From: Planctomycetota bacterium
Lineage (GTDB): Bacteria > Planctomycetota > Phycisphaerae > Sedimentisphaerales > Anaerohalosphaeraceae
Length of the DNA: 55,529 nt
NCBI GenBank assembly: GCA_003644205.1
Contig: QNBT01000001.1
Span: 1 to 55,529 of the forward strand
Direction of reading: 5' to 3'
Below, in pieces: positions 1 through 55,529 of this stretch. The position numbers and the translations under genes were made by a program. How positions within the stretch are numbered: the first letter of the stretch is position 1; every line of letters starts with the position of its first letter. Below the pieces are notes generated by a model, which was not told the DNA's origin, searched no databases, and saw only the letters and a program-made list of their open reading frames with translations.

Positions 1-49
1 ATGAACAACCGGATTACCCCCAAACTTTGTGACGTTAATAAAAACCAAC

Positions 50-139
50 GGAGAGGGCGGGATTCGAACCCGCGGTGCGGGTGTTTACCCACACGACGGT
101 TTAGCAAACCGTTGCCTTAAGCCACTCGGCCACCTCTCC
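50..139 (-). tRNA. tRNA-Ser (anticodon GCU)
   Basis: A 90-nt sequence folds into a full class II cloverleaf. It has a 7-bp acceptor stem (GGAGAGG/CCTCTCC), a D stem GCC/GGC, a 5-bp anticodon stem ACGGT/ACCGT with loop TTGCTAA (anticodon GCT), an 8-bp variable arm, and a T stem GCGGG/CCCGC with loop TTCGAAT. The long variable arm and the G discriminator base fit serine. CCA is not encoded: GTTGG follows the 3' end. The integrase at 278 lies on the 5' side of the tRNA, not the 3' side where most integrated elements sit. Confidence 0.97.
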
Positions 140-277
140 AACTTACTTCACAGTAAGGGGTTACAAATTTTAAAAGAAATATTATTTTCCGACCCTACAA
201 CCTTGACTACAACCAAATTATACTTTACTATATAACTGTACTTTTTGATTTTATAGTTGTAGTTAAGGATGTTACTC

Positions 278-1390
278 ATGGCAAAATCCAATTCTAAAAG
301 AAAAACACGTTCCGACAAATTTCCACTTACCTTACATCCAACAGGCCAATATTGCAAGAAAATTAGGGGCAAGTTGTATTACTTTGGAACAGATAAGCAA
401 CAAGCCTTGCAGCGATACCTTGAGCAGGCGGCAGACTTGCGTGCTGGCCGAAGGCCTAAATCCAACTCCTGTAGTAGGTTGACCCTTAAGACTCTATGCA
501 ACCTTTACTTGGAACACCAAGAAGCAAGGGTCTTAGCAGGTGAGATCAAATCGCGTCAGCTTTATGACCAAACCCTGCTTCTTCGAGTTTTTGTTAAATA
601 TTTCGGCCCAAACCGCATGGTTTCGGATGTTTTAACTCTGGACTTACAGAATTTTCGAGCATCGCTGATAAAAAAGGGCAAATCTGTCAATAACTACATA
701 AGTGCAATTAAGGCAATGTATAACTGGGCGGTGGATAATGAAGTAATTGATACCATTCCAAATTTGAAAGCAATCAAAAAAGTTCCTATAGCCAAAGGAA
801 AGAAACCGATTCTTACTCCAGCTCAAATTAAAAAATTACTTGAGTATGCCAATCCTCAAATGAAAGCTATGATTTGGATGGGGTTAAACTGTGGTTTCGG
901 CTGCACAGATTGTGCTGAATTACCGTGGGAGAATCTTGATCTAAATGCGGGTCGTGTGAATTTTGCTCGAACTAAAACTGGTGTGGATCGCAATCTGCCA
1001 TTATGGAAAGAAACGGTTAGATGCTTAAAGGCGATACCAAAAATAAACAAACGTGTCTTTAATACTAAACAGGGTGACAACTGGGTTTGTGTGAAGCAAA
1101 AGCAGGCAGCAGACGGAACAATAAAGCTAATAAGTTATAATGGCATCAGTTCAGAATTCTCTAAGCTCCTTAAAAAAGCAGGCATCAAAACTACAAAAGG
1201 CGTTGGCTTTTATACGTTGCGAAGAACTGCGGCGACATTGGCCGCAAAGTCAGGCGATCCTTTTGCGGTACAGAGATTACTTGGTCATGCGGATTTAAAA
1301 ATGGCTACAACTTACGTTCAGGATGTTTCAGAGCAAACAGACCGTGTTATCAATAACAGCCGCAAGCTCATAATCCAAGATGGTTCTTAA
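278..1390 (+). CDS. Tyrosine-type integrase, planctomycete-like
   Basis: This is a phage-integrase family recombinase of about 370 aa. The N-terminal stretch FPLTLHPTGQYCKKIRGK followed by YFGTD is, from memory, typical of integrases in Planctomycetota. A SAM-like core-binding region (about 65-165) precedes the catalytic domain. The C-terminus shows LRRT, LLGHAD and the Tyr nucleophile in TTYVQD. The usual first arginine (TGLR) is replaced by a CGFGCTDC segment and the box II His by Tyr, so catalysis would be variant. I chose the ATG at 278 because AAGGA lies 9 nt upstream; an ATG at 269 is also in frame. The 3' end overlaps the convergent HTH gene by 23 bp. It probably mediates integration and excision of the element. 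Confidence 0.9.
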   Translation: MAKSNSKRKTRSDKFPLTLHPTGQYCKKIRGKLYYFGTDKQQALQRYLEQAADLRAGRRPKSNSCSRLTLKTLCNLYLEHQEARVLAGEIKSRQLYDQTLLLRVFVKYFGPNRMVSDVLTLDLQNFRASLIKKGKSVNNYISAIKAMYNWAVDNEVIDTIPNLKAIKKVPIAKGKKPILTPAQIKKLLEYANPQMKAMIWMGLNCGFGCTDCAELPWENLDLNAGRVNFARTKTGVDRNLPLWKETVRCLKAIPKINKRVFNTKQGDNWVCVKQKQAADGTIKLISYNGISSEFSKLLKKAGIKTTKGVGFYTLRRTAATLAAKSGDPFAVQRLLGHADLKMATTYVQDVSEQTDRVINNSRKLIIQDGS

Positions 1391-1769
1391 CCTTTGGGAA
1401 ACGCCGGGGCCGGCAGGCACGGGTGCATTCCTTTTGGAACGGTTTTACCTTTTTGTACTCAAGGTATTGGTTCAGGCTTGATCTTTTAATCCGGTAATGG
1501 CCTTTTTGAGCAATTTTGCCGTTGCTTTCAACAATATTGACAGCTTCAAGTTCGCCACTGCGGATTAACCGATAGACAATAGATTTAGAGATTTTTAGTT
1601 CTGAGGCTATTTCATTGACAGTCAGCCAATCTGATGCAGAGAATCTGCGGGTGGTTTGGAGCATATCAAAGAACCGCCCCATGTGGGTGAGCAGGTCCCG
1701 GCATACTGAGCAATTTGTGTTATTGCTTCTTTTGGGGTTATTCAAATTGTCTGACTTTTCTGTAAACAT
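1368..1769 (-). CDS. Excisionase-like helix-turn-helix protein
   Basis: A protein of about 133 aa with a MerR/excisionase-type (HTH_17) core, WLTVNEIASELKISKSIVYR, followed by an RSGELEAVNI wing and a basic tail. Small proteins of this type sit beside tyrosine integrases and act as recombination directionality factors or repressors. It is convergent with the integrase. The ATG at 1769 was preferred to one at 1802 because the neighbouring short ORF ends at 1781. No clear ribosome binding site is visible. Confidence 0.75.
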   Translation of the reverse strand: MFTEKSDNLNNPKRSNNTNCSVCRDLLTHMGRFFDMLQTTRRFSASDWLTVNEIASELKISKSIVYRLIRSGELEAVNIVESNGKIAQKGHYRIKRSSLNQYLEYKKVKPFQKECTRACRPRRFPKVKNHLGL

Positions 1770-1780
1770 GATGTAACTGT

Positions 1781-1930
1781 TTATCGCTGCTGAAATAAAC
1801 ATGGCCTTTTATATTTATTCATTAACCCTGTAATAAAGCACTTGCCAGCGGGACAGAATCGTCTCAGCAAAGGGTGTTCGCACTCGACAAACATAGGGTT
1901 TTCGGTGGCAAATGCGACTATGGCTTTCAT
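1781..1930 (-). CDS. Small hypothetical protein, 49 aa
   Basis: A 49-aa reading frame starting MKAIVAFATENPMFVECEHP, with three cysteines and a basic end. Its ATG overlaps the stop of the upstream 38-aa frame (ATGA), suggesting translational coupling, and 11 nt separate it from the HTH gene. I do not recognise the family. The coupled arrangement is the main support. Confidence 0.45.
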   Translation of the reverse strand: MKAIVAFATENPMFVECEHPLLRRFCPAGKCFITGLMNKYKRPCLFQQR

Positions 1931-2043
1931 CTTTTGACAATCATTGGTTGGATTAGGTCTGTCTGATTACGTACCATTGTGCCATAGCGACCAATGGCCG
2001 CGAGTTCTTTCCAGTCAAAACTTGTTTCAGTTTGCTTATTCAT
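1927..2043 (-). CDS. Small hypothetical protein, 38 aa
   Basis: A 38-aa frame beginning MNKQTETSFDWKELAAIGRY lies 17 nt downstream of nrdJ and couples by ATGA to the next small frame. Composition is protein-like and the spacing fits the operon. No known family and no strong ribosome binding site. Confidence 0.45.
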   Translation of the reverse strand: MNKQTETSFDWKELAAIGRYGTMVRNQTDLIQPMIVKR

Positions 2044-2060
2044 AATCTCAGCTCTGACTT

Positions 2061-4424
2061 TTATTGGCACTTGGTATACCAGCAATTATCACATACATTG
2101 CAGCCTTCCTGTCTTCTGAGAGGGTAGCCGCATTCAGGGCATTTATTTGTGGGGACAACTCTTGCATATTCACAATTTCCCTTTAAGGTCTCTAAGGCTT
2201 CCTCCAGGGCCGCAGCTATAGCATCGGCACAGGAAACTACAGAAATATCTTTGTTAGTCTTTCGGCGTGCAATCGTTGAAAGACAGCGTATACCCTTTAA
2301 CTGTTCTATAAGTTCTCTGGGATCTACACCCGACCTTAACCCTATAGAAACACTTCTACATAACCCTTCTGTTTGTGCGGCACAGCCGCCACCACCGCCA
2401 CCGCCAGCTTTTCCAAGACAGGCAAATACCTCACAAAGGCCGTATGCATCCCAGTTAACCGTTACGAAGAGTGTGCCGCAGCCTGTGCGATATTTGGTTG
2501 TCTGACCTTTGTTCTGGCGGGCTCTCGGTCTTGGAGAAATCATGTTCGTAAGAGGCTGAACCGTTTTATGAGCAGTAGTAATAATTTGATGTTCACGTGC
2601 GCCATCCCTATAGACTGTAATGCCTTTACAGCCAAGCTCGAAAGCTAATTTGTAGGCCTTATCTACATCAGTAACAGCAGCGTTTTTGCTCAAATTTATT
2701 GTCTTGCTGACTGCTGCGTCACAGTGCTGCTGAAATGCAGCCTGCATTTTGACGTGCCATTCAGGGGCGATCTCTAACGCGGTTACAAAAACACGCTTGA
2801 TTTTTTCAGGAATTCCCTCGATATTCTTCAGGGTGCCTTGTCTGAGTATCTCCTCTATCAGGCCAGGTTGATAGAAGCCCTGGTCTTTTGCTACCTGCTC
2901 AAACACAGGGTTAACAATGACGGTTGTTTCTCCTTCTACTTTTCGTTCGTACACCAGTGAATAAACTGGCTCGATGCCGCCAGAACAGCCTGCGATAATG
3001 CTTATCGTGCCGGTCGGAGCTATGCACGTAACAGAAGCGTTGCGAATGTTTATGCTCTTTTGAGTTCGCCATGTGCTCTGGTCCCAGTTTGGAAAAGCCC
3101 CTCGTAAATTGGCAAGGGCAGTACTCGCCTGGCGTGCGTCCTCGTTGATAGATTTCATAAGAGATGCTGCGAATTTAACTCCACGTTCTGAATCGTAAGG
3201 TATACCAAGCAGAAACAAACAGTTTGCAAAACTCATAACGCCCAGGCCGATTTTGCGATTTTCCTGTGCCAGGCGGAGGGTCTCTTCGACCGGGTAATCA
3301 GACACATCAATGGTATTGTCCAGAAACCGCACCGCCAATCTGACAGTCTGGGCCAGCGCGGACCAATCCATCCTTGCTCTGCCGTTAAGAGATGTTACGA
3401 ATTTGGCAAGATTGATACTGCCCAGTGTGCAGGCTTCGTAAGGTAGCAGCGGCTGCTCACCACAAGGATTAGTGGCTTCTATCTGGCCAAGCAAAGGAGT
3501 CGTATTATCACGGTTTGCTCTGTCAATAAAGCAGATGCCCGGCTCACCTGTGGCGCGGGCATTTACAACGATCATATCGAAGATTTCTTTGACGGTATAG
3601 AACTCGCCTTTTGCCTGGTCTTCCGGCAGTAAATCGTCAATGGTATAGGAGCTTATGTTTACAGAGTGAGGAATAACATATCTTTTCCTGGTACGGGGAT
3701 TAACCACAATGTGTGGGATATAAGGGATTTCCATGAGCTTTTTCATAAACGCATCTGGGACTTTTACGGAGATGTTGAAGTTGGTAAAAGCAGCGGTGTC
3801 TTGTTTCGCATTCAAGAATTTTAGAATGTCAGGGTGCTCAACGGACATCATTCCCATATTCGCACCCCGGCGAAAGGCACCCTGTTGTATGGCACTTGTG
3901 GTTTCAGAGAGAACCCGCCAAAAACTTATAGGCCCTGATGTTGTACCCCCGCTTGATGTAACGATATCTCCAGTTGGCCGAAGTCTATCAAACGAAAATC
4001 CTGTGCCGCCTCCGGCCTTCTGAATTAGAGCGGTTCGCTTAACAGTCTCGAATATGCCTTCTATACTGTCCTCAATAGGTAAAACAAAGCAGGCACTGAG
4101 CATGGCATTTTCCCGGCCAGCGTTCATCAGGCAAGGTGAGTTAGGTAAGAATTTCAATTCAACCATCATCTTGTAGAATTTTTCCGTCCACTCCTGGCAA
4201 TCACAGCCGTATTGCTTCTCAGCCTGGGCAACATGTTCTGCTACACGCCAGAACATCTCTTCAGGTTTTTCATTGTTGCGGAGATAACGTTTCTTTAGAA
4301 TTGACCTTGCCAGTGGCGATAAGGTGAGTTTTTGTCCAAATTCCCTTTGTGACAGCGTTCTTGTGGACCCCTTATTTCGAGTTATTTCTGTTTCTGAGCT
4401 TATTGTATTTTGTTTTGTTTCCAT
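2061..4424 (-). CDS. nrdJ: Class II (B12-dependent) ribonucleotide reductase
   Basis: It reduces ribonucleotides to deoxyribonucleotides using adenosylcobalamin, in the cytosol. At 787 aa it has family length and order: N-terminal NSPCLMNAG, KAGGGTGFSFD, the active-site NPCGEQPLLPYE, a CIAPTGTISIIAGCSGG segment, then a TSCPD domain and a C-terminal CPECGYPLRR/CNVCDNCW zinc ribbon of redox cysteines. In the TSCPD domain the usual short KAGG is expanded to a run of seven glycines from a GGT/GGC codon tract. AGGA sits just before the ATG. It is the last large gene of the long minus-strand operon, consistent with nucleotide supply for a replicating element, as in large phages and plasmids. Confidence 0.97.
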   Translation of the reverse strand: METKQNTISSETEITRNKGSTRTLSQREFGQKLTLSPLARSILKKRYLRNNEKPEEMFWRVAEHVAQAEKQYGCDCQEWTEKFYKMMVELKFLPNSPCLMNAGRENAMLSACFVLPIEDSIEGIFETVKRTALIQKAGGGTGFSFDRLRPTGDIVTSSGGTTSGPISFWRVLSETTSAIQQGAFRRGANMGMMSVEHPDILKFLNAKQDTAAFTNFNISVKVPDAFMKKLMEIPYIPHIVVNPRTRKRYVIPHSVNISSYTIDDLLPEDQAKGEFYTVKEIFDMIVVNARATGEPGICFIDRANRDNTTPLLGQIEATNPCGEQPLLPYEACTLGSINLAKFVTSLNGRARMDWSALAQTVRLAVRFLDNTIDVSDYPVEETLRLAQENRKIGLGVMSFANCLFLLGIPYDSERGVKFAASLMKSINEDARQASTALANLRGAFPNWDQSTWRTQKSINIRNASVTCIAPTGTISIIAGCSGGIEPVYSLVYERKVEGETTVIVNPVFEQVAKDQGFYQPGLIEEILRQGTLKNIEGIPEKIKRVFVTALEIAPEWHVKMQAAFQQHCDAAVSKTINLSKNAAVTDVDKAYKLAFELGCKGITVYRDGAREHQIITTAHKTVQPLTNMISPRPRARQNKGQTTKYRTGCGTLFVTVNWDAYGLCEVFACLGKAGGGGGGGCAAQTEGLCRSVSIGLRSGVDPRELIEQLKGIRCLSTIARRKTNKDISVVSCADAIAAALEEALETLKGNCEYARVVPTNKCPECGYPLRRQEGCNVCDNCWYTKCQ

Positions 4425-4429
4425 CTTTC

Positions 4430-5197
4430 CTAATCATTTCCAAAATAGTCACTTACCAATTTGAATCCAATCCTCGTTCTCGTTTGACCCTGTATCGTAG
4501 AATCAACCTTTCGTTGTATCCTCTCCATTACCGTTTCGCTTTCGCAGACGACAAGCAAACGCTCAATACCCGCTCCTAAAGCGTTTACTGCATTAATTTC
4601 CTCGTATTGCTCACTAAGCGCGATTTCGATTCCCAGCCTTGTGGCGTCGTTTAGAATTATCAGCAAATCCAGACACGTGGTACCAATGGTTGCCTCAACC
4701 TCCGCCGTGTAGCCGTGAACCTCGTACCATTCCTTCAGGTTCTTCTGATAGTAAATATGTTTTACGCCGCCTCGTCCTCTCGGTCCTTGAGTTATGCCTA
4801 TTGCCTTGAGATATGCCGTACCCTTTGGCATTATCTGAAGCAACTTTTTCCTGCGACCCCGTCTGTTCGTCGGCAGCTCCACCTCGTCAGCCAGATGCGC
4901 CTGTTTAAGCTCTTCTCTGCATTTCTTTCCCTTGTATGAGCTAAGCCCGACCGCTTTATAGAGGGATGTCATGCACAGGTGAGGCTTTCGCCGGGCCATA
5001 GCCAGCATGTCCTCGGAGTCCCTCGATATGCGTACATTTTCCCGGGTACCTTCATTCTCTTGAGCATGAGTTTCACGAGTCGCAGATGATTTGTTGTCAA
5101 ACAGGGGCACTCTCTGTTTCCAGTACAGGCCCCTAAATCCCGTGTTCGTGTGTGGTTGGTTTTCTTTTCTCATTGTTTCATTATTTTCGTTATTCAT
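4430..5197 (-). CDS. Nuclease-like protein, partner of HerA ATPase
   Basis: A 255-aa protein. The N-terminal 60 aa are polar and disordered. Residues 65-150 carry a winged-helix-like region rich in KGKK, RRGRRKK and PRGRGGVKH. The C-terminal domain (about 160-250) reads EVEATIGTTCLDLLIILND, GIEIALS, then AVNALGAGIERLLVVC. This strand pattern matches the PD-(D/E)XK-like tail of the HerA protein at 41943-43901 (AIEIETGKSD, CREAGFDEVVVV), though the Lys of ExK is absent. It lies between the HerA gene and nrdJ, 5 nt from nrdJ. I infer a DNA-binding, possibly inactive nuclease working with HerA. A degraded copy of its 3' end lies at 14995-15064. Confidence 0.6.
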   Translation of the reverse strand: MNNENNETMRKENQPHTNTGFRGLYWKQRVPLFDNKSSATRETHAQENEGTRENVRISRDSEDMLAMARRKPHLCMTSLYKAVGLSSYKGKKCREELKQAHLADEVELPTNRRGRRKKLLQIMPKGTAYLKAIGITQGPRGRGGVKHIYYQKNLKEWYEVHGYTAEVEATIGTTCLDLLIILNDATRLGIEIALSEQYEEINAVNALGAGIERLLVVCESETVMERIQRKVDSTIQGQTRTRIGFKLVSDYFGND

Positions 5198-5255
5198 AAG
5201 TTATGTCCCCGCATGCCTCGTATTTCATCTTGTATCTGATCGTTATGTGCTCGAT

Positions 5256-6614
5256 TCATGGTGTCACCTGCAACACAAAAGGTTTTTTGATTCTGCCGGC
5301 GAGCCGGACTATGGCTTCACCAACTTGCAGCTTATGAAATTCAGCGGCTTGATCGGCGTCCAGAAGCCCCAGCGACTTGACACTATCTTCGATGTCTTTG
5401 CCGTGACCCTGGCTAAAGCAGACTTTGCTATAAGAACAACTTTTGGCACTGTCCGCGAGCAAGGCAGGCTGGCATTCACCAATGAGGAAGCCCACTCCAA
5501 ATTCTCTGCCAAAAGCCAAGATGGTGCTCATGTTTGATATCGCCTGCTGCGACTGCTCACGATATTTGGGCACTAACCTTTTTGCCTCGTCAAACACCGC
5601 CAAAGTGCGTAATGTTCCTCCTCTTTCTTCGTTTTCTATGCGGTGGCAGATAATCTGTGTGAGAAAAGTTTCGGTAAAGAAAGACTGGGCGTCCTGCTTC
5701 AACTGTGCCATCTCGAAGACCACATGATGGGCCAGTATCTCGGCCAGCGGATAACCTTGTGAGCACTCTATGATTTTTCCCAGGGCATTGCACAGGCTCT
5801 CGATTCTATTCTGGATACGCACAAACCACCTGTATTCCTCGGAGCGACGGTCCACCTTCTTGGTAAGGTCAAGCCACTTTAGATAATCACGCAGGTCGAA
5901 CAGAGACGGGTAAATGCCGTGCTCGGTGTCGTACCTGCGATAGAGTTGCAGAAGATATTTGTATGTGAGGTTCTCGGTACTCATGCCCCCGTAAAACCCG
6001 GCTGAGTTTGCAAAGACAGATGCAAGAATTCCGGCCCACTGGTGCCAGCTCCGAATCGGCGGCTCCAGGGGATTCCAGTGGAAATCATTACCAGGAAGCT
6101 TGAACTGCCACACTTCGGGGAATAACATAGTGAGGTCTTGATAATCCCGCTTAATGTCGAAGACCATAATCCTAACCATCATAGCGATAGAACTTGCGAG
6201 CAAAATCAATTGCTTCAAAAGTCGCCGTATGAAGGTTGTTTTGCCTGAGCCGATGCGGCCGGAAACATAGGTTCCCTGAACAAGTTCGGGTCTGAAAAGA
6301 CCAAACTCGCACTCTGAGTTTCTGATTTGTCCGAGTGGCAGTTCGCCTCTGGCCTGGTCTGCATCAATCGGGGGAGCAAAAGCATCCGGATCTACCATTT
6401 GTTCAACGGCACGCCTGAACAGATATTCGCGGGCGACTTCGGCGATGCGTTGATTTCCCGTATATTGGACTGAAAGAAGCAAACCCTTTACAGTCTCGTC
6501 CTCCTCGACCCTGCCAGCAGCCGCAAGTGACGCCAGCGTGGACAAAGAGGGTGCACCGGTATTCATCTTGCGGTTTTTATTTTTGAAATGGCTGTAACTT
6601 CCTTTTCTTTTCAT
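5256..6614 (-). CDS. HerA/DUF87-type DNA-translocating ATPase
   Basis: A 452-aa RecA-fold ATPase of the HerA/VirB4/FtsK group. Walker A is SGRIGSGKTTFIRR (about residue 120), FDIKRDYQDL marks the strand after it, Walker B is LAVFDEAKRLVP, and GFLIGECQPALL lies in the sensor region. An acidic and basic N-terminal region (1-100) precedes it. Such hexameric ATPases pump or thread DNA in conjugation, end resection or defence complexes. ATG at 6614 is preferred over GTG at 6620 because AAGGAG lies about 9 nt upstream. It sits mid-operon, followed by the nuclease-like gene, resembling HerA-plus-nuclease pairs. Confidence 0.85.
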   Translation of the reverse strand: MKRKGSYSHFKNKNRKMNTGAPSLSTLASLAAAGRVEEDETVKGLLLSVQYTGNQRIAEVAREYLFRRAVEQMVDPDAFAPPIDADQARGELPLGQIRNSECEFGLFRPELVQGTYVSGRIGSGKTTFIRRLLKQLILLASSIAMMVRIMVFDIKRDYQDLTMLFPEVWQFKLPGNDFHWNPLEPPIRSWHQWAGILASVFANSAGFYGGMSTENLTYKYLLQLYRRYDTEHGIYPSLFDLRDYLKWLDLTKKVDRRSEEYRWFVRIQNRIESLCNALGKIIECSQGYPLAEILAHHVVFEMAQLKQDAQSFFTETFLTQIICHRIENEERGGTLRTLAVFDEAKRLVPKYREQSQQAISNMSTILAFGREFGVGFLIGECQPALLADSAKSCSYSKVCFSQGHGKDIEDSVKSLGLLDADQAAEFHKLQVGEAIVRLAGRIKKPFVLQVTP

Positions 6615-6645
6615 TGACACAATCTCCTTAGAAATCTCCGTTTAA

Positions 6646-7122
6646 TTACCACCAATCGTCTGAGTCATCGTCCTCATCTTCTTCATCCTCATCACCTTTG
6701 TCGGACGGATTTACCTGTTCATCTTCTTTGTTGCTTTCCGCGTGTGGCTCTTCCTGTTCGGTCTCTGCAACGGCACCTGACTTTTCGGCCTCCATCTCAG
6801 CGAGCACTCTTTCTGTGTTCCTCTTTTCCTCTATCAATTCCTGCCATGTTTTTGGGTCAAGGTCATGCAGGTACTCAAGCCACTTGTCCTGATTATTGGA
6901 ATAGAACCCGGCTTTTTTGAGTTCATCGTGCTCGTAACGGCACCGCTGCAAATCACCTTCCTCCCAGACTCCGTACTTGCTGCACTGGGCACAGACAGAA
7001 TAGAGAACCTCTTCACCCGTCTCCGGGCAGTAGTTTCTGCCAGGGACGCCTCCGGAGTGTCCTCGTCGCCCCGACATTTTCATGTACTTATTTGATGAGC
7101 GTGGTCTGTAAAAGCCCGGCAT
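6646..7122 (-). CDS. Zinc-binding protein with acidic SSB-like tail
   Basis: A 158-aa protein. A basic N-terminus (MPGFYRPRSSNKYMKMSGRR) is followed by a likely zinc site (YCPETGEEV, VCAQCSKYG, RCRYEH), then a helical segment, then about 50 residues of almost pure Glu/Asp ending DDDSDDWW. Acidic tails with an aromatic tip are typical of SSB-type proteins that recruit partners, so it could dock onto HerA or replication proteins; that is inference. GGAGG precedes the ATG and the HerA gene follows after 31 nt. Confidence 0.65.
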   Translation of the reverse strand: MPGFYRPRSSNKYMKMSGRRGHSGGVPGRNYCPETGEEVLYSVCAQCSKYGVWEEGDLQRCRYEHDELKKAGFYSNNQDKWLEYLHDLDPKTWQELIEEKRNTERVLAEMEAEKSGAVAETEQEEPHAESNKEDEQVNPSDKGDEDEEDEDDDSDDWW

Positions 7123-7125
7123 GGT

Positions 7126-7629
7126 TTAAGCCTCCAAAAATTTTCTAAGCGTCTCGAAATCAAGGTTCAGCCGGGCATCTTGTTCCCGCATTACCAGCTC
7201 CACCATTGTTTGAAGAAGCCTCCTGAGAATGTCTCTGTGGTCCTGAACAAGACCCGTAAGATTCTCGTCTCTGGCCAGCGAAAGTTCCTTTACCATCATC
7301 CTCGTCTCTTCCCAGGCCCTCCTGACACTTTCCTCTTCTATAGAACTCGCAGACCGAAACGAGAGCAGCTTTCCCAGACGCAGGCTTTGCCTGTGATCTT
7401 CAACTCTCTTTTGAAATAATTTCGGCATCTGCTTGACCAGTTCAGGGAATGCCCCGGCCAGAATCCTGGCGAGTTCGACTTGGTGCTCGCTGAAGCGAAG
7501 TAAAAGCCAATGGACCAAATGCTTATCTGTGTCCTTGCCAAGGGCAGCAAGCAGGTTGGTTACGAGTTCCGTCAGGTCCAGCTCAACGTTGTATTCGCCG
7601 ACTCTAAAACCACCTATATTATCTTTCAT
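7126..7629 (-). CDS. Hypothetical helical protein
   Basis: A soluble, strongly helical protein of about 167 aa (for example LVTNLLAALGKDTDKHLVHW and KVRR-type charged helices) ending NLDFETLRKFLEA. No signal peptide or membrane segment. ATG at 7629 has AAGGTGA just upstream and lies 1 nt after the stop of the membrane gene before it; GTG at 7638 is also possible. I do not recognise a family. Its place between a membrane protein and the HerA block suggests a structural or adaptor subunit. Confidence 0.6.
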   Translation of the reverse strand: MKDNIGGFRVGEYNVELDLTELVTNLLAALGKDTDKHLVHWLLLRFSEHQVELARILAGAFPELVKQMPKLFQKRVEDHRQSLRLGKLLSFRSASSIEEESVRRAWEETRMMVKELSLARDENLTGLVQDHRDILRRLLQTMVELVMREQDARLNLDFETLRKFLEA

Positions 7630-7630
7630 T

Positions 7631-8086
7631 TTAGTCACCTTTAATTATCCAGAGCCAAACTCTCACAAGCATCGCAGCCGCTACGCAGGCGAGCACCCAG
7701 CGGCAAAGGTTGGCACCGCTCAAATGTACCAGAACCAGAGGCACGCCGTTGACAACAGTAAAGGAGGCAGCAACCAGGGCAATGGAAACCAGGAGGCAAT
7801 CAACAAGTATGTTGCCGGTAAGTTCCACCTCCATACCCATCATGACCAGTGCGGTTATACCCGTGCACAACACGAGCGAAAAGGCAGATGGAATGCCTGC
7901 ACCGTGCATAAACCGGACTACTCCAAAATAGCCGAGCAAGGGCACAGTCACGAGCACAATGCCCCATCGCAGAGACTGCTTTGCCAGTACCCACGGATTC
8001 GGTCTACCGTCGACTGCCCCTGGCCTGCGGCGTACCTTTATCGCAAGCCAGAGACAAACCAGTAATGTCACTATTTCGAGCACCAT
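7631..8086 (-). CDS. Membrane protein, about four to five helices
   Basis: A 151-aa integral membrane protein: an N-terminal helix (VLEIVTLLVCLWLAI), a basic cytoplasmic loop KVRRRPG, then three to four further hydrophobic segments (GIVLVTVPLLGYFGVV, AFSLVLCTGITALVMMG, CLLVSIALVAASFTVV, WVLACVAAAMLVRVWLW). No family recognised. With the next membrane protein and HerA it could form a membrane-linked DNA-transfer or defence assembly. Confidence 0.65.
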   Translation of the reverse strand: MVLEIVTLLVCLWLAIKVRRRPGAVDGRPNPWVLAKQSLRWGIVLVTVPLLGYFGVVRFMHGAGIPSAFSLVLCTGITALVMMGMEVELTGNILVDCLLVSIALVAASFTVVNGVPLVLVHLSGANLCRWVLACVAAAMLVRVWLWIIKGD

Positions 8087-8211
8087 TTTTTTGTAGTTCC
8101 CGATTGATCTACTTTTTCGACACCGCTTTGGTCCACTTCAGATTATTTGAAGAGCGTTTTTTCATAAGCCTGTAAAAGCCTGTCGCTCATATAGCTATTA
8201 GTCCTGGCTTT

Positions 8212-8676
8212 CTATCCGCTCAGTCTCTCCGAATACGATTGAACCCAAAACAAAGGCGCCAACGCGAGCGGATATAAAGGAAGCACCACTACAACAAGTA
8301 AAATGCGAATGGGAATGCTTACTTTAACGGCCATCACCAGACCTAATCCAGCTAACCACACGCCAAACAGGGCGAAAACGCCCAATAACGCTAACACTCC
8401 CAGGAAAATCAACCACACTTCTATAACGAATTCAGTGCACTTTGTCCGGGACTCCTGCCTTCCTGATGTTCCCCGTGCCCTTGTGTCACGCACGGTCCCT
8501 GCCGAATCGCCGAAAACGGCCCGCTTGATTTCTTTGCTGGCATGCCTGACTCCCCTGACTTCCTTTACGGTGCTATCCCATTCCACCTGTCCGTCGTAGA
8601 TGTCCGTATTTCTTTCGGGACCTCTCCCGGTGCTTACCGCATCTTCCCAGTCCACTCTTTCATAATCGCCATTCAT
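8212..8676 (-). CDS. Membrane protein with soluble N-terminus
   Basis: A protein of 154 aa: about 90 residues of charged soluble region, then two hydrophobic helices (FVIEVWLIFLGVLALLGVFA and IRILLVVVVLPLYPLALAP). ATG at 8676 overlaps the end of the E1-like gene by 17 nt, so the two are probably translationally coupled. No known family. The topology (cytoplasmic domain anchored by a C-terminal hairpin) suggests it tethers the E1-like protein or the HerA complex; this is inference. Confidence 0.65.
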   Translation of the reverse strand: MNGDYERVDWEDAVSTGRGPERNTDIYDGQVEWDSTVKEVRGVRHASKEIKRAVFGDSAGTVRDTRARGTSGRQESRTKCTEFVIEVWLIFLGVLALLGVFALFGVWLAGLGLVMAVKVSIPIRILLVVVVLPLYPLALAPLFWVQSYSERLSG

Positions 8677-10060
8677 TGTTCTTCTTCCAATCGCCATGAC
8701 CTCCAATGCCGTTCTGGCCACAGAACCGGCAGTAGCGTCTTGCTTTCATGGTCCAGTCGTGCCAGCCCGGGACTTCTCCGTTAGCATCGTAGTGCATCCA
8801 CAGTGACCGCCGTTGCTTTCCTTGAAGCAGACGCCAGAACGTATGCATAAAGCCTCCTGTAACCGAACACAGGACGCCGCCGTCTGATCCCGGCCTTTCT
8901 TCCATCCAGTCGTTGTTCAACCTTTCGTTTTGCTCTTGCTCGGCCGTCCGCGAGAGTTCCTTCAGGGCGTGTCGCCAGTCGAGGTCGCCGAAACATACCG
9001 TGCACTTTTTGCAACCGCATAAGCTCAACTTCATATCCCCGCCAATGGCCACGGCACGGCTTTTCGTATAAGCAGTCCCACCTGTCAGCGCGAAGTGGAC
9101 ACGGTTACACCTGCGGGCCAGCACTTCGGTACCGACGACCGCCGGATCGTTATCCGTAGAATTGATAATGATGTCGCTCGACATCGCAGCCTCAGCAGCA
9201 ATCCTGTCGCTTATTGTCCCTACTATAGGAATCACAATAGAACCCGGGTCCAGTGCCAGGGCCAGCTTCGCCAGCTCTTCAGCTTTTGGCTTCCCCACAG
9301 AGGATTTGGGCAGGAGCATCACGTCACGATTCGCTTCTTCAACCAAATCGGCGTCAATAAAAAACTTACCTCCTCTTCTGCCAATGCCGCTTTTCGCCAG
9401 TTCGATTTGCACCTTGGACTGCAAGCGTCCACAACCGACCAGGGCAACTCGCAGTTCCTCCGCCCTGTTAAGGATTGCCTGGCCTCTGGCCATATCCCCT
9501 TCACCAAGACGTGCTATGAGACGGCTACGGTCAGCCATTTCCTGCTGATTATCATGGTATTTATCATCTGCTTTCGATGTATTCTTCCGTCCGGCCTCCA
9601 TGTTTTGAAGCGGCCACAGCGGGCCTACCGACAATGCACCCATTCCTGGTCCCGGCGTTTTAAGCACGTCGACCGGTTCGAATTGCTCACCTTCCCTCAA
9701 CCAGCCCTCTGCCATTAACATCCCCTGTGCCCTGTACAGGTGTAAGAGCCCTGCAAACAAGATACCCGCTTCATCCACAGCGGAAGCATATCTCTGCGAT
9801 TCACTGTCCTTTAGATTGGAGACGCCATATGACACAATAAGCGGGAACCCACCTGCGCGGCTGACCTTACGCAGAAACCTGACCAGCTCCTTATCATCTG
9901 TGACATACATGGTGGAATGATGCAGAAACTCCTGACTTCGTTCTCTCCGCAGCACACCCATCTCGCACACTGCAACTTTTGCGCGCCACCGTTTCCCGAA
10001 CTCAAGAATCAGGCTGTCAAAAGTCACAGATGGTATATTGATAGAGTTTCGCACAAGCAT
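8660..10060 (-). CDS. ThiF/E1-like adenylyltransferase with JAB-like N-terminus
   Basis: A 466-aa protein. The C-terminal half is a ThiF/MoeB/E1 Rossmann domain: ALVGCGRLQSKV nucleotide loop, FFIDADLVEEANRD (acidic strand plus Arg), SVGKPKAEELA, and STDNDPAVVGTE. Cysteine pairs CGCKKCTVC and CRFCG fit a structural zinc. The N-terminal 170 aa resemble the JAB/MPN domain of ThiF fusions, but the metal-binding HxHP...SxxD region reads VSYGVSNLKDSESQRY, so histidines are missing and it is probably an inactive protease fold (tentative). ATG at 10060 follows AAGGAAAAGGATT. E1-like proteins adenylate ubiquitin-like C-termini; no ubiquitin-like or E2 gene is evident nearby. First large gene of the operon that runs to nrdJ. 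Confidence 0.75.
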   Translation of the reverse strand: MLVRNSINIPSVTFDSLILEFGKRWRAKVAVCEMGVLRRERSQEFLHHSTMYVTDDKELVRFLRKVSRAGGFPLIVSYGVSNLKDSESQRYASAVDEAGILFAGLLHLYRAQGMLMAEGWLREGEQFEPVDVLKTPGPGMGALSVGPLWPLQNMEAGRKNTSKADDKYHDNQQEMADRSRLIARLGEGDMARGQAILNRAEELRVALVGCGRLQSKVQIELAKSGIGRRGGKFFIDADLVEEANRDVMLLPKSSVGKPKAEELAKLALALDPGSIVIPIVGTISDRIAAEAAMSSDIIINSTDNDPAVVGTEVLARRCNRVHFALTGGTAYTKSRAVAIGGDMKLSLCGCKKCTVCFGDLDWRHALKELSRTAEQEQNERLNNDWMEERPGSDGGVLCSVTGGFMHTFWRLLQGKQRRSLWMHYDANGEVPGWHDWTMKARRYCRFCGQNGIGGHGDWKKNNEWRL

Positions 10061-10140
10061 AATCCTTTTCCTTTCCAGCGGGGAAGAGCGGGAAGCATGC
10101 CGTCCCTGGGCCGCCCACAATAACCCCGCATAAACAGCGC

Positions 10141-10401
10141 TCAGTCATTTCTAAAACGCGTGGCTTCACGCTCCCTTTTTAGTCTATCTTCCTCCGTTTC
10201 CTTAATCTTTCTGGCAGCCTCCTGATGTTCGAACTCTATAAGCCTGGGCGACGCAACCTCCACGTTTATCATGTGCTCCGGACTACAGGCCCGGGGCATA
10301 GCCAGAGCAGCCTTCACCAATCCGGTTCCTACGCTATGCCTCCATGTCGCCAGTTCGTTTTTCATCAGGCAAATGCTGGACTGTTCTTTCTGTGTTTTCA
10401 T
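10141..10401 (-). CDS. Small helical protein upstream of E1-like gene
   Basis: An 86-aa protein ending in a strongly charged helix (EHQEAARKIKETEEDRLKRE). TAGGAGCAG lies just before the ATG. It is the first gene of the minus-strand operon leading to the E1-like gene. No Gly-Gly terminus or beta-grasp pattern is seen, so it is not an obvious ubiquitin-like substrate. Function unknown. Confidence 0.55.
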   Translation of the reverse strand: MKTQKEQSSICLMKNELATWRHSVGTGLVKAALAMPRACSPEHMINVEVASPRLIEFEHQEAARKIKETEEDRLKREREATRFRND

Positions 10402-10662
10402 TTTCTGCTCCTATGTTAAAAGTATCCTTTCTTTGTCACGTTCTTTCACAACAAAATATGGCCAATTGCCTAAAACCCTTCGACAAACGCCCGCACAAAA
10501 AGTCAAGATACTAAGCTCATCGAAGCCTGTCTTAACTTGTACACACCTATTATAAAAGTTCTGCATACCCAAAGACGACTGAAATGCGGCTGAAACTTTT
10601 TCTACACCGTACAGTAAAGTTTAAATAAATTGCGATACCAAAATACTCCGGGTGATATAATC
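10402..10662. promoter_or_regulatory. Divergent intergenic promoter region
   Basis: An AT-rich gap between the minus-strand operon and the plus-strand gene at 10663. It holds TTTAAATAAAT at about 10619 on the plus strand and TTATAAAAG-like sequence near 10551, plausible TATA or -10 elements. No gene is visible. Site assignments are weak. Confidence 0.35.
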
Positions 10663-11238
10663 ATGGCGTGGGCTTACTTCACACCAACCTTGAGGAATCT
10701 TGATGTTTATCTGGTAGACGGGTATCTCCCTGCAAGGGACATACTCATAAGGCTTGCTGAGCAGTCTGCGGAGGCTCCTGCACTCAAGAGCAACATAGTT
10801 ACACGAGCACCCTATAGCTGGGACGACTGGGACGAGGATGCCATTTACGAAAAACTGGCATACAACACAAGAAAGGTATTCTGTGCCGCCAGACCTCCAG
10901 GAAAACGCATATCAGTATGGAGCGAGGCGTGGCTTTTGAAACCTGAACAGTGGCCCCCGGAATTTGAATTGAAGGAACAAAAGGGGGACATGTCAAATCG
11001 GAGACTGCTGGTAACTCTCTACGAAGACTGTGCCTTTGGAAAAAAGTGCCTGACGAATCTGGTCAAAAAAAGCAGGCTTGACGTTATACCAGCGAAAGAC
11101 TACCGCGACCATGAGGCGTTTAAGCATAAGGGTGAAGCCTTGCTTGAGGATATAAGCCTTCCGTTCATAGCACCGTGCCTTGTGGCAGGCGAGAGGATCC
11201 AGGCACAGGACTGCGAATACAGAGCTTTTGGAATATAA
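10663..11238 (+). CDS. Hypothetical protein, 191 aa
   Basis: A soluble 191-aa protein beginning MAWAYFTPTLRNLDVYLVDG with an acidic YSWDDWDEDAIYEKLAYN segment and a Cys-containing C-terminus. GGGTGAT lies about 10 nt before this ATG; an upstream in-frame ATG at 10630 lacks one. It is the only plus-strand gene between 2 and 14.6 kb, divergent from the E1/HerA operon and convergent with the winged-helix-like gene. No family recognised. Confidence 0.6.
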   Translation: MAWAYFTPTLRNLDVYLVDGYLPARDILIRLAEQSAEAPALKSNIVTRAPYSWDDWDEDAIYEKLAYNTRKVFCAARPPGKRISVWSEAWLLKPEQWPPEFELKEQKGDMSNRRLLVTLYEDCAFGKKCLTNLVKKSRLDVIPAKDYRDHEAFKHKGEALLEDISLPFIAPCLVAGERIQAQDCEYRAFGI

Positions 11239-11247
11239 GCGACAAAC

Positions 11248-12129
11248 TTATCGCAAACGGGAAAACATGAAATACTTTTTTGAGAAGGACCTGTCCAGCC
11301 CCAAACCTTTCTTAAATTTTTCCCCGAAGAGATACTTACGAAACTCACCGCCGCAAAACCTTTGTAACGCTGAAAGCTGCTGGTCTACCTTGTTTTCTTG
11401 AGCCTTCCTAAGTTGCACATTTTTCCTTAACTCTTCCTTCCAAACTTCCTTGAACACTTCATCCAGGGACACTCGCACCCCAAGTTTTTTTACCAAGCAA
11501 AGAAGCATATCAACTGCCTCTGATCCTATTGTCTTACCAGGGCATATTATTGACTCGTGCCTTTTTTCATCCAAATCAATCCAAAACAGATATTTTTCTT
11601 TTTTGTGTTCCTCTTTGCTAATGCTGCTAACAATATGGCAATTGCCCCCTGTCCATACTTCATATTGCGGTTTTGCTGCCAGCGAAACCGTGGCCTCCGC
11701 CGACTCTAAATTCGCGGCCCTTGCTTCCATATACAATTTGGGAAGATGGCGCAGTAGTGCTGCAAGTAATTCCCCGCTTGCCTCTGTACCTGCTGCGATT
11801 TTTCCGATACGGCCTTCAAGGCGGAAAAGGGAAGGCATTTTACCTTGTGGTTCGCAGAAGAGTTTTGCTACTGTTCCGATGACAATCCTCGATACCCTGT
11901 CCACTCCTGCTTCTTCGGCGAAGCCCAGGCCAGTCCGAACGTAAAGAAGCAATGCTTCTGAAGCCATTTTTGCTGGTTCCCTGCCCTTCCACTGTTTGAC
12001 CCACTGGGCAAATGCTTCCCACACCCCTGTGAAAGAATGTTCTTCCTCCGGGTAATATCGTTTGATAAACATCTCAGCAGCCTGGTGGATGCCGGCCATT
12101 AGCTTCTCTGTTTCTGTTGCTTTGTGCAT
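11248..12129 (-). CDS. Protease-partner protein with winged-helix-like C-terminus
   Basis: A 293-aa protein. The N-terminal 110 residues are helical, the middle has a beta-rich EVWTGGNCHIV segment, and the C-terminal 95 residues (SEAVDMLLCLVKKLGVRVSL, EVFKEVWKEEL, VDQQLSALQRF, then KKYFMFSRLR) have the spacing of an OmpR-type winged helix. The ATG follows the stop of the membrane metalloprotease directly, so they are one operon. By analogy with MecR1/BlaR1 plus repressor pairs, the protease may act on or signal to this protein. That is inference; no cleavage site is visible. Confidence 0.55.
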   Translation of the reverse strand: MHKATETEKLMAGIHQAAEMFIKRYYPEEEHSFTGVWEAFAQWVKQWKGREPAKMASEALLLYVRTGLGFAEEAGVDRVSRIVIGTVAKLFCEPQGKMPSLFRLEGRIGKIAAGTEASGELLAALLRHLPKLYMEARAANLESAEATVSLAAKPQYEVWTGGNCHIVSSISKEEHKKEKYLFWIDLDEKRHESIICPGKTIGSEAVDMLLCLVKKLGVRVSLDEVFKEVWKEELRKNVQLRKAQENKVDQQLSALQRFCGGEFRKYLFGEKFKKGLGLDRSFSKKYFMFSRLR

Positions 12130-14148
12130 CTAACTTACTTCCATATCAAGGGATTGCTTTTCCGACCCTGTCTGCTGCTCCTGCAACCAGAGCAGACGCT
12201 GATCAACATCCGGGTGTAAATACCCCGCCCAGCCTAAATTCCATATCATCTTCAAGATATCCGCCGAGCCCCCCCGGCGCATGTGGCGACCTTGCAACCG
12301 TTGCTTCTTCGCATCGATGAAAATCTCTTGCTCTTTCAGTTTCTGCAAAGCGGACATAAGAGGCTGTGCTGTTCCAATCTTCCGTGCAGCGTACAGGTCT
12401 GCCTGCCGTTCCTGTTCGTACAAGTCTTCTGCCAGATCCATAAATCGTGGGGCCCAAGGCGCGAATATTGCGAACAATTCTCTCCAAGTGCTCTTTTTCA
12501 TCAAGGTGGCATGGCCACACTCGTGCCATAACAAGGCTTCCAGTTCCTCCCGCGACAAATCCTTTTGCGCACCAACTGTTATCCACAAAAGGTATTTCCT
12601 TTTCAACGCCGCGGCTCTTTCAACTTCCATATTGATCCTCGGAACAGGGACTAAAGCCACCTGTAAGACATCGACTTTAAGTGTGCTTCTGAGACAATCC
12701 AGTGGTTCATTTGGCAAATCGGACATTTCGAGGCTCTTTCCCGCCTGCCTTCCAAACCTCACTTTTCTCTGCATCGCTAGATGTTCTCTTATTGCTTGAA
12801 CGATCGTCATCGCCAGGGGTGCACCAATCAAACACGTCAGCAGAAACGCCTCAATAGCTGCTCCGCGTCCTCGCAGGGGCACTATCAACGGCCAGTGCCA
12901 CCAGCAACCCAGCGCCCATGTTACCCCAAAAGCCCCGGCAACGCTTTCCACCAGGGTTATAGATAAGTACACAGCGCCTGAGTAGCAAAACGCCGTGAAA
13001 ACCAAGAGATTTGTCCATGTCCAAAACCGATGTCGCTGCACCGCACGCTGGAAATCTTCCGCGTCATTCTGCTCTGAGAGGGATTCGTAACGGGTCGACG
13101 GTGCTGCGTAGTAATCCCCGAGTCTCCTCACGCCTTCCAGTTCAGGCAGGGTTTTAAGCAGGAAGCGAAGGCTCAGACCTTGCGAGAGCAGAATAAATAT
13201 TACCACTGCCATTTGAAAAACCCTCACCACATCTTCGGCAGCGGCGGAAGGCAACGACAGCAAGTATCTACCAAAACCGTACATCAGCACCATAAGGGCC
13301 GGTACACATACCATTTGGCACCAAACTCCATATGTTCCTTGGAACCGTGTTTTCCAGTGGTACCTATGGGGCAAGGCGCACACGGACATTATCCAGCCCG
13401 AGACCGCTAAATTGAAGCCCCCACCTAAAAGGAAGACCAGACCAATCCATCTTCCGACGGGCCGGAGCAAAAACCATAAAAAATGAACAATAAAAGGGGC
13501 ACGGCTCAGAACCCATTTTGTGCCCATCACGGATTCATAAGCTGGAAGCAGGCTGCTGGTCACCAGCAACATACCTCCGGCGATAGTTATACCCAACGAT
13601 AGCCTGTGTATGGTACACCAATACCACATATCCGCCCGCGACGGCAATACTATCTCGTGGGAGATAGAACCGTCCGAGTCCAAACGCTCCCATAGTAAGT
13701 GTTCCACCTTTGTGCAGTGCCTGTTCATGCCCTGCGGAACTATCACCAGTCCCCAAAAGGCCAACAATCCCGGCCAAATCAACCATATCCCTCCGATTAG
13801 CCAATACCAGATTGAACGCTCTTCTGCTAATATCTTACTATTCACCCGTGCCATCAGAGGTATCTGTAGCAGTCCCAACAGAATCACACTGGCTATAAAG
13901 GCTATTTCTAATACCCATTGTCGCTCGAAGCAAACCGAGATCTGAGTCGCTCGGGGGTTAAATGTCGCCATTTCCACACATACCTGCGGTCGGTACAACA
14001 TGTTATACATGCCCTTTTTAGTATACTTGGCCCTTATGCGTTGGTCATCTGGACCTTGCGGCTCAACCGAGTAACCGCTTTCAGCCAAAGCTGTGATAAG
14101 TTTTGACCGACACCACACAATCTCCCGTTCAACGATACGTGTTGCCAT
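12130..14148 (-). CDS. Multi-pass membrane metalloprotease (M48/M56-like)
   Basis: A 672-aa protein with roughly eight to ten hydrophobic helices in the first 450 residues (for example EIAFIASVILLGLLQIPLMA, IWLIWPGLLAFWGLVIV, VVIFILLSQGLSL). A cytoplasmic zinc-protease domain follows: LWHECGHATLMKK gives the HExxH site at about residue 540, and EQERQADLYAA provides the third ligand. This layout fits membrane gluzincins of the M48/M56 type. It is co-transcribed with the winged-helix-like gene that starts 1 nt after its stop, and a 39-aa frame precedes it. Substrate unknown; regulated proteolysis is my guess. Confidence 0.85.
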   Translation of the reverse strand: MATRIVEREIVWCRSKLITALAESGYSVEPQGPDDQRIRAKYTKKGMYNMLYRPQVCVEMATFNPRATQISVCFERQWVLEIAFIASVILLGLLQIPLMARVNSKILAEERSIWYWLIGGIWLIWPGLLAFWGLVIVPQGMNRHCTKVEHLLWERLDSDGSISHEIVLPSRADMWYWCTIHRLSLGITIAGGMLLVTSSLLPAYESVMGTKWVLSRAPFIVHFLWFLLRPVGRWIGLVFLLGGGFNLAVSGWIMSVCALPHRYHWKTRFQGTYGVWCQMVCVPALMVLMYGFGRYLLSLPSAAAEDVVRVFQMAVVIFILLSQGLSLRFLLKTLPELEGVRRLGDYYAAPSTRYESLSEQNDAEDFQRAVQRHRFWTWTNLLVFTAFCYSGAVYLSITLVESVAGAFGVTWALGCWWHWPLIVPLRGRGAAIEAFLLTCLIGAPLAMTIVQAIREHLAMQRKVRFGRQAGKSLEMSDLPNEPLDCLRSTLKVDVLQVALVPVPRINMEVERAAALKRKYLLWITVGAQKDLSREELEALLWHECGHATLMKKSTWRELFAIFAPWAPRFMDLAEDLYEQERQADLYAARKIGTAQPLMSALQKLKEQEIFIDAKKQRLQGRHMRRGGSADILKMIWNLGWAGYLHPDVDQRLLWLQEQQTGSEKQSLDMEVS

Positions 14149-14153
14149 GAGGT

Positions 14154-14273
14154 TCAGCCCTTTCTTTCCAATCGCACGCGGTTAGGCAGAGCCTTCTCTG
14201 CCGGAGATACATCAGTTTCGATCAGCACTGTTTCCATGACTTGCCCACTTTCGCCGTCATACCTTGCGAGCAT
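14154..14273 (-). CDS. Small hypothetical protein, 39 aa
   Basis: A 39-aa frame starting MLARYDGESGQVMETVLIET and ending NRVRLERKG, 5 nt before the metalloprotease gene. The regular amphipathic composition and tight spacing suggest a real leader gene of the protease operon. An internal ATG (METVLIETD) is another possible start. Confidence 0.4.
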   Translation of the reverse strand: MLARYDGESGQVMETVLIETDVSPAEKALPNRVRLERKG

Positions 14274-14366
14274 CACTTACGACCAATATACACAAATTAT
14301 TTGCCAAAAGCAACTTTCGTGGTGGCTCCCACACCATCTTAGCAAGCATTTGCTTTGTCTGACTTT

Positions 14367-14555
14367 TTACGCAATCCAGAACCAGTCAAGCAACTTGCTA
14401 AACAGGCTCCACAGGTACAACAGGGTTTGATCTACATCATACGGATGACGATACTGAACTTGAACATGACCTCCGGGGACCGTAAGCTTTTTATATTTAA
14501 CTGCGTATAAGAACAGTGATAAGGAAGCCGCACAGGGCAAGAGAATCCCTGGCAA
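14367..14555 (-). CDS. Small membrane protein or remnant
   Basis: Two hydrophobic segments (GILLPCAASLSLFLYAV and TLLYLWSLFSKLLDWFWIA) flank a soluble VPGGHVQVQYRHPYDVD loop. Only a TTG start is available at 14555. The frame stays open and protein-like about 40 nt further upstream without a start codon, so it may be a 5'-truncated gene. It precedes the metalloprotease operon on the same strand. Confidence 0.4.
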   Translation of the reverse strand: MPGILLPCAASLSLFLYAVKYKKLTVPGGHVQVQYRHPYDVDQTLLYLWSLFSKLLDWFWIA

Positions 14556-14654
14556 CCAATCAGCACGAGACGGGTTTAAAAAATTGAGACCTTACCCCAT
14601 AGTTTACCCACCTGCGAGGATTGACTACGGCCATATCCAGCAAAACGGCGCAAC

Positions 14655-14662
14655 TTTTATTA
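14655..14662 (+). promoter_or_regulatory. Archaeal-type TATA-like box
   Basis: TTTTATTA preceded by GCGCAAC, with its first base 32 nt before the ATG at 14687 and no Shine-Dalgarno in between. The same 15-mer at the same distance precedes the ATG at 24244. Fits a leaderless archaeal promoter. Confidence 0.45.
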
Positions 14663-14686
14663 ACCTACCCGGCAGAAATAGTTATT

Positions 14687-14887
14687 ATGGGATACAGAGC
14701 GGCCTTGAATTTGGCGAAGATAGCTCAGGGAGCAAAACTGCTCGATGATGACCTGGTAAAAAATACGATAAGGGCAGTTGCTGTAGCTGATAACCCTAAA
14801 ATCGAGCGGGTAGCTGAGACTTATATAGGGATTCGTGCTCTTGAAAATATGTTCTCCGGATACCGTAGGAATTACCGGCAGGGGTGA
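14687..14887 (+). CDS. Small hypothetical protein, 66 aa
   Basis: A helical 66-aa protein beginning MGYRAALNLAKIAQGAKLLD and ending SGYRRNYRQG. The ATG at 14687 is chosen because a TATA-like box lies at the leaderless distance. It is followed after 1 nt by a 28-aa membrane peptide. No family recognised. Confidence 0.5.
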   Translation: MGYRAALNLAKIAQGAKLLDDDLVKNTIRAVAVADNPKIERVAETYIGIRALENMFSGYRRNYRQG

Positions 14888-14888
14888 A

Positions 14889-14975
14889 ATGACCGCTGTG
14901 CAAAGCTTCTGGCCTGTCCAGACCACGTTGCTTATGTTTCTCAGAATTGCCTGCCTGATTGCGATTTGTTTTTAA
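14889..14975 (+). CDS. 28-aa membrane micropeptide
   Basis: ATG one base after the preceding stop, with GGGGTGA (which includes that stop) as ribosome binding site. The peptide MTAVQSFWPVQTTLLMFLRI continues as one hydrophobic helix ending IAICF. Coupled translation is likely if it is real; toxin-like or regulatory membrane peptides look like this, but function is unknown. Confidence 0.4.
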   Translation: MTAVQSFWPVQTTLLMFLRIACLIAICF

Positions 14976-14994
14976 TTCTGCGCTTTTTTAATAC

Positions 14995-15064
14995 TGTTTT
15001 ATTTTCAATTTTCCTAACTCTTTCAAAAATAGTTACTTACTGATTTAAATTCGATTCTTACCCC
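14995..15064 (-). pseudogene. Relic of nuclease-like gene 3' end plus nrdJ start
   Basis: Ungapped alignment with 4411-4476 gives 49 identical bases of 66, spanning the end of the nuclease-like gene, the intergenic gap and the first nrdJ codons. Read in the same frame it ends RIEFKSVSNYF then TGA, against RIGFKLVSDYFGND in the intact gene. Upstream the frame is broken, and the nrdJ part has no ATG. It is the decayed end of a second copy of this gene block. Confidence 0.55.
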
Positions 15065-15560
15065 GATTTAATTCTGGGCTGCGAAGTAGCCCTTCAGCAA
15101 AGCTCCCCGGTCTTGACCGCCACTGACAGCCTGCCCTGGCTGACAACAACGATGGAGCACCGCCCCATCCACAAACCCTAACACGACAAACCACCCGCGG
15201 CCCCTCACCGCTAAACAACATCCCAGCTAACAGCAGGGGCCTGCCTCTCCATGAACTGACCCCTGAGCGCAATCCCTACCACACAACTCCTATCCAACCA
15301 TTACCCAATAAGCCTTTTCCCAAAGGCCAACTTGACCCTTCAAGAAACCCGCGCAACCCCAGGCACAAGCCTGGCAAAGCAGCATGTTGCGCCGTGGAAA
15401 AGAACAATTATTGTGCTGAGGCCTCCAATTTCTTAGCCGAAGCACTTTATGTTCTTTTCTGCAGTGTCGCATAGCTAACCACCCCTAATCATTACTTTGC
15501 GCAGCCAAAGCACAATAAGGCCTGCTAACCTGTGCAGTGCTGAACCAGGGGTGGAAAAAA
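15065..15560. other. Noncoding stretch
   Basis: About 500 bp with no frame I would call a gene. Open frames here have proline/arginine-rich random composition. It lies between the relic at 15.0 kb and the 3' end of the zinc-ribbon gene and may be eroded coding sequence. Confidence 0.4.
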
Positions 15561-15998
15561 TTAGATTTCCTTACCACATTTTGCACACCTGGCCCTACTG
15601 TTTTGATCGACATAATAGCCATGGTATTTTTCGCAGCCACAACAATCCAGGATTTGCACGCCGCATTTCGAACAAATCTTTTCATGATTTTCATTGAAAT
15701 GGTAGCCGTGCCGCTTTTTACAGGTACACCAAGGAGACTCTATGTCCGGTATTATATCCTCAAACGTTATCCGGTCGTGTGGGTTGTTAACCGCCCTGAA
15801 TTCCACAAGCCTCTCGTCCGTGTAGTACCACTTGCCGTTAATCCAGACTTTGGGCAGTTCCCTTACCGTGCCGTGCCCTGATTTCTCAGGACTACGGCTG
15901 GCGTTCCAGCACCCATCGCAGATGAAACCGACTGGAACTTCCCTGGGGCCAAACCTGAACTTATCGGTTTGTCTCCCACACATCAGACACTTTGGCAT
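15561..15998 (-). CDS. Multi zinc-ribbon protein
   Basis: A 145-aa protein with four Cys pairs: CLMCGRQTD and ICDGCWN at the N-terminus; WCTCKKRHGYHFNENHEKIC and CSKCG, then CCGC..., CAKCG at the C-terminus. KRHGYHFNENHEKICSKCG and KYHGYYVDQNSRARCAKCG form an internal repeat. GGAGGTGAG precedes the ATG and it overlaps the kinase gene by 16 nt. A nucleic-acid or protein-binding adaptor is likely; no enzyme motif is visible. Confidence 0.7.
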   Translation of the reverse strand: MPKCLMCGRQTDKFRFGPREVPVGFICDGCWNASRSPEKSGHGTVRELPKVWINGKWYYTDERLVEFRAVNNPHDRITFEDIIPDIESPWCTCKKRHGYHFNENHEKICSKCGVQILDCCGCEKYHGYYVDQNSRARCAKCGKEI

Positions 15999-16549
15999 TT
16001 TCTCACCTCCTTCACAAAACAGACCTCATCAAAACCCTGGAGCCTTAATTCATCTTCGGTAGGCTTGGTACTCTGGAAGCCCTTCCACATTTGCTCCACC
16101 TCGTTCAAAGGCACCCTTTTCTGCTTCAGGCATCTTTCTCTGATAGCCCGCAAAGGCACATCGAATACAACACATATCTTCACGTGATGAGCATTAGGGC
16201 CTTGCAGTGAATGCCACCTCGCCCGCTTCGATATATGGCAGGCATCCAGAACAACATTGTGCTTTTTTTTCAAAGCCTCGCATTTCATGGATTCAAAGAC
16301 ATTCCATACCTTAGTTTCACGCTTAGAACCTTCGACGCTGCCAGGCAAGCGTTTCCTTATTTCATCAGAGCTTATAACTGTAAAGCTCCTGCAAAGCCTC
16401 TGGGCCAGCGTGGTTTTTCCAGCATGGGAAGGCCCGCAAAGGACAATCAGCTTCGGCGACTCTCCGATACCAGACTCCTCAGGCTCTGCTCTGCGCAGTG
16501 CTTTCATTTGCTGGATTTTCTCCAGACCATATGCGTCCCAAACCTGCAT
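15983..16549 (-). CDS. P-loop polynucleotide kinase-like protein
   Basis: A 188-aa AAA_33/PNK-type kinase: Walker A LCGPSHAGKTTLAQR near residue 38, VISSDEIRKRL, a Walker B-like NVVLDACH, then lid residues in RAIRERCLKQK. These phosphorylate small molecules or polynucleotide 5' ends and are common in phages and plasmids. ATG at 16549 lies 8 nt after GGAGG; a GTG at 16558 is in frame. It overlaps the zinc-ribbon gene downstream, implying co-expression. Confidence 0.8.
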   Translation of the reverse strand: MQVWDAYGLEKIQQMKALRRAEPEESGIGESPKLIVLCGPSHAGKTTLAQRLCRSFTVISSDEIRKRLPGSVEGSKRETKVWNVFESMKCEALKKKHNVVLDACHISKRARWHSLQGPNAHHVKICVVFDVPLRAIRERCLKQKRVPLNEVEQMWKGFQSTKPTEDELRLQGFDEVCFVKEVRKCQSV

Positions 16550-16729
16550 AGCAATCACCTCCGCACAAAACCCGTGCGGAATTCTTTACCTGATTTCTTT
16601 TTGACTTGAACAGGCGGAAATCAGAGTTATGGATTCCGCTGAAAAATCGGGGGTGATTGCTGGTCCGGGACGCTGCCTTGTGGAGAAATCTTACGGTGAA
16701 AGCTCACAGGGCAGAGCGCAGTGCCATGG

Positions 16730-17530
16730 CTAACTGTAAGCCTCAGCAGGGATTGCCACACCCGTCTTTACTGACAGGAATCTTGCTGCTGCCCAGGTTA
16801 TGCCGTATGTGTGATGGTCGATGTTCTGCTCGCTATGTTCCATTATCTCCTGGTGTTGGAGACATACATTAACCGGGAACATCGAATTTCCCATAATGGC
16901 GGGGTTGACGAACTCCTTTACCCATTTGGATTTTATCCTCTCCCAGCCTGTGGTGTGGGAAAAGATTTCAACCTGTTCATCATCTGGGTTCCTGAAACCT
17001 GGGCCTATGTCCTTGTATCTTTCTTTCAGGCATTCCTGGCATAGGTCCCCCACCGAATCATCCCTGCAACCAGTATCATATTCTGTCGTTGCCTGCCTTC
17101 CGCACTTTTGACATAGCGCACGTTTATGACAGCTTAGACTGGCCTGGGATGTAGGTTCTTCCCTGCGCGAACCGCTGCCCCTGGCGTTGTTACCTGGCAG
17201 GGTCTTGTTCACTTCGTAATATATCCTGGGCGGATTAAAATTCACATTGTAGCCTTTGTTACACTGCCTGCAAACCTGCAAGTGGCTGGCGTCCTTCTGC
17301 GGTGTCATCAGTGCATAACAGTCTGGGCAGCGCCTTGGTTCGTGGTTCTCCTTTGGCTCGAACCTGGTCTTATCGTTAACCGTTGCCTGGTCACCAGCGG
17401 CGCGGCCCACAATTACAACCTTGTCTTGCTCTTCGGGCTCAAGCATAGACCTGACTTGCCCCTCAATCTGTGCTGGAACACGGACAGGCTTTGGTTTTGC
17501 CCTGTCGCCGAACAGGTCCGTTTGGCTCAT
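16730..17530 (-). CDS. Hypothetical protein with three zinc-binding clusters
   Basis: A 266-aa protein. The N-terminus MSQTDLFGDRAKPKPVRVPA is followed by CPDCYALMTP, VCRQCNKGYN, and a later CHKRALCQKCGRQ/LCQECLKERYKD zinc site. The C-terminal 100 residues are mixed alpha/beta. GGAGG precedes the ATG, and it overlaps the upstream 53-aa gene by ATGA. A truncated relative of its N-terminus lies at 18416-18490. Function unknown; probably a nucleic-acid-associated element protein. Confidence 0.65.
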   Translation of the reverse strand: MSQTDLFGDRAKPKPVRVPAQIEGQVRSMLEPEEQDKVVIVGRAAGDQATVNDKTRFEPKENHEPRRCPDCYALMTPQKDASHLQVCRQCNKGYNVNFNPPRIYYEVNKTLPGNNARGSGSRREEPTSQASLSCHKRALCQKCGRQATTEYDTGCRDDSVGDLCQECLKERYKDIGPGFRNPDDEQVEIFSHTTGWERIKSKWVKEFVNPAIMGNSMFPVNVCLQHQEIMEHSEQNIDHHTYGITWAAARFLSVKTGVAIPAEAYS

Positions 17531-17688
17531 GCTGCCACCTCCTCATCTGGCTCCCAGTCACACACGTGCCCCAAGCCATCGCACGTCTTGCACCGCTCAA
17601 GCTCGCCATGAATGCCAGGCGTGCAGCCCGTCCTGTTGCAGTCGGGACAGGTTGCAGATACCAGCCTCAGCCCTTTTTCGTTAGTCAT
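17527..17688 (-). CDS. 53-aa zinc-knuckle protein
   Basis: A small protein with two CxxC knuckles in DnaJ-like spacing: TCPDCNRTG and CKTCDGLGHVC. Start and stop both overlap neighbours (ATGA at each end), so it is translationally coupled in the chain 17969 to 16730. Such proteins often bind RNA or partner proteins. Confidence 0.7.
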   Translation of the reverse strand: MTNEKGLRLVSATCPDCNRTGCTPGIHGELERCKTCDGLGHVCDWEPDEEVAA

Positions 17689-17969
17689 AGTTCATCTACA
17701 GCCTCTGTGTTGAAAAACTCGGCAATGATACCCTCCAACTGGTCCCAGTATACACCTTTGATTTCTTCGGTCTTGACCGTCAAATCGGGTCGCATTGTAT
17801 GTTTGCTCAGGTCATAAAGGTCGTCCCCGCGATTGTATCGTATGTCCAAATTTCTCTCGGCCTTATGGACTCGCAGGGTAACACCGTCTATCTGGATAAA
17901 CTGAAAACCGCTGAAATACAGAACTGGCCAGTTTATCTGCTGGATTATTGTTTCGATGATGTAGTTCAT
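17685..17969 (-). CDS. Hypothetical protein, 94 aa
   Basis: A 94-aa beta-rich protein starting MNYIIETIIQQINWPVLYFS and ending FFNTEAVDEL. The start is set by the upstream AbrB gene ending at 17974 and the AGGGAAGTGAG before the ATG. Not recognised; part of the coupled small-gene train. Confidence 0.6.
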   Translation of the reverse strand: MNYIIETIIQQINWPVLYFSGFQFIQIDGVTLRVHKAERNLDIRYNRGDDLYDLSKHTMRPDLTVKTEEIKGVYWDQLEGIIAEFFNTEAVDEL

Positions 17970-17973
17970 GCTC

Positions 17974-18159
17974 TCACTTCCCTGCTTCCTCAACTCTTTT
18001 AAGCTCTTTGATGACCTGAGCCTTATTGTTGTCAACTTCTCTCAGGAAGATAAGGCTCTCAAACGTGTATATGAAAAAGTTTCTGCCCTTATCTTTCCTC
18101 ATCCTCTTGGGGATTACTATCCGCCCCTTCTCATCCATTCTGACTAGTGCCATTTCCAT
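17974..18159 (-). CDS. SpoVT/AbrB-type DNA-binding protein
   Basis: A 61-aa protein with the swapped-hairpin signature MALVRMDEKGRIVIPKRMRK followed by FIYTFESLIFL and a charged helix. The 18159 ATG follows AAAGGAGGT at 8 nt; longer in-frame starts upstream lack this. AbrB-like proteins repress transcription or act as antitoxins and are abundant in archaea. Its core matches that of the protein at 18914-19471. Confidence 0.85.
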   Translation of the reverse strand: MEMALVRMDEKGRIVIPKRMRKDKGRNFFIYTFESLIFLREVDNNKAQVIKELKRVEEAGK

Positions 18160-18415
18160 ACAACTTACCTCCTTTCCGTTAATGCAGGACACGTTTTCGC
18201 GTCCCATATTTATTTGTTTACAACCGTTGGTTGGGTTTGGGCCGTGGAAACGTAAGTTCCCGTGGCCCAGTGTTTTTTTCACAGGATTAACCAATGGATT
18301 TCGTATGAGGGGTCCCCGCCATTACGTTTTGGATAGCACACTGGAAAAGGAGATTAAGCTCGTATGTTCGGATGGGGAGGCTTAACTACTTTTCCTCAAC
18401 AACGGGCAGGATATG

Positions 18416-18490
18416 CTACTCCTCCGTCTCAATCTCCGCGTGAACACGGACAGGCCTTGCTTTTCCCATGCTGCCGAATATGGGGGCCTG
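18416..18490 (-). pseudogene. Truncated relative of the 16730-17530 N-terminus
   Basis: The frame reads PIFGSMGKARPVRVHAEIE before a stop, matching DLFGDRAKPKPVRVPAQIEG at the start of the zinc-cluster protein. The DNA is similar too: both contain GAACACGGACAGG. The remainder of the gene is missing. The rest of the gap 18160-18533 holds no gene that I can see. Confidence 0.45.
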
Positions 18491-18526
18491 CTAACGGGTA
18501 ACATTAGGTTTAAAACTCAAGGGATA

Positions 18527-18544
18527 AGGCGTCCTAAGACGCCT
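18527..18544 (-). terminator. Hairpin overlapping a stop codon
   Basis: A perfect 7-bp stem AGGCGTC/GACGCCT with a 4-nt loop overlaps the stop codon of the OB-fold gene and is followed on the minus strand by a weak T-rich stretch. It may terminate or stabilise the transcript. Confidence 0.45.
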
Positions 18545-18926
18545 CACCCTTAATCCACTTTTCCAGTTCTTCGGCAAGTCGGGTTATTTCTGTTGCCGTT
18601 TGGTCTGTGCTCTGCAACACCCGTGCGGCGCACTCCAGAGCACACATTTTCGTTTCCCGCTCACCTTTGCTTCCCTGATGCTCATTTTCGTTGGTTCCTG
18701 TCGATTCGCTGAACTCAATCTTTTCCAAACCCGTGACTCTCGGATACTGGCTTCCATCATGTTCGATCCTAACCGTGTCACCTGCTGTGATTCCTGCCGC
18801 CTCGCATCGGCCTTCCCAATCAAAGAAGGCCTTTTTCTGGCCATTCAAGTTTATGGTCGTATACACGTCACTATTCTTTGCTTGTTTGTCCTGAATTTTT
18901 TCAACTCGTCCTGTTACTTCTGGCAC
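18534..18926 (-). CDS. OB-fold single-strand-binding-like protein
   Basis: A 130-aa protein. Residues 1-70 (VTGRVEKIQDKQAKNSDVYT, then KKAFFDWEGRCEAAGI, DTVRIEHDG) look like an OB-fold; a polar linker leads to a C-terminal helical region MCALECAARVL and LAEELEKWI. The same order, OB region then CLKSASEIL helix, occurs in the protein at 50457-50891, so they are paralogues. GTG start at 18926 with GAGGAGGTGATAGC upstream, overlapping the previous gene by 13 nt. Probably ssDNA-binding in element replication or recombination. Confidence 0.65.
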   Translation of the reverse strand: MPEVTGRVEKIQDKQAKNSDVYTTINLNGQKKAFFDWEGRCEAAGITAGDTVRIEHDGSQYPRVTGLEKIEFSESTGTNENEHQGSKGERETKMCALECAARVLQSTDQTATEITRLAEELEKWIKGEAS

Positions 18927-19471
18927 GCTATCACCTCCTCATCTATCTGAAAGTTTTTGTGATTCTGCTCGATAATGTTGCAGAAGGACCTCAAGCCTTT
19001 GATCCATAGGGGATTGATGACGTATTTATTATGCGCGAGCCTTTTGATTTGACCGTCTTGAGTCATGCCATAGACCAGCTTCCACACAGCCTGATAGCTG
19101 ATTTTCCCCCTTGACCGTCTGATGGCCAAGTGTATCTGCCTTAACGTCATTCCATCTCGGTCTGCGAGCAAGCAGATTACCAGCTCTCGCAGGTTGTTTG
19201 GCCGACTCATGGGGCAAAAAGCTGTCGGCCTCAGCCCTGTTATGCGGTCAAGGACGAGCAATTCATTTAAGTCGGTCTTCTGCAGAAGCACCATATTATC
19301 AAAGGCGAACATCAACAGGTGCGCGTTCTCTTCTATTATCCCTGCCCTGTCCCTGACCTTCTTCGGAATCACTATCCGCGACTTATTATCCAAACTGACC
19401 AGTGCCATGTGCAATTTCTGTTTCCCAGCTCCAGAATCCTGCTGAGTCTGATTCAGGTTTATAGGTGTCAT
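18914..19471 (-). CDS. AbrB-type regulator with C-terminal winged helix
   Basis: A 185-aa protein: N-terminal SpoVT/AbrB fold (HMALVSLDNKSRIVIPKKVR, residues about 20-70) followed by a winged-helix-like domain (LRELVICLLADRDGMTLRQI, SYQAVWKLVYGMTQDGQIKR). Two DNA-binding modules suggest a transcriptional regulator of this operon. GGAGG precedes the ATG, which overlaps the RHH gene stop (ATGA). Confidence 0.75.
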   Translation of the reverse strand: MTPINLNQTQQDSGAGKQKLHMALVSLDNKSRIVIPKKVRDRAGIIEENAHLLMFAFDNMVLLQKTDLNELLVLDRITGLRPTAFCPMSRPNNLRELVICLLADRDGMTLRQIHLAIRRSRGKISYQAVWKLVYGMTQDGQIKRLAHNKYVINPLWIKGLRSFCNIIEQNHKNFQIDEEVIACQK

Positions 19472-19647
19472 TTTTCCACCTCCTTGACAACTGAAGAGCA
19501 GCCCCCATAAGCGAGCTGCACAGCTTCTTTGAGCAGCATCGAGATAGGTTTTCCTGTCTCTTGCCTCACGTCAGCAAGCACGGCCATCTCTGTTTCTGTC
19601 ATGGCCGATGCTGGCCAAGCATAGCCTTTGCGAACTCCGAAGCTCAT
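19468..19647 (-). CDS. Ribbon-helix-helix-like protein, 59 aa
   Basis: A 59-aa protein with TETEMAVLADVRQETGKPIS followed by MLLKEAVQLAYGG, the strand-helix-helix pattern of CopG/Arc-type regulators. GGAGGTG lies 6 nt before the ATG and its stop overlaps the next start. It is first in the minus-strand operon, the usual place for an autoregulator. Confidence 0.65.
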   Translation of the reverse strand: MSFGVRKGYAWPASAMTETEMAVLADVRQETGKPISMLLKEAVQLAYGGCSSVVKEVEK

Positions 19648-19720
19648 GCTTACACCTCCAACAGTTTAGAAGCGTCCGTGTCCGAACGCCCTGTTTATGT
19701 TTTACGTTCTAACCTGGGGT

Positions 19721-19770
19721 GCGGGCATGCACGCAGCTACAGCTGCTGCCGAAGCCCGCTTACTTTTTTT
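19721..19770 (+). terminator. Compound hairpin followed by T-run
   Basis: Outer stem GCGGGC/GCCCGC encloses an inner GCAGC(TACA)GCTGC hairpin, followed on the plus strand by TTAC and seven T. It looks like an intrinsic terminator, but no plus-strand gene reads into it, so it could end a small RNA. The rest of the gap 19648-20272 holds a TTTATAAA box at about 20215 that may serve the Argonaute gene; I see no convincing gene. Confidence 0.45.
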
Positions 19771-20272
19771 CAGGTTGGGCAGACGGCGGTAGCCGTGAGG
19801 AAGAATTAGCGGAATAGATTGAGACCAATAGCTTATCTTCCTTCCAAACCGTCGGATTTCACTGGTGTGTGGGCAGTGAGTGAATTATCCGGTTGGGCAT
19901 TATGCGAGGTGCTGCACGGCGTCACCATCCCGTCAGGGCAAAGCTTTATGTCTGCGGCCAAGCAGTTGTCCGTGCGACACAGCCAACAGTTACTGAGCAG
20001 ACAATAATGGTTTGTGAACAGGGCCCTGGTACCGAGCTGTCGACCGAAGGTGAGAATTATGCGTCCCGACATCCGTCGGCTACAGTGATTTCTCTCCTGG
20101 CAAGAAACTGCATAGCATCAGGCGCAGTGCTAGCTGCTTCTTGTCAGAAAACTTCGATCCTGATCATCAAGCTTGTTCCGTGGCTCCTACAATCTATTAA
20201 GTTCAGGCAATTACGTTTATAAAATTCATTTTTTAACATATACTGTGTTCTGTATTAGAAAGGTGCAGGAAT

Positions 20273-23200
20273 ATGGATCAGGACGCGCTCGTCAGGTCAA
20301 TAGGGGTTTCAAGAACTCCCAAGTATATGTTTTTGCTTGGTTCTGGTGCCTCTGCCAGCTCTGGAATCTCAACATCAGGACAGTGCATCTGGGAATGGAA
20401 GCGAGAAATTTATTTATCGGCAAACCCTAACATGCCCAAAACCTTAGTTGGCGACGTTAACCTCCCACACATTCAAGACAGAATCCAGAAATGGTTAGAC
20501 GCACAACAAGGTTTTCCTCCACTAAATCACCCTTCTGAGTACGGCTTCTACATTGAACGCGCTTTCCCAAGGAAACAAGAAAGGCAGGACTATTTCAACA
20601 GAATATTCTCAACCGTCGGACCGCAAGTTGGCTACAAAATCCTTGCCATGGTTCTGAATGAACTCAAGATCCGGTGGGTCTGGACAACTAATTTCGATGG
20701 ATTAGTGCTTAGAGCAAGACAACCCCATCACACCAGGACAATAAAAGAAATCGGCGTAGACACAAGCTTTCGAATAGAACAGGCAAGCGAGACAGAAGAT
20801 TGTTGCTACGTTGTTCAGCTACACGGAGACTACAAATATGATCACCTCAAGAATACAGATGCAGAAACCCAAGCCCTGGACAATAACCACAGAAGTCACC
20901 TGATATCCAGGATGAACATGCATCCCTTGGTCATCATTGGCTACAGTGGTCGTGATAATAGCGTGATGAGTGCCCTTGAGGAAGCTGTGGAAAAGCAATC
21001 CAAGGGCGGTGCCATATACTGGTGCGTAACAAGAGCACAGCAGATTTCAGAAAGAGTCACAGCCCTTTTGGGCACAGCCAGAAGAAATGGTTACGATGCC
21101 GATGTTATCGAAATTGACGGTTTCGACGACTTCATGATTCGGCTCGGAAAATATATATTCAGGGATGGCAAGAAAGCTTCAGAACTGGAGAAATTGCTCG
21201 CTGAAATACCGTTGGAGAGAACTGCTTTCAACTTTCCAGGGTACAAGCCTGGCGTGAACTTCATAAAGAGCAATGCCTTTCCCGTTCAGGTCCCAACAGA
21301 GATATACCAGTTTGAGGCAAGAGACATTCCAAATTGGAAAACGCTCAGGGCGCTTGTGTTAAATAAGCCCGTCATCGCCGGCCTTCTCAAAGGCAATGTT
21401 TTAGCTGTTGGTGACGAGGATAGCATCGCCGACTGCTTCTCCGAACACATGGCATCCAAGATAAAAAGAGTACCTCTGGACGATAGCGATTTCAGGGCAT
21501 CAGATACCGTTGTCATGCATATCTTCTCGCAGGCCATAATCCAAGCACTTGCGCAGGCCAGAGGACTGGAGTTGAAAGGACGCAGCCTCATATGGAAATC
21601 TGACTCTGGTACCTCAGAGACCTATGAAGGAAGTCCCTTCAAAGTATATGACGCGGTTCGCCTGCATCTTACACGGATGGGAAACCAGAACTTCCTCACA
21701 TTGATCCCCAACGTCCACATAGTAACCCTTGAAGGCAGCGAGCCGACTGCCAGCGCTGATAAGCATATCAGCCGCAAGATACTTGGCCAACAGTACAACA
21801 AATCATACTATGAAGCTATTGCTAAATGGCGCAAGCTACTGTTCAGCCCTGGAAAAGAAACTCTTCTTAACTACCCCCCAAATGACAAAGCTCCCTTCAC
21901 ATTTCGAATCGGAACACGGTCAGCCGAAACAGCCATTATTGCAAAAACACAGCCCGCGGGTATCCAAAGTACTCAAAGAGATTTTGAGGCTATTGAGATA
22001 CCAGAACCATGTCTTGAGTTTGACGGCGGCGCAAAGGATATACACGCCCCCACGGGTCTTCAAAAGCATGGACCTTACGATTTGCAGTTGTTGGTTTTAG
22101 ATAGCAAGCGGGAAATAAGACTCGGCGTCATTTGTTCTCCACAACATAAAGATGGCGTCAAGAAGTTCCTACTGCGTCTGAATTCCCCAGAGAACGTTAT
22201 CTCATCTCATAAGGGATATCTAATACCATATCCTGGTTTCCACAAAATCTACAGATTACCACTTTCTGTACCTTCCCCTGGGGACGCTGAGTGGCGTGAC
22301 CTTCCCCCGGTCGAACTGAACGTAGACGAACCAATAACTACCCAGCGGAAGATTTCCGCTGCGATAACACGCGAGATTGACGCTCTGCTCGGGGCCACTT
22401 CGGTTGACGCGATTATTATTTTTGTACCGGAGAGATGGGAAGATTTTAAACTCATCGAGAGCGATCGCGTCTATTTTGACCTTCATGACTTCGTCAAGGC
22501 TTATTGCGTTCAAAAAGGCGTCAGGACCCAATTCTTGGAACAAGCAACGCTTACCTCTACGCAACGATGCCAAATCCTTTGGTGGCTTTCACAGGCTCTA
22601 TATGCCAAGTCTTGGAGAACGCCCTATATCCTTGAAAGCAGTGATACAAAAACAGTTTTCGTTGGCATTGGCTATGGGATGGACCTCTCCAACAAAGATT
22701 TCCCAATCATAGTCGGGTGCAGCCACATATACAACGCCTCAGGCCAAGGCTTGCGATACACGTTGAGCCAGATCAGGAACCCTATTCTAAAAAGAAAAAA
22801 TCCATTCCTAAGAAGGGAGGACGCAATCAAAGTAGGATACCAGATTCGACAGCTCTTCTACGAGACCTATCAGAAGCTGCCAGAGAGGGTTGTAATTCAT
22901 AAGCGCACCCCCTTCATAAAGAGTGAAAGAGAAGGATTGTCCCATGCCTTGAACGGCGTCAAGGACCTAGAAATGCTCACAATTGAGATGGAGAAATCCT
23001 GGCGATTCATGGACTACACCGTGAAATACAAAGGCCCCGACTTCTATCCTGTAAAACGGGGAACTGTAATGGTATCAGCTCCCTACCAGTTCTTTGTCTG
23101 GGTCCACGGAAAAATCAACATATTCGGTCCTGCGCAAACGTATTACCAAGGGGGGCATAGAATCCCAGCGCCTCTGCGGGTCACTCGGTTCGCAGGTCAC

Positions 23201-23377
23201 TCGCCAATCGAGAAAGTAGCAGGCGAAATCGTCGGCCTCTCCAAAATGGACTTGAACAACATGGAGCTTTATAACCAAATGCCCGCAACCCTCCAAACCT
23301 CGGGCGCGATTGCCCGCATAGGAAAGCTTTTGAAGAAGTTTGGACGCGAGAGCTATGATTACCGTCTCTTTATGTAG
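20273..23377 (+). CDS. Single-chain SIR2-APAZ-short prokaryotic Argonaute
   Basis: A 1034-aa defence protein. The N-terminal SIR2 NADase domain shows FLLGSGASASSG (about residue 23), TTNFDGL (137), QLHGDY (183) and IIGYSGRD. Residues about 320-660 form an APAZ-like region. The MID domain follows (YFDLHDFVKAYCVQKGVRTQ, then QRCQILWWLSQALYAK), and the PIWI domain to the C-terminal LFM. The first PIWI catalytic Asp is lost (FVGIGYGMD), as usual in short pAgos. In this family, guide-directed recognition of invading plasmid or phage DNA triggers NAD+ depletion and abortive infection. The partners are usually two proteins; fused forms are known. It follows an AGGTGCAGGA ribosome site and a TTTATAAA box about 57 nt upstream. 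Confidence 0.88.
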   Translation: MDQDALVRSIGVSRTPKYMFLLGSGASASSGISTSGQCIWEWKREIYLSANPNMPKTLVGDVNLPHIQDRIQKWLDAQQGFPPLNHPSEYGFYIERAFPRKQERQDYFNRIFSTVGPQVGYKILAMVLNELKIRWVWTTNFDGLVLRARQPHHTRTIKEIGVDTSFRIEQASETEDCCYVVQLHGDYKYDHLKNTDAETQALDNNHRSHLISRMNMHPLVIIGYSGRDNSVMSALEEAVEKQSKGGAIYWCVTRAQQISERVTALLGTARRNGYDADVIEIDGFDDFMIRLGKYIFRDGKKASELEKLLAEIPLERTAFNFPGYKPGVNFIKSNAFPVQVPTEIYQFEARDIPNWKTLRALVLNKPVIAGLLKGNVLAVGDEDSIADCFSEHMASKIKRVPLDDSDFRASDTVVMHIFSQAIIQALAQARGLELKGRSLIWKSDSGTSETYEGSPFKVYDAVRLHLTRMGNQNFLTLIPNVHIVTLEGSEPTASADKHISRKILGQQYNKSYYEAIAKWRKLLFSPGKETLLNYPPNDKAPFTFRIGTRSAETAIIAKTQPAGIQSTQRDFEAIEIPEPCLEFDGGAKDIHAPTGLQKHGPYDLQLLVLDSKREIRLGVICSPQHKDGVKKFLLRLNSPENVISSHKGYLIPYPGFHKIYRLPLSVPSPGDAEWRDLPPVELNVDEPITTQRKISAAITREIDALLGATSVDAIIIFVPERWEDFKLIESDRVYFDLHDFVKAYCVQKGVRTQFLEQATLTSTQRCQILWWLSQALYAKSWRTPYILESSDTKTVFVGIGYGMDLSNKDFPIIVGCSHIYNASGQGLRYTLSQIRNPILKRKNPFLRREDAIKVGYQIRQLFYETYQKLPERVVIHKRTPFIKSEREGLSHALNGVKDLEMLTIEMEKSWRFMDYTVKYKGPDFYPVKRGTVMVSAPYQFFVWVHGKINIFGPAQTYYQGGHRIPAPLRVTRFAGHSPIEKVAGEIVGLSKMDLNNMELYNQMPATLQTSGAIARIGKLLKKFGRESYDYRLFM

Positions 23378-23546
23378 GGTCCACACTGTCGGCTTTCCAA
23401 GAGACTTGCAAAGCGCGTGCAACTTTTGAGGTAAGAACCGGACACTTTATCTCGCCCTCGCCAAGCTCGACGTTCCTCTCTGAAAGCTCATAAAGATGCA
23501 GACCAAGCAGTGTAACTAAATTGCTTTCAGGTTGTACTTGTCTGAG
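23370..23546 (-). pseudogene. Start-less coding remnant abutting the Argonaute gene
   Basis: A 58-codon open frame without any start codon that reads like protein: ESNLVTLLGLHLYELSERNV then KCPVLTSKVARALQVSWKAD. It converges on and slightly overlaps the end of the Argonaute gene. Probably the 3' end of a deleted gene. The remaining bases to 23616 show nothing. Confidence 0.4.
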
Positions 23547-23616
23547 CTATTAGGTTCGGGCCGAACGAGCAGGAGCTGTAGAGGTCCGCTTCTGAGCGAA
23601 AGACAAAGACGGGGAA

Positions 23617-24103
23617 TTAAATCTTTTTTCTAATTTCGTTCCTTAGTCTGTCTGCCAAATTTATGTCTGCTTTAATTGATGATTCAATCAGATGTTTCTC
23701 CAAATTCCCTTTCAAAATGTTTTCGAGCAAATCCAAAAAGGCAATAAATTCAAATGCAACAACTTTATCAAATTCATGTACATGCGGATAGAATGTATCC
23801 TGTAAAACGCGAATACAATGGCAAAAGTTTTTCTTGAATTTCGCCGAGTTCGAGTTTCCCCTTTTTGTAAGGTCGCTCTGATGTGGACAGCTCCAAATCG
23901 GCGTGGTTGATGCCCCCCCCCCACATATTTCTAATTTCCTCTTCTCTCTCGTCAATTTTAACCTTCGATAAATAAGTAATCCCCCAACTGGCAATTACTG
24001 AGGCAAGGGTCGTAATAAAGTAAGAATTATTCTGACAAATGAATATAACCAGCAAAAAAGGGAAGAATATCGCGTAGTGTATCTTTTCATATTTGACACG
24101 CAT
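23617..24103 (-). pseudogene. Frameshifted membrane protein gene
   Basis: Starting MRVKYEKIHYAIFFPFLLVI there are one or two hydrophobic segments, then a charged helix KIDEREEEIRNMWGGG coded across a run of ten G, then ELGEIQEKLLPLYSRF. From there the good reading shifts by one base to QDTFYPHVHEFDKVVAFEFI and ends NLADRLRNEIRKKI. So one base change near 23800 splits the gene. The G10 tract at 23913-23922 is an additional slippage site. It could be a true pseudogene, phase-variable or a sequencing error. Family unknown. Confidence 0.5.
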
Positions 24104-24211
24104 TCCATCCCCAGCCTTACAATCCTGACTTACCACAAGGATTTATTAACCAAACCAATCTGCAAGTTCCGCATAAAGAGTTCTGCCTAGTTTCGTAAGA
24201 AGTAGCGCAAC

Positions 24212-24219
24212 TTTTATTA
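24212..24219 (+). promoter_or_regulatory. Archaeal-type TATA-like box
   Basis: TTTTATTA preceded by GCGCAAC, first base exactly 32 nt before the ATG at 24244, identical in sequence and spacing to the box at 14655. Confidence 0.45.
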
Positions 24220-24243
24220 GCCCGCTTTGACTAATTAATCAAT

Positions 24244-24447
24244 ATGGAGTACGCCACTATTTATGAACTTGCTGAAATGGTTAAGAACTCATGCCTGCTC
24301 AGCCACTGCTTCATACGTTTGTCTCTTTCCGTTTCTTCAATTCACGAGGGTTTTAACCTTCACAAGGAAGCGGAGCCGCACATAACCTCAGATGCCCTTG
24401 TTCAGATACCTTGTCGCTGCCCTGAGCGGAGGGTGAGCTGGACATGA
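24244..24447 (+). CDS. Doubtful leader ORF before the D12 methylase
   Basis: A 67-codon frame starting MEYATIYELAEMVKNSCLLS whose ATG sits at leaderless distance from a TATA-like box. The beginning looks protein-like, the rest less so. It overlaps the methylase start by 4 nt. It may be a decayed gene or a transcribed leader. Confidence 0.3.
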   Translation: MEYATIYELAEMVKNSCLLSHCFIRLSLSVSSIHEGFNLHKEAEPHITSDALVQIPCRCPERRVSWT

Positions 24448-25616
24448 AATCCCTTATAAAGTGGCCGGGAGGGAAGTCTAGCGAGATCAGGTTCATTCAA
24501 AAGATCATTCCAGACTTCGATAGATATATTGAACCTTTTCTAGGCGGAGGCGCCTTGTTCTTCTATCTAGAACCCAAGAAGGCAATCATAAACGATGCTT
24601 CAACGAAATTGATGATGTTCTACTCATTCCTGAAGAATGGATCTCGCAGAAGGTTGGTCGAGAAAGAATTGCATGATTATGTCAAGTATTGGGCCAGAAT
24701 TACCACCTACATCAAGAAATTCGGCGACTCCCTTGTGTCTCTTTATGAAGAATACAGATTTGACAGAATAACAGAAGAAGAGTTTCAAAGCCAAATCCAA
24801 AGGCTCTTCAAAGAGAAGATTGTACCCTTCAACGGCCTTTTTCTCGAAAGCTTCTGCCATAATCAGAAGAGCCTTCTCAAGCACATAGAAAATAACCTTA
24901 TTGCCAAGCTTCGAAGGATAAAGCACAAGATTGATCTTGCCAACGGTTTTTCCAAAGAGATGCTCATGCAGAATATTGAAACAGCATTCAGAAGCGGCTT
25001 CTATATACATTTCAGGGAGATAATGAACAAGTCTAAGCGTGGTGAAATCCAAATCACAGATGCAAAAGAAGTCGCAAATTACTATTTCGTAAGAGAGTTC
25101 TGTTACGGCTCGATGTTCAGGTACAATAGTAAGGGAGATTTTAACATACCTTATGGCGGAATCGCGTACAACACAAAGGACTTCAAAACCAAGGTCACTA
25201 ACCTTTTTTCAAATTCAGTTAGACGATTGCTCGAGAATGCGATAATAGAAAACATGGATTTCGAGAAGCTCCTTCTCAAGCACAAGCCAACTCACGAAGA
25301 CTTCATATTCTTTGATCCCCCCTATGACACCGAGTTCAGCGAATACGAGGAGAACCCTTTCACGAAGGAAGACCAGAAAAGATTAGCGGAATGTATAATG
25401 AGATTACCTTCAAAATTCATACTGATAATAAAAGAAACACCATTTATTCGCAGCCTCTATGAAACTCCTGAGTTTAGTAAAAGGGGGGTAAAGATAGAAA
25501 AAGTCGGCAAAAAATACACTTACAACGTCAGGGGCCGGAATGAAAGGGTTACCACACATCTAATTATTCATAATATTGTGGAAGTGGACGCTACTAACCT
25601 AAATATGTTCTTCTGA
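24444..25616 (+). CDS. D12-class (Dam-like) adenine-N6 DNA methyltransferase
   Basis: A 390-aa enzyme that transfers methyl from SAM to adenine in DNA. Motifs: KWPGGKSSEI near the N-terminus (D12 motif X), EPFLGGGALFFY (motif I), and FFDPPYDTEFSEY (catalytic motif IV, about residue 290). The middle, 60-200, is a long recognition insert. It converges with the TdeIII-like restriction gene (23-bp overlap), so the pair is probably a restriction-modification system. A GGAGGGTGAG stretch precedes the ATG. Confidence 0.9.
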   Translation: MKSLIKWPGGKSSEIRFIQKIIPDFDRYIEPFLGGGALFFYLEPKKAIINDASTKLMMFYSFLKNGSRRRLVEKELHDYVKYWARITTYIKKFGDSLVSLYEEYRFDRITEEEFQSQIQRLFKEKIVPFNGLFLESFCHNQKSLLKHIENNLIAKLRRIKHKIDLANGFSKEMLMQNIETAFRSGFYIHFREIMNKSKRGEIQITDAKEVANYYFVREFCYGSMFRYNSKGDFNIPYGGIAYNTKDFKTKVTNLFSNSVRRLLENAIIENMDFEKLLLKHKPTHEDFIFFDPPYDTEFSEYEENPFTKEDQKRLAECIMRLPSKFILIIKETPFIRSLYETPEFSKRGVKIEKVGKKYTYNVRGRNERVTTHLIIHNIVEVDATNLNMFF

Positions 25617-26391
25617 TCGATGCCAGAGCTTCGTTAATTGTATGAGCGTTTTTACGGTATTCAGATAATACTATATGATAACCATCTGGTGATTTGCAGA
25701 TGAAATTCCAAAAATCCTTCCCTATGAGTAACTCATCTTTCGCAAAGAATTGTTTTACTCGTTCTTGTCTCCATTCATTGTTTTCCCCAAAACGATTGTA
25801 TGCAGTTGCAAAAAATATTTTAATACCTGTATTTCTTGGAAGCACATTCGACAACACACAAAACTGCTCAAGAATAGCTTCTTTCTCGGAACGTGCCTTC
25901 TTATTATCAAGGTCACCACCTATTTTCAACTCAATCAAGAAGTGCTTTTTACTGTCTCTATCAATCAAGTAATAATCACTATCATGCCTCTTGTTTCTTG
26001 ATGTTCCTATATTCAATTCCCTTAAACATTGATAGTCCTCGGTCTTTGGCTCTCTTTCCCTCCTTTTATATTTCTCAAGAATTTCGGCTATTTTTGCCGT
26101 TTGTTCAACATTCAAAGGCCCGTTGACTTCTTTCTTCACTACATAAGACAATCGAGCTATATTCATCGCAAGCTTTTCAAGCATATTGCCCAAAGAACTG
26201 TCTAAAGACCTAACAAGTGCTGTATAATATTGTGTTTCCTTCCCCAAGGCCTCGATAAACACATTGTGAATCTTCATATTTATCGTCCCTTCCGGGTTTT
26301 CGACCTCACCTTCGTGTCGCGCCTTGAAACCTTCAGCAAAAGCTTCGACCGCAACCTTTACTAATGCCCTTATCGCCTTTTCATCAACCAT
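25594..26391 (-). CDS. TdeIII-family type II restriction endonuclease
   Basis: A 265-aa protein that I recognise as TdeIII-like from its conserved core: RHDSDYYLIDRD, then FLIELKIGGDLDNKKARSEK (the D...ExK nuclease site), FFATAYNRFGE and GKDFWNFIC. The family is expected to cut double-stranded DNA at GGNCC-like sites; specificity here is inference. ATG at 26391 is chosen because TTTTATAT lies 27 nt upstream and nothing resembling a ribosome site precedes any start. Paired with the convergent D12 methylase. Confidence 0.85.
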   Translation of the reverse strand: MVDEKAIRALVKVAVEAFAEGFKARHEGEVENPEGTINMKIHNVFIEALGKETQYYTALVRSLDSSLGNMLEKLAMNIARLSYVVKKEVNGPLNVEQTAKIAEILEKYKRREREPKTEDYQCLRELNIGTSRNKRHDSDYYLIDRDSKKHFLIELKIGGDLDNKKARSEKEAILEQFCVLSNVLPRNTGIKIFFATAYNRFGENNEWRQERVKQFFAKDELLIGKDFWNFICKSPDGYHIVLSEYRKNAHTINEALASIRRTYLG

Positions 26392-26410
26392 GAATATAGA
26401 TGTATTCGAT

Positions 26411-26418
26411 ATATAAAA
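26411..26418 (-). promoter_or_regulatory. TATA-like box of the restriction gene
   Basis: TTTTATAT on the minus strand, 27 nt from its first base to the ATG, no Shine-Dalgarno: leaderless archaeal layout. The gap between this gene and the HNH gene holds nothing else that I recognise. Confidence 0.5.
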
Positions 26419-26683
26419 TACTCCAACAGTTGAAACCACGTCAGATAGAAAGGCAAACTATGCTACTCGCCTTAACATGAAAGAACGGTCACTGACAATC
26501 AGAATGTCACAATTGAGAAGGCGGTGTTGTGTATCCTCGCCTGCTATGGAAAACCAGAGTTCTAGATCGTGCGACCAAAACAGAGGCAATCGGCATGAGG
26601 CACAGATATAATGCCAAGGCATGCAATTGAAAGCAAGGTCGCACCTAATCCAAAATCTGATGCCCAAGGATACTCAGAAAACG

Positions 26684-27406
26684 TTAATTTGATTTATCAA
26701 TAATCGCCTTCAGTTTTTCTATACTTAGCATCTTTTCTCTTTTTCTGTGTATCATCTTGTGGCAATTTGAACACAGCGGGGAGACCTTCTTCAGAGCGTC
26801 ACCGAGTCTTGTCTGGTTCCCGCTTATCTCCATCTCGTGAACTGGTTCCTTGTGATGAAGTTCAATGAAACCCTTGCCACGCTCCCCGTACTTTCTCTCG
26901 AAATCAAAGTCACAAGCCTCGCATCGTAGCTTCCCGTTGTTTATCCTTTTCAGTTCCCTTACTGCAACATCTCTGAGTTTCTGAGAACGCTCACGTTGTT
27001 TCCTTGTTCTCGTTTCCATCGCACCTTCTTCGATTATAATGTCCGAGAAATCCGCATCTATCTCCCTTTTTATCTGACGTTTGTTGAAGCCCTGCGATTT
27101 CAGAGACTCGAAGACTGGCTTGTTCTTCTCTAAATATAACATTCCCTTGTCAGTAATTCTCCACCTGGCTCCAGCAATATAATCAGCAAGCCCCCTGCTT
27201 GTCAGCGCGTTGTGCGATTTCAAGTTTCTTACTTTCTGGCTGAAGTAAGTGTCTCTTCTGTTCCTTATTATCTCCGCGTCACGCCCTGCTAGGTGCAGTC
27301 TGTTCTCAAGTTCCTTTATTAATTGTGTGGTAGTCACGATGTATGGATGGTGGTCTTTCATTACCCCAAGAGCAGGAATAATTAAGTCCTGTTCGGTGTA
27401 CACCAT
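26684..27406 (-). CDS. HNH endonuclease with N-terminal winged helix
   Basis: A 240-aa protein. Residues 1-90 (LIIPALGVMKDHHPYIVTTT, then RWRITDKGMLYLEK) resemble the Mrr-type winged helix of restriction enzymes. The C-terminal HNH nuclease has CEACDFDFERKYGERGKGF, IELHHKEPVHE and PLCSNCHKMIHRK, giving both the zinc site and the catalytic His/Asn/His. Probably a modification-dependent or type II restriction enzyme in this defence island. Promoter TTTAAATA lies 27 nt before the ATG. Confidence 0.88.
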   Translation of the reverse strand: MVYTEQDLIIPALGVMKDHHPYIVTTTQLIKELENRLHLAGRDAEIIRNRRDTYFSQKVRNLKSHNALTSRGLADYIAGARWRITDKGMLYLEKNKPVFESLKSQGFNKRQIKREIDADFSDIIIEEGAMETRTRKQRERSQKLRDVAVRELKRINNGKLRCEACDFDFERKYGERGKGFIELHHKEPVHEMEISGNQTRLGDALKKVSPLCSNCHKMIHRKREKMLSIEKLKAIIDKSN

Positions 27407-27409
27407 AAT

Positions 27410-27433
27410 TTTTATATGTCAGGAGTATTTAAA
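27410..27433. promoter_or_regulatory. Divergent archaeal-type promoter pair
   Basis: Within 35 bp two TATA-like boxes face opposite ways. TTTTATAT at 27410-27417 lies 31 nt before the plus ATG at 27441, and TTTAAATA (minus, 27433-27426) lies 27 nt before the HNH ATG. Neither start has a well-placed ribosome site. This is the clearest archaeal signal in the window. Confidence 0.6.
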
Positions 27434-27440
27434 ATCTAAT

Positions 27441-27773
27441 ATGGGAAGAGCTGCAAACTATGGCAGAGATAGAGGCAAATTACGTGACTGGGCTGAACTT
27501 GAAAGAAGAGTCAAGAACAATGAGAATGTCATAATCAAGGAAGGCAGGGGTAGGTATCCGGAATGTTTCAAAACACTTCCTTACGGCTGGTGCCCAAGGC
27601 CCTCAGAAATCCCAGATGAACCTAAAAACGTCCCCAAGACATGTAAGGCTTGCCAGGAATATTTACAAAGCAAGTTCTATCAAAAGTATTTCTTGCCTGG
27701 CGAATACAGAAAAAGGTTGGAACGGTTTAAAGCAATTGGCTTGCCAACTAAAATAGAGACTGTAAGAAAATAG
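27441..27773 (+). CDS. Small Cys-containing hypothetical protein
   Basis: A 110-aa basic protein starting MGRAANYGRDRGKLRDWAEL with Cys residues in RYPECFK, GWCPRP and KTCKACQEYL, possibly one zinc site. It is divergent from the HNH nuclease and shares its promoter gap, so it may be a cognate regulator or accessory protein. No family recognised. Confidence 0.65.
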   Translation: MGRAANYGRDRGKLRDWAELERRVKNNENVIIKEGRGRYPECFKTLPYGWCPRPSEIPDEPKNVPKTCKACQEYLQSKFYQKYFLPGEYRKRLERFKAIGLPTKIETVRK

Positions 27774-27799
27774 TCCCTCGAACTGACGAAGATCGGACT

Positions 27800-27973
27800 T
27801 CACTCCCCGAACATCTCCGGCGCGATCTCCCTCAACGTCTTCGGCTTCAAGTGCAGGTTTTGCTGTATCTGAATGCTAAGAGACCCTCACAAATTCTCAA
27901 ACAGCAACAGTTGCTCGCTCCTGCCCTCAACCTTTTCACGGCGTTGTATAGCTTCATGCATGTCATTGTACTT
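27800..27973 (-). pseudogene. Relic of helicase-type 3' end
   Basis: The frame reads HEAIQRREKVEGRSEQLLLF, ENL, then TGA, closely matching the end of the SNF2-like helicase at 36836 (NKAAFGSEQLFLFSDL); 16 bases (AACAGTTGCTCGCTCC on the plus strand) are identical. Beyond the TGA the same frame continues as QQNLHLKPKTLREIAPEMFG and stops, which also looks like protein. A deleted helicase-like gene probably stood here. Confidence 0.5.
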
Positions 27974-28060
27974 TGGTTAACGGATGAAGGGAAAGTGATT
28001 GAATAAACATCTGAAAACCTGCAATTTTTCAAACCCAAGTCCAATTCTCGACCATTGAAC

Positions 28061-29824
28061 CTAATACGAAGTTGTGTTACCCCTCTTCTTTCTGATCTGT
28101 TCTATAGCATCAGCGGGTACTGAACGGTGGCCTTTAACAATATCGACTACCGAGTTGACGACACGTTTTGGCAGACGCGATGAGCCACGGGAAACCGTCT
28201 CCGAGGCCATGGCCTTGGCAAAAGCCTCATCCGGGGGTTTCGATGGTGCATATTTATGGGCGACACGTTCCACCTTTTCACCAAATCCGTTATCTGTCGA
28301 GCGGATGATGTCGTATACGGCGTGGTATACCTCTTCGGCAAGCGTTTGCCCTCTGTTAAAGCCCGCGCGATATATTGTCATTCGACCTCGTCCCGTATCA
28401 CCGTCAATACCCCAACTGCCAGCAATCTCATACTGTTTTCCCGGTTCGTATTCGTCTCCCAGTGATAACCTAGCTATGTCAGGGCTGGCATAAGGTCTTG
28501 TATAGTTATATATAACATCGCAATTTGCCGCAAACCAGGGATTTTTCTTCAGGGTGTTGATCAGCCTTGTATGCTTCGCCGGTACCCTGAGACCGTATAT
28601 TCTCTCCACCGCACTACAACATGCACCTTTTTCGCCATTGCGTTTTATCCTGAGTTGCGGAGGGTAAACGATCCGCAGTTGAGGACTTGTGGAAATCTCT
28701 TCCAGTCTGTATAACTCCTCCTGCCACGAGGGCCACGCTTCCAAGCACGGAGGCGTGGCCGGGGGATCGGCCATCCGCTCATACCCTTTCAGGGCGGCAG
28801 AGTAGAGTTTGTCCCGCGATTTCTCCCAGACTGAGCCCAGAGTCTCTGTAATTTCGGGCATTTCATCAATCGCGTAGGCCCAGGAATTGATGTTCTTCTG
28901 ATTGGCTTCGGTGACCAGTTCATCGAAAGCATAAAGTTGTTCCGGTGAAAGCAGGGACTGCTCAGGATCATGCAATATGATACTGGCCATGTCCTCCACC
29001 ATCTCATAGCTTTGATCGCCTGACAGTTTTTTAATCCCCATCGTGTAGCGTTTTCCCCCGGCTGGTGCCCTGTAATAATCACGCCGTATGGGTTCAAAAT
29101 CCGCTGGTAACTGCCCTTTTGTGGTGGGGATTTCGACTTCGGTGCGGTTTCCGTCCTCGCCTACTTGTGTCGGCCAGTGCTGTACGAGCCGCTCTGCGGC
29201 CTCGTATGCAGTACGATTTTCTTTCGAGGCGAAACGCCTCTTGTACGATTTCTGGGTCTTGAGCCCGGGGCGATGGATGCCTCGCAGCCTCTCCGTGCCA
29301 ATGTAGGCCGTCATGGCTCTGTCGGTTCCGCCGAGATAGCTGTAAGTGTGAGGTTTGCCGGGCACCCGTACACCAAACAACAGGACACTCGGCTCGCTTG
29401 TTTTGCTCGACCTGGCAACATCCTGGATGTAGTCAAGCTCTGTTCGAGCATTTTTGTTGGAAAGCTGCTCCAGTGCCTCAATGTATCCGGCACTGACTAT
29501 CTCGCCGGTCACGTCTTTTGCCATGTCAAACAGCTTCGAATGTGGCATACGTGGGTGAATGGCTCTCATTCGGCGAGCAACGCGACCTGTGAGATACTTG
29601 AGTTCGGGCGTTTTTCCGGCTTGCCCGTTGTATAAACCGGCAGCGTACTCTCTGAGCTTTTCAGCGGCCTCCTTGACTTCGGCAGGCTGGCCGTTATTGA
29701 GTCGCTTCAGGATTCTGTCCGGCGGTGATTCAACTATCGAGAACGACTCCGGCCTTTCGCGGTAATCCGCTACAATCGTGTATGCGGCCTTGCCTGACCC
29801 TGCGCCTACATCCTCTTTATACAA
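28061..29824 (-). CDS. Large orphan protein with degenerate zincin motif
   Basis: A 587-aa soluble protein with no family I can name. About residue 490 it has GQTLAEEVYHAVYDIIR, which has the shape of a HExxH helix (compare HELGHAIYD) but with Glu in place of the first His, and 45 residues later PPDEAFAKAMASE, like the third-ligand segment of phage-associated zincins. It may be an inactive or altered metalloprotease-fold protein. A TTG at 29824 is the only likely start; the frame stays open upstream without ATG, so the true start is uncertain. GC-rich coding like the helicase/primase block, not like its AT-richer neighbours. Confidence 0.6.
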   Translation of the reverse strand: MYKEDVGAGSGKAAYTIVADYRERPESFSIVESPPDRILKRLNNGQPAEVKEAAEKLREYAAGLYNGQAGKTPELKYLTGRVARRMRAIHPRMPHSKLFDMAKDVTGEIVSAGYIEALEQLSNKNARTELDYIQDVARSSKTSEPSVLLFGVRVPGKPHTYSYLGGTDRAMTAYIGTERLRGIHRPGLKTQKSYKRRFASKENRTAYEAAERLVQHWPTQVGEDGNRTEVEIPTTKGQLPADFEPIRRDYYRAPAGGKRYTMGIKKLSGDQSYEMVEDMASIILHDPEQSLLSPEQLYAFDELVTEANQKNINSWAYAIDEMPEITETLGSVWEKSRDKLYSAALKGYERMADPPATPPCLEAWPSWQEELYRLEEISTSPQLRIVYPPQLRIKRNGEKGACCSAVERIYGLRVPAKHTRLINTLKKNPWFAANCDVIYNYTRPYASPDIARLSLGDEYEPGKQYEIAGSWGIDGDTGRGRMTIYRAGFNRGQTLAEEVYHAVYDIIRSTDNGFGEKVERVAHKYAPSKPPDEAFAKAMASETVSRGSSRLPKRVVNSVVDIVKGHRSVPADAIEQIRKKRGNTTSY

Positions 29825-30138
29825 CAGTTTCTCACGATTTCTCGTGAACCTGGCTTCGTAATTCGTTTGAATCCCCTCGCTTGTAATGTGGAGAGGTAGA
29901 GGGAAGGTTTTTATTTCCGGCTATACACGGGCCTTGCCGAACGCGCGGATAACATTTCGGATCGGCGAGCAGGGTACGCCCTCGGCTCCTGGAACGTACA
30001 CCGGCAGGACTGATTATAGGCCTTCACCGGCTGAAAATTTTTCCCTTTACATATAGTCCGTAATCGGGTTTAATTACAGCACTTTAGCGTTTTAAGTTTT
30101 TAATTTAGTTGGTGTTATGTGAAAGGAGATAGCACAAA
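29825..30138 (+). promoter_or_regulatory. Upstream region of the Liv operon
   Basis: A gene-free gap between divergent genes. Just before livJ it becomes AT-rich (TTTACATATAGT near 30050, TTTTAAGTTTTTAATTTAG near 30090) and ends with a good AAAGGAG ribosome site. The promoter is probably here but the exact boxes are uncertain. Confidence 0.4.
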
Positions 30139-31293
30139 ATGAAACGGCTTACAAATCTAATTACTGGCAGGGCATTACTAATCGTAGTTTTAGGGATTTT
30201 AATTGTATTTCCTTCTGGTTGCTCAAAAAAGAGGTCGGAAGCAAAAGAGATAAAGATCGGCGTACTTATGCCGCTGACAGGTGATGCTGCTTCTATAGGA
30301 GTTCCAGCTTGGAATGGCATCCAGCTTGCGATCGAACAGATAAATAGCAGGAGGAATTCAGAGGAGCCTTTACTTGAATTAGTGTCAGAAGATACCAAAG
30401 CTCTTCCAGCAGAAGGATTATCTGCTCTACAAAAGTTAATTTCGATCGAGAAGTTAAAGTTCGTCATAGGGCCGCTGACAAGCACGGTTACATTGGCTGT
30501 TGCCCCCTTAGCGGAGCAAAAAAAGGTTGTAATTATCTCGCCAGGAGCCTCAGCACCAAAGATTTCAGAATCGGGTGATTACATTTTCAGAAGTGAAATC
30601 TCAGAGAAGCTCGGCGGTGCAATTCAGGCTACAATGGCTGTGAACAAGCTCGCCTACAGGAGGGTAGCTTGTGTCTATATTAATACGGACTATGGAGCGG
30701 GCCTATTCGGAGTATTCAAGAAGTCTTTTGAGCAAGGAGGTGGAAGCGTTGTTCTCTCGGAAGCTTTTGACCAAGGCGAGACAGATTTTAGGGCCATAAT
30801 TTCAAAAATCAAGTCGGAAGAAGTCGATGCTGTCTTTCTTGTGGCAATCGATGAAGTAATAAACTTCGTCAGACAAAAGAAAGAACTGGGATTGGTCGCA
30901 CAGATATACACAACACCGATTTTTGAAAACAAATTGTACCTAGAAAAGTTGGGTGAACTTGCTGAAGGAATTGTATATGTGTACTACGGCACATACAATC
31001 CAGAGTCTCAAGATGATAGGACAATATCTTTTGTCCGAGCGTACGAAAGCAGATTTAATAGTGCTCCAACTTACTATTCGGCCAATGCGTACGATGCAGC
31101 ATATATGTTGTATACCGCGCTAAAGGAATCGAAGTACCAACTAAAAACGGTAAAGGATGCTTTGTATAACATCAAGAATTTTGAAGGAGTTTCAGGTACC
31201 ATGTCGTTTGATTCTAACGGTGATGTTACAAAAGATGTATCACTCAAGACAGTGGAGAATGGAACTTTCCAGTTTTACAAAAACGTCAGGTAG
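30139..31293 (+). CDS. livJ: Branched-chain amino acid ABC transporter substrate-binding protein
   Basis: A 384-aa periplasmic or surface-anchored binding protein of the Liv/ANL receptor family. It has an N-terminal hydrophobic signal ending VFPSGCSKK (lipoprotein-type Cys), then IKIGVLMPLTGDAASIG, VIGPLTSTVTLAVAPLA, SPGASAPKI and SANAYDAAYMLYTAL, all landmarks of this fold. It binds the ligand for LivHMGF encoded downstream; ligand identity (amino acid, urea, amide or other) cannot be read. AAAGGAG precedes the ATG. Two unrelated genes separate it from livH. Confidence 0.9.
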   Translation: MKRLTNLITGRALLIVVLGILIVFPSGCSKKRSEAKEIKIGVLMPLTGDAASIGVPAWNGIQLAIEQINSRRNSEEPLLELVSEDTKALPAEGLSALQKLISIEKLKFVIGPLTSTVTLAVAPLAEQKKVVIISPGASAPKISESGDYIFRSEISEKLGGAIQATMAVNKLAYRRVACVYINTDYGAGLFGVFKKSFEQGGGSVVLSEAFDQGETDFRAIISKIKSEEVDAVFLVAIDEVINFVRQKKELGLVAQIYTTPIFENKLYLEKLGELAEGIVYVYYGTYNPESQDDRTISFVRAYESRFNSAPTYYSANAYDAAYMLYTALKESKYQLKTVKDALYNIKNFEGVSGTMSFDSNGDVTKDVSLKTVENGTFQFYKNVR

Positions 31294-31321
31294 GCAGTCA
31301 AGTTGACATCGAAGCAAGCTA

Positions 31322-32656
31322 ATGAGCAAAGAAAAGCACGAAGAACAAAATGAGAAAGGAAAAGATCAGTTGTTCTGGAAAAGGTGGGGCCAACTGCTTG
31401 TAGCATTTGTCAAAACAAAAGTTGCAGAAATCATTGTAGGTTTTTTTACATTCTTAGTTGTTTCTTCTTTTCCCGATAAAGTCAACTGGTTACTCAATGT
31501 CTTAATCGGGGTGCTTGTCGGCACACTATATCATTTTCATAATAAGGCGACATTTGAAAAATTGGAAGACGCGACCAAGGAAGGAATGCTGAAAACGGTC
31601 AAAGATGTAAATAATCTCAGTAAAAGTGTAGATAATCTAAGTAACAATGTAATTCCAAAGTTAGAAAAAAAACTCTCAAAAGTCACCAACAAGCTAACAA
31701 AAGATGTTATAGAGACCATGTACAGTTTTCCAGAATTTATATCGTTGGGGAATGAAATTGAGAAAAGTAAGAACGATTGTGATAGTGAGATTGTTGAGTG
31801 GGTTTTGAAAGACCAAGTAGCCCTCCTAGAAAAAAAAGAACATATTTTGACCATAGAAGGATATTTGAAGTTGCTTCATAAATTCGCAGAGGAGCACCAT
31901 AAGCTGTACTGTGTGAATATCACTCCTCCAGTATTTTGGTTTTCTGACAAACCTAATAGAGAGTTTGTAGAAGCATACGCCTCGGAAACCAAAGAGCAAC
32001 GAGTTCACCGCCTTACACGAATAGATAAAAAAGAACTCTTGCGCAACCAGTTTGAAATGGCCTTTGATGAAATAGGTGCAAAGTGGTCTGGAGAACTACT
32101 TCGTTGGTGCTTATTCTTATTCCAACGGCTTCTAGATGACGGTGATAGGCAAATAAGTTCATTCGTAGTGGAAAACCTTAGCAACGCAAGCATTAAAGAA
32201 ACGTTTAAGATGACAGTGCTGGAATCAACTAAGAGGGAGAAAATTGAGTATGGATTTCTTCATGATATCCCTGAAGAAGAACGCCAAGAACTTTTGACTG
32301 CTATTCGTGCCGTGAGAGACTCCCCAAGTCACTGTAAGGCTATAAACCGACGAATTGTTAGAAAATTCATTGAAGACCATAAGGAAGAAGGATCTTTATT
32401 CATAAATAACGCCAGGCTGGCATCTGCGTTTAAAGGTTTGTTCGATACCAAATATTACGGAGAAGTTGGGGTATATATCCTCAACGAAGAACCCTGCAAA
32501 GCATTTGCTACAATAGGGGAGTTTGGGAGCCTGATAAAAATCAAGAGTATGCCCCCTGCCAAAGTCTTTGAAGTGCTCAAAGGTCTGTTTAAAGAGGCAA
32601 CCGAAGAGGGCCGTGGATCAGATATAGGAAATATGAAGTATTTATATGAAAGCTGA
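31322..32656 (+). CDS. Membrane-anchored coiled-coil protein in the Liv operon
   Basis: A 444-aa protein. Two hydrophobic helices near the start (IIVGFFTFLVVSSF, LLNVLIGVLVGTLYHF) form a hairpin, then a coiled coil (VKDVNNLSKSVDNLSNNVIP, heptad repeats of Leu/Val) and a cytosolic alpha-rich domain of about 300 residues with no known motif. It overlaps the SDR gene by 11 nt, so it is part of the operon. Not a normal Liv component; it could be a membrane sensor or scaffold. Confidence 0.65.
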   Translation: MSKEKHEEQNEKGKDQLFWKRWGQLLVAFVKTKVAEIIVGFFTFLVVSSFPDKVNWLLNVLIGVLVGTLYHFHNKATFEKLEDATKEGMLKTVKDVNNLSKSVDNLSNNVIPKLEKKLSKVTNKLTKDVIETMYSFPEFISLGNEIEKSKNDCDSEIVEWVLKDQVALLEKKEHILTIEGYLKLLHKFAEEHHKLYCVNITPPVFWFSDKPNREFVEAYASETKEQRVHRLTRIDKKELLRNQFEMAFDEIGAKWSGELLRWCLFLFQRLLDDGDRQISSFVVENLSNASIKETFKMTVLESTKREKIEYGFLHDIPEEERQELLTAIRAVRDSPSHCKAINRRIVRKFIEDHKEEGSLFINNARLASAFKGLFDTKYYGEVGVYILNEEPCKAFATIGEFGSLIKIKSMPPAKVFEVLKGLFKEATEEGRGSDIGNMKYLYES

Positions 32657-33506
32657 CAGACAGAAACTAATTATCGTGACAGGAGTAGGTTATCGCGACA
32701 CTGGGTGTAATGACGACACCCTAAACGTATATGACTCGCCAAATGCAAAAGCCAACATAGGGGGCTGGATAGCCCACGAATTAGCTTCCGCAGGTCTCAA
32801 TTTATTACTTGTGTCGAGGCGCAAAGAGAGATTGACGCGAGTCAAAAATTCACTCCACGAGAAGTTTCCGAATTCACAAGTAGACTGCGAGGCCGTTGAT
32901 TTGCTGGATGCGGCTTCCGTACGCCGCGTAGTATCAAGAGTCGTTCCTGAAGCCCATGTCAATTTGGTCCACTCCGTGGGCTTAAGTGCCGGAAACTATA
33001 AGGTGCTAAATGATAATCCCTACCTTGAAGTCGAGAGTACACCACCCGAGCTGCCCGTACTCGAGTTTGAGATTGTGGTTAAGACGTTGTTGATCCTTGT
33101 TCAGGCATTTCTGCCGAGATTAACTCAACAACAGGACTCTCGCATTGTTGTAGTATCTTCGATGAGCGGAATCAGAGCGTACCCCTTGGGTTATTCTCAC
33201 GCGAGCGCCAAGGCGGGATTACACCATGCTGTGAGAAGTCTCTGCCTTGAGTTAAACAAGAGGAATATCTATGTTTCTGAGGTATTACCTGGTATTGTTG
33301 ACACTGGCTTGTATGACAGCCCAGAAGTTCAGAAGGCTGTGGTTAAAATTGGCAGGGCGTTCGATTATGACTATGAGAAAATAGGTCTTCCGCAAACGCA
33401 TCCACGAGAGGTAGCTGAGGCTGTCAAGCTTTGCCTAGTAAGTCAAGCACACATCTTGGCAATCAACATGGTTTCGAAGGGACAATGGCCTAATATGGGA
33501 GCTTAG
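32646..33506 (+). CDS. Short-chain dehydrogenase/reductase in the Liv operon
   Basis: A 286-aa SDR. N-terminal LIIVTGVGYRDTG occupies the place of the TGxxxGxG dinucleotide loop with an insertion before the second helix (GGWIAHELASAGLNLLLVSR). A catalytic Ser lies in VVVSSMSG and the Tyr-Lys pair in YSHASAK, and PGIVDTGLY follows. The N-terminal loop is longer than usual (about 20 extra residues). It would oxidise or reduce a small alcohol or ketone with NAD(P), possibly the imported substrate or a derivative; that link is inferred from the operon only. Confidence 0.8.
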   Translation: MKADRQKLIIVTGVGYRDTGCNDDTLNVYDSPNAKANIGGWIAHELASAGLNLLLVSRRKERLTRVKNSLHEKFPNSQVDCEAVDLLDAASVRRVVSRVVPEAHVNLVHSVGLSAGNYKVLNDNPYLEVESTPPELPVLEFEIVVKTLLILVQAFLPRLTQQQDSRIVVVSSMSGIRAYPLGYSHASAKAGLHHAVRSLCLELNKRNIYVSEVLPGIVDTGLYDSPEVQKAVVKIGRAFDYDYEKIGLPQTHPREVAEAVKLCLVSQAHILAINMVSKGQWPNMGA

Positions 33507-33514
33507 CAAAGACG

Positions 33515-34396
33515 ATGCATACTATGCAGTTCATCCTAAACGGCATTATAGCGGGATCTATGTATTCTCTCGTGGCAGTTGGATTTGCACTCATTTATCA
33601 AACAGGTCGTTTTTTTCACTTTGCGCATGGAGTGGTTTATGCAACGGGGGCGTATTTGGCTTACACGCTGGTAATCTCGCTTGACATTAATCCAGTCGCT
33701 TCTTTTTTTTTAGCCGCGGCTCTGGCAGGTGTTGTTGGTGTCGGGATTGACAGATTTGTCTACAAGCCTTTTCGGAAGCAAAAAGCTCCTAATCTGGTTT
33801 TTCTCATAGCGTCTTTCGGGATATTTATTTTCATCCAGAATCTTTTGCAGCTAATATACGGTGCTCAAATTCTAACCATGAGGACTGGGTCGGTAAAAGA
33901 GGGACATCATTTCTTAGGAGCAGTAATAACCAACATACAGATACTCATTCTCGTTGTCTCCGCCGCATTATGCCTGGGCCTTTGGCTGTTTGTTAAAAGA
34001 ACCAAATTGGGCAAAGCGATGCGGGCGGTTGCTGATGACAGAATCGCTGCAAGTGTAGTTGGCATCAACCCAGAACGAATTATTTTGGCGGCATTTGCTA
34101 TAGGCTCTGCATTGGCGGGAGCGGCTGGGATACTCATTTCGCTTGAGACGAATATCAAGCCAACAATGGGAATGAATGCCATATTGAAGGGTATTATTGC
34201 ATCTATCATTGGCGGCATTGGGAGTATTCCCGGTGCAATGTTTGGAGGGTTATTTTTAGGAATAGCTGAGAATCTGGGTATATGGAAGATTTCGGCTGGC
34301 TGGAAAGACTGCATCGCTTTTGTGATTTTAATTGTCTTTTTGTTATTCAGGCCCGGCGGGATTATGGGAGTCAAGTCTGAAGGAGAACGGCTGTAA
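33515..34396 (+). CDS. livH: Branched-chain amino acid ABC permease LivH
   Basis: A 293-aa inner-membrane permease with about eight helices. Recognised by the N-terminal FILNGIIAGSMYSLVAVGFA, the GRFFHFAHGV segment, and IASIIGGIGSIPGAMFGG near the C-terminus, all typical of LivH. Forms the translocation pore with LivM. Starts 8 nt after the SDR gene. Confidence 0.92.
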   Translation: MHTMQFILNGIIAGSMYSLVAVGFALIYQTGRFFHFAHGVVYATGAYLAYTLVISLDINPVASFFLAAALAGVVGVGIDRFVYKPFRKQKAPNLVFLIASFGIFIFIQNLLQLIYGAQILTMRTGSVKEGHHFLGAVITNIQILILVVSAALCLGLWLFVKRTKLGKAMRAVADDRIAASVVGINPERIILAAFAIGSALAGAAGILISLETNIKPTMGMNAILKGIIASIIGGIGSIPGAMFGGLFLGIAENLGIWKISAGWKDCIAFVILIVFLLFRPGGIMGVKSEGERL

Positions 34397-34399
34397 CAG

Positions 34400-35269
34400 A
34401 TGGAATATATCCTGCATATATTGGTTATAACCGGTATTTACATTATGTTGACGCTAAGCCTGAATCTTGTTGTAGGCTACACCGGTTTGGCTGCTTTGGG
34501 ACATGCGGCATTTTCCTGTGTTGGGGCATATGCTTCATCACTTCTGGTGTTGAACTATGGCCTTTCGCCCTGGATTGGTTTGATTGTCGGAGCTTGTGTT
34601 GCAGCAATATTAGGGGCTTTGATCGGAATGCCTTCCCTCCGGCTAAAAGGCGATTATTTAGCCCTCGCTACCTTTGGATTGGGCGTAATTGTTTACTCAG
34701 TTGCAAAGAACTGGGTATCAGTTACCCGCGGGCCGATGGGACTTCCCGGCATACCTGGATTTTCCGTTTTCGGTATACAACTTTCACAGGTATGGACATA
34801 CTTGCTCCTCGTAACTGTTTTCGTTCTTCTGACATACCTTGTGATACATCGTGTCGTCAGCTCGCCTTTCGGTAGGATACTCAGAGGTATTAGAGAGGAT
34901 GAGATAGCAGCCCTTGCAATGGGTAAGAACGTGAACAAGCACAAAGTCATAGTTTTCGTCATCGGAGCCTTTTTTGCAGGTATAGCGGGAAGTCTTTATG
35001 CGCATTACATCACATTTATTGACCCATCAAGCTTTACTGTAATGGAGTCGATAGCCATTCTGTTAATGGTGGTGTTTGGTGGCATGGGGAGCTTGCCCGG
35101 CTCTTTTGTTGGAGCGGCAATTCTTGTTATATTCCCAGAGTTGTTGCGATTTCTTGGGATGCCAAGCTCTGTCGCCGCCCCGCTAAGACAGATGATATAT
35201 GGACTGCTGCTGATTGTCCTCATGCTCAAAAGGCCACAAGGAATCCTGGGAAAATATCGGTGGAAATAG
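34400..35269 (+). CDS. livM: Branched-chain amino acid ABC permease LivM
   Basis: A 289-aa permease with [20 protein letters not shown] at the start, the [14 protein letters not shown] loop, and [19 protein letters not shown] near the end, as in LivM. It pairs with LivH, 3 nt downstream of it. Confidence 0.92.
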
Positions 35270-35273
35270 AATA

Positions 35274-36059
35274 ATGTCTTATGCTCCAAACATATTGTCA
35301 GTGAGTATCTTGAGCAAAAGCTTTGATGGGGTTAAGGCTGTTGATGATGTTTCTTTCAATCTGAGGGGAGGTCGCATCACAGCTTTGATAGGTCCTAATG
35401 GTGCTGGTAAAACAACTGTGTTCAATCTGATCACGGGCTTTCTAAGATCTGATAATGGCGATGTTTTATTCGGTGACAAAAAGCTTACGTCCCTGAGTCC
35501 GTATAGAATCGCTCAGACGGGAATCGGGAGAACTTTTCAAAATATCAGGCTCTTTCCGCAAATGCCTGTTTTAGAAAATGTGTTACTTGCGTTGAAATAT
35601 GCTAAAGGCGAGAGTCTGTGGGCGGCTTTGCTACAAAGCAAAGCGATGAAAAGTGAAGAGAGGGAAAATGCAGAACAAGCTACAGAGTATTTAAAGCTTG
35701 TTGGTTTGCTGGAAAAAAAAGATGAGTTAGCCCAAAATCTATCTCATGGTCAACGCAAGCTACTTGGGGTGGCCAGAGCTTTAGCTTTGAAGCCAGAACT
35801 TTTGCTTTTAGATGAACCGACAGCCGGGCTGTTTCCCGGAATGGTTCGTGAAATGAAGCAAATTATCCGCCAACTCAGAGATTCAGGAAAGACCATCTTC
35901 TTTATTGAACATGATATGAAGACGGTTATGGACCTCGCTCAATGGATCATAGTTCTCAATTATGGGAAGAAAATCGCTGAAGGAACACCCGAACAGATAC
36001 AAAAGAACGAGGCCGTCATCGCGGCATATTTAGGAAGGAGAAGAAAAATTGCTACTTGA
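35274..36059 (+). CDS. livG: Liv ABC transporter ATPase LivG
   Basis: A 261-aa ATPase: Walker [16 protein letters not shown]-loop in [15 protein letters not shown] signature [13 protein letters not shown], Walker [12 protein letters not shown], switch His in FFIEHDM. ATG at 35274 fits the family start ([19 protein letters not shown]); longer frames overlap livM. Overlaps livF by 11 nt. Confidence 0.93.
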
Positions 36060-36771
36060 GGTGGAGAATCTGACAGCACGATATGAGGCCATCACGGCCC
36101 TCAAGGAAATCTGCTTCGACGTAAACGAAGGAGAGATCGTGACAATGATAGGCCCGAACGGCGCAGGTAAATCCACCGCCCTAAAAGCAGTTAGTGGTGT
36201 CCTCGAAGCAACTGATGGCACCATTGAAAGTGGTGAGATTTTATTTGAAGGCGAGAGCATTAAGGGTTTAAGAACCGATGAACTGGTTGCCAAAGGAATA
36301 TGTTTGGTTCCAGAGGGTAGACGGGTTTTTCCTACGATGACGGTGCTGGAGAACCTTGAGATGGGGGCTTATAAACGGAAAGATAAGACAGCTATCAGTC
36401 AAGACATTTATATGGTTCTTACGCTCTTCCCACAACTTAAAGAAAGAGTTAAACAGAAAGCAGGCACCCTTTCCACAGGTGAGCAGCAGATGCTGGCTAT
36501 GGGCAGAGCATTGATGCTAAAGCCAAAGTTGCTGCTGGCCGATGAGCCGTCACTTGGGTTGTCTCCTAATTTCGTGGAATTGGTCTTTGATAAACTCGTA
36601 GAGATCAATGGAAAGGGCACAACTATATTGCTGGTAGAACAAAACGCATCAGAAGCCTTGAAAATTGCTCACCGGGCTTACGTTTTCAGTATCGGCGAAA
36701 TTGTACTGAAAGATAATTGTGAGAGCCTGCTGCACAATGAGGAAGTCAAAAAGGCTTTCTTGGGCGGTTAG
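36049..36771 (+). CDS. livF: Liv ABC transporter ATPase LivF
   Basis: A 240-aa ATPase with Walker [15 protein letters not shown], signature [13 protein letters not shown], Walker [14 protein letters not shown] and [11 protein letters not shown], typical of LivF. Starts at TTG (36049), with AGGAG 9 nt upstream inside the end of livG. Last gene of the operon. Confidence 0.93.
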
Positions 36772-36835
36772 CAGGTAGCCATAGTCCGTGGTGATACCTA
36801 AAGCATCCTATTCAAAGCTTGTATGAATCCCGTCC

Positions 36836-38917
36836 TTACAAATCGCTGAATAGAAACAGTTGCTCGCTCCCAAACGCGGCCTTATTCCTCCTGCGTCTGG
36901 TTCTTTTCTTTTTCAGGAAGTTTTCAGGATCAGTATAAAACAGCCAGCCGTCGGGTGCAGCCTCTCGGTACTCTGTGTTATTCGCCTGGTTCAGCTTCGA
37001 CCAAATCTGCTCGACCCCTTCTGTCTCCAGGCCGGCGACCAGAGCCCTGGCCATCGCGGTTGTCATGTCTTCACCCTGGGTAAGCGCGAGCAATCCGTCT
37101 TCGCTAAATTTACCCTCGATAGCGAGGCTCGCCTCTAATTTTGAGCCCATAAGGGACATAGCCTTCTCCTGCATAGTGGGGCGGTAGTACAAATAATTTA
37201 CCGTCACCGGCTTCTTCTGTCCTATCCTCCAGGAGCGGCGCGATGCCTGCCTGAGCGTAAAAATCGAATAGCCGGTCTGGTAAAAAGTCAGCTCGGGGAA
37301 GTCATAAAGGTCAAGCCCTGTTTGAACCAATTTCGGATTTGCTATCACCACATCAGTTCCAGAGTCCACCTTTTTCTTGATCCAATCTTCTCTCTTCTCA
37401 GGAGCGACTGAAGCCCTCAGAATCTCTGCGTCAATTCCTTCGTCCAGAAGCAGCTCTTGTAGCCTGGTAGTTACGTCCTTAGTGCCGGTATACTGAGCAA
37501 AGGTAAATACTTTTCGGCCTTCTGAAAGATTGTCTTTGATTAGCTCAATGAGCTTTCGTTCTTTGTTGTAAACCCTGTCCTTAGACAGTTCCATCGGTTC
37601 TACAATTACTTGCCCTGTGTGAGGATGGATTATCGGTCCATTGTCGAACGGCCTGTCCGGGTAAGAGAGAAGCGTGTTCACATAAGTTCCGAGCAGAGCC
37701 TTGCTGCCTTTGCTCAAAGCTTGTTTGACTGCTGACAAAAGTTCATCTTCAAGGCCGCTGTACGCTTCTGCAAGTTCCTCATCCATTTCGATGCCGTGCA
37801 CGTTTTCGGAGATTGGCGGCAGGTCGTCTGTCATATCACTAAGAGAAAGAAATATCGACTTATCAAGCAGGTGCCTGCTAAAAACAAGTGGCGAAATGCC
37901 CGGCTTTCTTTTCAAAACCGTTCGGCCCTTTTTGCCTTTTGAGCAAACATTGTCCTGTGGATATGTCCGTGTTACCCGTTCCAACACGCCATACTTGCTC
38001 ATCCAGCCCGTGACCTGGCCGTAGTCCAGGCCCTCTTCCTTCATCGAAGCTGGAGACAACCTGTACAGGACGTAGAATATGTCGTCAGCGTAACCACCAA
38101 GAAGAGTTCCGGTCAGCCCAATTGTTTTGCCACATGCACTCGACAAAGCACCGAACGAATTGCCCTGGGCGGTGCTGCCGCCTTTGAGTTCGTGAACCTC
38201 GTCGGCAATGAGAAAATCGAAATACCCGTTCAGATACCTTTTGACATACTCGGACAACGGAAATCGTCTCATCCTTTCGTTGTCCGCCTGCCATAGGGCG
38301 CCATTACAGTCAGGACAAAACCTTTTGGTTCTGGTTACGTAGTTATAATCTACCGGTATGCCGTCCCTGTTAACCAGCAGCTTGTCGCAATCAGGGCAAT
38401 GGTAGCCGTCTTTGCTCTCAATGACCGCCGGTCTCCAGGCATAGCCAAGCTTTGCCTTGTCCTTGCTGACGATAGTATATTCGGGCCTGGCCGGTTTGCC
38501 GTTGTGCTCAAGGTAAAGCAAGTCGTCAAGCTTTCTGATGATTCTCGCGTCAGCGTCCGGGATAGTTTCGTGAACTTCTCTCTGCCATTTCTTTACCAGG
38601 TGTCCGGGACACATGACAAGGCTTCTGGCTGGTGTGCCGCCATTCTCGTAAACATAGGGGACAGCCGCCCCGATTATAGTTTTGCCGCAGCCCATTTCGC
38701 CGACAACAATAGCCGAGTCATAATCCCGCAGCAGGTTGCACAGACCCATGACGGCGTCTCCCTGGGCCTGGTATGGTTTCCGCAAAAGTGAGTACAGCTT
38801 TTCATCCCACGCATCTCCGGGATTGAACAGGGGTTCGGCACTGCCTTTGATTCCGTCCGCCAGGGCGCTGCCATACGCCTTCAGATACTGGTTCATGTCA
38901 CAGACATCTTGGAGCAT
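36836..38917 (-). CDS. SNF2-like superfamily 2 helicase with zinc motif
   Basis: A 693-aa DNA helicase or translocase. Motif I is VVGEMGCGKTIIGAA (about 75), motif II LIADEVHELKGG (about 240), motif III GLTGTLLGG, and the C-terminal lobe has TFAQYTGTKDV, VVIANPKLVQTGLDL and RRSWRIGQKKPV, the SNF2 motif VI. A CPDCDK...CPDCNG zinc module is inserted between motifs I and II (about 170-205). Basic KKKRTRRRRNK and SEQLFLFSDL end the protein. It closes the primase-methylase-helicase operon and probably remodels or unwinds element DNA. Confidence 0.88.
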   Translation of the reverse strand: MLQDVCDMNQYLKAYGSALADGIKGSAEPLFNPGDAWDEKLYSLLRKPYQAQGDAVMGLCNLLRDYDSAIVVGEMGCGKTIIGAAVPYVYENGGTPARSLVMCPGHLVKKWQREVHETIPDADARIIRKLDDLLYLEHNGKPARPEYTIVSKDKAKLGYAWRPAVIESKDGYHCPDCDKLLVNRDGIPVDYNYVTRTKRFCPDCNGALWQADNERMRRFPLSEYVKRYLNGYFDFLIADEVHELKGGSTAQGNSFGALSSACGKTIGLTGTLLGGYADDIFYVLYRLSPASMKEEGLDYGQVTGWMSKYGVLERVTRTYPQDNVCSKGKKGRTVLKRKPGISPLVFSRHLLDKSIFLSLSDMTDDLPPISENVHGIEMDEELAEAYSGLEDELLSAVKQALSKGSKALLGTYVNTLLSYPDRPFDNGPIIHPHTGQVIVEPMELSKDRVYNKERKLIELIKDNLSEGRKVFTFAQYTGTKDVTTRLQELLLDEGIDAEILRASVAPEKREDWIKKKVDSGTDVVIANPKLVQTGLDLYDFPELTFYQTGYSIFTLRQASRRSWRIGQKKPVTVNYLYYRPTMQEKAMSLMGSKLEASLAIEGKFSEDGLLALTQGEDMTTAMARALVAGLETEGVEQIWSKLNQANNTEYREAAPDGWLFYTDPENFLKKKRTRRRRNKAAFGSEQLFLFSDL

Positions 38918-38925
38918 TCACACCA

Positions 38926-39471
38926 CTAAAATGATATTTCACCGCTGCTGACCGCATCCGAAATCAGCGAGTCCAGGGCCTCCTCGTCGAGTGTGAGCGA
39001 GAGCACCTTTTTCGTGCCTTGCAGCTCGTGCACGTGTCCTTCCTGCCTGAGCCTTTTGTAAAGCCAGTCGGACCATTCCGGAATCACAGGAACCGGATAG
39101 CCGGACCTTACCGCTTCATACACAAGCGGGGCGGGATAGTCTTCGTCCACATACAACAGGTTTGCCGGGCCATCGGAGGATCTGAAAAAGCCTTCGCTGG
39201 CAACCATTTGATGCAGCAGCGTACCCGGCAATCTGGTGCTCATGATCCTGTATTTCTGACCATACGATGCCCCCGCTTCAATAACCGGCTCGGACATTAT
39301 CTCTATGCTTCTGCCGCTAACCAGCGCACTGGTTATGGCTTTAACGCTGCTGTCATGGCCCGCGACTGAGAGCAGGTAAAGATACGAATACTCGTCATGG
39401 GCATAGCCGTCGGTGAAGGCCTCAACATCTATACCATTGCTGTAGTCCCGGAACCTGACCTTTTCGAGCAT
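38926..39471 (-). CDS. Hypothetical protein of the helicase operon
   Basis: A 181-aa protein of mixed alpha/beta composition, starting MLEKVRFRDYSNGIDVEAFT and ending LISDAVSSGEISF. No motif recognised. It is tightly packed between the DNA methylase (6 nt) and helicase (8 nt), so a shared role in DNA processing is likely. I have an impression of similar genes next to such helicases on other elements but cannot verify it. Confidence 0.6.
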   Translation of the reverse strand: MLEKVRFRDYSNGIDVEAFTDGYAHDEYSYLYLLSVAGHDSSVKAITSALVSGRSIEIMSEPVIEAGASYGQKYRIMSTRLPGTLLHQMVASEGFFRSSDGPANLLYVDEDYPAPLVYEAVRSGYPVPVIPEWSDWLYKRLRQEGHVHELQGTKKVLSLTLDEEALDSLISDAVSSGEISF

Positions 39472-39477
39472 TCATAA

Positions 39478-40491
39478 TCACATAAGGTTCTTTATCTGAC
39501 CGTCCTGGGTCAGCACTTTGATGGAGACCCTGTACCTTTCAATCTCCCGTTCAAGCAGGACATCGCCTTGGTATTCCTGTTCTATGTGACTAACCTTCTC
39601 GACCTTGCCCCTGACAATGTGCCTGTCCTCACCCTCGCCTACCTTGCCGTCCAGGCACCCGCTTGCCAGCAACAGCCCCAGGTGCCCGGTATGCAGAGGC
39701 AGCGGGGGCCGGCCAACGCCGTCTTTGCTGTTGTGCCCGTCCCGGTTAATCTTTCGCCACAGGGCCGAGGACATCAGTTCCTTTTCCAGCTCTGCCTCGT
39801 CTATCAGGGTTGACCGGAACAGCCTGACTTCCGGTGACGCTGGCACCTCGTACATCGGCTCGTCCAGATACGGGATTTCGGGCAGTCCGGTGTAGGGAAT
39901 AGCAAACAGTTTGCCAAAGGAATCATCATCCAGGCTGTTCCTGGGTTTTTTTCTGCCAAACAAAACTATCTGCTTGAATTTTTCATACTCCCCGTCCTGG
40001 AACCTGTACGTGTTGAAATCCCCAAACCTGTAGGACAGGATTTTCGCAACATCTTCAGTAAGCCTTGCCTGCGGAATTATGTAGACCAGAACGCCCTCCG
40101 GCAGCAGATACCTGACTGTGCCTCTCAGAAAGGCCTTCTCGGTTCTCTCATGTCTGGACTCGTCTAACAGGCTGCTATTTTGCCAGTCATAAGGCGGGTT
40201 CAAAAATAGACATGAGATGGAATTGTTGCTCATCCTTATATCTTCGTAACCGCAGTGCAGGACGTGGTCGAGTGTGTCTGTTGCCTGTTTTGCCCTGTAG
40301 TCATCGAGTTCTATTCCGTAGGTGGTGGTGTTGGCACCGTTCACAACATTTCCCAAAGCTCCGCCTTCACCGCAGCAGGGGTCCAGAATGTTGACGTTTT
40401 CAGCGGGAAAGCTCAGAAAGGTTCCTACCCGCTCGGCCACGGACAAGGGCGTAGGGTAATAGCCCATCTTGATTCGTCCTTCCGGTCTCAT
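39478..40491 (-). CDS. DNA methyltransferase-like protein (DUF6094-like)
   Basis: A 337-aa SAM-dependent methyltransferase: GYYPTPLSVAERV start, motif I ILDPCCGEGGAL, YGIELDDYRAKQA, and catalytic LFLNPPYDW (NPPY, about residue 97), typical of N6-adenine enzymes. The C-terminal 130 aa lack a clear target-recognition pattern. Starts inside the primase stop (ATGA). This primase-methylase-helicase neighbourhood resembles DUF6094-type genes on plasmids, from memory. It may mark element DNA or act in replication. Confidence 0.8.
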   Translation of the reverse strand: MRPEGRIKMGYYPTPLSVAERVGTFLSFPAENVNILDPCCGEGGALGNVVNGANTTTYGIELDDYRAKQATDTLDHVLHCGYEDIRMSNNSISCLFLNPPYDWQNSSLLDESRHERTEKAFLRGTVRYLLPEGVLVYIIPQARLTEDVAKILSYRFGDFNTYRFQDGEYEKFKQIVLFGRKKPRNSLDDDSFGKLFAIPYTGLPEIPYLDEPMYEVPASPEVRLFRSTLIDEAELEKELMSSALWRKINRDGHNSKDGVGRPPLPLHTGHLGLLLASGCLDGKVGEGEDRHIVRGKVEKVSHIEQEYQGDVLLEREIERYRVSIKVLTQDGQIKNLM

Positions 40492-41663
40492 GTGGTGTCC
40501 CCTCCCTTTCTACCGTTACCGTTCAAATGCAAGTAGAACCGCCGGAACGTATCGCACTTAATCCTGTCGGTTTTGTAACCGCAGCGTTCATGGACAAGCC
40601 GAGTGTGGGCCGGATTGCCGTTGCTATTGCCACAACCGAATTGATAACCCTTGCCGCCTGCCTTGTAGGCCACGGCCACAACCTGCCTGGCCGTATGCTC
40701 TTCCAGGGGAGGCCTGCACCTGCCTGCAAAGGACTCAATCATCTCTGATGCTTCTTTCTGCGTATGTCCTGCAGAGCGGAACTTGCTCGCCAGTCTCAGG
40801 CACATTCCCGAACGCGAGCCCTCCGGCACACCTTCACGATACAGTTCAAGCTCCGCCTCACAGAGCGTCTCTTTCACATCACCATTATTTAGAAAGCTGC
40901 TGGGGTCCGGCAGGTCTGCGTGAGAAAGCTTCTCCGCCTGGGCAGTGCAATGCTCAAACGTGTCTACAGCATCAGGGACAGGTTCGATGCAGTAGCGGGG
41001 AATAAGACCGCTCTCGTTCGTCAGCCAGGGACGCCGTGGCTTTTGAGCAATACTGCGTATCTCCTCCGGCTCGCACGATAGCAGCTCTTCCATCTGGAGA
41101 GGGACTTTGTATAACCCTGATTTTGAATGCCGCGTGTTAGGAAGCCTCAACAAGCGCATCCTATCCGAGATACTGAAGTCCACTGTCTCCGGGTGTTTGA
41201 CCGCTGCTTTTTGAACAATAACCTGCCTCACCTCGCGGAAAACTCCTGGCAATTCTGTGCTCGGCTTCACTTGCCCAAAGGCCTCTGTTGCCACGGTTAT
41301 GTGAAAGCCTTTCATGCCGCTATAGTAAACCGCAAGTGCCTGCTCTGCGGCTCCCCAGTTATCGAGCAGATACCGTGTGACGTCCCTGGCGGTTTCGAGT
41401 GCTTGGCCAAGATCAGGGCTGTCGATGTCCAGCGGCAGGTAGTGAGCATAACAAGAACCCTGATAGCCTGATACCGAATGGCCGTTGCCCTGGATGTGCT
41501 CGCAAAGGCCCTGGTCGAACAGGAAATACGTGCAGTAGCAGTCCGTGTGGCCGTAGCGTTTAGTCAGGCTCGGCAGTTCTTCGACCTGTGTAATGTTGTT
41601 TCTGAAGCCCCGCATACCGCGCGATGCGAAATCAACATACTGGAAGTCCCCGATACCGGTCAT
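40488..41663 (-). CDS. Archaeo-eukaryotic-type primase
   Basis: A 391-aa protein with AEP catalytic landmarks: YLPLDIDSPDLGQAL (metal-binding DxD-like Asp pair, about 75) and AVYYSGMKGFHITV (SGxKGxH, about 117), then MRLLRLPNTRHSKSGLYKVP. A C-terminal helical PriCT-like domain follows (SRSGMCLRLASKFRSAGHTQ, ARQVVAVAYKA) with Cys in FGCGN and RCGYKTDRIKC. It would make primers for element replication. First gene of the operon to the helicase and a natural partner for the Orc1/Cdc6 initiator at 47314. Confidence 0.85.
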   Translation of the reverse strand: MTGIGDFQYVDFASRGMRGFRNNITQVEELPSLTKRYGHTDCYCTYFLFDQGLCEHIQGNGHSVSGYQGSCYAHYLPLDIDSPDLGQALETARDVTRYLLDNWGAAEQALAVYYSGMKGFHITVATEAFGQVKPSTELPGVFREVRQVIVQKAAVKHPETVDFSISDRMRLLRLPNTRHSKSGLYKVPLQMEELLSCEPEEIRSIAQKPRRPWLTNESGLIPRYCIEPVPDAVDTFEHCTAQAEKLSHADLPDPSSFLNNGDVKETLCEAELELYREGVPEGSRSGMCLRLASKFRSAGHTQKEASEMIESFAGRCRPPLEEHTARQVVAVAYKAGGKGYQFGCGNSNGNPAHTRLVHERCGYKTDRIKCDTFRRFYLHLNGNGRKGGDTT

Positions 41664-41745
41664 TGTCCCACGGTCAAGTAATAGGAAGGCAAGGGCTTTT
41701 TATGTGTTGCACGGGGCTTGCTAATAGTGCGGGTAAGGATAAGCG

Positions 41746-41753
41746 TATTTAAG
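41746..41753 (+). promoter_or_regulatory. TATA-like box of the 32-aa ORF
   Basis: TATTTAAG 30 nt before the ATG at 41776, no ribosome site between. Fits a leaderless archaeal promoter. Confidence 0.4.
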
Positions 41754-41775
41754 TCATAATAGCAAACTTTTTTCT

Positions 41776-41874
41776 ATGTCAAAGGAATTCGAGAGAAAGG
41801 TTCTCAAACAGATGGGACAGATACATAAAGAAATTCTGGACATATCCATGAACATCGAACTCATAGCCACCTGA
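41776..41874 (+). CDS. 32-aa helical micropeptide
   Basis: ATG at leaderless distance from a TATA-like box; peptide MSKEFERKVLKQMGQIHKEI then LDISMNIELIAT is one amphipathic helix with heptad spacing. Located between the divergent primase operon and the 3' end of the HerA-nuclease gene. The promoter and composition make it credible as a small regulator. Confidence 0.45.
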   Translation: MSKEFERKVLKQMGQIHKEILDISMNIELIAT

Positions 41875-41942
41875 CATGTCCAGGAAAAATATTCCAAAAA
41901 GCAATAACGTGATTGTGGGGCAAGCAAAACACTAATGCTTTT

Positions 41943-43901
41943 TTAGCTTCGATTTTCCCCGTGCGTTGTCCTGACCACAACCACCTCATCAAATCCCGCT
42001 TCGCGACATTTTTTGATGTTAGCCTGAACATCGGATTTGCCTGTCTCAATCTCAATAGCCACACGCTTGCCGTCCTTTGTAGCAACCAGGTCTACCGCTT
42101 TACCGTCCCCTATTGGCACCTCTTTTTGTACATTATAGCCCATTTGCCGATAACGCCTGGTAGCAAGCTCCTTGTGATACTCGTGCTCCAGACTGGCATT
42201 CTTCGGCAGGGCCTTGACCTTTATTCCCCATGATTCGACCAGCCCCTTGCCCTGGCTGACCAGCTTCAACAACGTGACGCTGCCATCTGGCACGCTGACC
42301 TTTTCCTGCTCAATCAAGTCCTTTTCCAGCAACCTCTGCTTGAGTTTAGTTCCTGTATGAGCACTCCAGCCGAGCCGCTGATACCTTTCAGTAATCACTG
42401 ACAAAGGGTGCTTGGCGATATCCAGGAGTAAACTACGCTCCCGTGCACCTATTTCCTGCTCTTTATTTTCCCTTCTGTCTGGTTCGGGAAGAGCCCGAAT
42501 AGCCTCGTTCAGAGCCGAACGCAACTCCTCCACCGTGCGCTTCAGGGAAGGACTTCGGGAATCTTTTCTTACAGTCTGCGGCGTTTTGAAAGAGGTTGAA
42601 ACAGGAAACTGAGGGAACTGTACAAGAAATGGGCTGACCCAGCGGTCCGGAAGTTTAACGATAGCGTGTCCTACTGGCAGCCTGCCGATGTAGTCCCAGT
42701 TTTCCCGTGGCAGTGTCAATGCTTTTCCCGCAGCCTCCACGTCATCCCCGTGCTTTAGGTTCATGCAGATGGTTACGCCCGTATTTCCCAGTGCAGGGAT
42801 GGTTAGCAAACTGGGGTTCTGGTCCAGAAGCACAAGGGCCTGTCCGAGATCCCTCATCTGCCTGAGTATCAGGTCGTGGACGGATTGTTCGTCACCGGCT
42901 CGCCGTAGAAATAGGTTGTGGGCTTCCTCGATGACTACCGCATGTTTGAAGGTTTGCGATCTGCCTTCCGCGAGACGGTAATAGTAAAGCCAGAGAAGGA
43001 AAGTCTGAGTGAATAGCTCCCGATCGGTTTCACTTCCCAGGCCGGGCAGTTCCAGGATTACCGGCTTGTCCAGGACATCTGCGAGTGTTGTCGCGCTATC
43101 GGAGTTCACCAGACGACCGATGGGGCCTGTGGTCAACTTGAACAGTATATTGAGTGCCGAAACCTTCCAGTCTTTTTCCCTCGAATCCGCAGGGTAGCCC
43201 TCGGTGTAATGCCGAATGGCATTGAAGGTTATCGGTTTGCCCCGCTCGGCTCCGAGAAATTCCAGGGCCTTGAGGAAGAAATATTCGACCCCACGTGTGC
43301 TGAGCAGGTGGTGTCCAGGCAGGTAAGTAGTACAAATAACAGAGACTATGTCACGCAGGTAGGCCTGACGCTGATTCTCCGAGAGGTTCACAGGGGGCTT
43401 GAGTGGATTGAAGGATAGCGATTCGGCCTCACCCAGGGGGAAAAGTAGAACGTCCTTACCCTCTGGCGTGTTGAGGAAGTGCTTGTAGTTTCCCCGCCAA
43501 TCAAGGATGATAAATGGCTTTCCGGCCCGCAAAAGATTCCAGACGAGCAGGTAACCCACGTTGGTTTTACCTGCACCGGAACGTCCGAGGATCACTATGT
43601 GTTGCGGAAGGTCGTTTTCTCGCAGCCCAAAGAGGTGCCCTGGTCTGTCTGCGTATGTTACGGTTCCAAGGGGATACTCACCTTTGGTTTTGTCTCCGGG
43701 TGGTGGCTCCAGCAGGATGTGTCGTCCAACATAACCCTCGTCCAGCAGTTCCGTTGCCAGAGCCTGGGCTACTGCACGGATGTCCTTTTCCTGGCCGGGG
43801 TCGAGAAGGACAGCCAGCCAGAAGGCGTCTGCCATGTCCCCTATAACTGGGCGAAGTTTTGCCAGAAGGTCTTTGAATTCTTTAGAATACATACAAATCA
43901 C
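41943..43901 (-). CDS. HerA ATPase fused to HTH and nuclease-like domain
   Basis: A 652-aa protein. The HerA/DUF87 ATPase (about 80-430) has LFGLRENDLPQHIVILGRSG AGKT as Walker A (near 110), FIILDWRGNY, and Walker B HAVVIEEAHNLFLRR. A winged-helix-like region follows (ERSLLLDIAKHPLSVITERY), and the C-terminal 80 residues are a PD-(D/E)XK-like fold: GYNVQKEVPIGDGKAVDLVA then RVAIEIETGKSDV. ATG at 43892 is an alternative to GTG at 43901, which overlaps the previous stop (GTGA). A DNA pump with nuclease suggests end processing, transfer or defence. Confidence 0.85.
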   Translation of the reverse strand: MICMYSKEFKDLLAKLRPVIGDMADAFWLAVLLDPGQEKDIRAVAQALATELLDEGYVGRHILLEPPPGDKTKGEYPLGTVTYADRPGHLFGLRENDLPQHIVILGRSGAGKTNVGYLLVWNLLRAGKPFIILDWRGNYKHFLNTPEGKDVLLFPLGEAESLSFNPLKPPVNLSENQRQAYLRDIVSVICTTYLPGHHLLSTRGVEYFFLKALEFLGAERGKPITFNAIRHYTEGYPADSREKDWKVSALNILFKLTTGPIGRLVNSDSATTLADVLDKPVILELPGLGSETDRELFTQTFLLWLYYYRLAEGRSQTFKHAVVIEEAHNLFLRRAGDEQSVHDLILRQMRDLGQALVLLDQNPSLLTIPALGNTGVTICMNLKHGDDVEAAGKALTLPRENWDYIGRLPVGHAIVKLPDRWVSPFLVQFPQFPVSTSFKTPQTVRKDSRSPSLKRTVEELRSALNEAIRALPEPDRRENKEQEIGARERSLLLDIAKHPLSVITERYQRLGWSAHTGTKLKQRLLEKDLIEQEKVSVPDGSVTLLKLVSQGKGLVESWGIKVKALPKNASLEHEYHKELATRRYRQMGYNVQKEVPIGDGKAVDLVATKDGKRVAIEIETGKSDVQANIKKCREAGFDEVVVVRTTHGENRS

Positions 43902-44503
43902 GTTGGAGCCTCGCGGTTTTCAGCCGATGCTGCCGTATTACCAAGGGCATCTATCTCACGTTGGAGCTTTCTGATTTCGCCCTTCAGCCAGACCAGGTCC
44001 CGCCAGCTCAGAAGAGCCTCCCGTCGACGTTCACGTTTAAGATCGGAAAGCCGGCGTTCCAGGTGCTTTCTATTTTCCGGGTCATTGAGCCCGCTTTTAA
44101 GTGTAGACAGGGATAGCTCGCAGTCTTGTATCTCAGGGTCGAGTTCTTCTAAAGCATACTGCATTAGGTGTTGCCTTTCTTTTTTAGCGGACTCCAGTTC
44201 ATCGAGAGCCCGCTGTAAAAAACTAAGCCGATCTGCAAACAAAGACTGTAACAGCCGGAGTGGTCGCAGTGGTCTTGCCTCATTAGAGGGTAACGGTTCT
44301 GTGGCAAGCCAGTCAGGTGGAACAGGCTCGCCTATGAGGTCACGGAAATCTTCCGCGCGTCCGACGCTGCTGCGGTTAGTTGAGCGGGGTTCGGAGCTGT
44401 CTGCGGTGTCGTGAGAATAAATCTCTTCCTTTGAGTCGAAGCTCAATGGGTAAGGCTGGTACTTCGGATATATCTTCCCTACCACGTTTTTCCGGCCACG
44501 CAT
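43898..44503 (-). CDS. Coiled-coil partner of HerA-nuclease
   Basis: A 201-aa protein: about 75 polar residues, then a long coiled coil (SLFADRLSFLQRALDELESA through LVWLKGEIRKLQREIDALGN). GGGTGAAG precedes the ATG. Its stop overlaps the HerA start (GTGA), so the two are coupled and likely interact. No family recognised. Confidence 0.65.
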   Translation of the reverse strand: MRGRKNVVGKIYPKYQPYPLSFDSKEEIYSHDTADSSEPRSTNRSSVGRAEDFRDLIGEPVPPDWLATEPLPSNEARPLRPLRLLQSLFADRLSFLQRALDELESAKKERQHLMQYALEELDPEIQDCELSLSTLKSGLNDPENRKHLERRLSDLKRERRREALLSWRDLVWLKGEIRKLQREIDALGNTAASAENREAPT

Positions 44504-44661
44504 GCTTCACCCTGAGAATCAGGGTTGAGTTTTAGAGCAGTGGCAATAAAAACATGAGTGATACACGGCTTGCCGTTCTCACGTTTAGCACAGGGGAGGT
44601 GCTCGCTTGTTTGCAAAAGATGAGACAAGAACCGCTCCGAAGCTTGCATACAAAAGGTCAT
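44479..44661 (-). CDS. Possible small protein, 60 aa
   Basis: A frame starting MTFCMQASERFLSHLLQTSE, with CAKRENGKPCITHVF giving a Cys pair. It overlaps the coiled-coil gene by 25 nt. A TTAAAAG box lies about 25 nt before the ATG, so a leaderless transcript is possible. Weak support. Confidence 0.3.
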   Translation of the reverse strand: MTFCMQASERFLSHLLQTSEHLPCAKRENGKPCITHVFIATALKLNPDSQGEACVAGKTW

Positions 44662-44678
44662 TTGACTTTCAGTTGCTT

Positions 44679-44855
44679 TTAAGCTTCTTTGTATTTTAAC
44701 CTGCTCAGTAGTTTTTGTATCTTTTGAAAGTCGTGCTCGTTTATACCGTCCGCGTCTATAAACACGAACGCTTTAGTACACAACCTTCGCAGCATTTTTT
44801 GTATGTTCTCAAACGCTCGTTTGTTGATTTTGTCTGCGTCTACGAACAAAAACAT
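44679..44855 (-). CDS. Small protein made of one motif repeated twice
   Basis: A 58-aa protein from the ATG at 44855 (TTG at 44867 is also in frame). Two tandem units align closely: FLFVDADKINKRAFENIQKM LRRL and FVFIDADGINEHDFQKIQKL LSRL, separated by CTKA. Each looks like a beta strand with an Asp-Ala-Asp end plus a helix. The upstream TTATAAAT/TATAAT-rich DNA could be a promoter. Unknown function; DAD could bind a metal. Confidence 0.5.
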   Translation of the reverse strand: MFLFVDADKINKRAFENIQKMLRRLCTKAFVFIDADGINEHDFQKIQKLLSRLKYKEA

Positions 44856-44892
44856 TTTGCCATGCAATTATATTACAATTGTAAATTTATAA

Positions 44893-44906
44893 GAGAGGTG
44901 GCCGAG
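44893..44906 (+). repeat. 14-bp copy of tRNA-Ser 5' segment
   Basis: GAGAGGTGGCCGAG here equals nucleotides 2-15 of the tRNA-Ser at 50-139 (acceptor strand through D stem), but in the opposite orientation to that gene. No cloverleaf can be completed around it. Possibly an old attachment-site fragment. Confidence 0.4.
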
Positions 44907-44917
44907 CTTGTTAGATA

Positions 44918-45268
44918 TTAGAGACCAGCATCCCTGATAACTAACCTGATTTCATCAGCGGAAGGATAGTCAACTCTTAATGTTTCTTCCAAAATATAAT
45001 CATCCTCAGGAGCCAGTTTATGGTACTTCTGAACCTTTCGGGGTAAGTTTGTTTTTGACTCTATAAAATATCGCCACTTGCGGAATACTTCGGACCCTTC
45101 GCCTGTTTTGTAAGTCCATGTCAGGTCGTATACTTTAATGCTGTCTTGGCCAGCCTTTGTACAATACGTAAGTATAATCCAAAAAGATAAACACAGTAAG
45201 ACTGCCAAAACGATGTAGAGAGGTCTGCAATAACCAGCAAGCCTGCTTTTTAGTCCCACTGCAATCAC
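44918..45268 (-). CDS. Single-helix membrane protein
   Basis: A 116-aa protein with one transmembrane helix near the N-terminus (PLYIVLAVLLCLSFWIILTY) and a soluble domain of about 75 residues, presumably extracytoplasmic. It is 6 nt downstream of the sigma-like gene, as an anti-sigma-type or accessory partner might be, but no known family is seen. Confidence 0.6.
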   Translation of the reverse strand: MIAVGLKSRLAGYCRPLYIVLAVLLCLSFWIILTYCTKAGQDSIKVYDLTWTYKTGEGSEVFRKWRYFIESKTNLPRKVQKYHKLAPEDDYILEETLRVDYPSADEIRLVIRDAGL

Positions 45269-45274
45269 CCCCAG

Positions 45275-46000
45275 CTAATTCAGACAGGTAAAATCAAAGC
45301 TCCGGTAATCGAGCTTCATTTTTCCGGTGGTAATATCCGTGCCCCACTTAAACAAAAAACTCATAACAGAGTTTGACAACCGCTCTCTGAAAGCAGAATC
45401 CAAACCACAACCCAAAGAATCATCTAAATCACATAGCCATAAAGGGACATGATCAGGCAACAAAACTTCTTCATCCCACAAGGGGGCTAAATGCTCTATT
45501 AATTGTTTTCCGCCCAGGGCCAGCAAAGTGTACACGTCGTCAATCGAATTATCAAAGATTTGCGAAATATCTTTTGTGCTCATCATCTCAATATGACGAA
45601 ACACAAGCACCTGGTGAAAATCCTCCTCAACCCTGTTCAATGCCGTTGCTAATTTGATCATTTTTTCATCACTTAAAAGCGGCTCGCTTTTTGCACGATG
45701 ACCGTTGTTGCTGAGTTTTGATTCTTCTTTCAGTACGTCCGGGGCGATATCATCGACCAAGCCAGCTACGCTTACAAAAGGGCTGGATTGAGGCATTTCT
45801 AATTGTGCTATAAGGGGATACGTTGCTATAAACGTGTAAACTGTAATTTTCTCAGCTACATGTTTGTTGTTGGTATATTTACTGCACCTTAGTAAAATAT
45901 ATCGTAAGAGAAACTCGACCACTTTACCATATGCGTCCAACATCATATCATTAAGATCAGCTGATGAAACATCTTCTAAGGGAATATCTTCTGCTTTCAT
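45275..46000 (-). CDS. Sigma-70-like regulatory protein
   Basis: A 241-aa protein. Residues 20-60 (VEFLLRYILLRCSKYTNNKH) resemble a sigma region 2 helix. Residues 125-180 (ALNRVEEDFHQVLVFRHIEM, STKDISQIFDNSIDDVYTLL) have the region 4 helix-turn-helix pattern, and a 60-aa C-terminal extension follows. The -35 and -10 contacting residues are not well conserved, so it may be a divergent sigma or regulator. ATG at 46000 follows GAGGAG. It sits directly after the integrase gene, a combination I associate with planctomycete elements. Confidence 0.6.
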   Translation of the reverse strand: MKAEDIPLEDVSSADLNDMMLDAYGKVVEFLLRYILLRCSKYTNNKHVAEKITVYTFIATYPLIAQLEMPQSSPFVSVAGLVDDIAPDVLKEESKLSNNGHRAKSEPLLSDEKMIKLATALNRVEEDFHQVLVFRHIEMMSTKDISQIFDNSIDDVYTLLALGGKQLIEHLAPLWDEEVLLPDHVPLWLCDLDDSLGCGLDSAFRERLSNSVMSFLFKWGTDITTGKMKLDYRSFDFTCLN

Positions 46001-46014
46001 GTTTTTCTTTCTCC

Positions 46015-46644
46015 TCAGGTATATAGTTTTTCCAGTGATTTGGTAACGTCGGGATCCATCACGTCTGCGTAAACTTCCGTGGTGTGAGAATTCGAATGAC
46101 CAAGTTGCTTTTGTACAAGCCTGAGATTGTAGCCGCTGGCCTTGTAAAGCTGGCATGCGTATGTATGCCTGAGGCAGTGGATGGAATAATGTCCGGGCAG
46201 ACCCGCTCTGGCAGCTGTTCTTTTGAAGGCTTTTTCAATGGCTCTTGATGTCATATGTCCACCGGTGTGACTGGACCGCAGCAGCGGGTCGCCCGGTCGA
46301 ACCGGTTCCTCGCCAGCCTGTTTCCAATGCAAATATTCTTCATAATGTCGTTTGAATTCACTGTTGAATCGAACAAGCCTCTTTTTGCCGCCTTTGCCGT
46401 TTCGGACAATAAGAGAACCGGTACGGTCATCCACGAAAAAATCCCCGCAGTTCAGTTGTGCAATTTCCGTGACTCGCAGGCCCGTCGACAGAGCAAGGTG
46501 TATGATGAAATAGTCCCGTACCGTGGCCTTGTGGTCATGAAGCAAGGCTTGTTCAGCCAGTTTCCTGGCTGTCCCCAGGAGCCGTTTTACCTCTTGTGGC
46601 GAGAGGAACTTGCTCCGGTCCAAAACCCAGTCGAAGCCAGCCAT
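46015..46644 (-). CDS. XerC/D-like tyrosine recombinase, short form
   Basis: A 209-aa recombinase consisting of little more than the catalytic domain: LALSTGLRVTEIAQL (Arg I), HCLRHTYACQL (HxxR), QKQLGHSNSHTTEVYADV (His and Tyr nucleophile) are all intact. It lacks the usual N-terminal core-binding domain (about 90 aa), so it is short for the family. ATG at 46644 follows GAAGGTG; a TTG at 46674 is in frame. Head of a three-gene operon. Confidence 0.85.
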   Translation of the reverse strand: MAGFDWVLDRSKFLSPQEVKRLLGTARKLAEQALLHDHKATVRDYFIIHLALSTGLRVTEIAQLNCGDFFVDDRTGSLIVRNGKGGKKRLVRFNSEFKRHYEEYLHWKQAGEEPVRPGDPLLRSSHTGGHMTSRAIEKAFKRTAARAGLPGHYSIHCLRHTYACQLYKASGYNLRLVQKQLGHSNSHTTEVYADVMDPDVTKSLEKLYT

Positions 46645-46797
46645 TTTCGATACACCTTCGCTTAACTCCTTCAAAAAAGTTCGCAGTTGGTGTAGAAAGC
46701 GAACTTTTCAAGTGCGGCTGAATTGCTGCAACTGCTGCCTATACAAGCGGTTATGAGGCAGTATTTAATATTGGATGTGAAAGTTTATAAATGTTGC

Positions 46798-46923
46798 CGA
46801 GATTCTGGCTTTGGGACAAAACTCATTTTGATAATCGGTAGCAGGAGGTCCTAATAGGTGTCGAATTTCACAAAAACCGACCGATAGCAAGCGGCAATAT
46901 TGTCCCAAAGCTCGAGATTCTGG
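46798..46923. repeat. Nested direct and inverted repeats
   Basis: CGAGATTCTGG at 46798-46808 recurs directly at 46913-46923. Immediately inside are inverted 11-mers CTTTGGGACAA (46809-46819) and TTGTCCCAAAG (46900-46910), enclosing 80 bp. This may be an initiator or recombinase binding array. Confidence 0.7.
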
Positions 46924-47025
46924 GAAGCTGAAGGGATAGATGCGGAAGTGATTATAATTACAGTGCAGACAACCGGTTTTGAACTTGTAGTGTTGAAGAA
47001 ACGTATAATATGCGCAAGAAAAAAA

Positions 47026-47051
47026 GTTCAGATCTTACACCAAATCTGAAC
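47026..47051 (-). terminator. Hairpin with T-run on the minus strand
   Basis: GTTCAGAT/ATCTGAAC stem of 8 bp with a 10-nt loop; on the minus strand it is followed by seven T. It could insulate the integrase operon from transcription through the origin region. Confidence 0.5.
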
Positions 47052-47281
47052 CTTTTAGAACCAACTATAACAATACTATAACACTGCTGTCGATTTTGTC
47101 AAATAAAAAATGACACGATTTTAGGATAACAGGGAATCCTCGTCGCTGACTACTTGCGTCAGCCGATAACAGTCGGAGCGGTGGTGGGAATGGCTTTTAT
47201 GAAGTTATCGTTTCTGTGGTTTATACTTTTCAGCTCTTTGTTTAAACTTTTATCCGCACAAAGCGCACCATCCGCGTAAAC

Positions 47282-47289
47282 CTTATAAA
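47282..47289 (+). promoter_or_regulatory. TATA-like box of the Orc1/Cdc6 gene
   Basis: CTTATAAA with its first base 32 nt before the ATG and no ribosome site (the ATG is preceded by AATTCCTCACT). A textbook archaeal leaderless layout. Confidence 0.6.
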
Positions 47290-47313
47290 CTTAACGGGTA
47301 TTAATTCCTCACT

Positions 47314-48357
47314 ATGCAGTGGCACAACGAACAGGTCATTCTTGCCAACCTGGATGTTCTCAGCGAAAGCCATGCCGTTGAGGAGCTTTACGCAAGAGAA
47401 GCCCAGCTAAAGGAGATCGGGATTTGTCTTAGACCAATCACTGAAGGTAAAAAGCCCATGAACGCCTGGCTGCACGGGAAGCCGGGTGCTGGCAAAACAG
47501 CCACCGCTCGGTGGCTCCTGAAAAAGCTTAAAAGTGAAGCCGGTATTCGCGGCATCTACGTCAATTGCTGGGAGAATCCTACCTTTTTTTCGGTGCTGGA
47601 TTGTATTGCCAGAGAGTTGCGAATGCTTGGAGCAGAGAAACTCAGTACATCCTTCAAGCTCGACAGGCTCAAAAAGCACCTCTCTAACGACCGCTTGGTC
47701 ATAGTCCTGGACGAGATAGACCAGTCACCACCAAAGGAACGCAATGCGATCCTCTACAACCTGCACGACCTTCCAGGTGTTGGGCTGGTATGTGTGTGCA
47801 ACTCGGAACATGTTTACTTCGACCTTGAGGAAAGGGTGCAGTCAAGGCTTAATCCGTTCCGTATATTTTTTGAGCAGTACTCACCGGAGGAACTGTTCAA
47901 GATTTTAGATCGGCGGGCACAGTACGCCCTCGCTCTTGGAGCGTATAGTGAGCAGCTTTTGCGGACAATAGCCGGCCTTGCCGATGGCGACGCAAGAATA
48001 GCAATACAGACTCTCAAAAACGCGGCCTATCTGGCCGAGAACGACAACCACGAAAAAATCAGGAAACACCACGTGCATCGTGCCTGGAACTCTGCGAAGG
48101 ACTTGAAGAAGGTCTTTCTACTGCGTAAGCTCACCGACCACCACTGTCTTCTTTATGAGCTAATTGCAAAGAATGGCGGAATTTTGTCCGGTGACCTCTG
48201 GCGTTTGTACTTGAAGACGTGCCGTGCAACTCGCACTAAGCCCATTGCTGTTCGGACCTATTCACAGTACTGCAACAAACTCGTGGAACTTGGCCTTGTG
48301 CAGGCAAAGAGAGCAGCGATACAGGGGAAGGTAAGGAAGTTCAGCACAATTCAGTAG
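47314..48357 (+). CDS. cdc6: Orc1/Cdc6-type replication initiator ATPase
   Basis: A 347-aa AAA+ protein. Walker A WLHGKPGAGKTATAR (about 50-63), Walker B LVIVLDEIDQ (about 130), sensor-type GLVCVCNSEHVYFDLEERVQ, SRLNPFRIFFEQYSPEELFK, and sensor 2 in GLADGDARIAIQTLKNAA, all of which match archaeal Orc1/Cdc6. A C-terminal winged helix follows (LTDHHCLLYELIAKNGGILS to KFSTIQ). It binds origin DNA and recruits the replication machinery. Such initiators are normal in archaea and exceptional in bacteria. The TATA-like leaderless promoter and adjacent repeat region fit an archaeal-type replicon. At 347 aa it is a little shorter than most chromosomal forms. Confidence 0.87.
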   Translation: MQWHNEQVILANLDVLSESHAVEELYAREAQLKEIGICLRPITEGKKPMNAWLHGKPGAGKTATARWLLKKLKSEAGIRGIYVNCWENPTFFSVLDCIARELRMLGAEKLSTSFKLDRLKKHLSNDRLVIVLDEIDQSPPKERNAILYNLHDLPGVGLVCVCNSEHVYFDLEERVQSRLNPFRIFFEQYSPEELFKILDRRAQYALALGAYSEQLLRTIAGLADGDARIAIQTLKNAAYLAENDNHEKIRKHHVHRAWNSAKDLKKVFLLRKLTDHHCLLYELIAKNGGILSGDLWRLYLKTCRATRTKPIAVRTYSQYCNKLVELGLVQAKRAAIQGKVRKFSTIQ

Positions 48358-48605
48358 TATGCATGTTTAACCGCACGTTTTGCATAACATCTTCGCAAAT
48401 CTCTTTTACAAGATGCCCCACAGAATTTGCTATTGGTGAAACTATGGATGTGACCAGGAATGAGGACAAAAGAAGCTTGTCGTATTGCGGGATACGATCC
48501 GATCCACCTTCTTGGTTCCCAGTACTCGAAGAGCTTCTCAATCTGGCAGCTACATTCATTCACATAGAAAGTGTCGAAAGCATTCCTCGGCAGGAGAACA
48601 AACTC
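48351..48605 (-). pseudogene. Start-less coding remnant, 85 codons
   Basis: An open frame that reads like protein (EFVLLPRNAFDTFYVNECSC then QIEKLFEYWEPRRWIGSYPA) but begins straight after a stop codon with no ATG; a GTG at 48563 would give 70 aa. It overlaps the end of the Orc1/Cdc6 gene by 7 nt. Probably a truncated gene caught between initiator and recombinase. Confidence 0.4.
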
Positions 48606-48616
48606 GGTTCATAAAG

Positions 48617-49996
48617 TCAGTTGTGAGAGCCAACAGATGCTTCGATCACCGTCCGTTTCTCCTGAAGCCCGACTCTAATCTCGCCTATAGCTTTCAGAAG
48701 TTCCGGTGTCTGCTTAGACTTCTCCAGAAGGGCATTCATAAACCGCTCCATCATACGGTCGTAAACCTGCCTGCTCTCAATGAATTCCTGCACCTTCTTT
48801 TCCACCTTAGCTTCAATCTCTGATTCAAGAGAGACCTGCCGGTCTGGGAAAACCTTCATCTCCGTAGGAAGCCCACACGTACATGTCTCCACGTACAGCG
48901 GGTTATGTTTTCCGCATCCAGGGCACTTTACGCTGCGGTTCAACTCGGCAGCGTTCTCAGTGGGCAGTCCATTCATTTTCTTCTGGATCTGCTCCAAGTT
49001 GTTGTAGGACAGGTGTGAATAGTGCTTCATAACCTTGGAGTCTTTGGAAAGCCCGTGAAACACCTTGATGGCCTGTTCAGGCCAGCCAGCCGCCTGTTTG
49101 TGTGTAATTGAGCACGCCCGGAACAGGTGCGGATACACCCGCTTGTTAATGCCCGCGTTAACGGCAGTTACTTTAAGGATTTTGCCGACCGTTTGAGCGT
49201 AGAGGGGAACGCTTCCGTCGCGCTTCAGGTTGCTCCAGAGCGGAGCGTTGGGATCGTCCTTCAGCGGGTGATAATTCACCCAGCTGGCCAGGTGCCTTTT
49301 GCACGAGACCAGGGGAATTACTCTAGGCCGCGTCTTGCTGACCGGGAGCGTTGCTTTGACGACGGTGGAAGTGAACTCAAGGTGCCTGATGTTCATCGAT
49401 AACATCTCCGAGATACGTGCCCCCGACTCGTAGAGAAAAGATATCATAGCCTTGTCCCTCGGGTTGCGGGCGTGGCGTATCATCTCAACCACTTCTTCAA
49501 AAGTCAGCAACTGCTCGGGCTCATGGATTCGTGTCGTGTCCCCGTTTGACTTGATCCATTTCACTTTGCGGGGATATTCCTCGTTGTCTCCCTCCAGCCA
49601 GCGGTAGAACCGCTTCAGAGTCACCTTGTAACCATGTAACGTTCCCTGTGAGTAAACGCCGCCACTTTCACAGGCATGGCCTTTTGAAAGAAACGTCAGA
49701 AGGCAACGCAGATCCTGCTCGGTGACAGCGTCAAAATCCTTTTTCAGCCAGGTTCCGAGTTTGCGGAGCTTGTGTGTATAGAAGGTTAGACGCCTCTCTG
49801 ATACCTCCGGTGATATGTGGCTGAGAAACCTGAAAATCAACTCCTTGTTTCTCGCCGTCAGTTCGCGCGCGTCTACGACTCTCTCAAGCCCCCTGATGTC
49901 AAGGGCTGAAAACGTTGCCGACAAATCAAGTTTGCGGATAAACGAACTTACAGTTTGCCTTTTCTGTGCGCTTAAAGATTCTGCCTTCATCACCAT
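48617..49996 (-). CDS. Tyrosine recombinase with C-terminal zinc ribbon
   Basis: A 459-aa XerC/D-family recombinase of archaeal style. It has a SAM-like core-binding domain (about 50-150), then FLYESGARISEMLSM (Arg I), HLFRACSITHKQAAG (box II), and HGLSKDSKVMKHYSHL with the Tyr. After the catalytic domain come a zinc ribbon (VKCPGCGKHNPLYVETCTCG) and a coiled coil. ATG at 49996 is preferred to GTG at 50005 because CTTAAAAA lies 29 nt upstream. It probably resolves or integrates the element; a palindrome suited to such an enzyme lies just upstream. Confidence 0.85.
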   Translation of the reverse strand: MVMKAESLSAQKRQTVSSFIRKLDLSATFSALDIRGLERVVDARELTARNKELIFRFLSHISPEVSERRLTFYTHKLRKLGTWLKKDFDAVTEQDLRCLLTFLSKGHACESGGVYSQGTLHGYKVTLKRFYRWLEGDNEEYPRKVKWIKSNGDTTRIHEPEQLLTFEEVVEMIRHARNPRDKAMISFLYESGARISEMLSMNIRHLEFTSTVVKATLPVSKTRPRVIPLVSCKRHLASWVNYHPLKDDPNAPLWSNLKRDGSVPLYAQTVGKILKVTAVNAGINKRVYPHLFRACSITHKQAAGWPEQAIKVFHGLSKDSKVMKHYSHLSYNNLEQIQKKMNGLPTENAAELNRSVKCPGCGKHNPLYVETCTCGLPTEMKVFPDRQVSLESEIEAKVEKKVQEFIESRQVYDRMMERFMNALLEKSKQTPELLKAIGEIRVGLQEKRTVIEASVGSHN

Positions 49997-50017
49997 ATCA
50001 ACCACTTCCTTAGTTAG

Positions 50018-50025
50018 TTTTTAAG
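50018..50025 (-). promoter_or_regulatory. TATA-like box of the zinc-ribbon recombinase
   Basis: CTTAAAAA on the minus strand, first base 29 nt before the ATG at 49996. An AAGGAAG lies between, so a bacterial start is not excluded. Confidence 0.4.
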
Positions 50026-50054
50026 CAGAGTGTTGACAGGGTTCGCGCCTCGTG

Positions 50055-50081
50055 CCGATTAGCCCCGCCAGAACTAATCGG
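50055..50081. repeat. Palindromic candidate crossover site
   Basis: Perfect 8-bp arms CCGATTAG and CTAATCGG separated by 11 nt, 60 bp upstream of the recombinase gene. The arm and spacer layout suits a tyrosine recombinase core site. GGTTCAAACCCCGC just downstream resembles a tRNA T-arm, but no full tRNA forms. Confidence 0.45.
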
Positions 50082-50137
50082 TTGAAGGTTCAAACCCCGC
50101 GGGTTCTTGAGGCCCAAAACGCTCTCCTGAGGATAAT

Positions 50138-50428
50138 TTGGAAGGGGTCTTAATAAAACTTACTGTTCTCAATGCCATAAAAGCACAAATCGCAAGCTCT
50201 TTCTCCGACAGCCTAAAATGGCCGCAGACAAAACCTCCTGTAATGTCAGGCAGCTACAGGCCAGAAAGTCCATACCCGGCAAAGTGCAAGGAGTGCATCT
50301 GCGGGATTGAAAACGACAGAGGCATCTGGTGCGCTGTGCTCAAGAAAATCCCATCTTCCAGGGAGGTAAAGCAGTGCCGCCGCTTCTGTCCGAAAGTAAT
50401 ACTTGAAGATCCGGCAGGCATTGAGTAG
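50138..50428 (+). CDS. Small Cys-rich hypothetical protein
   Basis: A 96-codon frame with Cys spacing AKCKECICGIENDRGIWCAV and QCRRFC, likely one metal site. A TTG at 50138 or ATG at 50243 are the possible starts; the upstream part (FSDSLKWPQTKPP) looks coding, so the longer form is listed. It precedes the OB-fold gene on the same strand. Confidence 0.5.
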   Translation: MEGVLIKLTVLNAIKAQIASSFSDSLKWPQTKPPVMSGSYRPESPYPAKCKECICGIENDRGIWCAVLKKIPSSREVKQCRRFCPKVILEDPAGIE

Positions 50429-50456
50429 CTGCCCTGAACATGTGTGGAGGTGTAAC

Positions 50457-50891
50457 ATGAGAGGGACAATCGAACAGGTCTGGGAGAACGAGAGCAGAAA
50501 GGGACAGAAATACCTGACCGTCCAGGTCGGGGGAGAGCGATACAGCGTCTGGGACGACAAGTACTTCGACACGCTGCAGGAAGGCGTGACCGTCGACTAC
50601 GACTTCAGGCAGAGCGGGAATTTCAAGAACATGACGGACATAGAGCCCGTTGATGGCAACAGCAACGGACTGCCACGATACCAGCCGAACGGCAAGGACA
50701 GGCAGATCGCAAGGATGTCATGCCTGAAATCCGCCAGCGAGATTCTTGCACCCGTGCAGCTTGACCCTGATGCCAAGAAGGATCTGACCATAGAGACGGC
50801 GAGATTCTTTGAACGCTACGTCTTCGAAGGCGGGCAGGAAGTTCCGGCACAGAATAGCGGCGGGGGGAACCATGGCAGAGGCCGACAGTGA
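50457..50891 (+). CDS. OB-fold single-strand-binding-like protein
   Basis: A 144-aa protein: OB-like MRGTIEQVWENESRKGQKYL, TVQVGGERYSVWDDKY (residues 1-65), linker, then RMSCLKSASEIL and a long helix TIETARFFERYVFEGG. The tail is Gly-rich. Paralogue of 18534-18926. GGAGGT precedes the ATG, and its end overlaps the Cas4-like nuclease gene by 20 nt, so it probably presents ssDNA to that nuclease. Phage genomes carry similar OB-plus-helix proteins, from memory. Confidence 0.7.
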   Translation: MRGTIEQVWENESRKGQKYLTVQVGGERYSVWDDKYFDTLQEGVTVDYDFRQSGNFKNMTDIEPVDGNSNGLPRYQPNGKDRQIARMSCLKSASEILAPVQLDPDAKKDLTIETARFFERYVFEGGQEVPAQNSGGGNHGRGRQ

Positions 50892-51669
50892 ATCCTCTTC
50901 AGACAGGCAGGTGGGAGCCATCTCGACGATAAGGCCCCACCTGTCAGTCTCCCAGCTTAAGATGTACCTTCGCTGTCCTCTTCAATACTTCTTCAGATAC
51001 GTATGTGATCTGAAGTCTCCGCCGACAGGCGGCCTGACCCTTGGCCGGACGATCCATCAGACCCTTAACGACAACTACAGGCAGAAAATGAAGACCGGCC
51101 ATGATATTATTGTCCCTCATATAACGGAGCTTTTCAGCGAACACTGGGAACGGGAAGTCAGGGAAACGGAGTTCAAAGACGGGGAGAGTCCGGGGAAGTT
51201 CAAAGATGACGGCGTGGGTCTTCTGAAGGCATACTTCGATCAGGTCGCTCCGGGCGTCCAGCCGGTCGAAGTCGAACTGGAATTCCTGATCGACACACCG
51301 GGAACGCGGCTTCCTCTGAAAGGATACATCGACCTCATCGACGATCAGGGATGCATCATCGACCACAAGACAACGAAGCGGAGCTTCCCGGAAAACACCG
51401 CGGAAAAGGACGTCCAGTTGACAGCCTACTCGCTGGCCTTCCGCACGCTCTACGGCCAGGAAGAAAAAGGGGTCCGCCTCGATGTGATGGTCAGAAACAA
51501 ACAACCCAAGATACAGCAGTTGGACGGGACAAGAACTCAAGCAGACATAGACCGTTTTGCCCGCCTCGCAGGGCAGGTCGAAAACGCAATCCGGTCCGGT
51601 GTATATTATCCAAACGAAAGCTACATGTGCGGCATCTGCGGCTATCAGGGAATGTGCGAGAAGTGGTAA
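50872..51669 (+). CDS. Cas4/RecB-like PD-(D/E)XK nuclease
   Basis: A 265-aa nuclease. LSVSQLKMYLRCPLQYFFRY opens the RecB-type fold; GRTIHQTLND gives the motif His, LKGYIDLIDDQGCIIDHKTT the catalytic D...DxK, and QLTAYSLAFR the QxxxY motif. One Cys in LRCP plus CGICGYQGMC at the C-terminus form the iron-sulfur cluster typical of Cas4/AddB-like enzymes. No CRISPR array or other cas genes are present, so it is a stand-alone exonuclease for recombination or replication. GGGGGG precedes the ATG at 50872. Confidence 0.87.
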   Translation: MAEADSESSSDRQVGAISTIRPHLSVSQLKMYLRCPLQYFFRYVCDLKSPPTGGLTLGRTIHQTLNDNYRQKMKTGHDIIVPHITELFSEHWEREVRETEFKDGESPGKFKDDGVGLLKAYFDQVAPGVQPVEVELEFLIDTPGTRLPLKGYIDLIDDQGCIIDHKTTKRSFPENTAEKDVQLTAYSLAFRTLYGQEEKGVRLDVMVRNKQPKIQQLDGTRTQADIDRFARLAGQVENAIRSGVYYPNESYMCGICGYQGMCEKW

Positions 51670-51806
51670 GAGATTGAGTGCATCGGGCACGGGAAACCTC
51701 TTGGGTATTGCACTTGACTTTAGATCACTATTCGAGTATATGAATTTAAATATTGACCACAAGAAGAATGTAGTACCTACTTAAGATATTTGTATAGAGG
51801 CAAATC

Positions 51807-54356
51807 ATGGCCAAAAAGCAATTCTATGATATTGGAGATGAAAAGACAAAAATAGAAGTTAAGATCAGTTATCGCATTATCCAACTCTTCTCTGAAGGTC
51901 TTTACACGAGTCCCAATAAAGCTATAGAGGAACTTGTGTCTAATGCTTTTGATGCCGGCGCACATAATGCCCATGTGATTCTCTCACCTGACTTGGTCGC
52001 AAAGGACTCTACAATAGTTGTAGTGGATGATGGTACTGGCATGGACATCAACGGTCTCAAGAAGCACTGGATAATAGGTGTCAGCGACAAGAGGAACGAT
52101 TCTGGAATTGCAAACGGCAGGAAACAAATAGGCAAGTTTGGTATTGGCAAGCTGGCAACATTTGTACTTGCCAGACGCCTTACCCATATATGTAAGCGTA
52201 ATGGTCATTTCTACTCCACCAGCATGGACTACAGTAGGATTCCAGAAGGAGAACAGGGCGGTATAGAGACAGAGGAGAAAGTGACATTACCACTTCGTGA
52301 GCTTACGGAAGAGCAAGCAAAAGTGGCCATTGGTAAATGGGTTAATGGAAATAAGCCCGGCTTCAAGGCATTCAAGCTGTTCGGACCAAAGGCGACTGAT
52401 AGCTGGTCCATCGCCGTTATGTCAAATCTAAAGGACCTAGCCACCGAGCTGAAGCGTGGACGGCTCCGATGGGTTTTGCAGACCGCCATGCCTCTCAGAG
52501 ACGATTTCATTTTGTATCTTAATGGGGATCAAGTACCACCTTCCAAGCTAGGAAAGCGTCTGAAGAGGTGGGGGTTGGGTAAGGATATGAAGAAACTCCA
52601 GAAACCGGCCCCTGTTGATGACCTCGAGGTGACCAGTGATTTACAGGAGCCTGAGAAGTCAATACATCGATATGGACTCACTCACCCTGAGTTGGGACGG
52701 GTCACTGGCTATGCTGAGATATATAGGGACCTTCTAACTGAAGGTAAGTCTGCGGATGTTGGTAGAAGTCACGGATTCTTTGTTTATGTTTGTGGGAGAT
52801 TAGTGAACATTGATGATGAATACTTTGGAATTGACAGGAACCAGTTAAGACATGGTACATTCTCCAGATTCCGCATGGTAGTGTATATTGACCGTCTGGA
52901 CAAAGATTTACGATCTTCCAGAGAAACCATCCGGGACGGAGTGCTCGTTAATATTACTCGTAATATCCTACGGGCAGTTTTCAATCAAGTCAGGACTGAA
53001 CATGAAAAACTGGAGCGAGAGGCCTCGTCTGCGGTCAGTATGTCGGTCCGTCTTGCGAGTAGCCCGGGCAGTCTAACCCGCGGACCTCTCATCAGCCTTA
53101 TTGAGGCAGCACTTGAGGGAAAATTCTCACCAAGGTACTTGAGATTCCCTTCAGATTTATCACGAGCCAAACAGAAGGAATTCCTAAAGCAACTAAAGGA
53201 GAGAATCGAAGACCCTGCCAAGTTCGTGCAGGAGGTAATGGTGGATATCTTGGAGGATCGAGGGATTGCACTTTATGATGCTGAGAATGCGGTACTCATC
53301 ATAAACAAAACGCATCCCTTTGTCGCTTCATTCTTGGACGAGTATGAAACTAACCGTAGGAGTCTCGCTTTGGAATTATATGCCATGTCTGAGGTTCTCC
53401 TGGAGGCATACTTATATGAAGTTACAGGTGACGAAAATATGGTCCGAGATGTAATGGACCTAAGGGACGAACTCCTCAAGCATCTCGTCCGTTCCAGTGG
53501 CAAGAAGAACGCTTATTTGGTCGCTCAGGCATTGGAGGATTCTGTTACAGATGCGGACGCTCTTGAGATAGCGCTTGTTGATGCTTTTGATAGTATGGGC
53601 TTTGATGTGAGCCGAGTAGGGGGCAACGGTAAACCTGATGGTATTGCCAAGGCGTACCTTGGAGCGTCAGCCAAAGGTGGTGAGCAGCGCTACATAGTAA
53701 GCCTAGAAGCCAAGAGCAAGCAGAGACTGGGAGTAAAGGTAAAGAAAAGTCAGGTGGGGGTCTCTACGGTCGCGCGACAGCGCGATGAGTTCCATTGTGA
53801 TCATGCTATAGTTGTCGGTCCTGACTTCGAGACAAAGAAGGGTAACAAGTCGGCCGTAATCAGAGAAATTAAGGCCAACTCAAGCAAGACTGGCAAGACC
53901 ATTACCCTGATGAGAGTATGTGATTTAGCGAGTTTGGTGCGACTTGTTCCACTCAAGAGAATAGACCTGGGAAAGCTACGAGAGCTATTCCAGACGTGCA
54001 CAAGTTCCATAGAATCGGGAGAATGGGTTAAAAAGCTTAAAGAGGAGAAAAAGCAGTCAGTTCCCCCGTGGAGGGATATCCTTGAGGAGATATGGAAGTT
54101 ACAGAACGAGACCCCGGGTGAACCAGTGGAGTTCAAGGAAATCACTACCGCGATGCGGCGAGCGAAAAAGAGCGACTTAAAGAAAGACAAAATGAGAGGA
54201 TACTGCCGTGCATTGGCTGCATTGGCTCCTGATTATGTGTCGGTTCGTACAAACTCTATTGAGTTGAGTCAGCGACCAGATAAGGTACTTGATGCGATGA
54301 AGGCAACCTTTGCGGCCTATCCTGAAAATGAACAGGTCCAAGCAGAAGCAGTATAG
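51807..54356 (+). CDS. MORC/MutL-like GHKL ATPase fused to nuclease
   Basis: An 849-aa protein. The N-terminal GHKL ATPase has EELVSNAFDAGA (N box, about 42), VVDDGTGMD (G1) and IGKFGIGKLATF (G2). The middle (about 200-580) is helical. A PD-(D/E)XK-like domain follows: LVDAFDSMGFDVSRVGGNGK, PDGIAKAY, then RYIVSLEAKSK (D...ExK, about 607-635). A DNA methyltransferase gene starts 25 nt downstream. MutL/MORC-type ATPases in restriction-modification operons have been described (Iyer and colleagues). ATP-driven DNA sensing or looping with cleavage of unmodified DNA is the likely role. GAGG lies near the ATG. Confidence 0.82.
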   Translation: MAKKQFYDIGDEKTKIEVKISYRIIQLFSEGLYTSPNKAIEELVSNAFDAGAHNAHVILSPDLVAKDSTIVVVDDGTGMDINGLKKHWIIGVSDKRNDSGIANGRKQIGKFGIGKLATFVLARRLTHICKRNGHFYSTSMDYSRIPEGEQGGIETEEKVTLPLRELTEEQAKVAIGKWVNGNKPGFKAFKLFGPKATDSWSIAVMSNLKDLATELKRGRLRWVLQTAMPLRDDFILYLNGDQVPPSKLGKRLKRWGLGKDMKKLQKPAPVDDLEVTSDLQEPEKSIHRYGLTHPELGRVTGYAEIYRDLLTEGKSADVGRSHGFFVYVCGRLVNIDDEYFGIDRNQLRHGTFSRFRMVVYIDRLDKDLRSSRETIRDGVLVNITRNILRAVFNQVRTEHEKLEREASSAVSMSVRLASSPGSLTRGPLISLIEAALEGKFSPRYLRFPSDLSRAKQKEFLKQLKERIEDPAKFVQEVMVDILEDRGIALYDAENAVLIINKTHPFVASFLDEYETNRRSLALELYAMSEVLLEAYLYEVTGDENMVRDVMDLRDELLKHLVRSSGKKNAYLVAQALEDSVTDADALEIALVDAFDSMGFDVSRVGGNGKPDGIAKAYLGASAKGGEQRYIVSLEAKSKQRLGVKVKKSQVGVSTVARQRDEFHCDHAIVVGPDFETKKGNKSAVIREIKANSSKTGKTITLMRVCDLASLVRLVPLKRIDLGKLRELFQTCTSSIESGEWVKKLKEEKKQSVPPWRDILEEIWKLQNETPGEPVEFKEITTAMRRAKKSDLKKDKMRGYCRALAALAPDYVSVRTNSIELSQRPDKVLDAMKATFAAYPENEQVQAEAV

Positions 54357-54381
54357 TTCATATATGAAGGTGAAATAGCTA

Positions 54382-55529
54382 ATGAAGGAAATGAGACCTA
54401 TACACCCTTTCCCAGCGCGAATGGCGTCTTCAATCGTCTTGAGTAGGCTGCCCTCTGCCAAACAACAACCGCTTACTGTGCTCGATCCTATGGCTGGCTC
54501 TGGAACTACATTGGTTACTGCAAGGTCGAAAGGACATAAAGCCATCGGATGCGATACCGATCCGCTGGCCGTATTAATTTCGAAAGTTTGGTGTGCCGAT
54601 ATAGACCAAGAAAGATGCACCCAAGCCGCAGAAGCAGTCGTAAAAAAAGCACGACAGCGATATCACCATATCTCCGAAGCAAAGGCATATCCATCAGATG
54701 CCGATGATGAGACTCGTTCTTTCATCAAGTTTTGGTTTGACACTAATGCAAGAAAGCAGCTTCACTCACTTGCAGAAGCCATTTCAGAAACTAAAGGGAC
54801 ATTAGTCCGTGATTTCTTATGGTGCGTGTTTTCACGCCTAATTATCACTAAACGGATGGGAGCCTCGCTTGCCATGGACGTTTCACATAGCCGGCCACAC
54901 AGAGTCTATGAACGTTCTCCAATAAATGTAGTAAAAAAGTATGAGGAAATGGCTGTAAAAGTGGTAAGACTATGCCCTTTTGATGGTTCAGAGAACATCC
55001 CAAAGTCTAAGGTATACAAGAGAGACGCACGGAACTTGCGTTTTGACGATGGAAGTATTGATGTTGTGATAACGTCTCCTCCATATCTGAACGCTATTGA
55101 TTATCTTCGTGGGCATCGTATGTCGCTTGTTTGGATGGGACATAAGATTTGCAATCTTCGCAACCTCCGAGCAAACAATGTAGGAGCCGAAGTCGGTTTT
55201 AAAGGAGATTTGAATGATGCTAGTTTTTTTACAATTCTTAAGGAGATGGGAGTTGGTGAAAAAACTCCTGAAAGACTAAGGCGGATGTTACTAAGATACA
55301 TCCACGACATGGAGGCTATACTAAGCGAAACGTCCCGTGTGCTGACCGAGAAGGGGCAAGCAGTATTTGTAGTGGGTGATTCGACCATTGGGGGCACATA
55401 TATCAGGAACTCAAGAGCGATAGCAAGTCTGGGAAAAAGACATGGTTTCAAGCTCGTGTCTACGAGACGAAGACAAATACCTAATAACCGCCGGTATCTC
55501 CCACCTCCCACGTCCAAAGGTGCAGGCAA
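54382..55529 (+). CDS. DNA N4/N6 methyltransferase, 3' end beyond window
   Basis: 382 codons are visible with no stop before the window ends, so the gene is partial. Motif I is VLDPMAGSGTTLVTA (about 34), CDTDPLAV follows, and catalytic motif IV is VITSPPYLNAIDYLR (about 230), as in beta-class N4-cytosine/N6-adenine enzymes. A long helical insert (90-200) separates them. AAGGTGA lies 8 nt before the ATG. It is the modification partner of the GHKL-nuclease gene and would protect host DNA. Confidence 0.88.
   Translation, partial: MKEMRPIHPFPARMASSIVLSRLPSAKQQPLTVLDPMAGSGTTLVTARSKGHKAIGCDTDPLAVLISKVWCADIDQERCTQAAEAVVKKARQRYHHISEAKAYPSDADDETRSFIKFWFDTNARKQLHSLAEAISETKGTLVRDFLWCVFSRLIITKRMGASLAMDVSHSRPHRVYERSPINVVKKYEEMAVKVVRLCPFDGSENIPKSKVYKRDARNLRFDDGSIDVVITSPPYLNAIDYLRGHRMSLVWMGHKICNLRNLRANNVGAEVGFKGDLNDASFFTILKEMGVGEKTPERLRRMLLRYIHDMEAILSETSRVLTEKGQAVFVVGDSTIGGTYIRNSRAIASLGKRHGFKLVSTRRRQIPNNRRYLPPPTSKGAG

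Follow-up and report, generated by a model that had tools for sequence, protein, structure and literature searches.

Why does a bacterium carry a gene for the replication initiator of archaea and eukaryotes? In bacteria, DnaA initiates replication and DnaB is loaded, whereas in archaea and eukaryotes initiation falls to Orc1/Cdc6 and the helicase loaded is MCM; mobile elements bearing Orc1/Cdc6 are known in archaea. An earlier note, made from the letters of one planctomycete sequence, described an Orc1/Cdc6 gene close to bacterial-style genes and suggested a cross-domain replicon. The stretch of DNA analyzed here (the window; 55,529 bp) is one complete contig of a fragmented MAG (424 contigs, 2.64 Mb, 79% complete).

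The window encodes an archaeal-type Orc1/Cdc6 protein in a bacterial host

The ORF at 47314 to 48357 (plus strand) encodes a 347-amino-acid AAA+ initiator-family protein that is a true Orc1/Cdc6 of archaeal type, as the earlier note had claimed. Its TIGR02928 (orc1/cdc6) score of 191.2 bits lies above the curated cutoff of 181.3, Pfam Cdc6_lid matches at 56 bits, and the sequences of archaeal Cdc6/Orc1 crystal structures align along its length (E = 2e-30). The ATPase motifs are intact, with Walker A GKPGAGKT (residues 55 to 62), Walker B VIVLDEID, and sensor-2 GDAR; residues G55, G58, G60, K61, and D133 are invariant over 41 alignment rows, and T62, E134, D136, and R228 are nearly so. An AlphaFold2 model built with 13 related sequences reached a mean pLDDT of 87.9, and its first eight Foldseek matches in the PDB were all archaeal Orc1/Cdc6 structures, the best being 2qby_A, S. 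solfataricus Cdc6-1 on origin DNA (TM 0.81). The Pfam Cdc6_C score, 22.8 bits, is slightly below the cutoff of 25.1, and the C-terminal winged helix was recognized through the full-length fold match, which includes the C terminus. Comparison with the orc1 gene of the sister element described below gave a dN of 0.16 and a dS of about 2 (dN/dS, about 0.08), demonstrating that the protein is maintained under strong purifying selection.

The host of the contig is bacterial, a planctomycete. The MAG encodes DnaA twice (212 and 177 bits), and DnaA was also detected in all other Orc1-bearing hosts tested. A host tRNA-Ser(GCT) gene (48 to 140, minus strand; ARAGORN), which probably marks the integration neighborhood, lies at the contig's left tip and matches the copy in a genome of the same genus (G001) with 99% identity over 94 bp; this end of the contig is therefore continuous with planctomycete DNA. 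Relatives of the MAG include the Planctomycetota records JAKLKS010000002.1 (G147:C222) and JAKLDR010000010.1 (G374:C2). No credible MCM was found in seven Orc1-bearing bacterial genomes, in which the best score of 30 bits was noise of the kind also seen in E. coli; the best score in the window MAG, which is 79% complete, was 26 bits, compared with 301 bits in a Diapherotrites archaeon.

Recombination and replication genes surround orc1

Upstream of orc1, a short Xer-type tyrosine integrase comprising the catalytic domain only (46015 to 46674, minus strand; PF00589, 108 bits) ends 640 bp away, and its best NCBIfam match is XerA_Arch, below cutoff. The earlier note had placed both an integrase and a sigma-like gene here; the former stands, while the ECF-sigma-like ORF (45275 to 46156) is weak and under all curated cutoffs. 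Convergent with orc1 on its other side is a tyrosine recombinase with a C-terminal zinc ribbon (48617 to 50005, minus strand; PF00589, 61 bits), the cysteine set of which is invariant among the four such recombinases aligned. Farther along lie a small conserved ORF that appears OB-fold/SSB-like by eye (50403 to 50891, plus strand) and a RecB/Cas4-like PD-(D/E)XK nuclease (50809 to 51669, plus strand; PF12705, 107 bits).

To the left of the integrase, on the minus strand, a coiled-coil protein (43898 to 44503; profile scan, relatives by eye) adjoins a HerA/CedD-like DNA-translocating ATPase (41943 to 43901) recognized by profile matches, with a C-terminal winged helix-turn-helix (wHTH) and PDDEXK-like region assigned by eye. 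The best NCBIfam match of the ATPase is CedD, at 80.7 bits against an equivalog cutoff of 600; among seven HerA-like proteins aligned, the other six are 33 to 38% identical to the window copy. In the same operon as this HerA-side backbone is an archaeo-eukaryotic-type (AEP) primase with a PriCT-1-like C terminus (40488 to 41663, minus strand; phrog_16345 primase, 83 bits; PriS, 30.6 bits; PriCT_1, 20.6 bits, slightly below cutoff). It is followed by a DUF6094 methyltransferase (39478 to 40491, minus strand; 140 bits), a small protein in the operon of the methyltransferase (38926 to 39471, minus strand; ORF list and profile scan), and an SNF2-like helicase (36836 to 38917, minus strand; profile scan). 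The primase, the SNF2-like helicase, and the zinc-ribbon recombinase had all been named in the earlier note and are indeed where it put them. Neither a relaxase nor any type IV secretion component was recognized by Pfam in the proteins scanned from this incomplete contig, and conjugation is therefore not supported for the window element.

Near the left end, a second tyrosine integrase (269 to 1390, plus strand; PF00589, 78 bits) is a candidate for the integrase of the element; it lies on the 5' side of tRNA-Ser, an unusual arrangement. No second copy of tRNA-Ser was found as a direct repeat in the window contig, and 14 bp at 44893 that match the 5' end of tRNA-Ser were attributed to chance, because the match is inverted and does not extend. 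The right end of the contig falls inside a methyltransferase gene. The contig ends do not overlap, giving no sign of the circular form that the earlier note had raised.

The window holds several further genes of note. A full-length SIR2-fused prokaryotic Argonaute (20273 to 23377; 1,034 amino acids; PADLOC pAgo model, 1067 bits) is defense cargo, and a type II restriction-modification pair (24444 to 26439) consists of a D12-class methyltransferase and a TdeIII-like endonuclease in convergent orientation. At 51807 to 55529, an 849-amino-acid HATPase protein with weak REase_II-type PADLOC matches adjoins the DNA methyltransferase that the contig end truncates, possibly as a restriction-like system. 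A ribonucleotide reductase large chain (2061 to 4424; 423 bits) adjoins a second, shorter HerA-like ATPase (4430 to 6620) that stands beside a separate wHTH and PDDEXK-like protein (by eye); the latter resembles the C-terminal region of the HerA-like ATPase at 41943 to 43901. A ThiF/E1-like protein with weak E1-E2 matches in PADLOC is encoded at 8660 to 10120 and in a second locus (L060, 529 to 2049), and a Salinigranum plasmid carries ThiF and an E2/UBC gene near orc1. A branched-chain amino acid ABC operon (LivK to LivF; 30139 to 36771) has nontransport genes between LivK and LivH; in locus L075 (G003:C381, 558 to 7207), the inserts differ (a methyltransferase-like gene and a membrane protein) and a reverse transcriptase follows. 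We rejected the idea that this operon is a fixed chromosomal core. It is patchy among relatives (3/34) and thus probably belongs to cargo or a variable island.

A sister element is bounded by direct repeats at a tmRNA gene

When three planctomycete Orc1 proteins were aligned and the alignment was used to search genome contigs, a copy was recovered in the Phycisphaerae MAG CSMAG_2751 (locus L047), a genome that has DnaA. Its full-length Orc1 is 76% identical in amino acid sequence to that of the window. The element sits on a 73-kb contig (G440:C56) and has the same backbone order as the window, namely SNF2, DUF6094, HerA, Orc1, and nuclease block, with different intervening genes and with the HerA gene inverted. 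Amino acid identities are 90% for SNF2, 88% for the DUF6094 methyltransferase, and 74% for the HerA-like ATPase, and the nuclease block is 87% identical in DNA (50179 to 51668 of the window versus 12605 to 14094 of L047). The zinc-ribbon recombinases are more variable than the backbone, with only 30% identity between the two elements. Directly upstream of orc1 in CSMAG_2751 is a wHTH and RelE-like gene pair (L047, 9209 to 9840) that is absent from the window; the wHTH looks archaeal by eye, but a tblastn search of plasmids returned no match to it, and the resemblance was given no weight.

The right end of the CSMAG_2751 contig holds a tmRNA, a gene of bacteria, and an integrase abuts its 3' end. 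A 21-bp probe from this 3' end has exactly one further copy, at C56:21852 (0 in 200 shuffles). Read by eye, the two sites form an exact 29-bp direct repeat, ATGGAGGCGGGGGGATTCGAACCCCCGTC, at C56:21850-21878 and 72597-72625, one copy lying inside the tmRNA 3' end, and the repeats thus delimit an element of 50,747 bp. A second probe revealed no tmRNA copies further inward. Outside the repeats are RHS-repeat, dehydratase-like, and cytochrome-like genes that by eye belong to a planctomycete chromosome. CSMAG_2751 therefore displays both hallmarks of an integrative element, direct repeats at a tRNA or tmRNA gene and an integrase, and the window displays only the tRNA and integrase at its left tip.

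Orc1 recurs with HerA-like ATPases and recombinases

Single-protein searches of genome contigs and of viral contigs returned no Orc1 relatives. The alignment query returned twelve from genome contigs and none from viral contigs, so that nothing points to a viral family. Among sampled genomes, 9 of 392 from the phylum (E <= 1e-10, with scoring limited to a few candidates in each) and 18 of 397 from the class (E <= 1e-25) encode an Orc1-like protein, and only 4 of the 18, among them the window's own genome, score as close relatives. The earlier description of Orc1/Cdc6 as exceptional in bacteria accordingly needs qualifying, in that distant relatives occur in about 2 to 5% of the planctomycete genomes sampled.

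Linkage to a HerA-like ATPase was observed in the window, on the L047 contig, in L033, L036, and L048, and for the more distant planctomycete Orc1 proteins of L037, L039, L034, and L041. The order is coiled-coil, HerA, Orc1, and zinc-ribbon recombinase in L033 (G374) and Orc1, recombinase, and HerA in L036 (G147); the 7.7-kb contig L048, from a MAG labeled Proteobacteria, has consecutive coiled-coil, HerA-like, and Orc1 genes. As in the window, small coiled-coil ORFs precede HerA in L033, L037, L039, and L048 (by eye), and the zinc-ribbon recombinase family also adjoins orc1 in L033, L036, and L047. Other distant Orc1 proteins, in L043 and L045, are near Replic_Relax and integrase genes. These two loci are small integrative elements from genomes of the host's own taxonomic family in which a divergent clade III Orc1/Cdc6 (see below) stands beside Replic_Relax and a tyrosine integrase. 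Clade II orc1 genes (L037, 8865 to 11163; L005) form divergent pairs with a gene for a coiled-coil membrane protein, and one clade II copy sits in a single-contig 4.25-Mb planctomycete genome (G007). A clade I-like match in another single-contig genome (G713) was set aside as closed-chromosome context, as it abuts runs of N.

Bacterial Orc1 proteins form three clades among archaeal Orc1

In a tree of 41 rows, in which archaeal chromosomal Orc1 is thinly sampled and clades II and III are on long branches, the planctomycete and other bacterial Orc1 proteins split into three distinct clades that nest within archaeal diversity. A single bacterial lineage for Orc1, one of the outcomes that the earlier note had held would speak against its reading, was not obtained, and one clade of all bacterial Orc1 was rejected by the AU test (P = 1.6e-5); the pairwise tests were only moderately significant (I plus II, P = 0.015; II plus III, P = 0.019). 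Clade I (support, 100/98) contains the window, L047, L048, G374a, G147a, and G147b. It is sister (92/85, not starred) to the short Orc1 of haloarchaeal plasmids and viruses, and the starred group holding both (99/96) includes a Diapherotrites sequence. The nearest archaeal Orc1 is only about 33% identical to that of the window. The zinc-ribbon recombinase of CSMAG_2751 is 40 to 42% identical to recombinases of haloarchaeal plasmids, whereas no listed bacterial plasmid exceeds 29%, and in two of the haloarchaeal plasmids orc1 lies 1 to 2 kb from such a recombinase.

A conserved box lies upstream of orc1

The 639-bp intergenic region upstream of orc1 (46675 to 47313) is a candidate origin or control region. 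Within it, a 26-bp box, TTTGTTTAAACTTTTATCCGCACAAA (47237 to 47262, plus strand), is identical at 25 of 26 positions in the CSMAG_2751 element, in a comparison of two loci only; it lies 51 bp from the orc1 start codon, about the same distance as in CSMAG_2751, and the surrounding upstream DNA is not conserved. The box may be an operator, a promoter, or a binding site, and it is a candidate Orc1 site. A 12-bp inverted repeat (46808/46900) and an 11-bp direct repeat upstream of orc1 were not significant (15/100 and 11/100 shuffles, respectively), and the inverted repeat was dropped as an origin because it is within chance.

Origin of the locus and role of Orc1

A simple explanation for an archaeal-type gene in a fragmented bacterial MAG could be contamination, with the contig or its right half misbinned or wrongly joined near 46.6 kb. 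The archaeal character of Orc1 and the XerA_Arch match of the upstream integrase would fit, but the tRNA-Ser of the host's genus is on the same contig, and the same genes, at 74 to 90% identity, are on an independent contig with tmRNA and planctomycete genes. The chimeric join considered in the earlier note is also contradicted by the same neighbors in the independent assemblies L047, L048, L033, and L036, and DnaA is present in every host. Contamination is thus very improbable. Hardly more credible is a replicon moving between archaea and planctomycetes at the present day, the cross-domain replicon in its strict sense of one living in both domains. The sister relationship to haloarchaeal plasmid and virus Orc1 and the resemblance of the CSMAG_2751 recombinase to haloarchaeal plasmid recombinases near orc1 would favor it; against this, the best archaeal Orc1 identity is low, the backbone was found only in bacterial genomes and in no archaeal record, and the HerA-like ATPase of the window has weak plasmid matches, mostly to bacterial plasmids. 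We think it reasonably likely that the window is a large part of a Phycisphaerae-type Planctomycetota integrative element that took up an archaeal-type Orc1/Cdc6. The earlier reading is thus supported in part: a true Orc1/Cdc6, archaeal in its phylogeny, is carried by a planctomycete on mobile DNA, with genes for replication and recombination as its neighbors.

From its family, we infer that Orc1 probably serves the element's own replication or copy control and does so without MCM. A tyrosine recombinase would first excise the element. Orc1 would then bind a site near its own gene, for which the region at 46675 to 47313 with its 26-bp box is the candidate, and would mark or melt the origin or control copy number. 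The AEP primase of the element, together with the bacterial helicase and polymerase of the host, could copy the element, no MCM having been found, and the HerA-like ATPase may move or segregate its DNA. Alternatively, the protein could be an archaeal-type AAA+ that acts as a DNA-binding regulator or as the ATPase partner of the recombinase or HerA rather than as an initiator. Its constant company is a tyrosine recombinase and HerA rather than any replicative helicase, and its hosts are without recognizable MCM. MuB/IstB-like ATPases serve transposases, and MuB is among the Foldseek matches of the model, as a PHROG "DNA transposition protein" (49 bits) is among the profile matches. In the portion of PMC9738581 available, archaeal Orc1-2 is described as a damage-response regulator and not an initiator. 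However, the winged helix and overall fold best match origin-bound initiators, the closest relatives are Orc1 proteins of plasmids and viruses, which are usually regarded as replication proteins, and the primase gene shares an operon with the HerA-side backbone. A noninitiator role is possible, if on the unlikely side. More tentative than our reading of the window itself is the broader proposal that these are bacterial integrative elements started by Orc1/Cdc6 recruiting DnaB or a HerA-like ATPase, not MCM, and that Orc1 was gained at least three times in Planctomycetota.

Significance and comparison with known systems

An Orc1/Cdc6 under purifying selection in bacteria without recognizable MCM makes its MCM-free loading or action directly testable and, if the initiator role is true, would represent a working hybrid of life's two replication systems. 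The three clades indicate that mobile DNA of bacteria repeatedly acquired a core archaeal replication gene, a point relevant to proposals that replication machineries were exchanged or displaced by mobile elements early in evolution. On a practical level, finding orc1 in a bin does not by itself prove that the bin is contaminated with archaeal DNA. Neither Orc1/Cdc6 on mobile elements of planctomycetes nor a family of bacterial integrative elements that pairs Orc1/Cdc6 with a HerA-like protein turned up in an incomplete literature search.

Among known proteins, S. solfataricus Cdc6-1 and A. pernix Orc1 (2qby and 2v1u) share with the window Orc1 the whole-length fold including the winged helix (TM 0.81 and 0.74), Walker A and B, and sensor 2, but they are cellular initiators that use defined origin boxes and an MCM helicase, whereas the window Orc1 has a candidate box and no MCM. 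The HerA-like ATPase resembles HerA/CedD DNA translocases in its HerA central domain and its best NCBIfam match and differs in its extra C-terminal wHTH and PDDEXK-like region, in its linkage to Orc1, and in scoring far below the CedD cutoff. According to the portion of PMC5862659 available, bacterial AEP primases are almost always encoded by integrated mobile elements; these elements resemble the window in being integrated mobile elements with an AEP-PriCT-type primase, and that portion mentions Cdc6 once and planctomycetes not at all, with no description of an Orc1/Cdc6 initiator found in it. The closest counterparts are the haloarchaeal plasmid and virus Orc1 proteins ("Cdc6/Cdc18 family," about 335 amino acids) of Halosegnis, Halococcus, and Salinibaculum plasmids and Haloferax phage LSV-48N. 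The window differs from them in an identity of at most about 33%, in a bacterial host with DnaA and no recognizable MCM, and in its backbone, yet the Orc1 proteins are alike in size, in their AAA+ and winged-helix domains, in belonging to nearest clades, and in being carried on mobile DNA, and two of the plasmids have a recombinase of related type near orc1.
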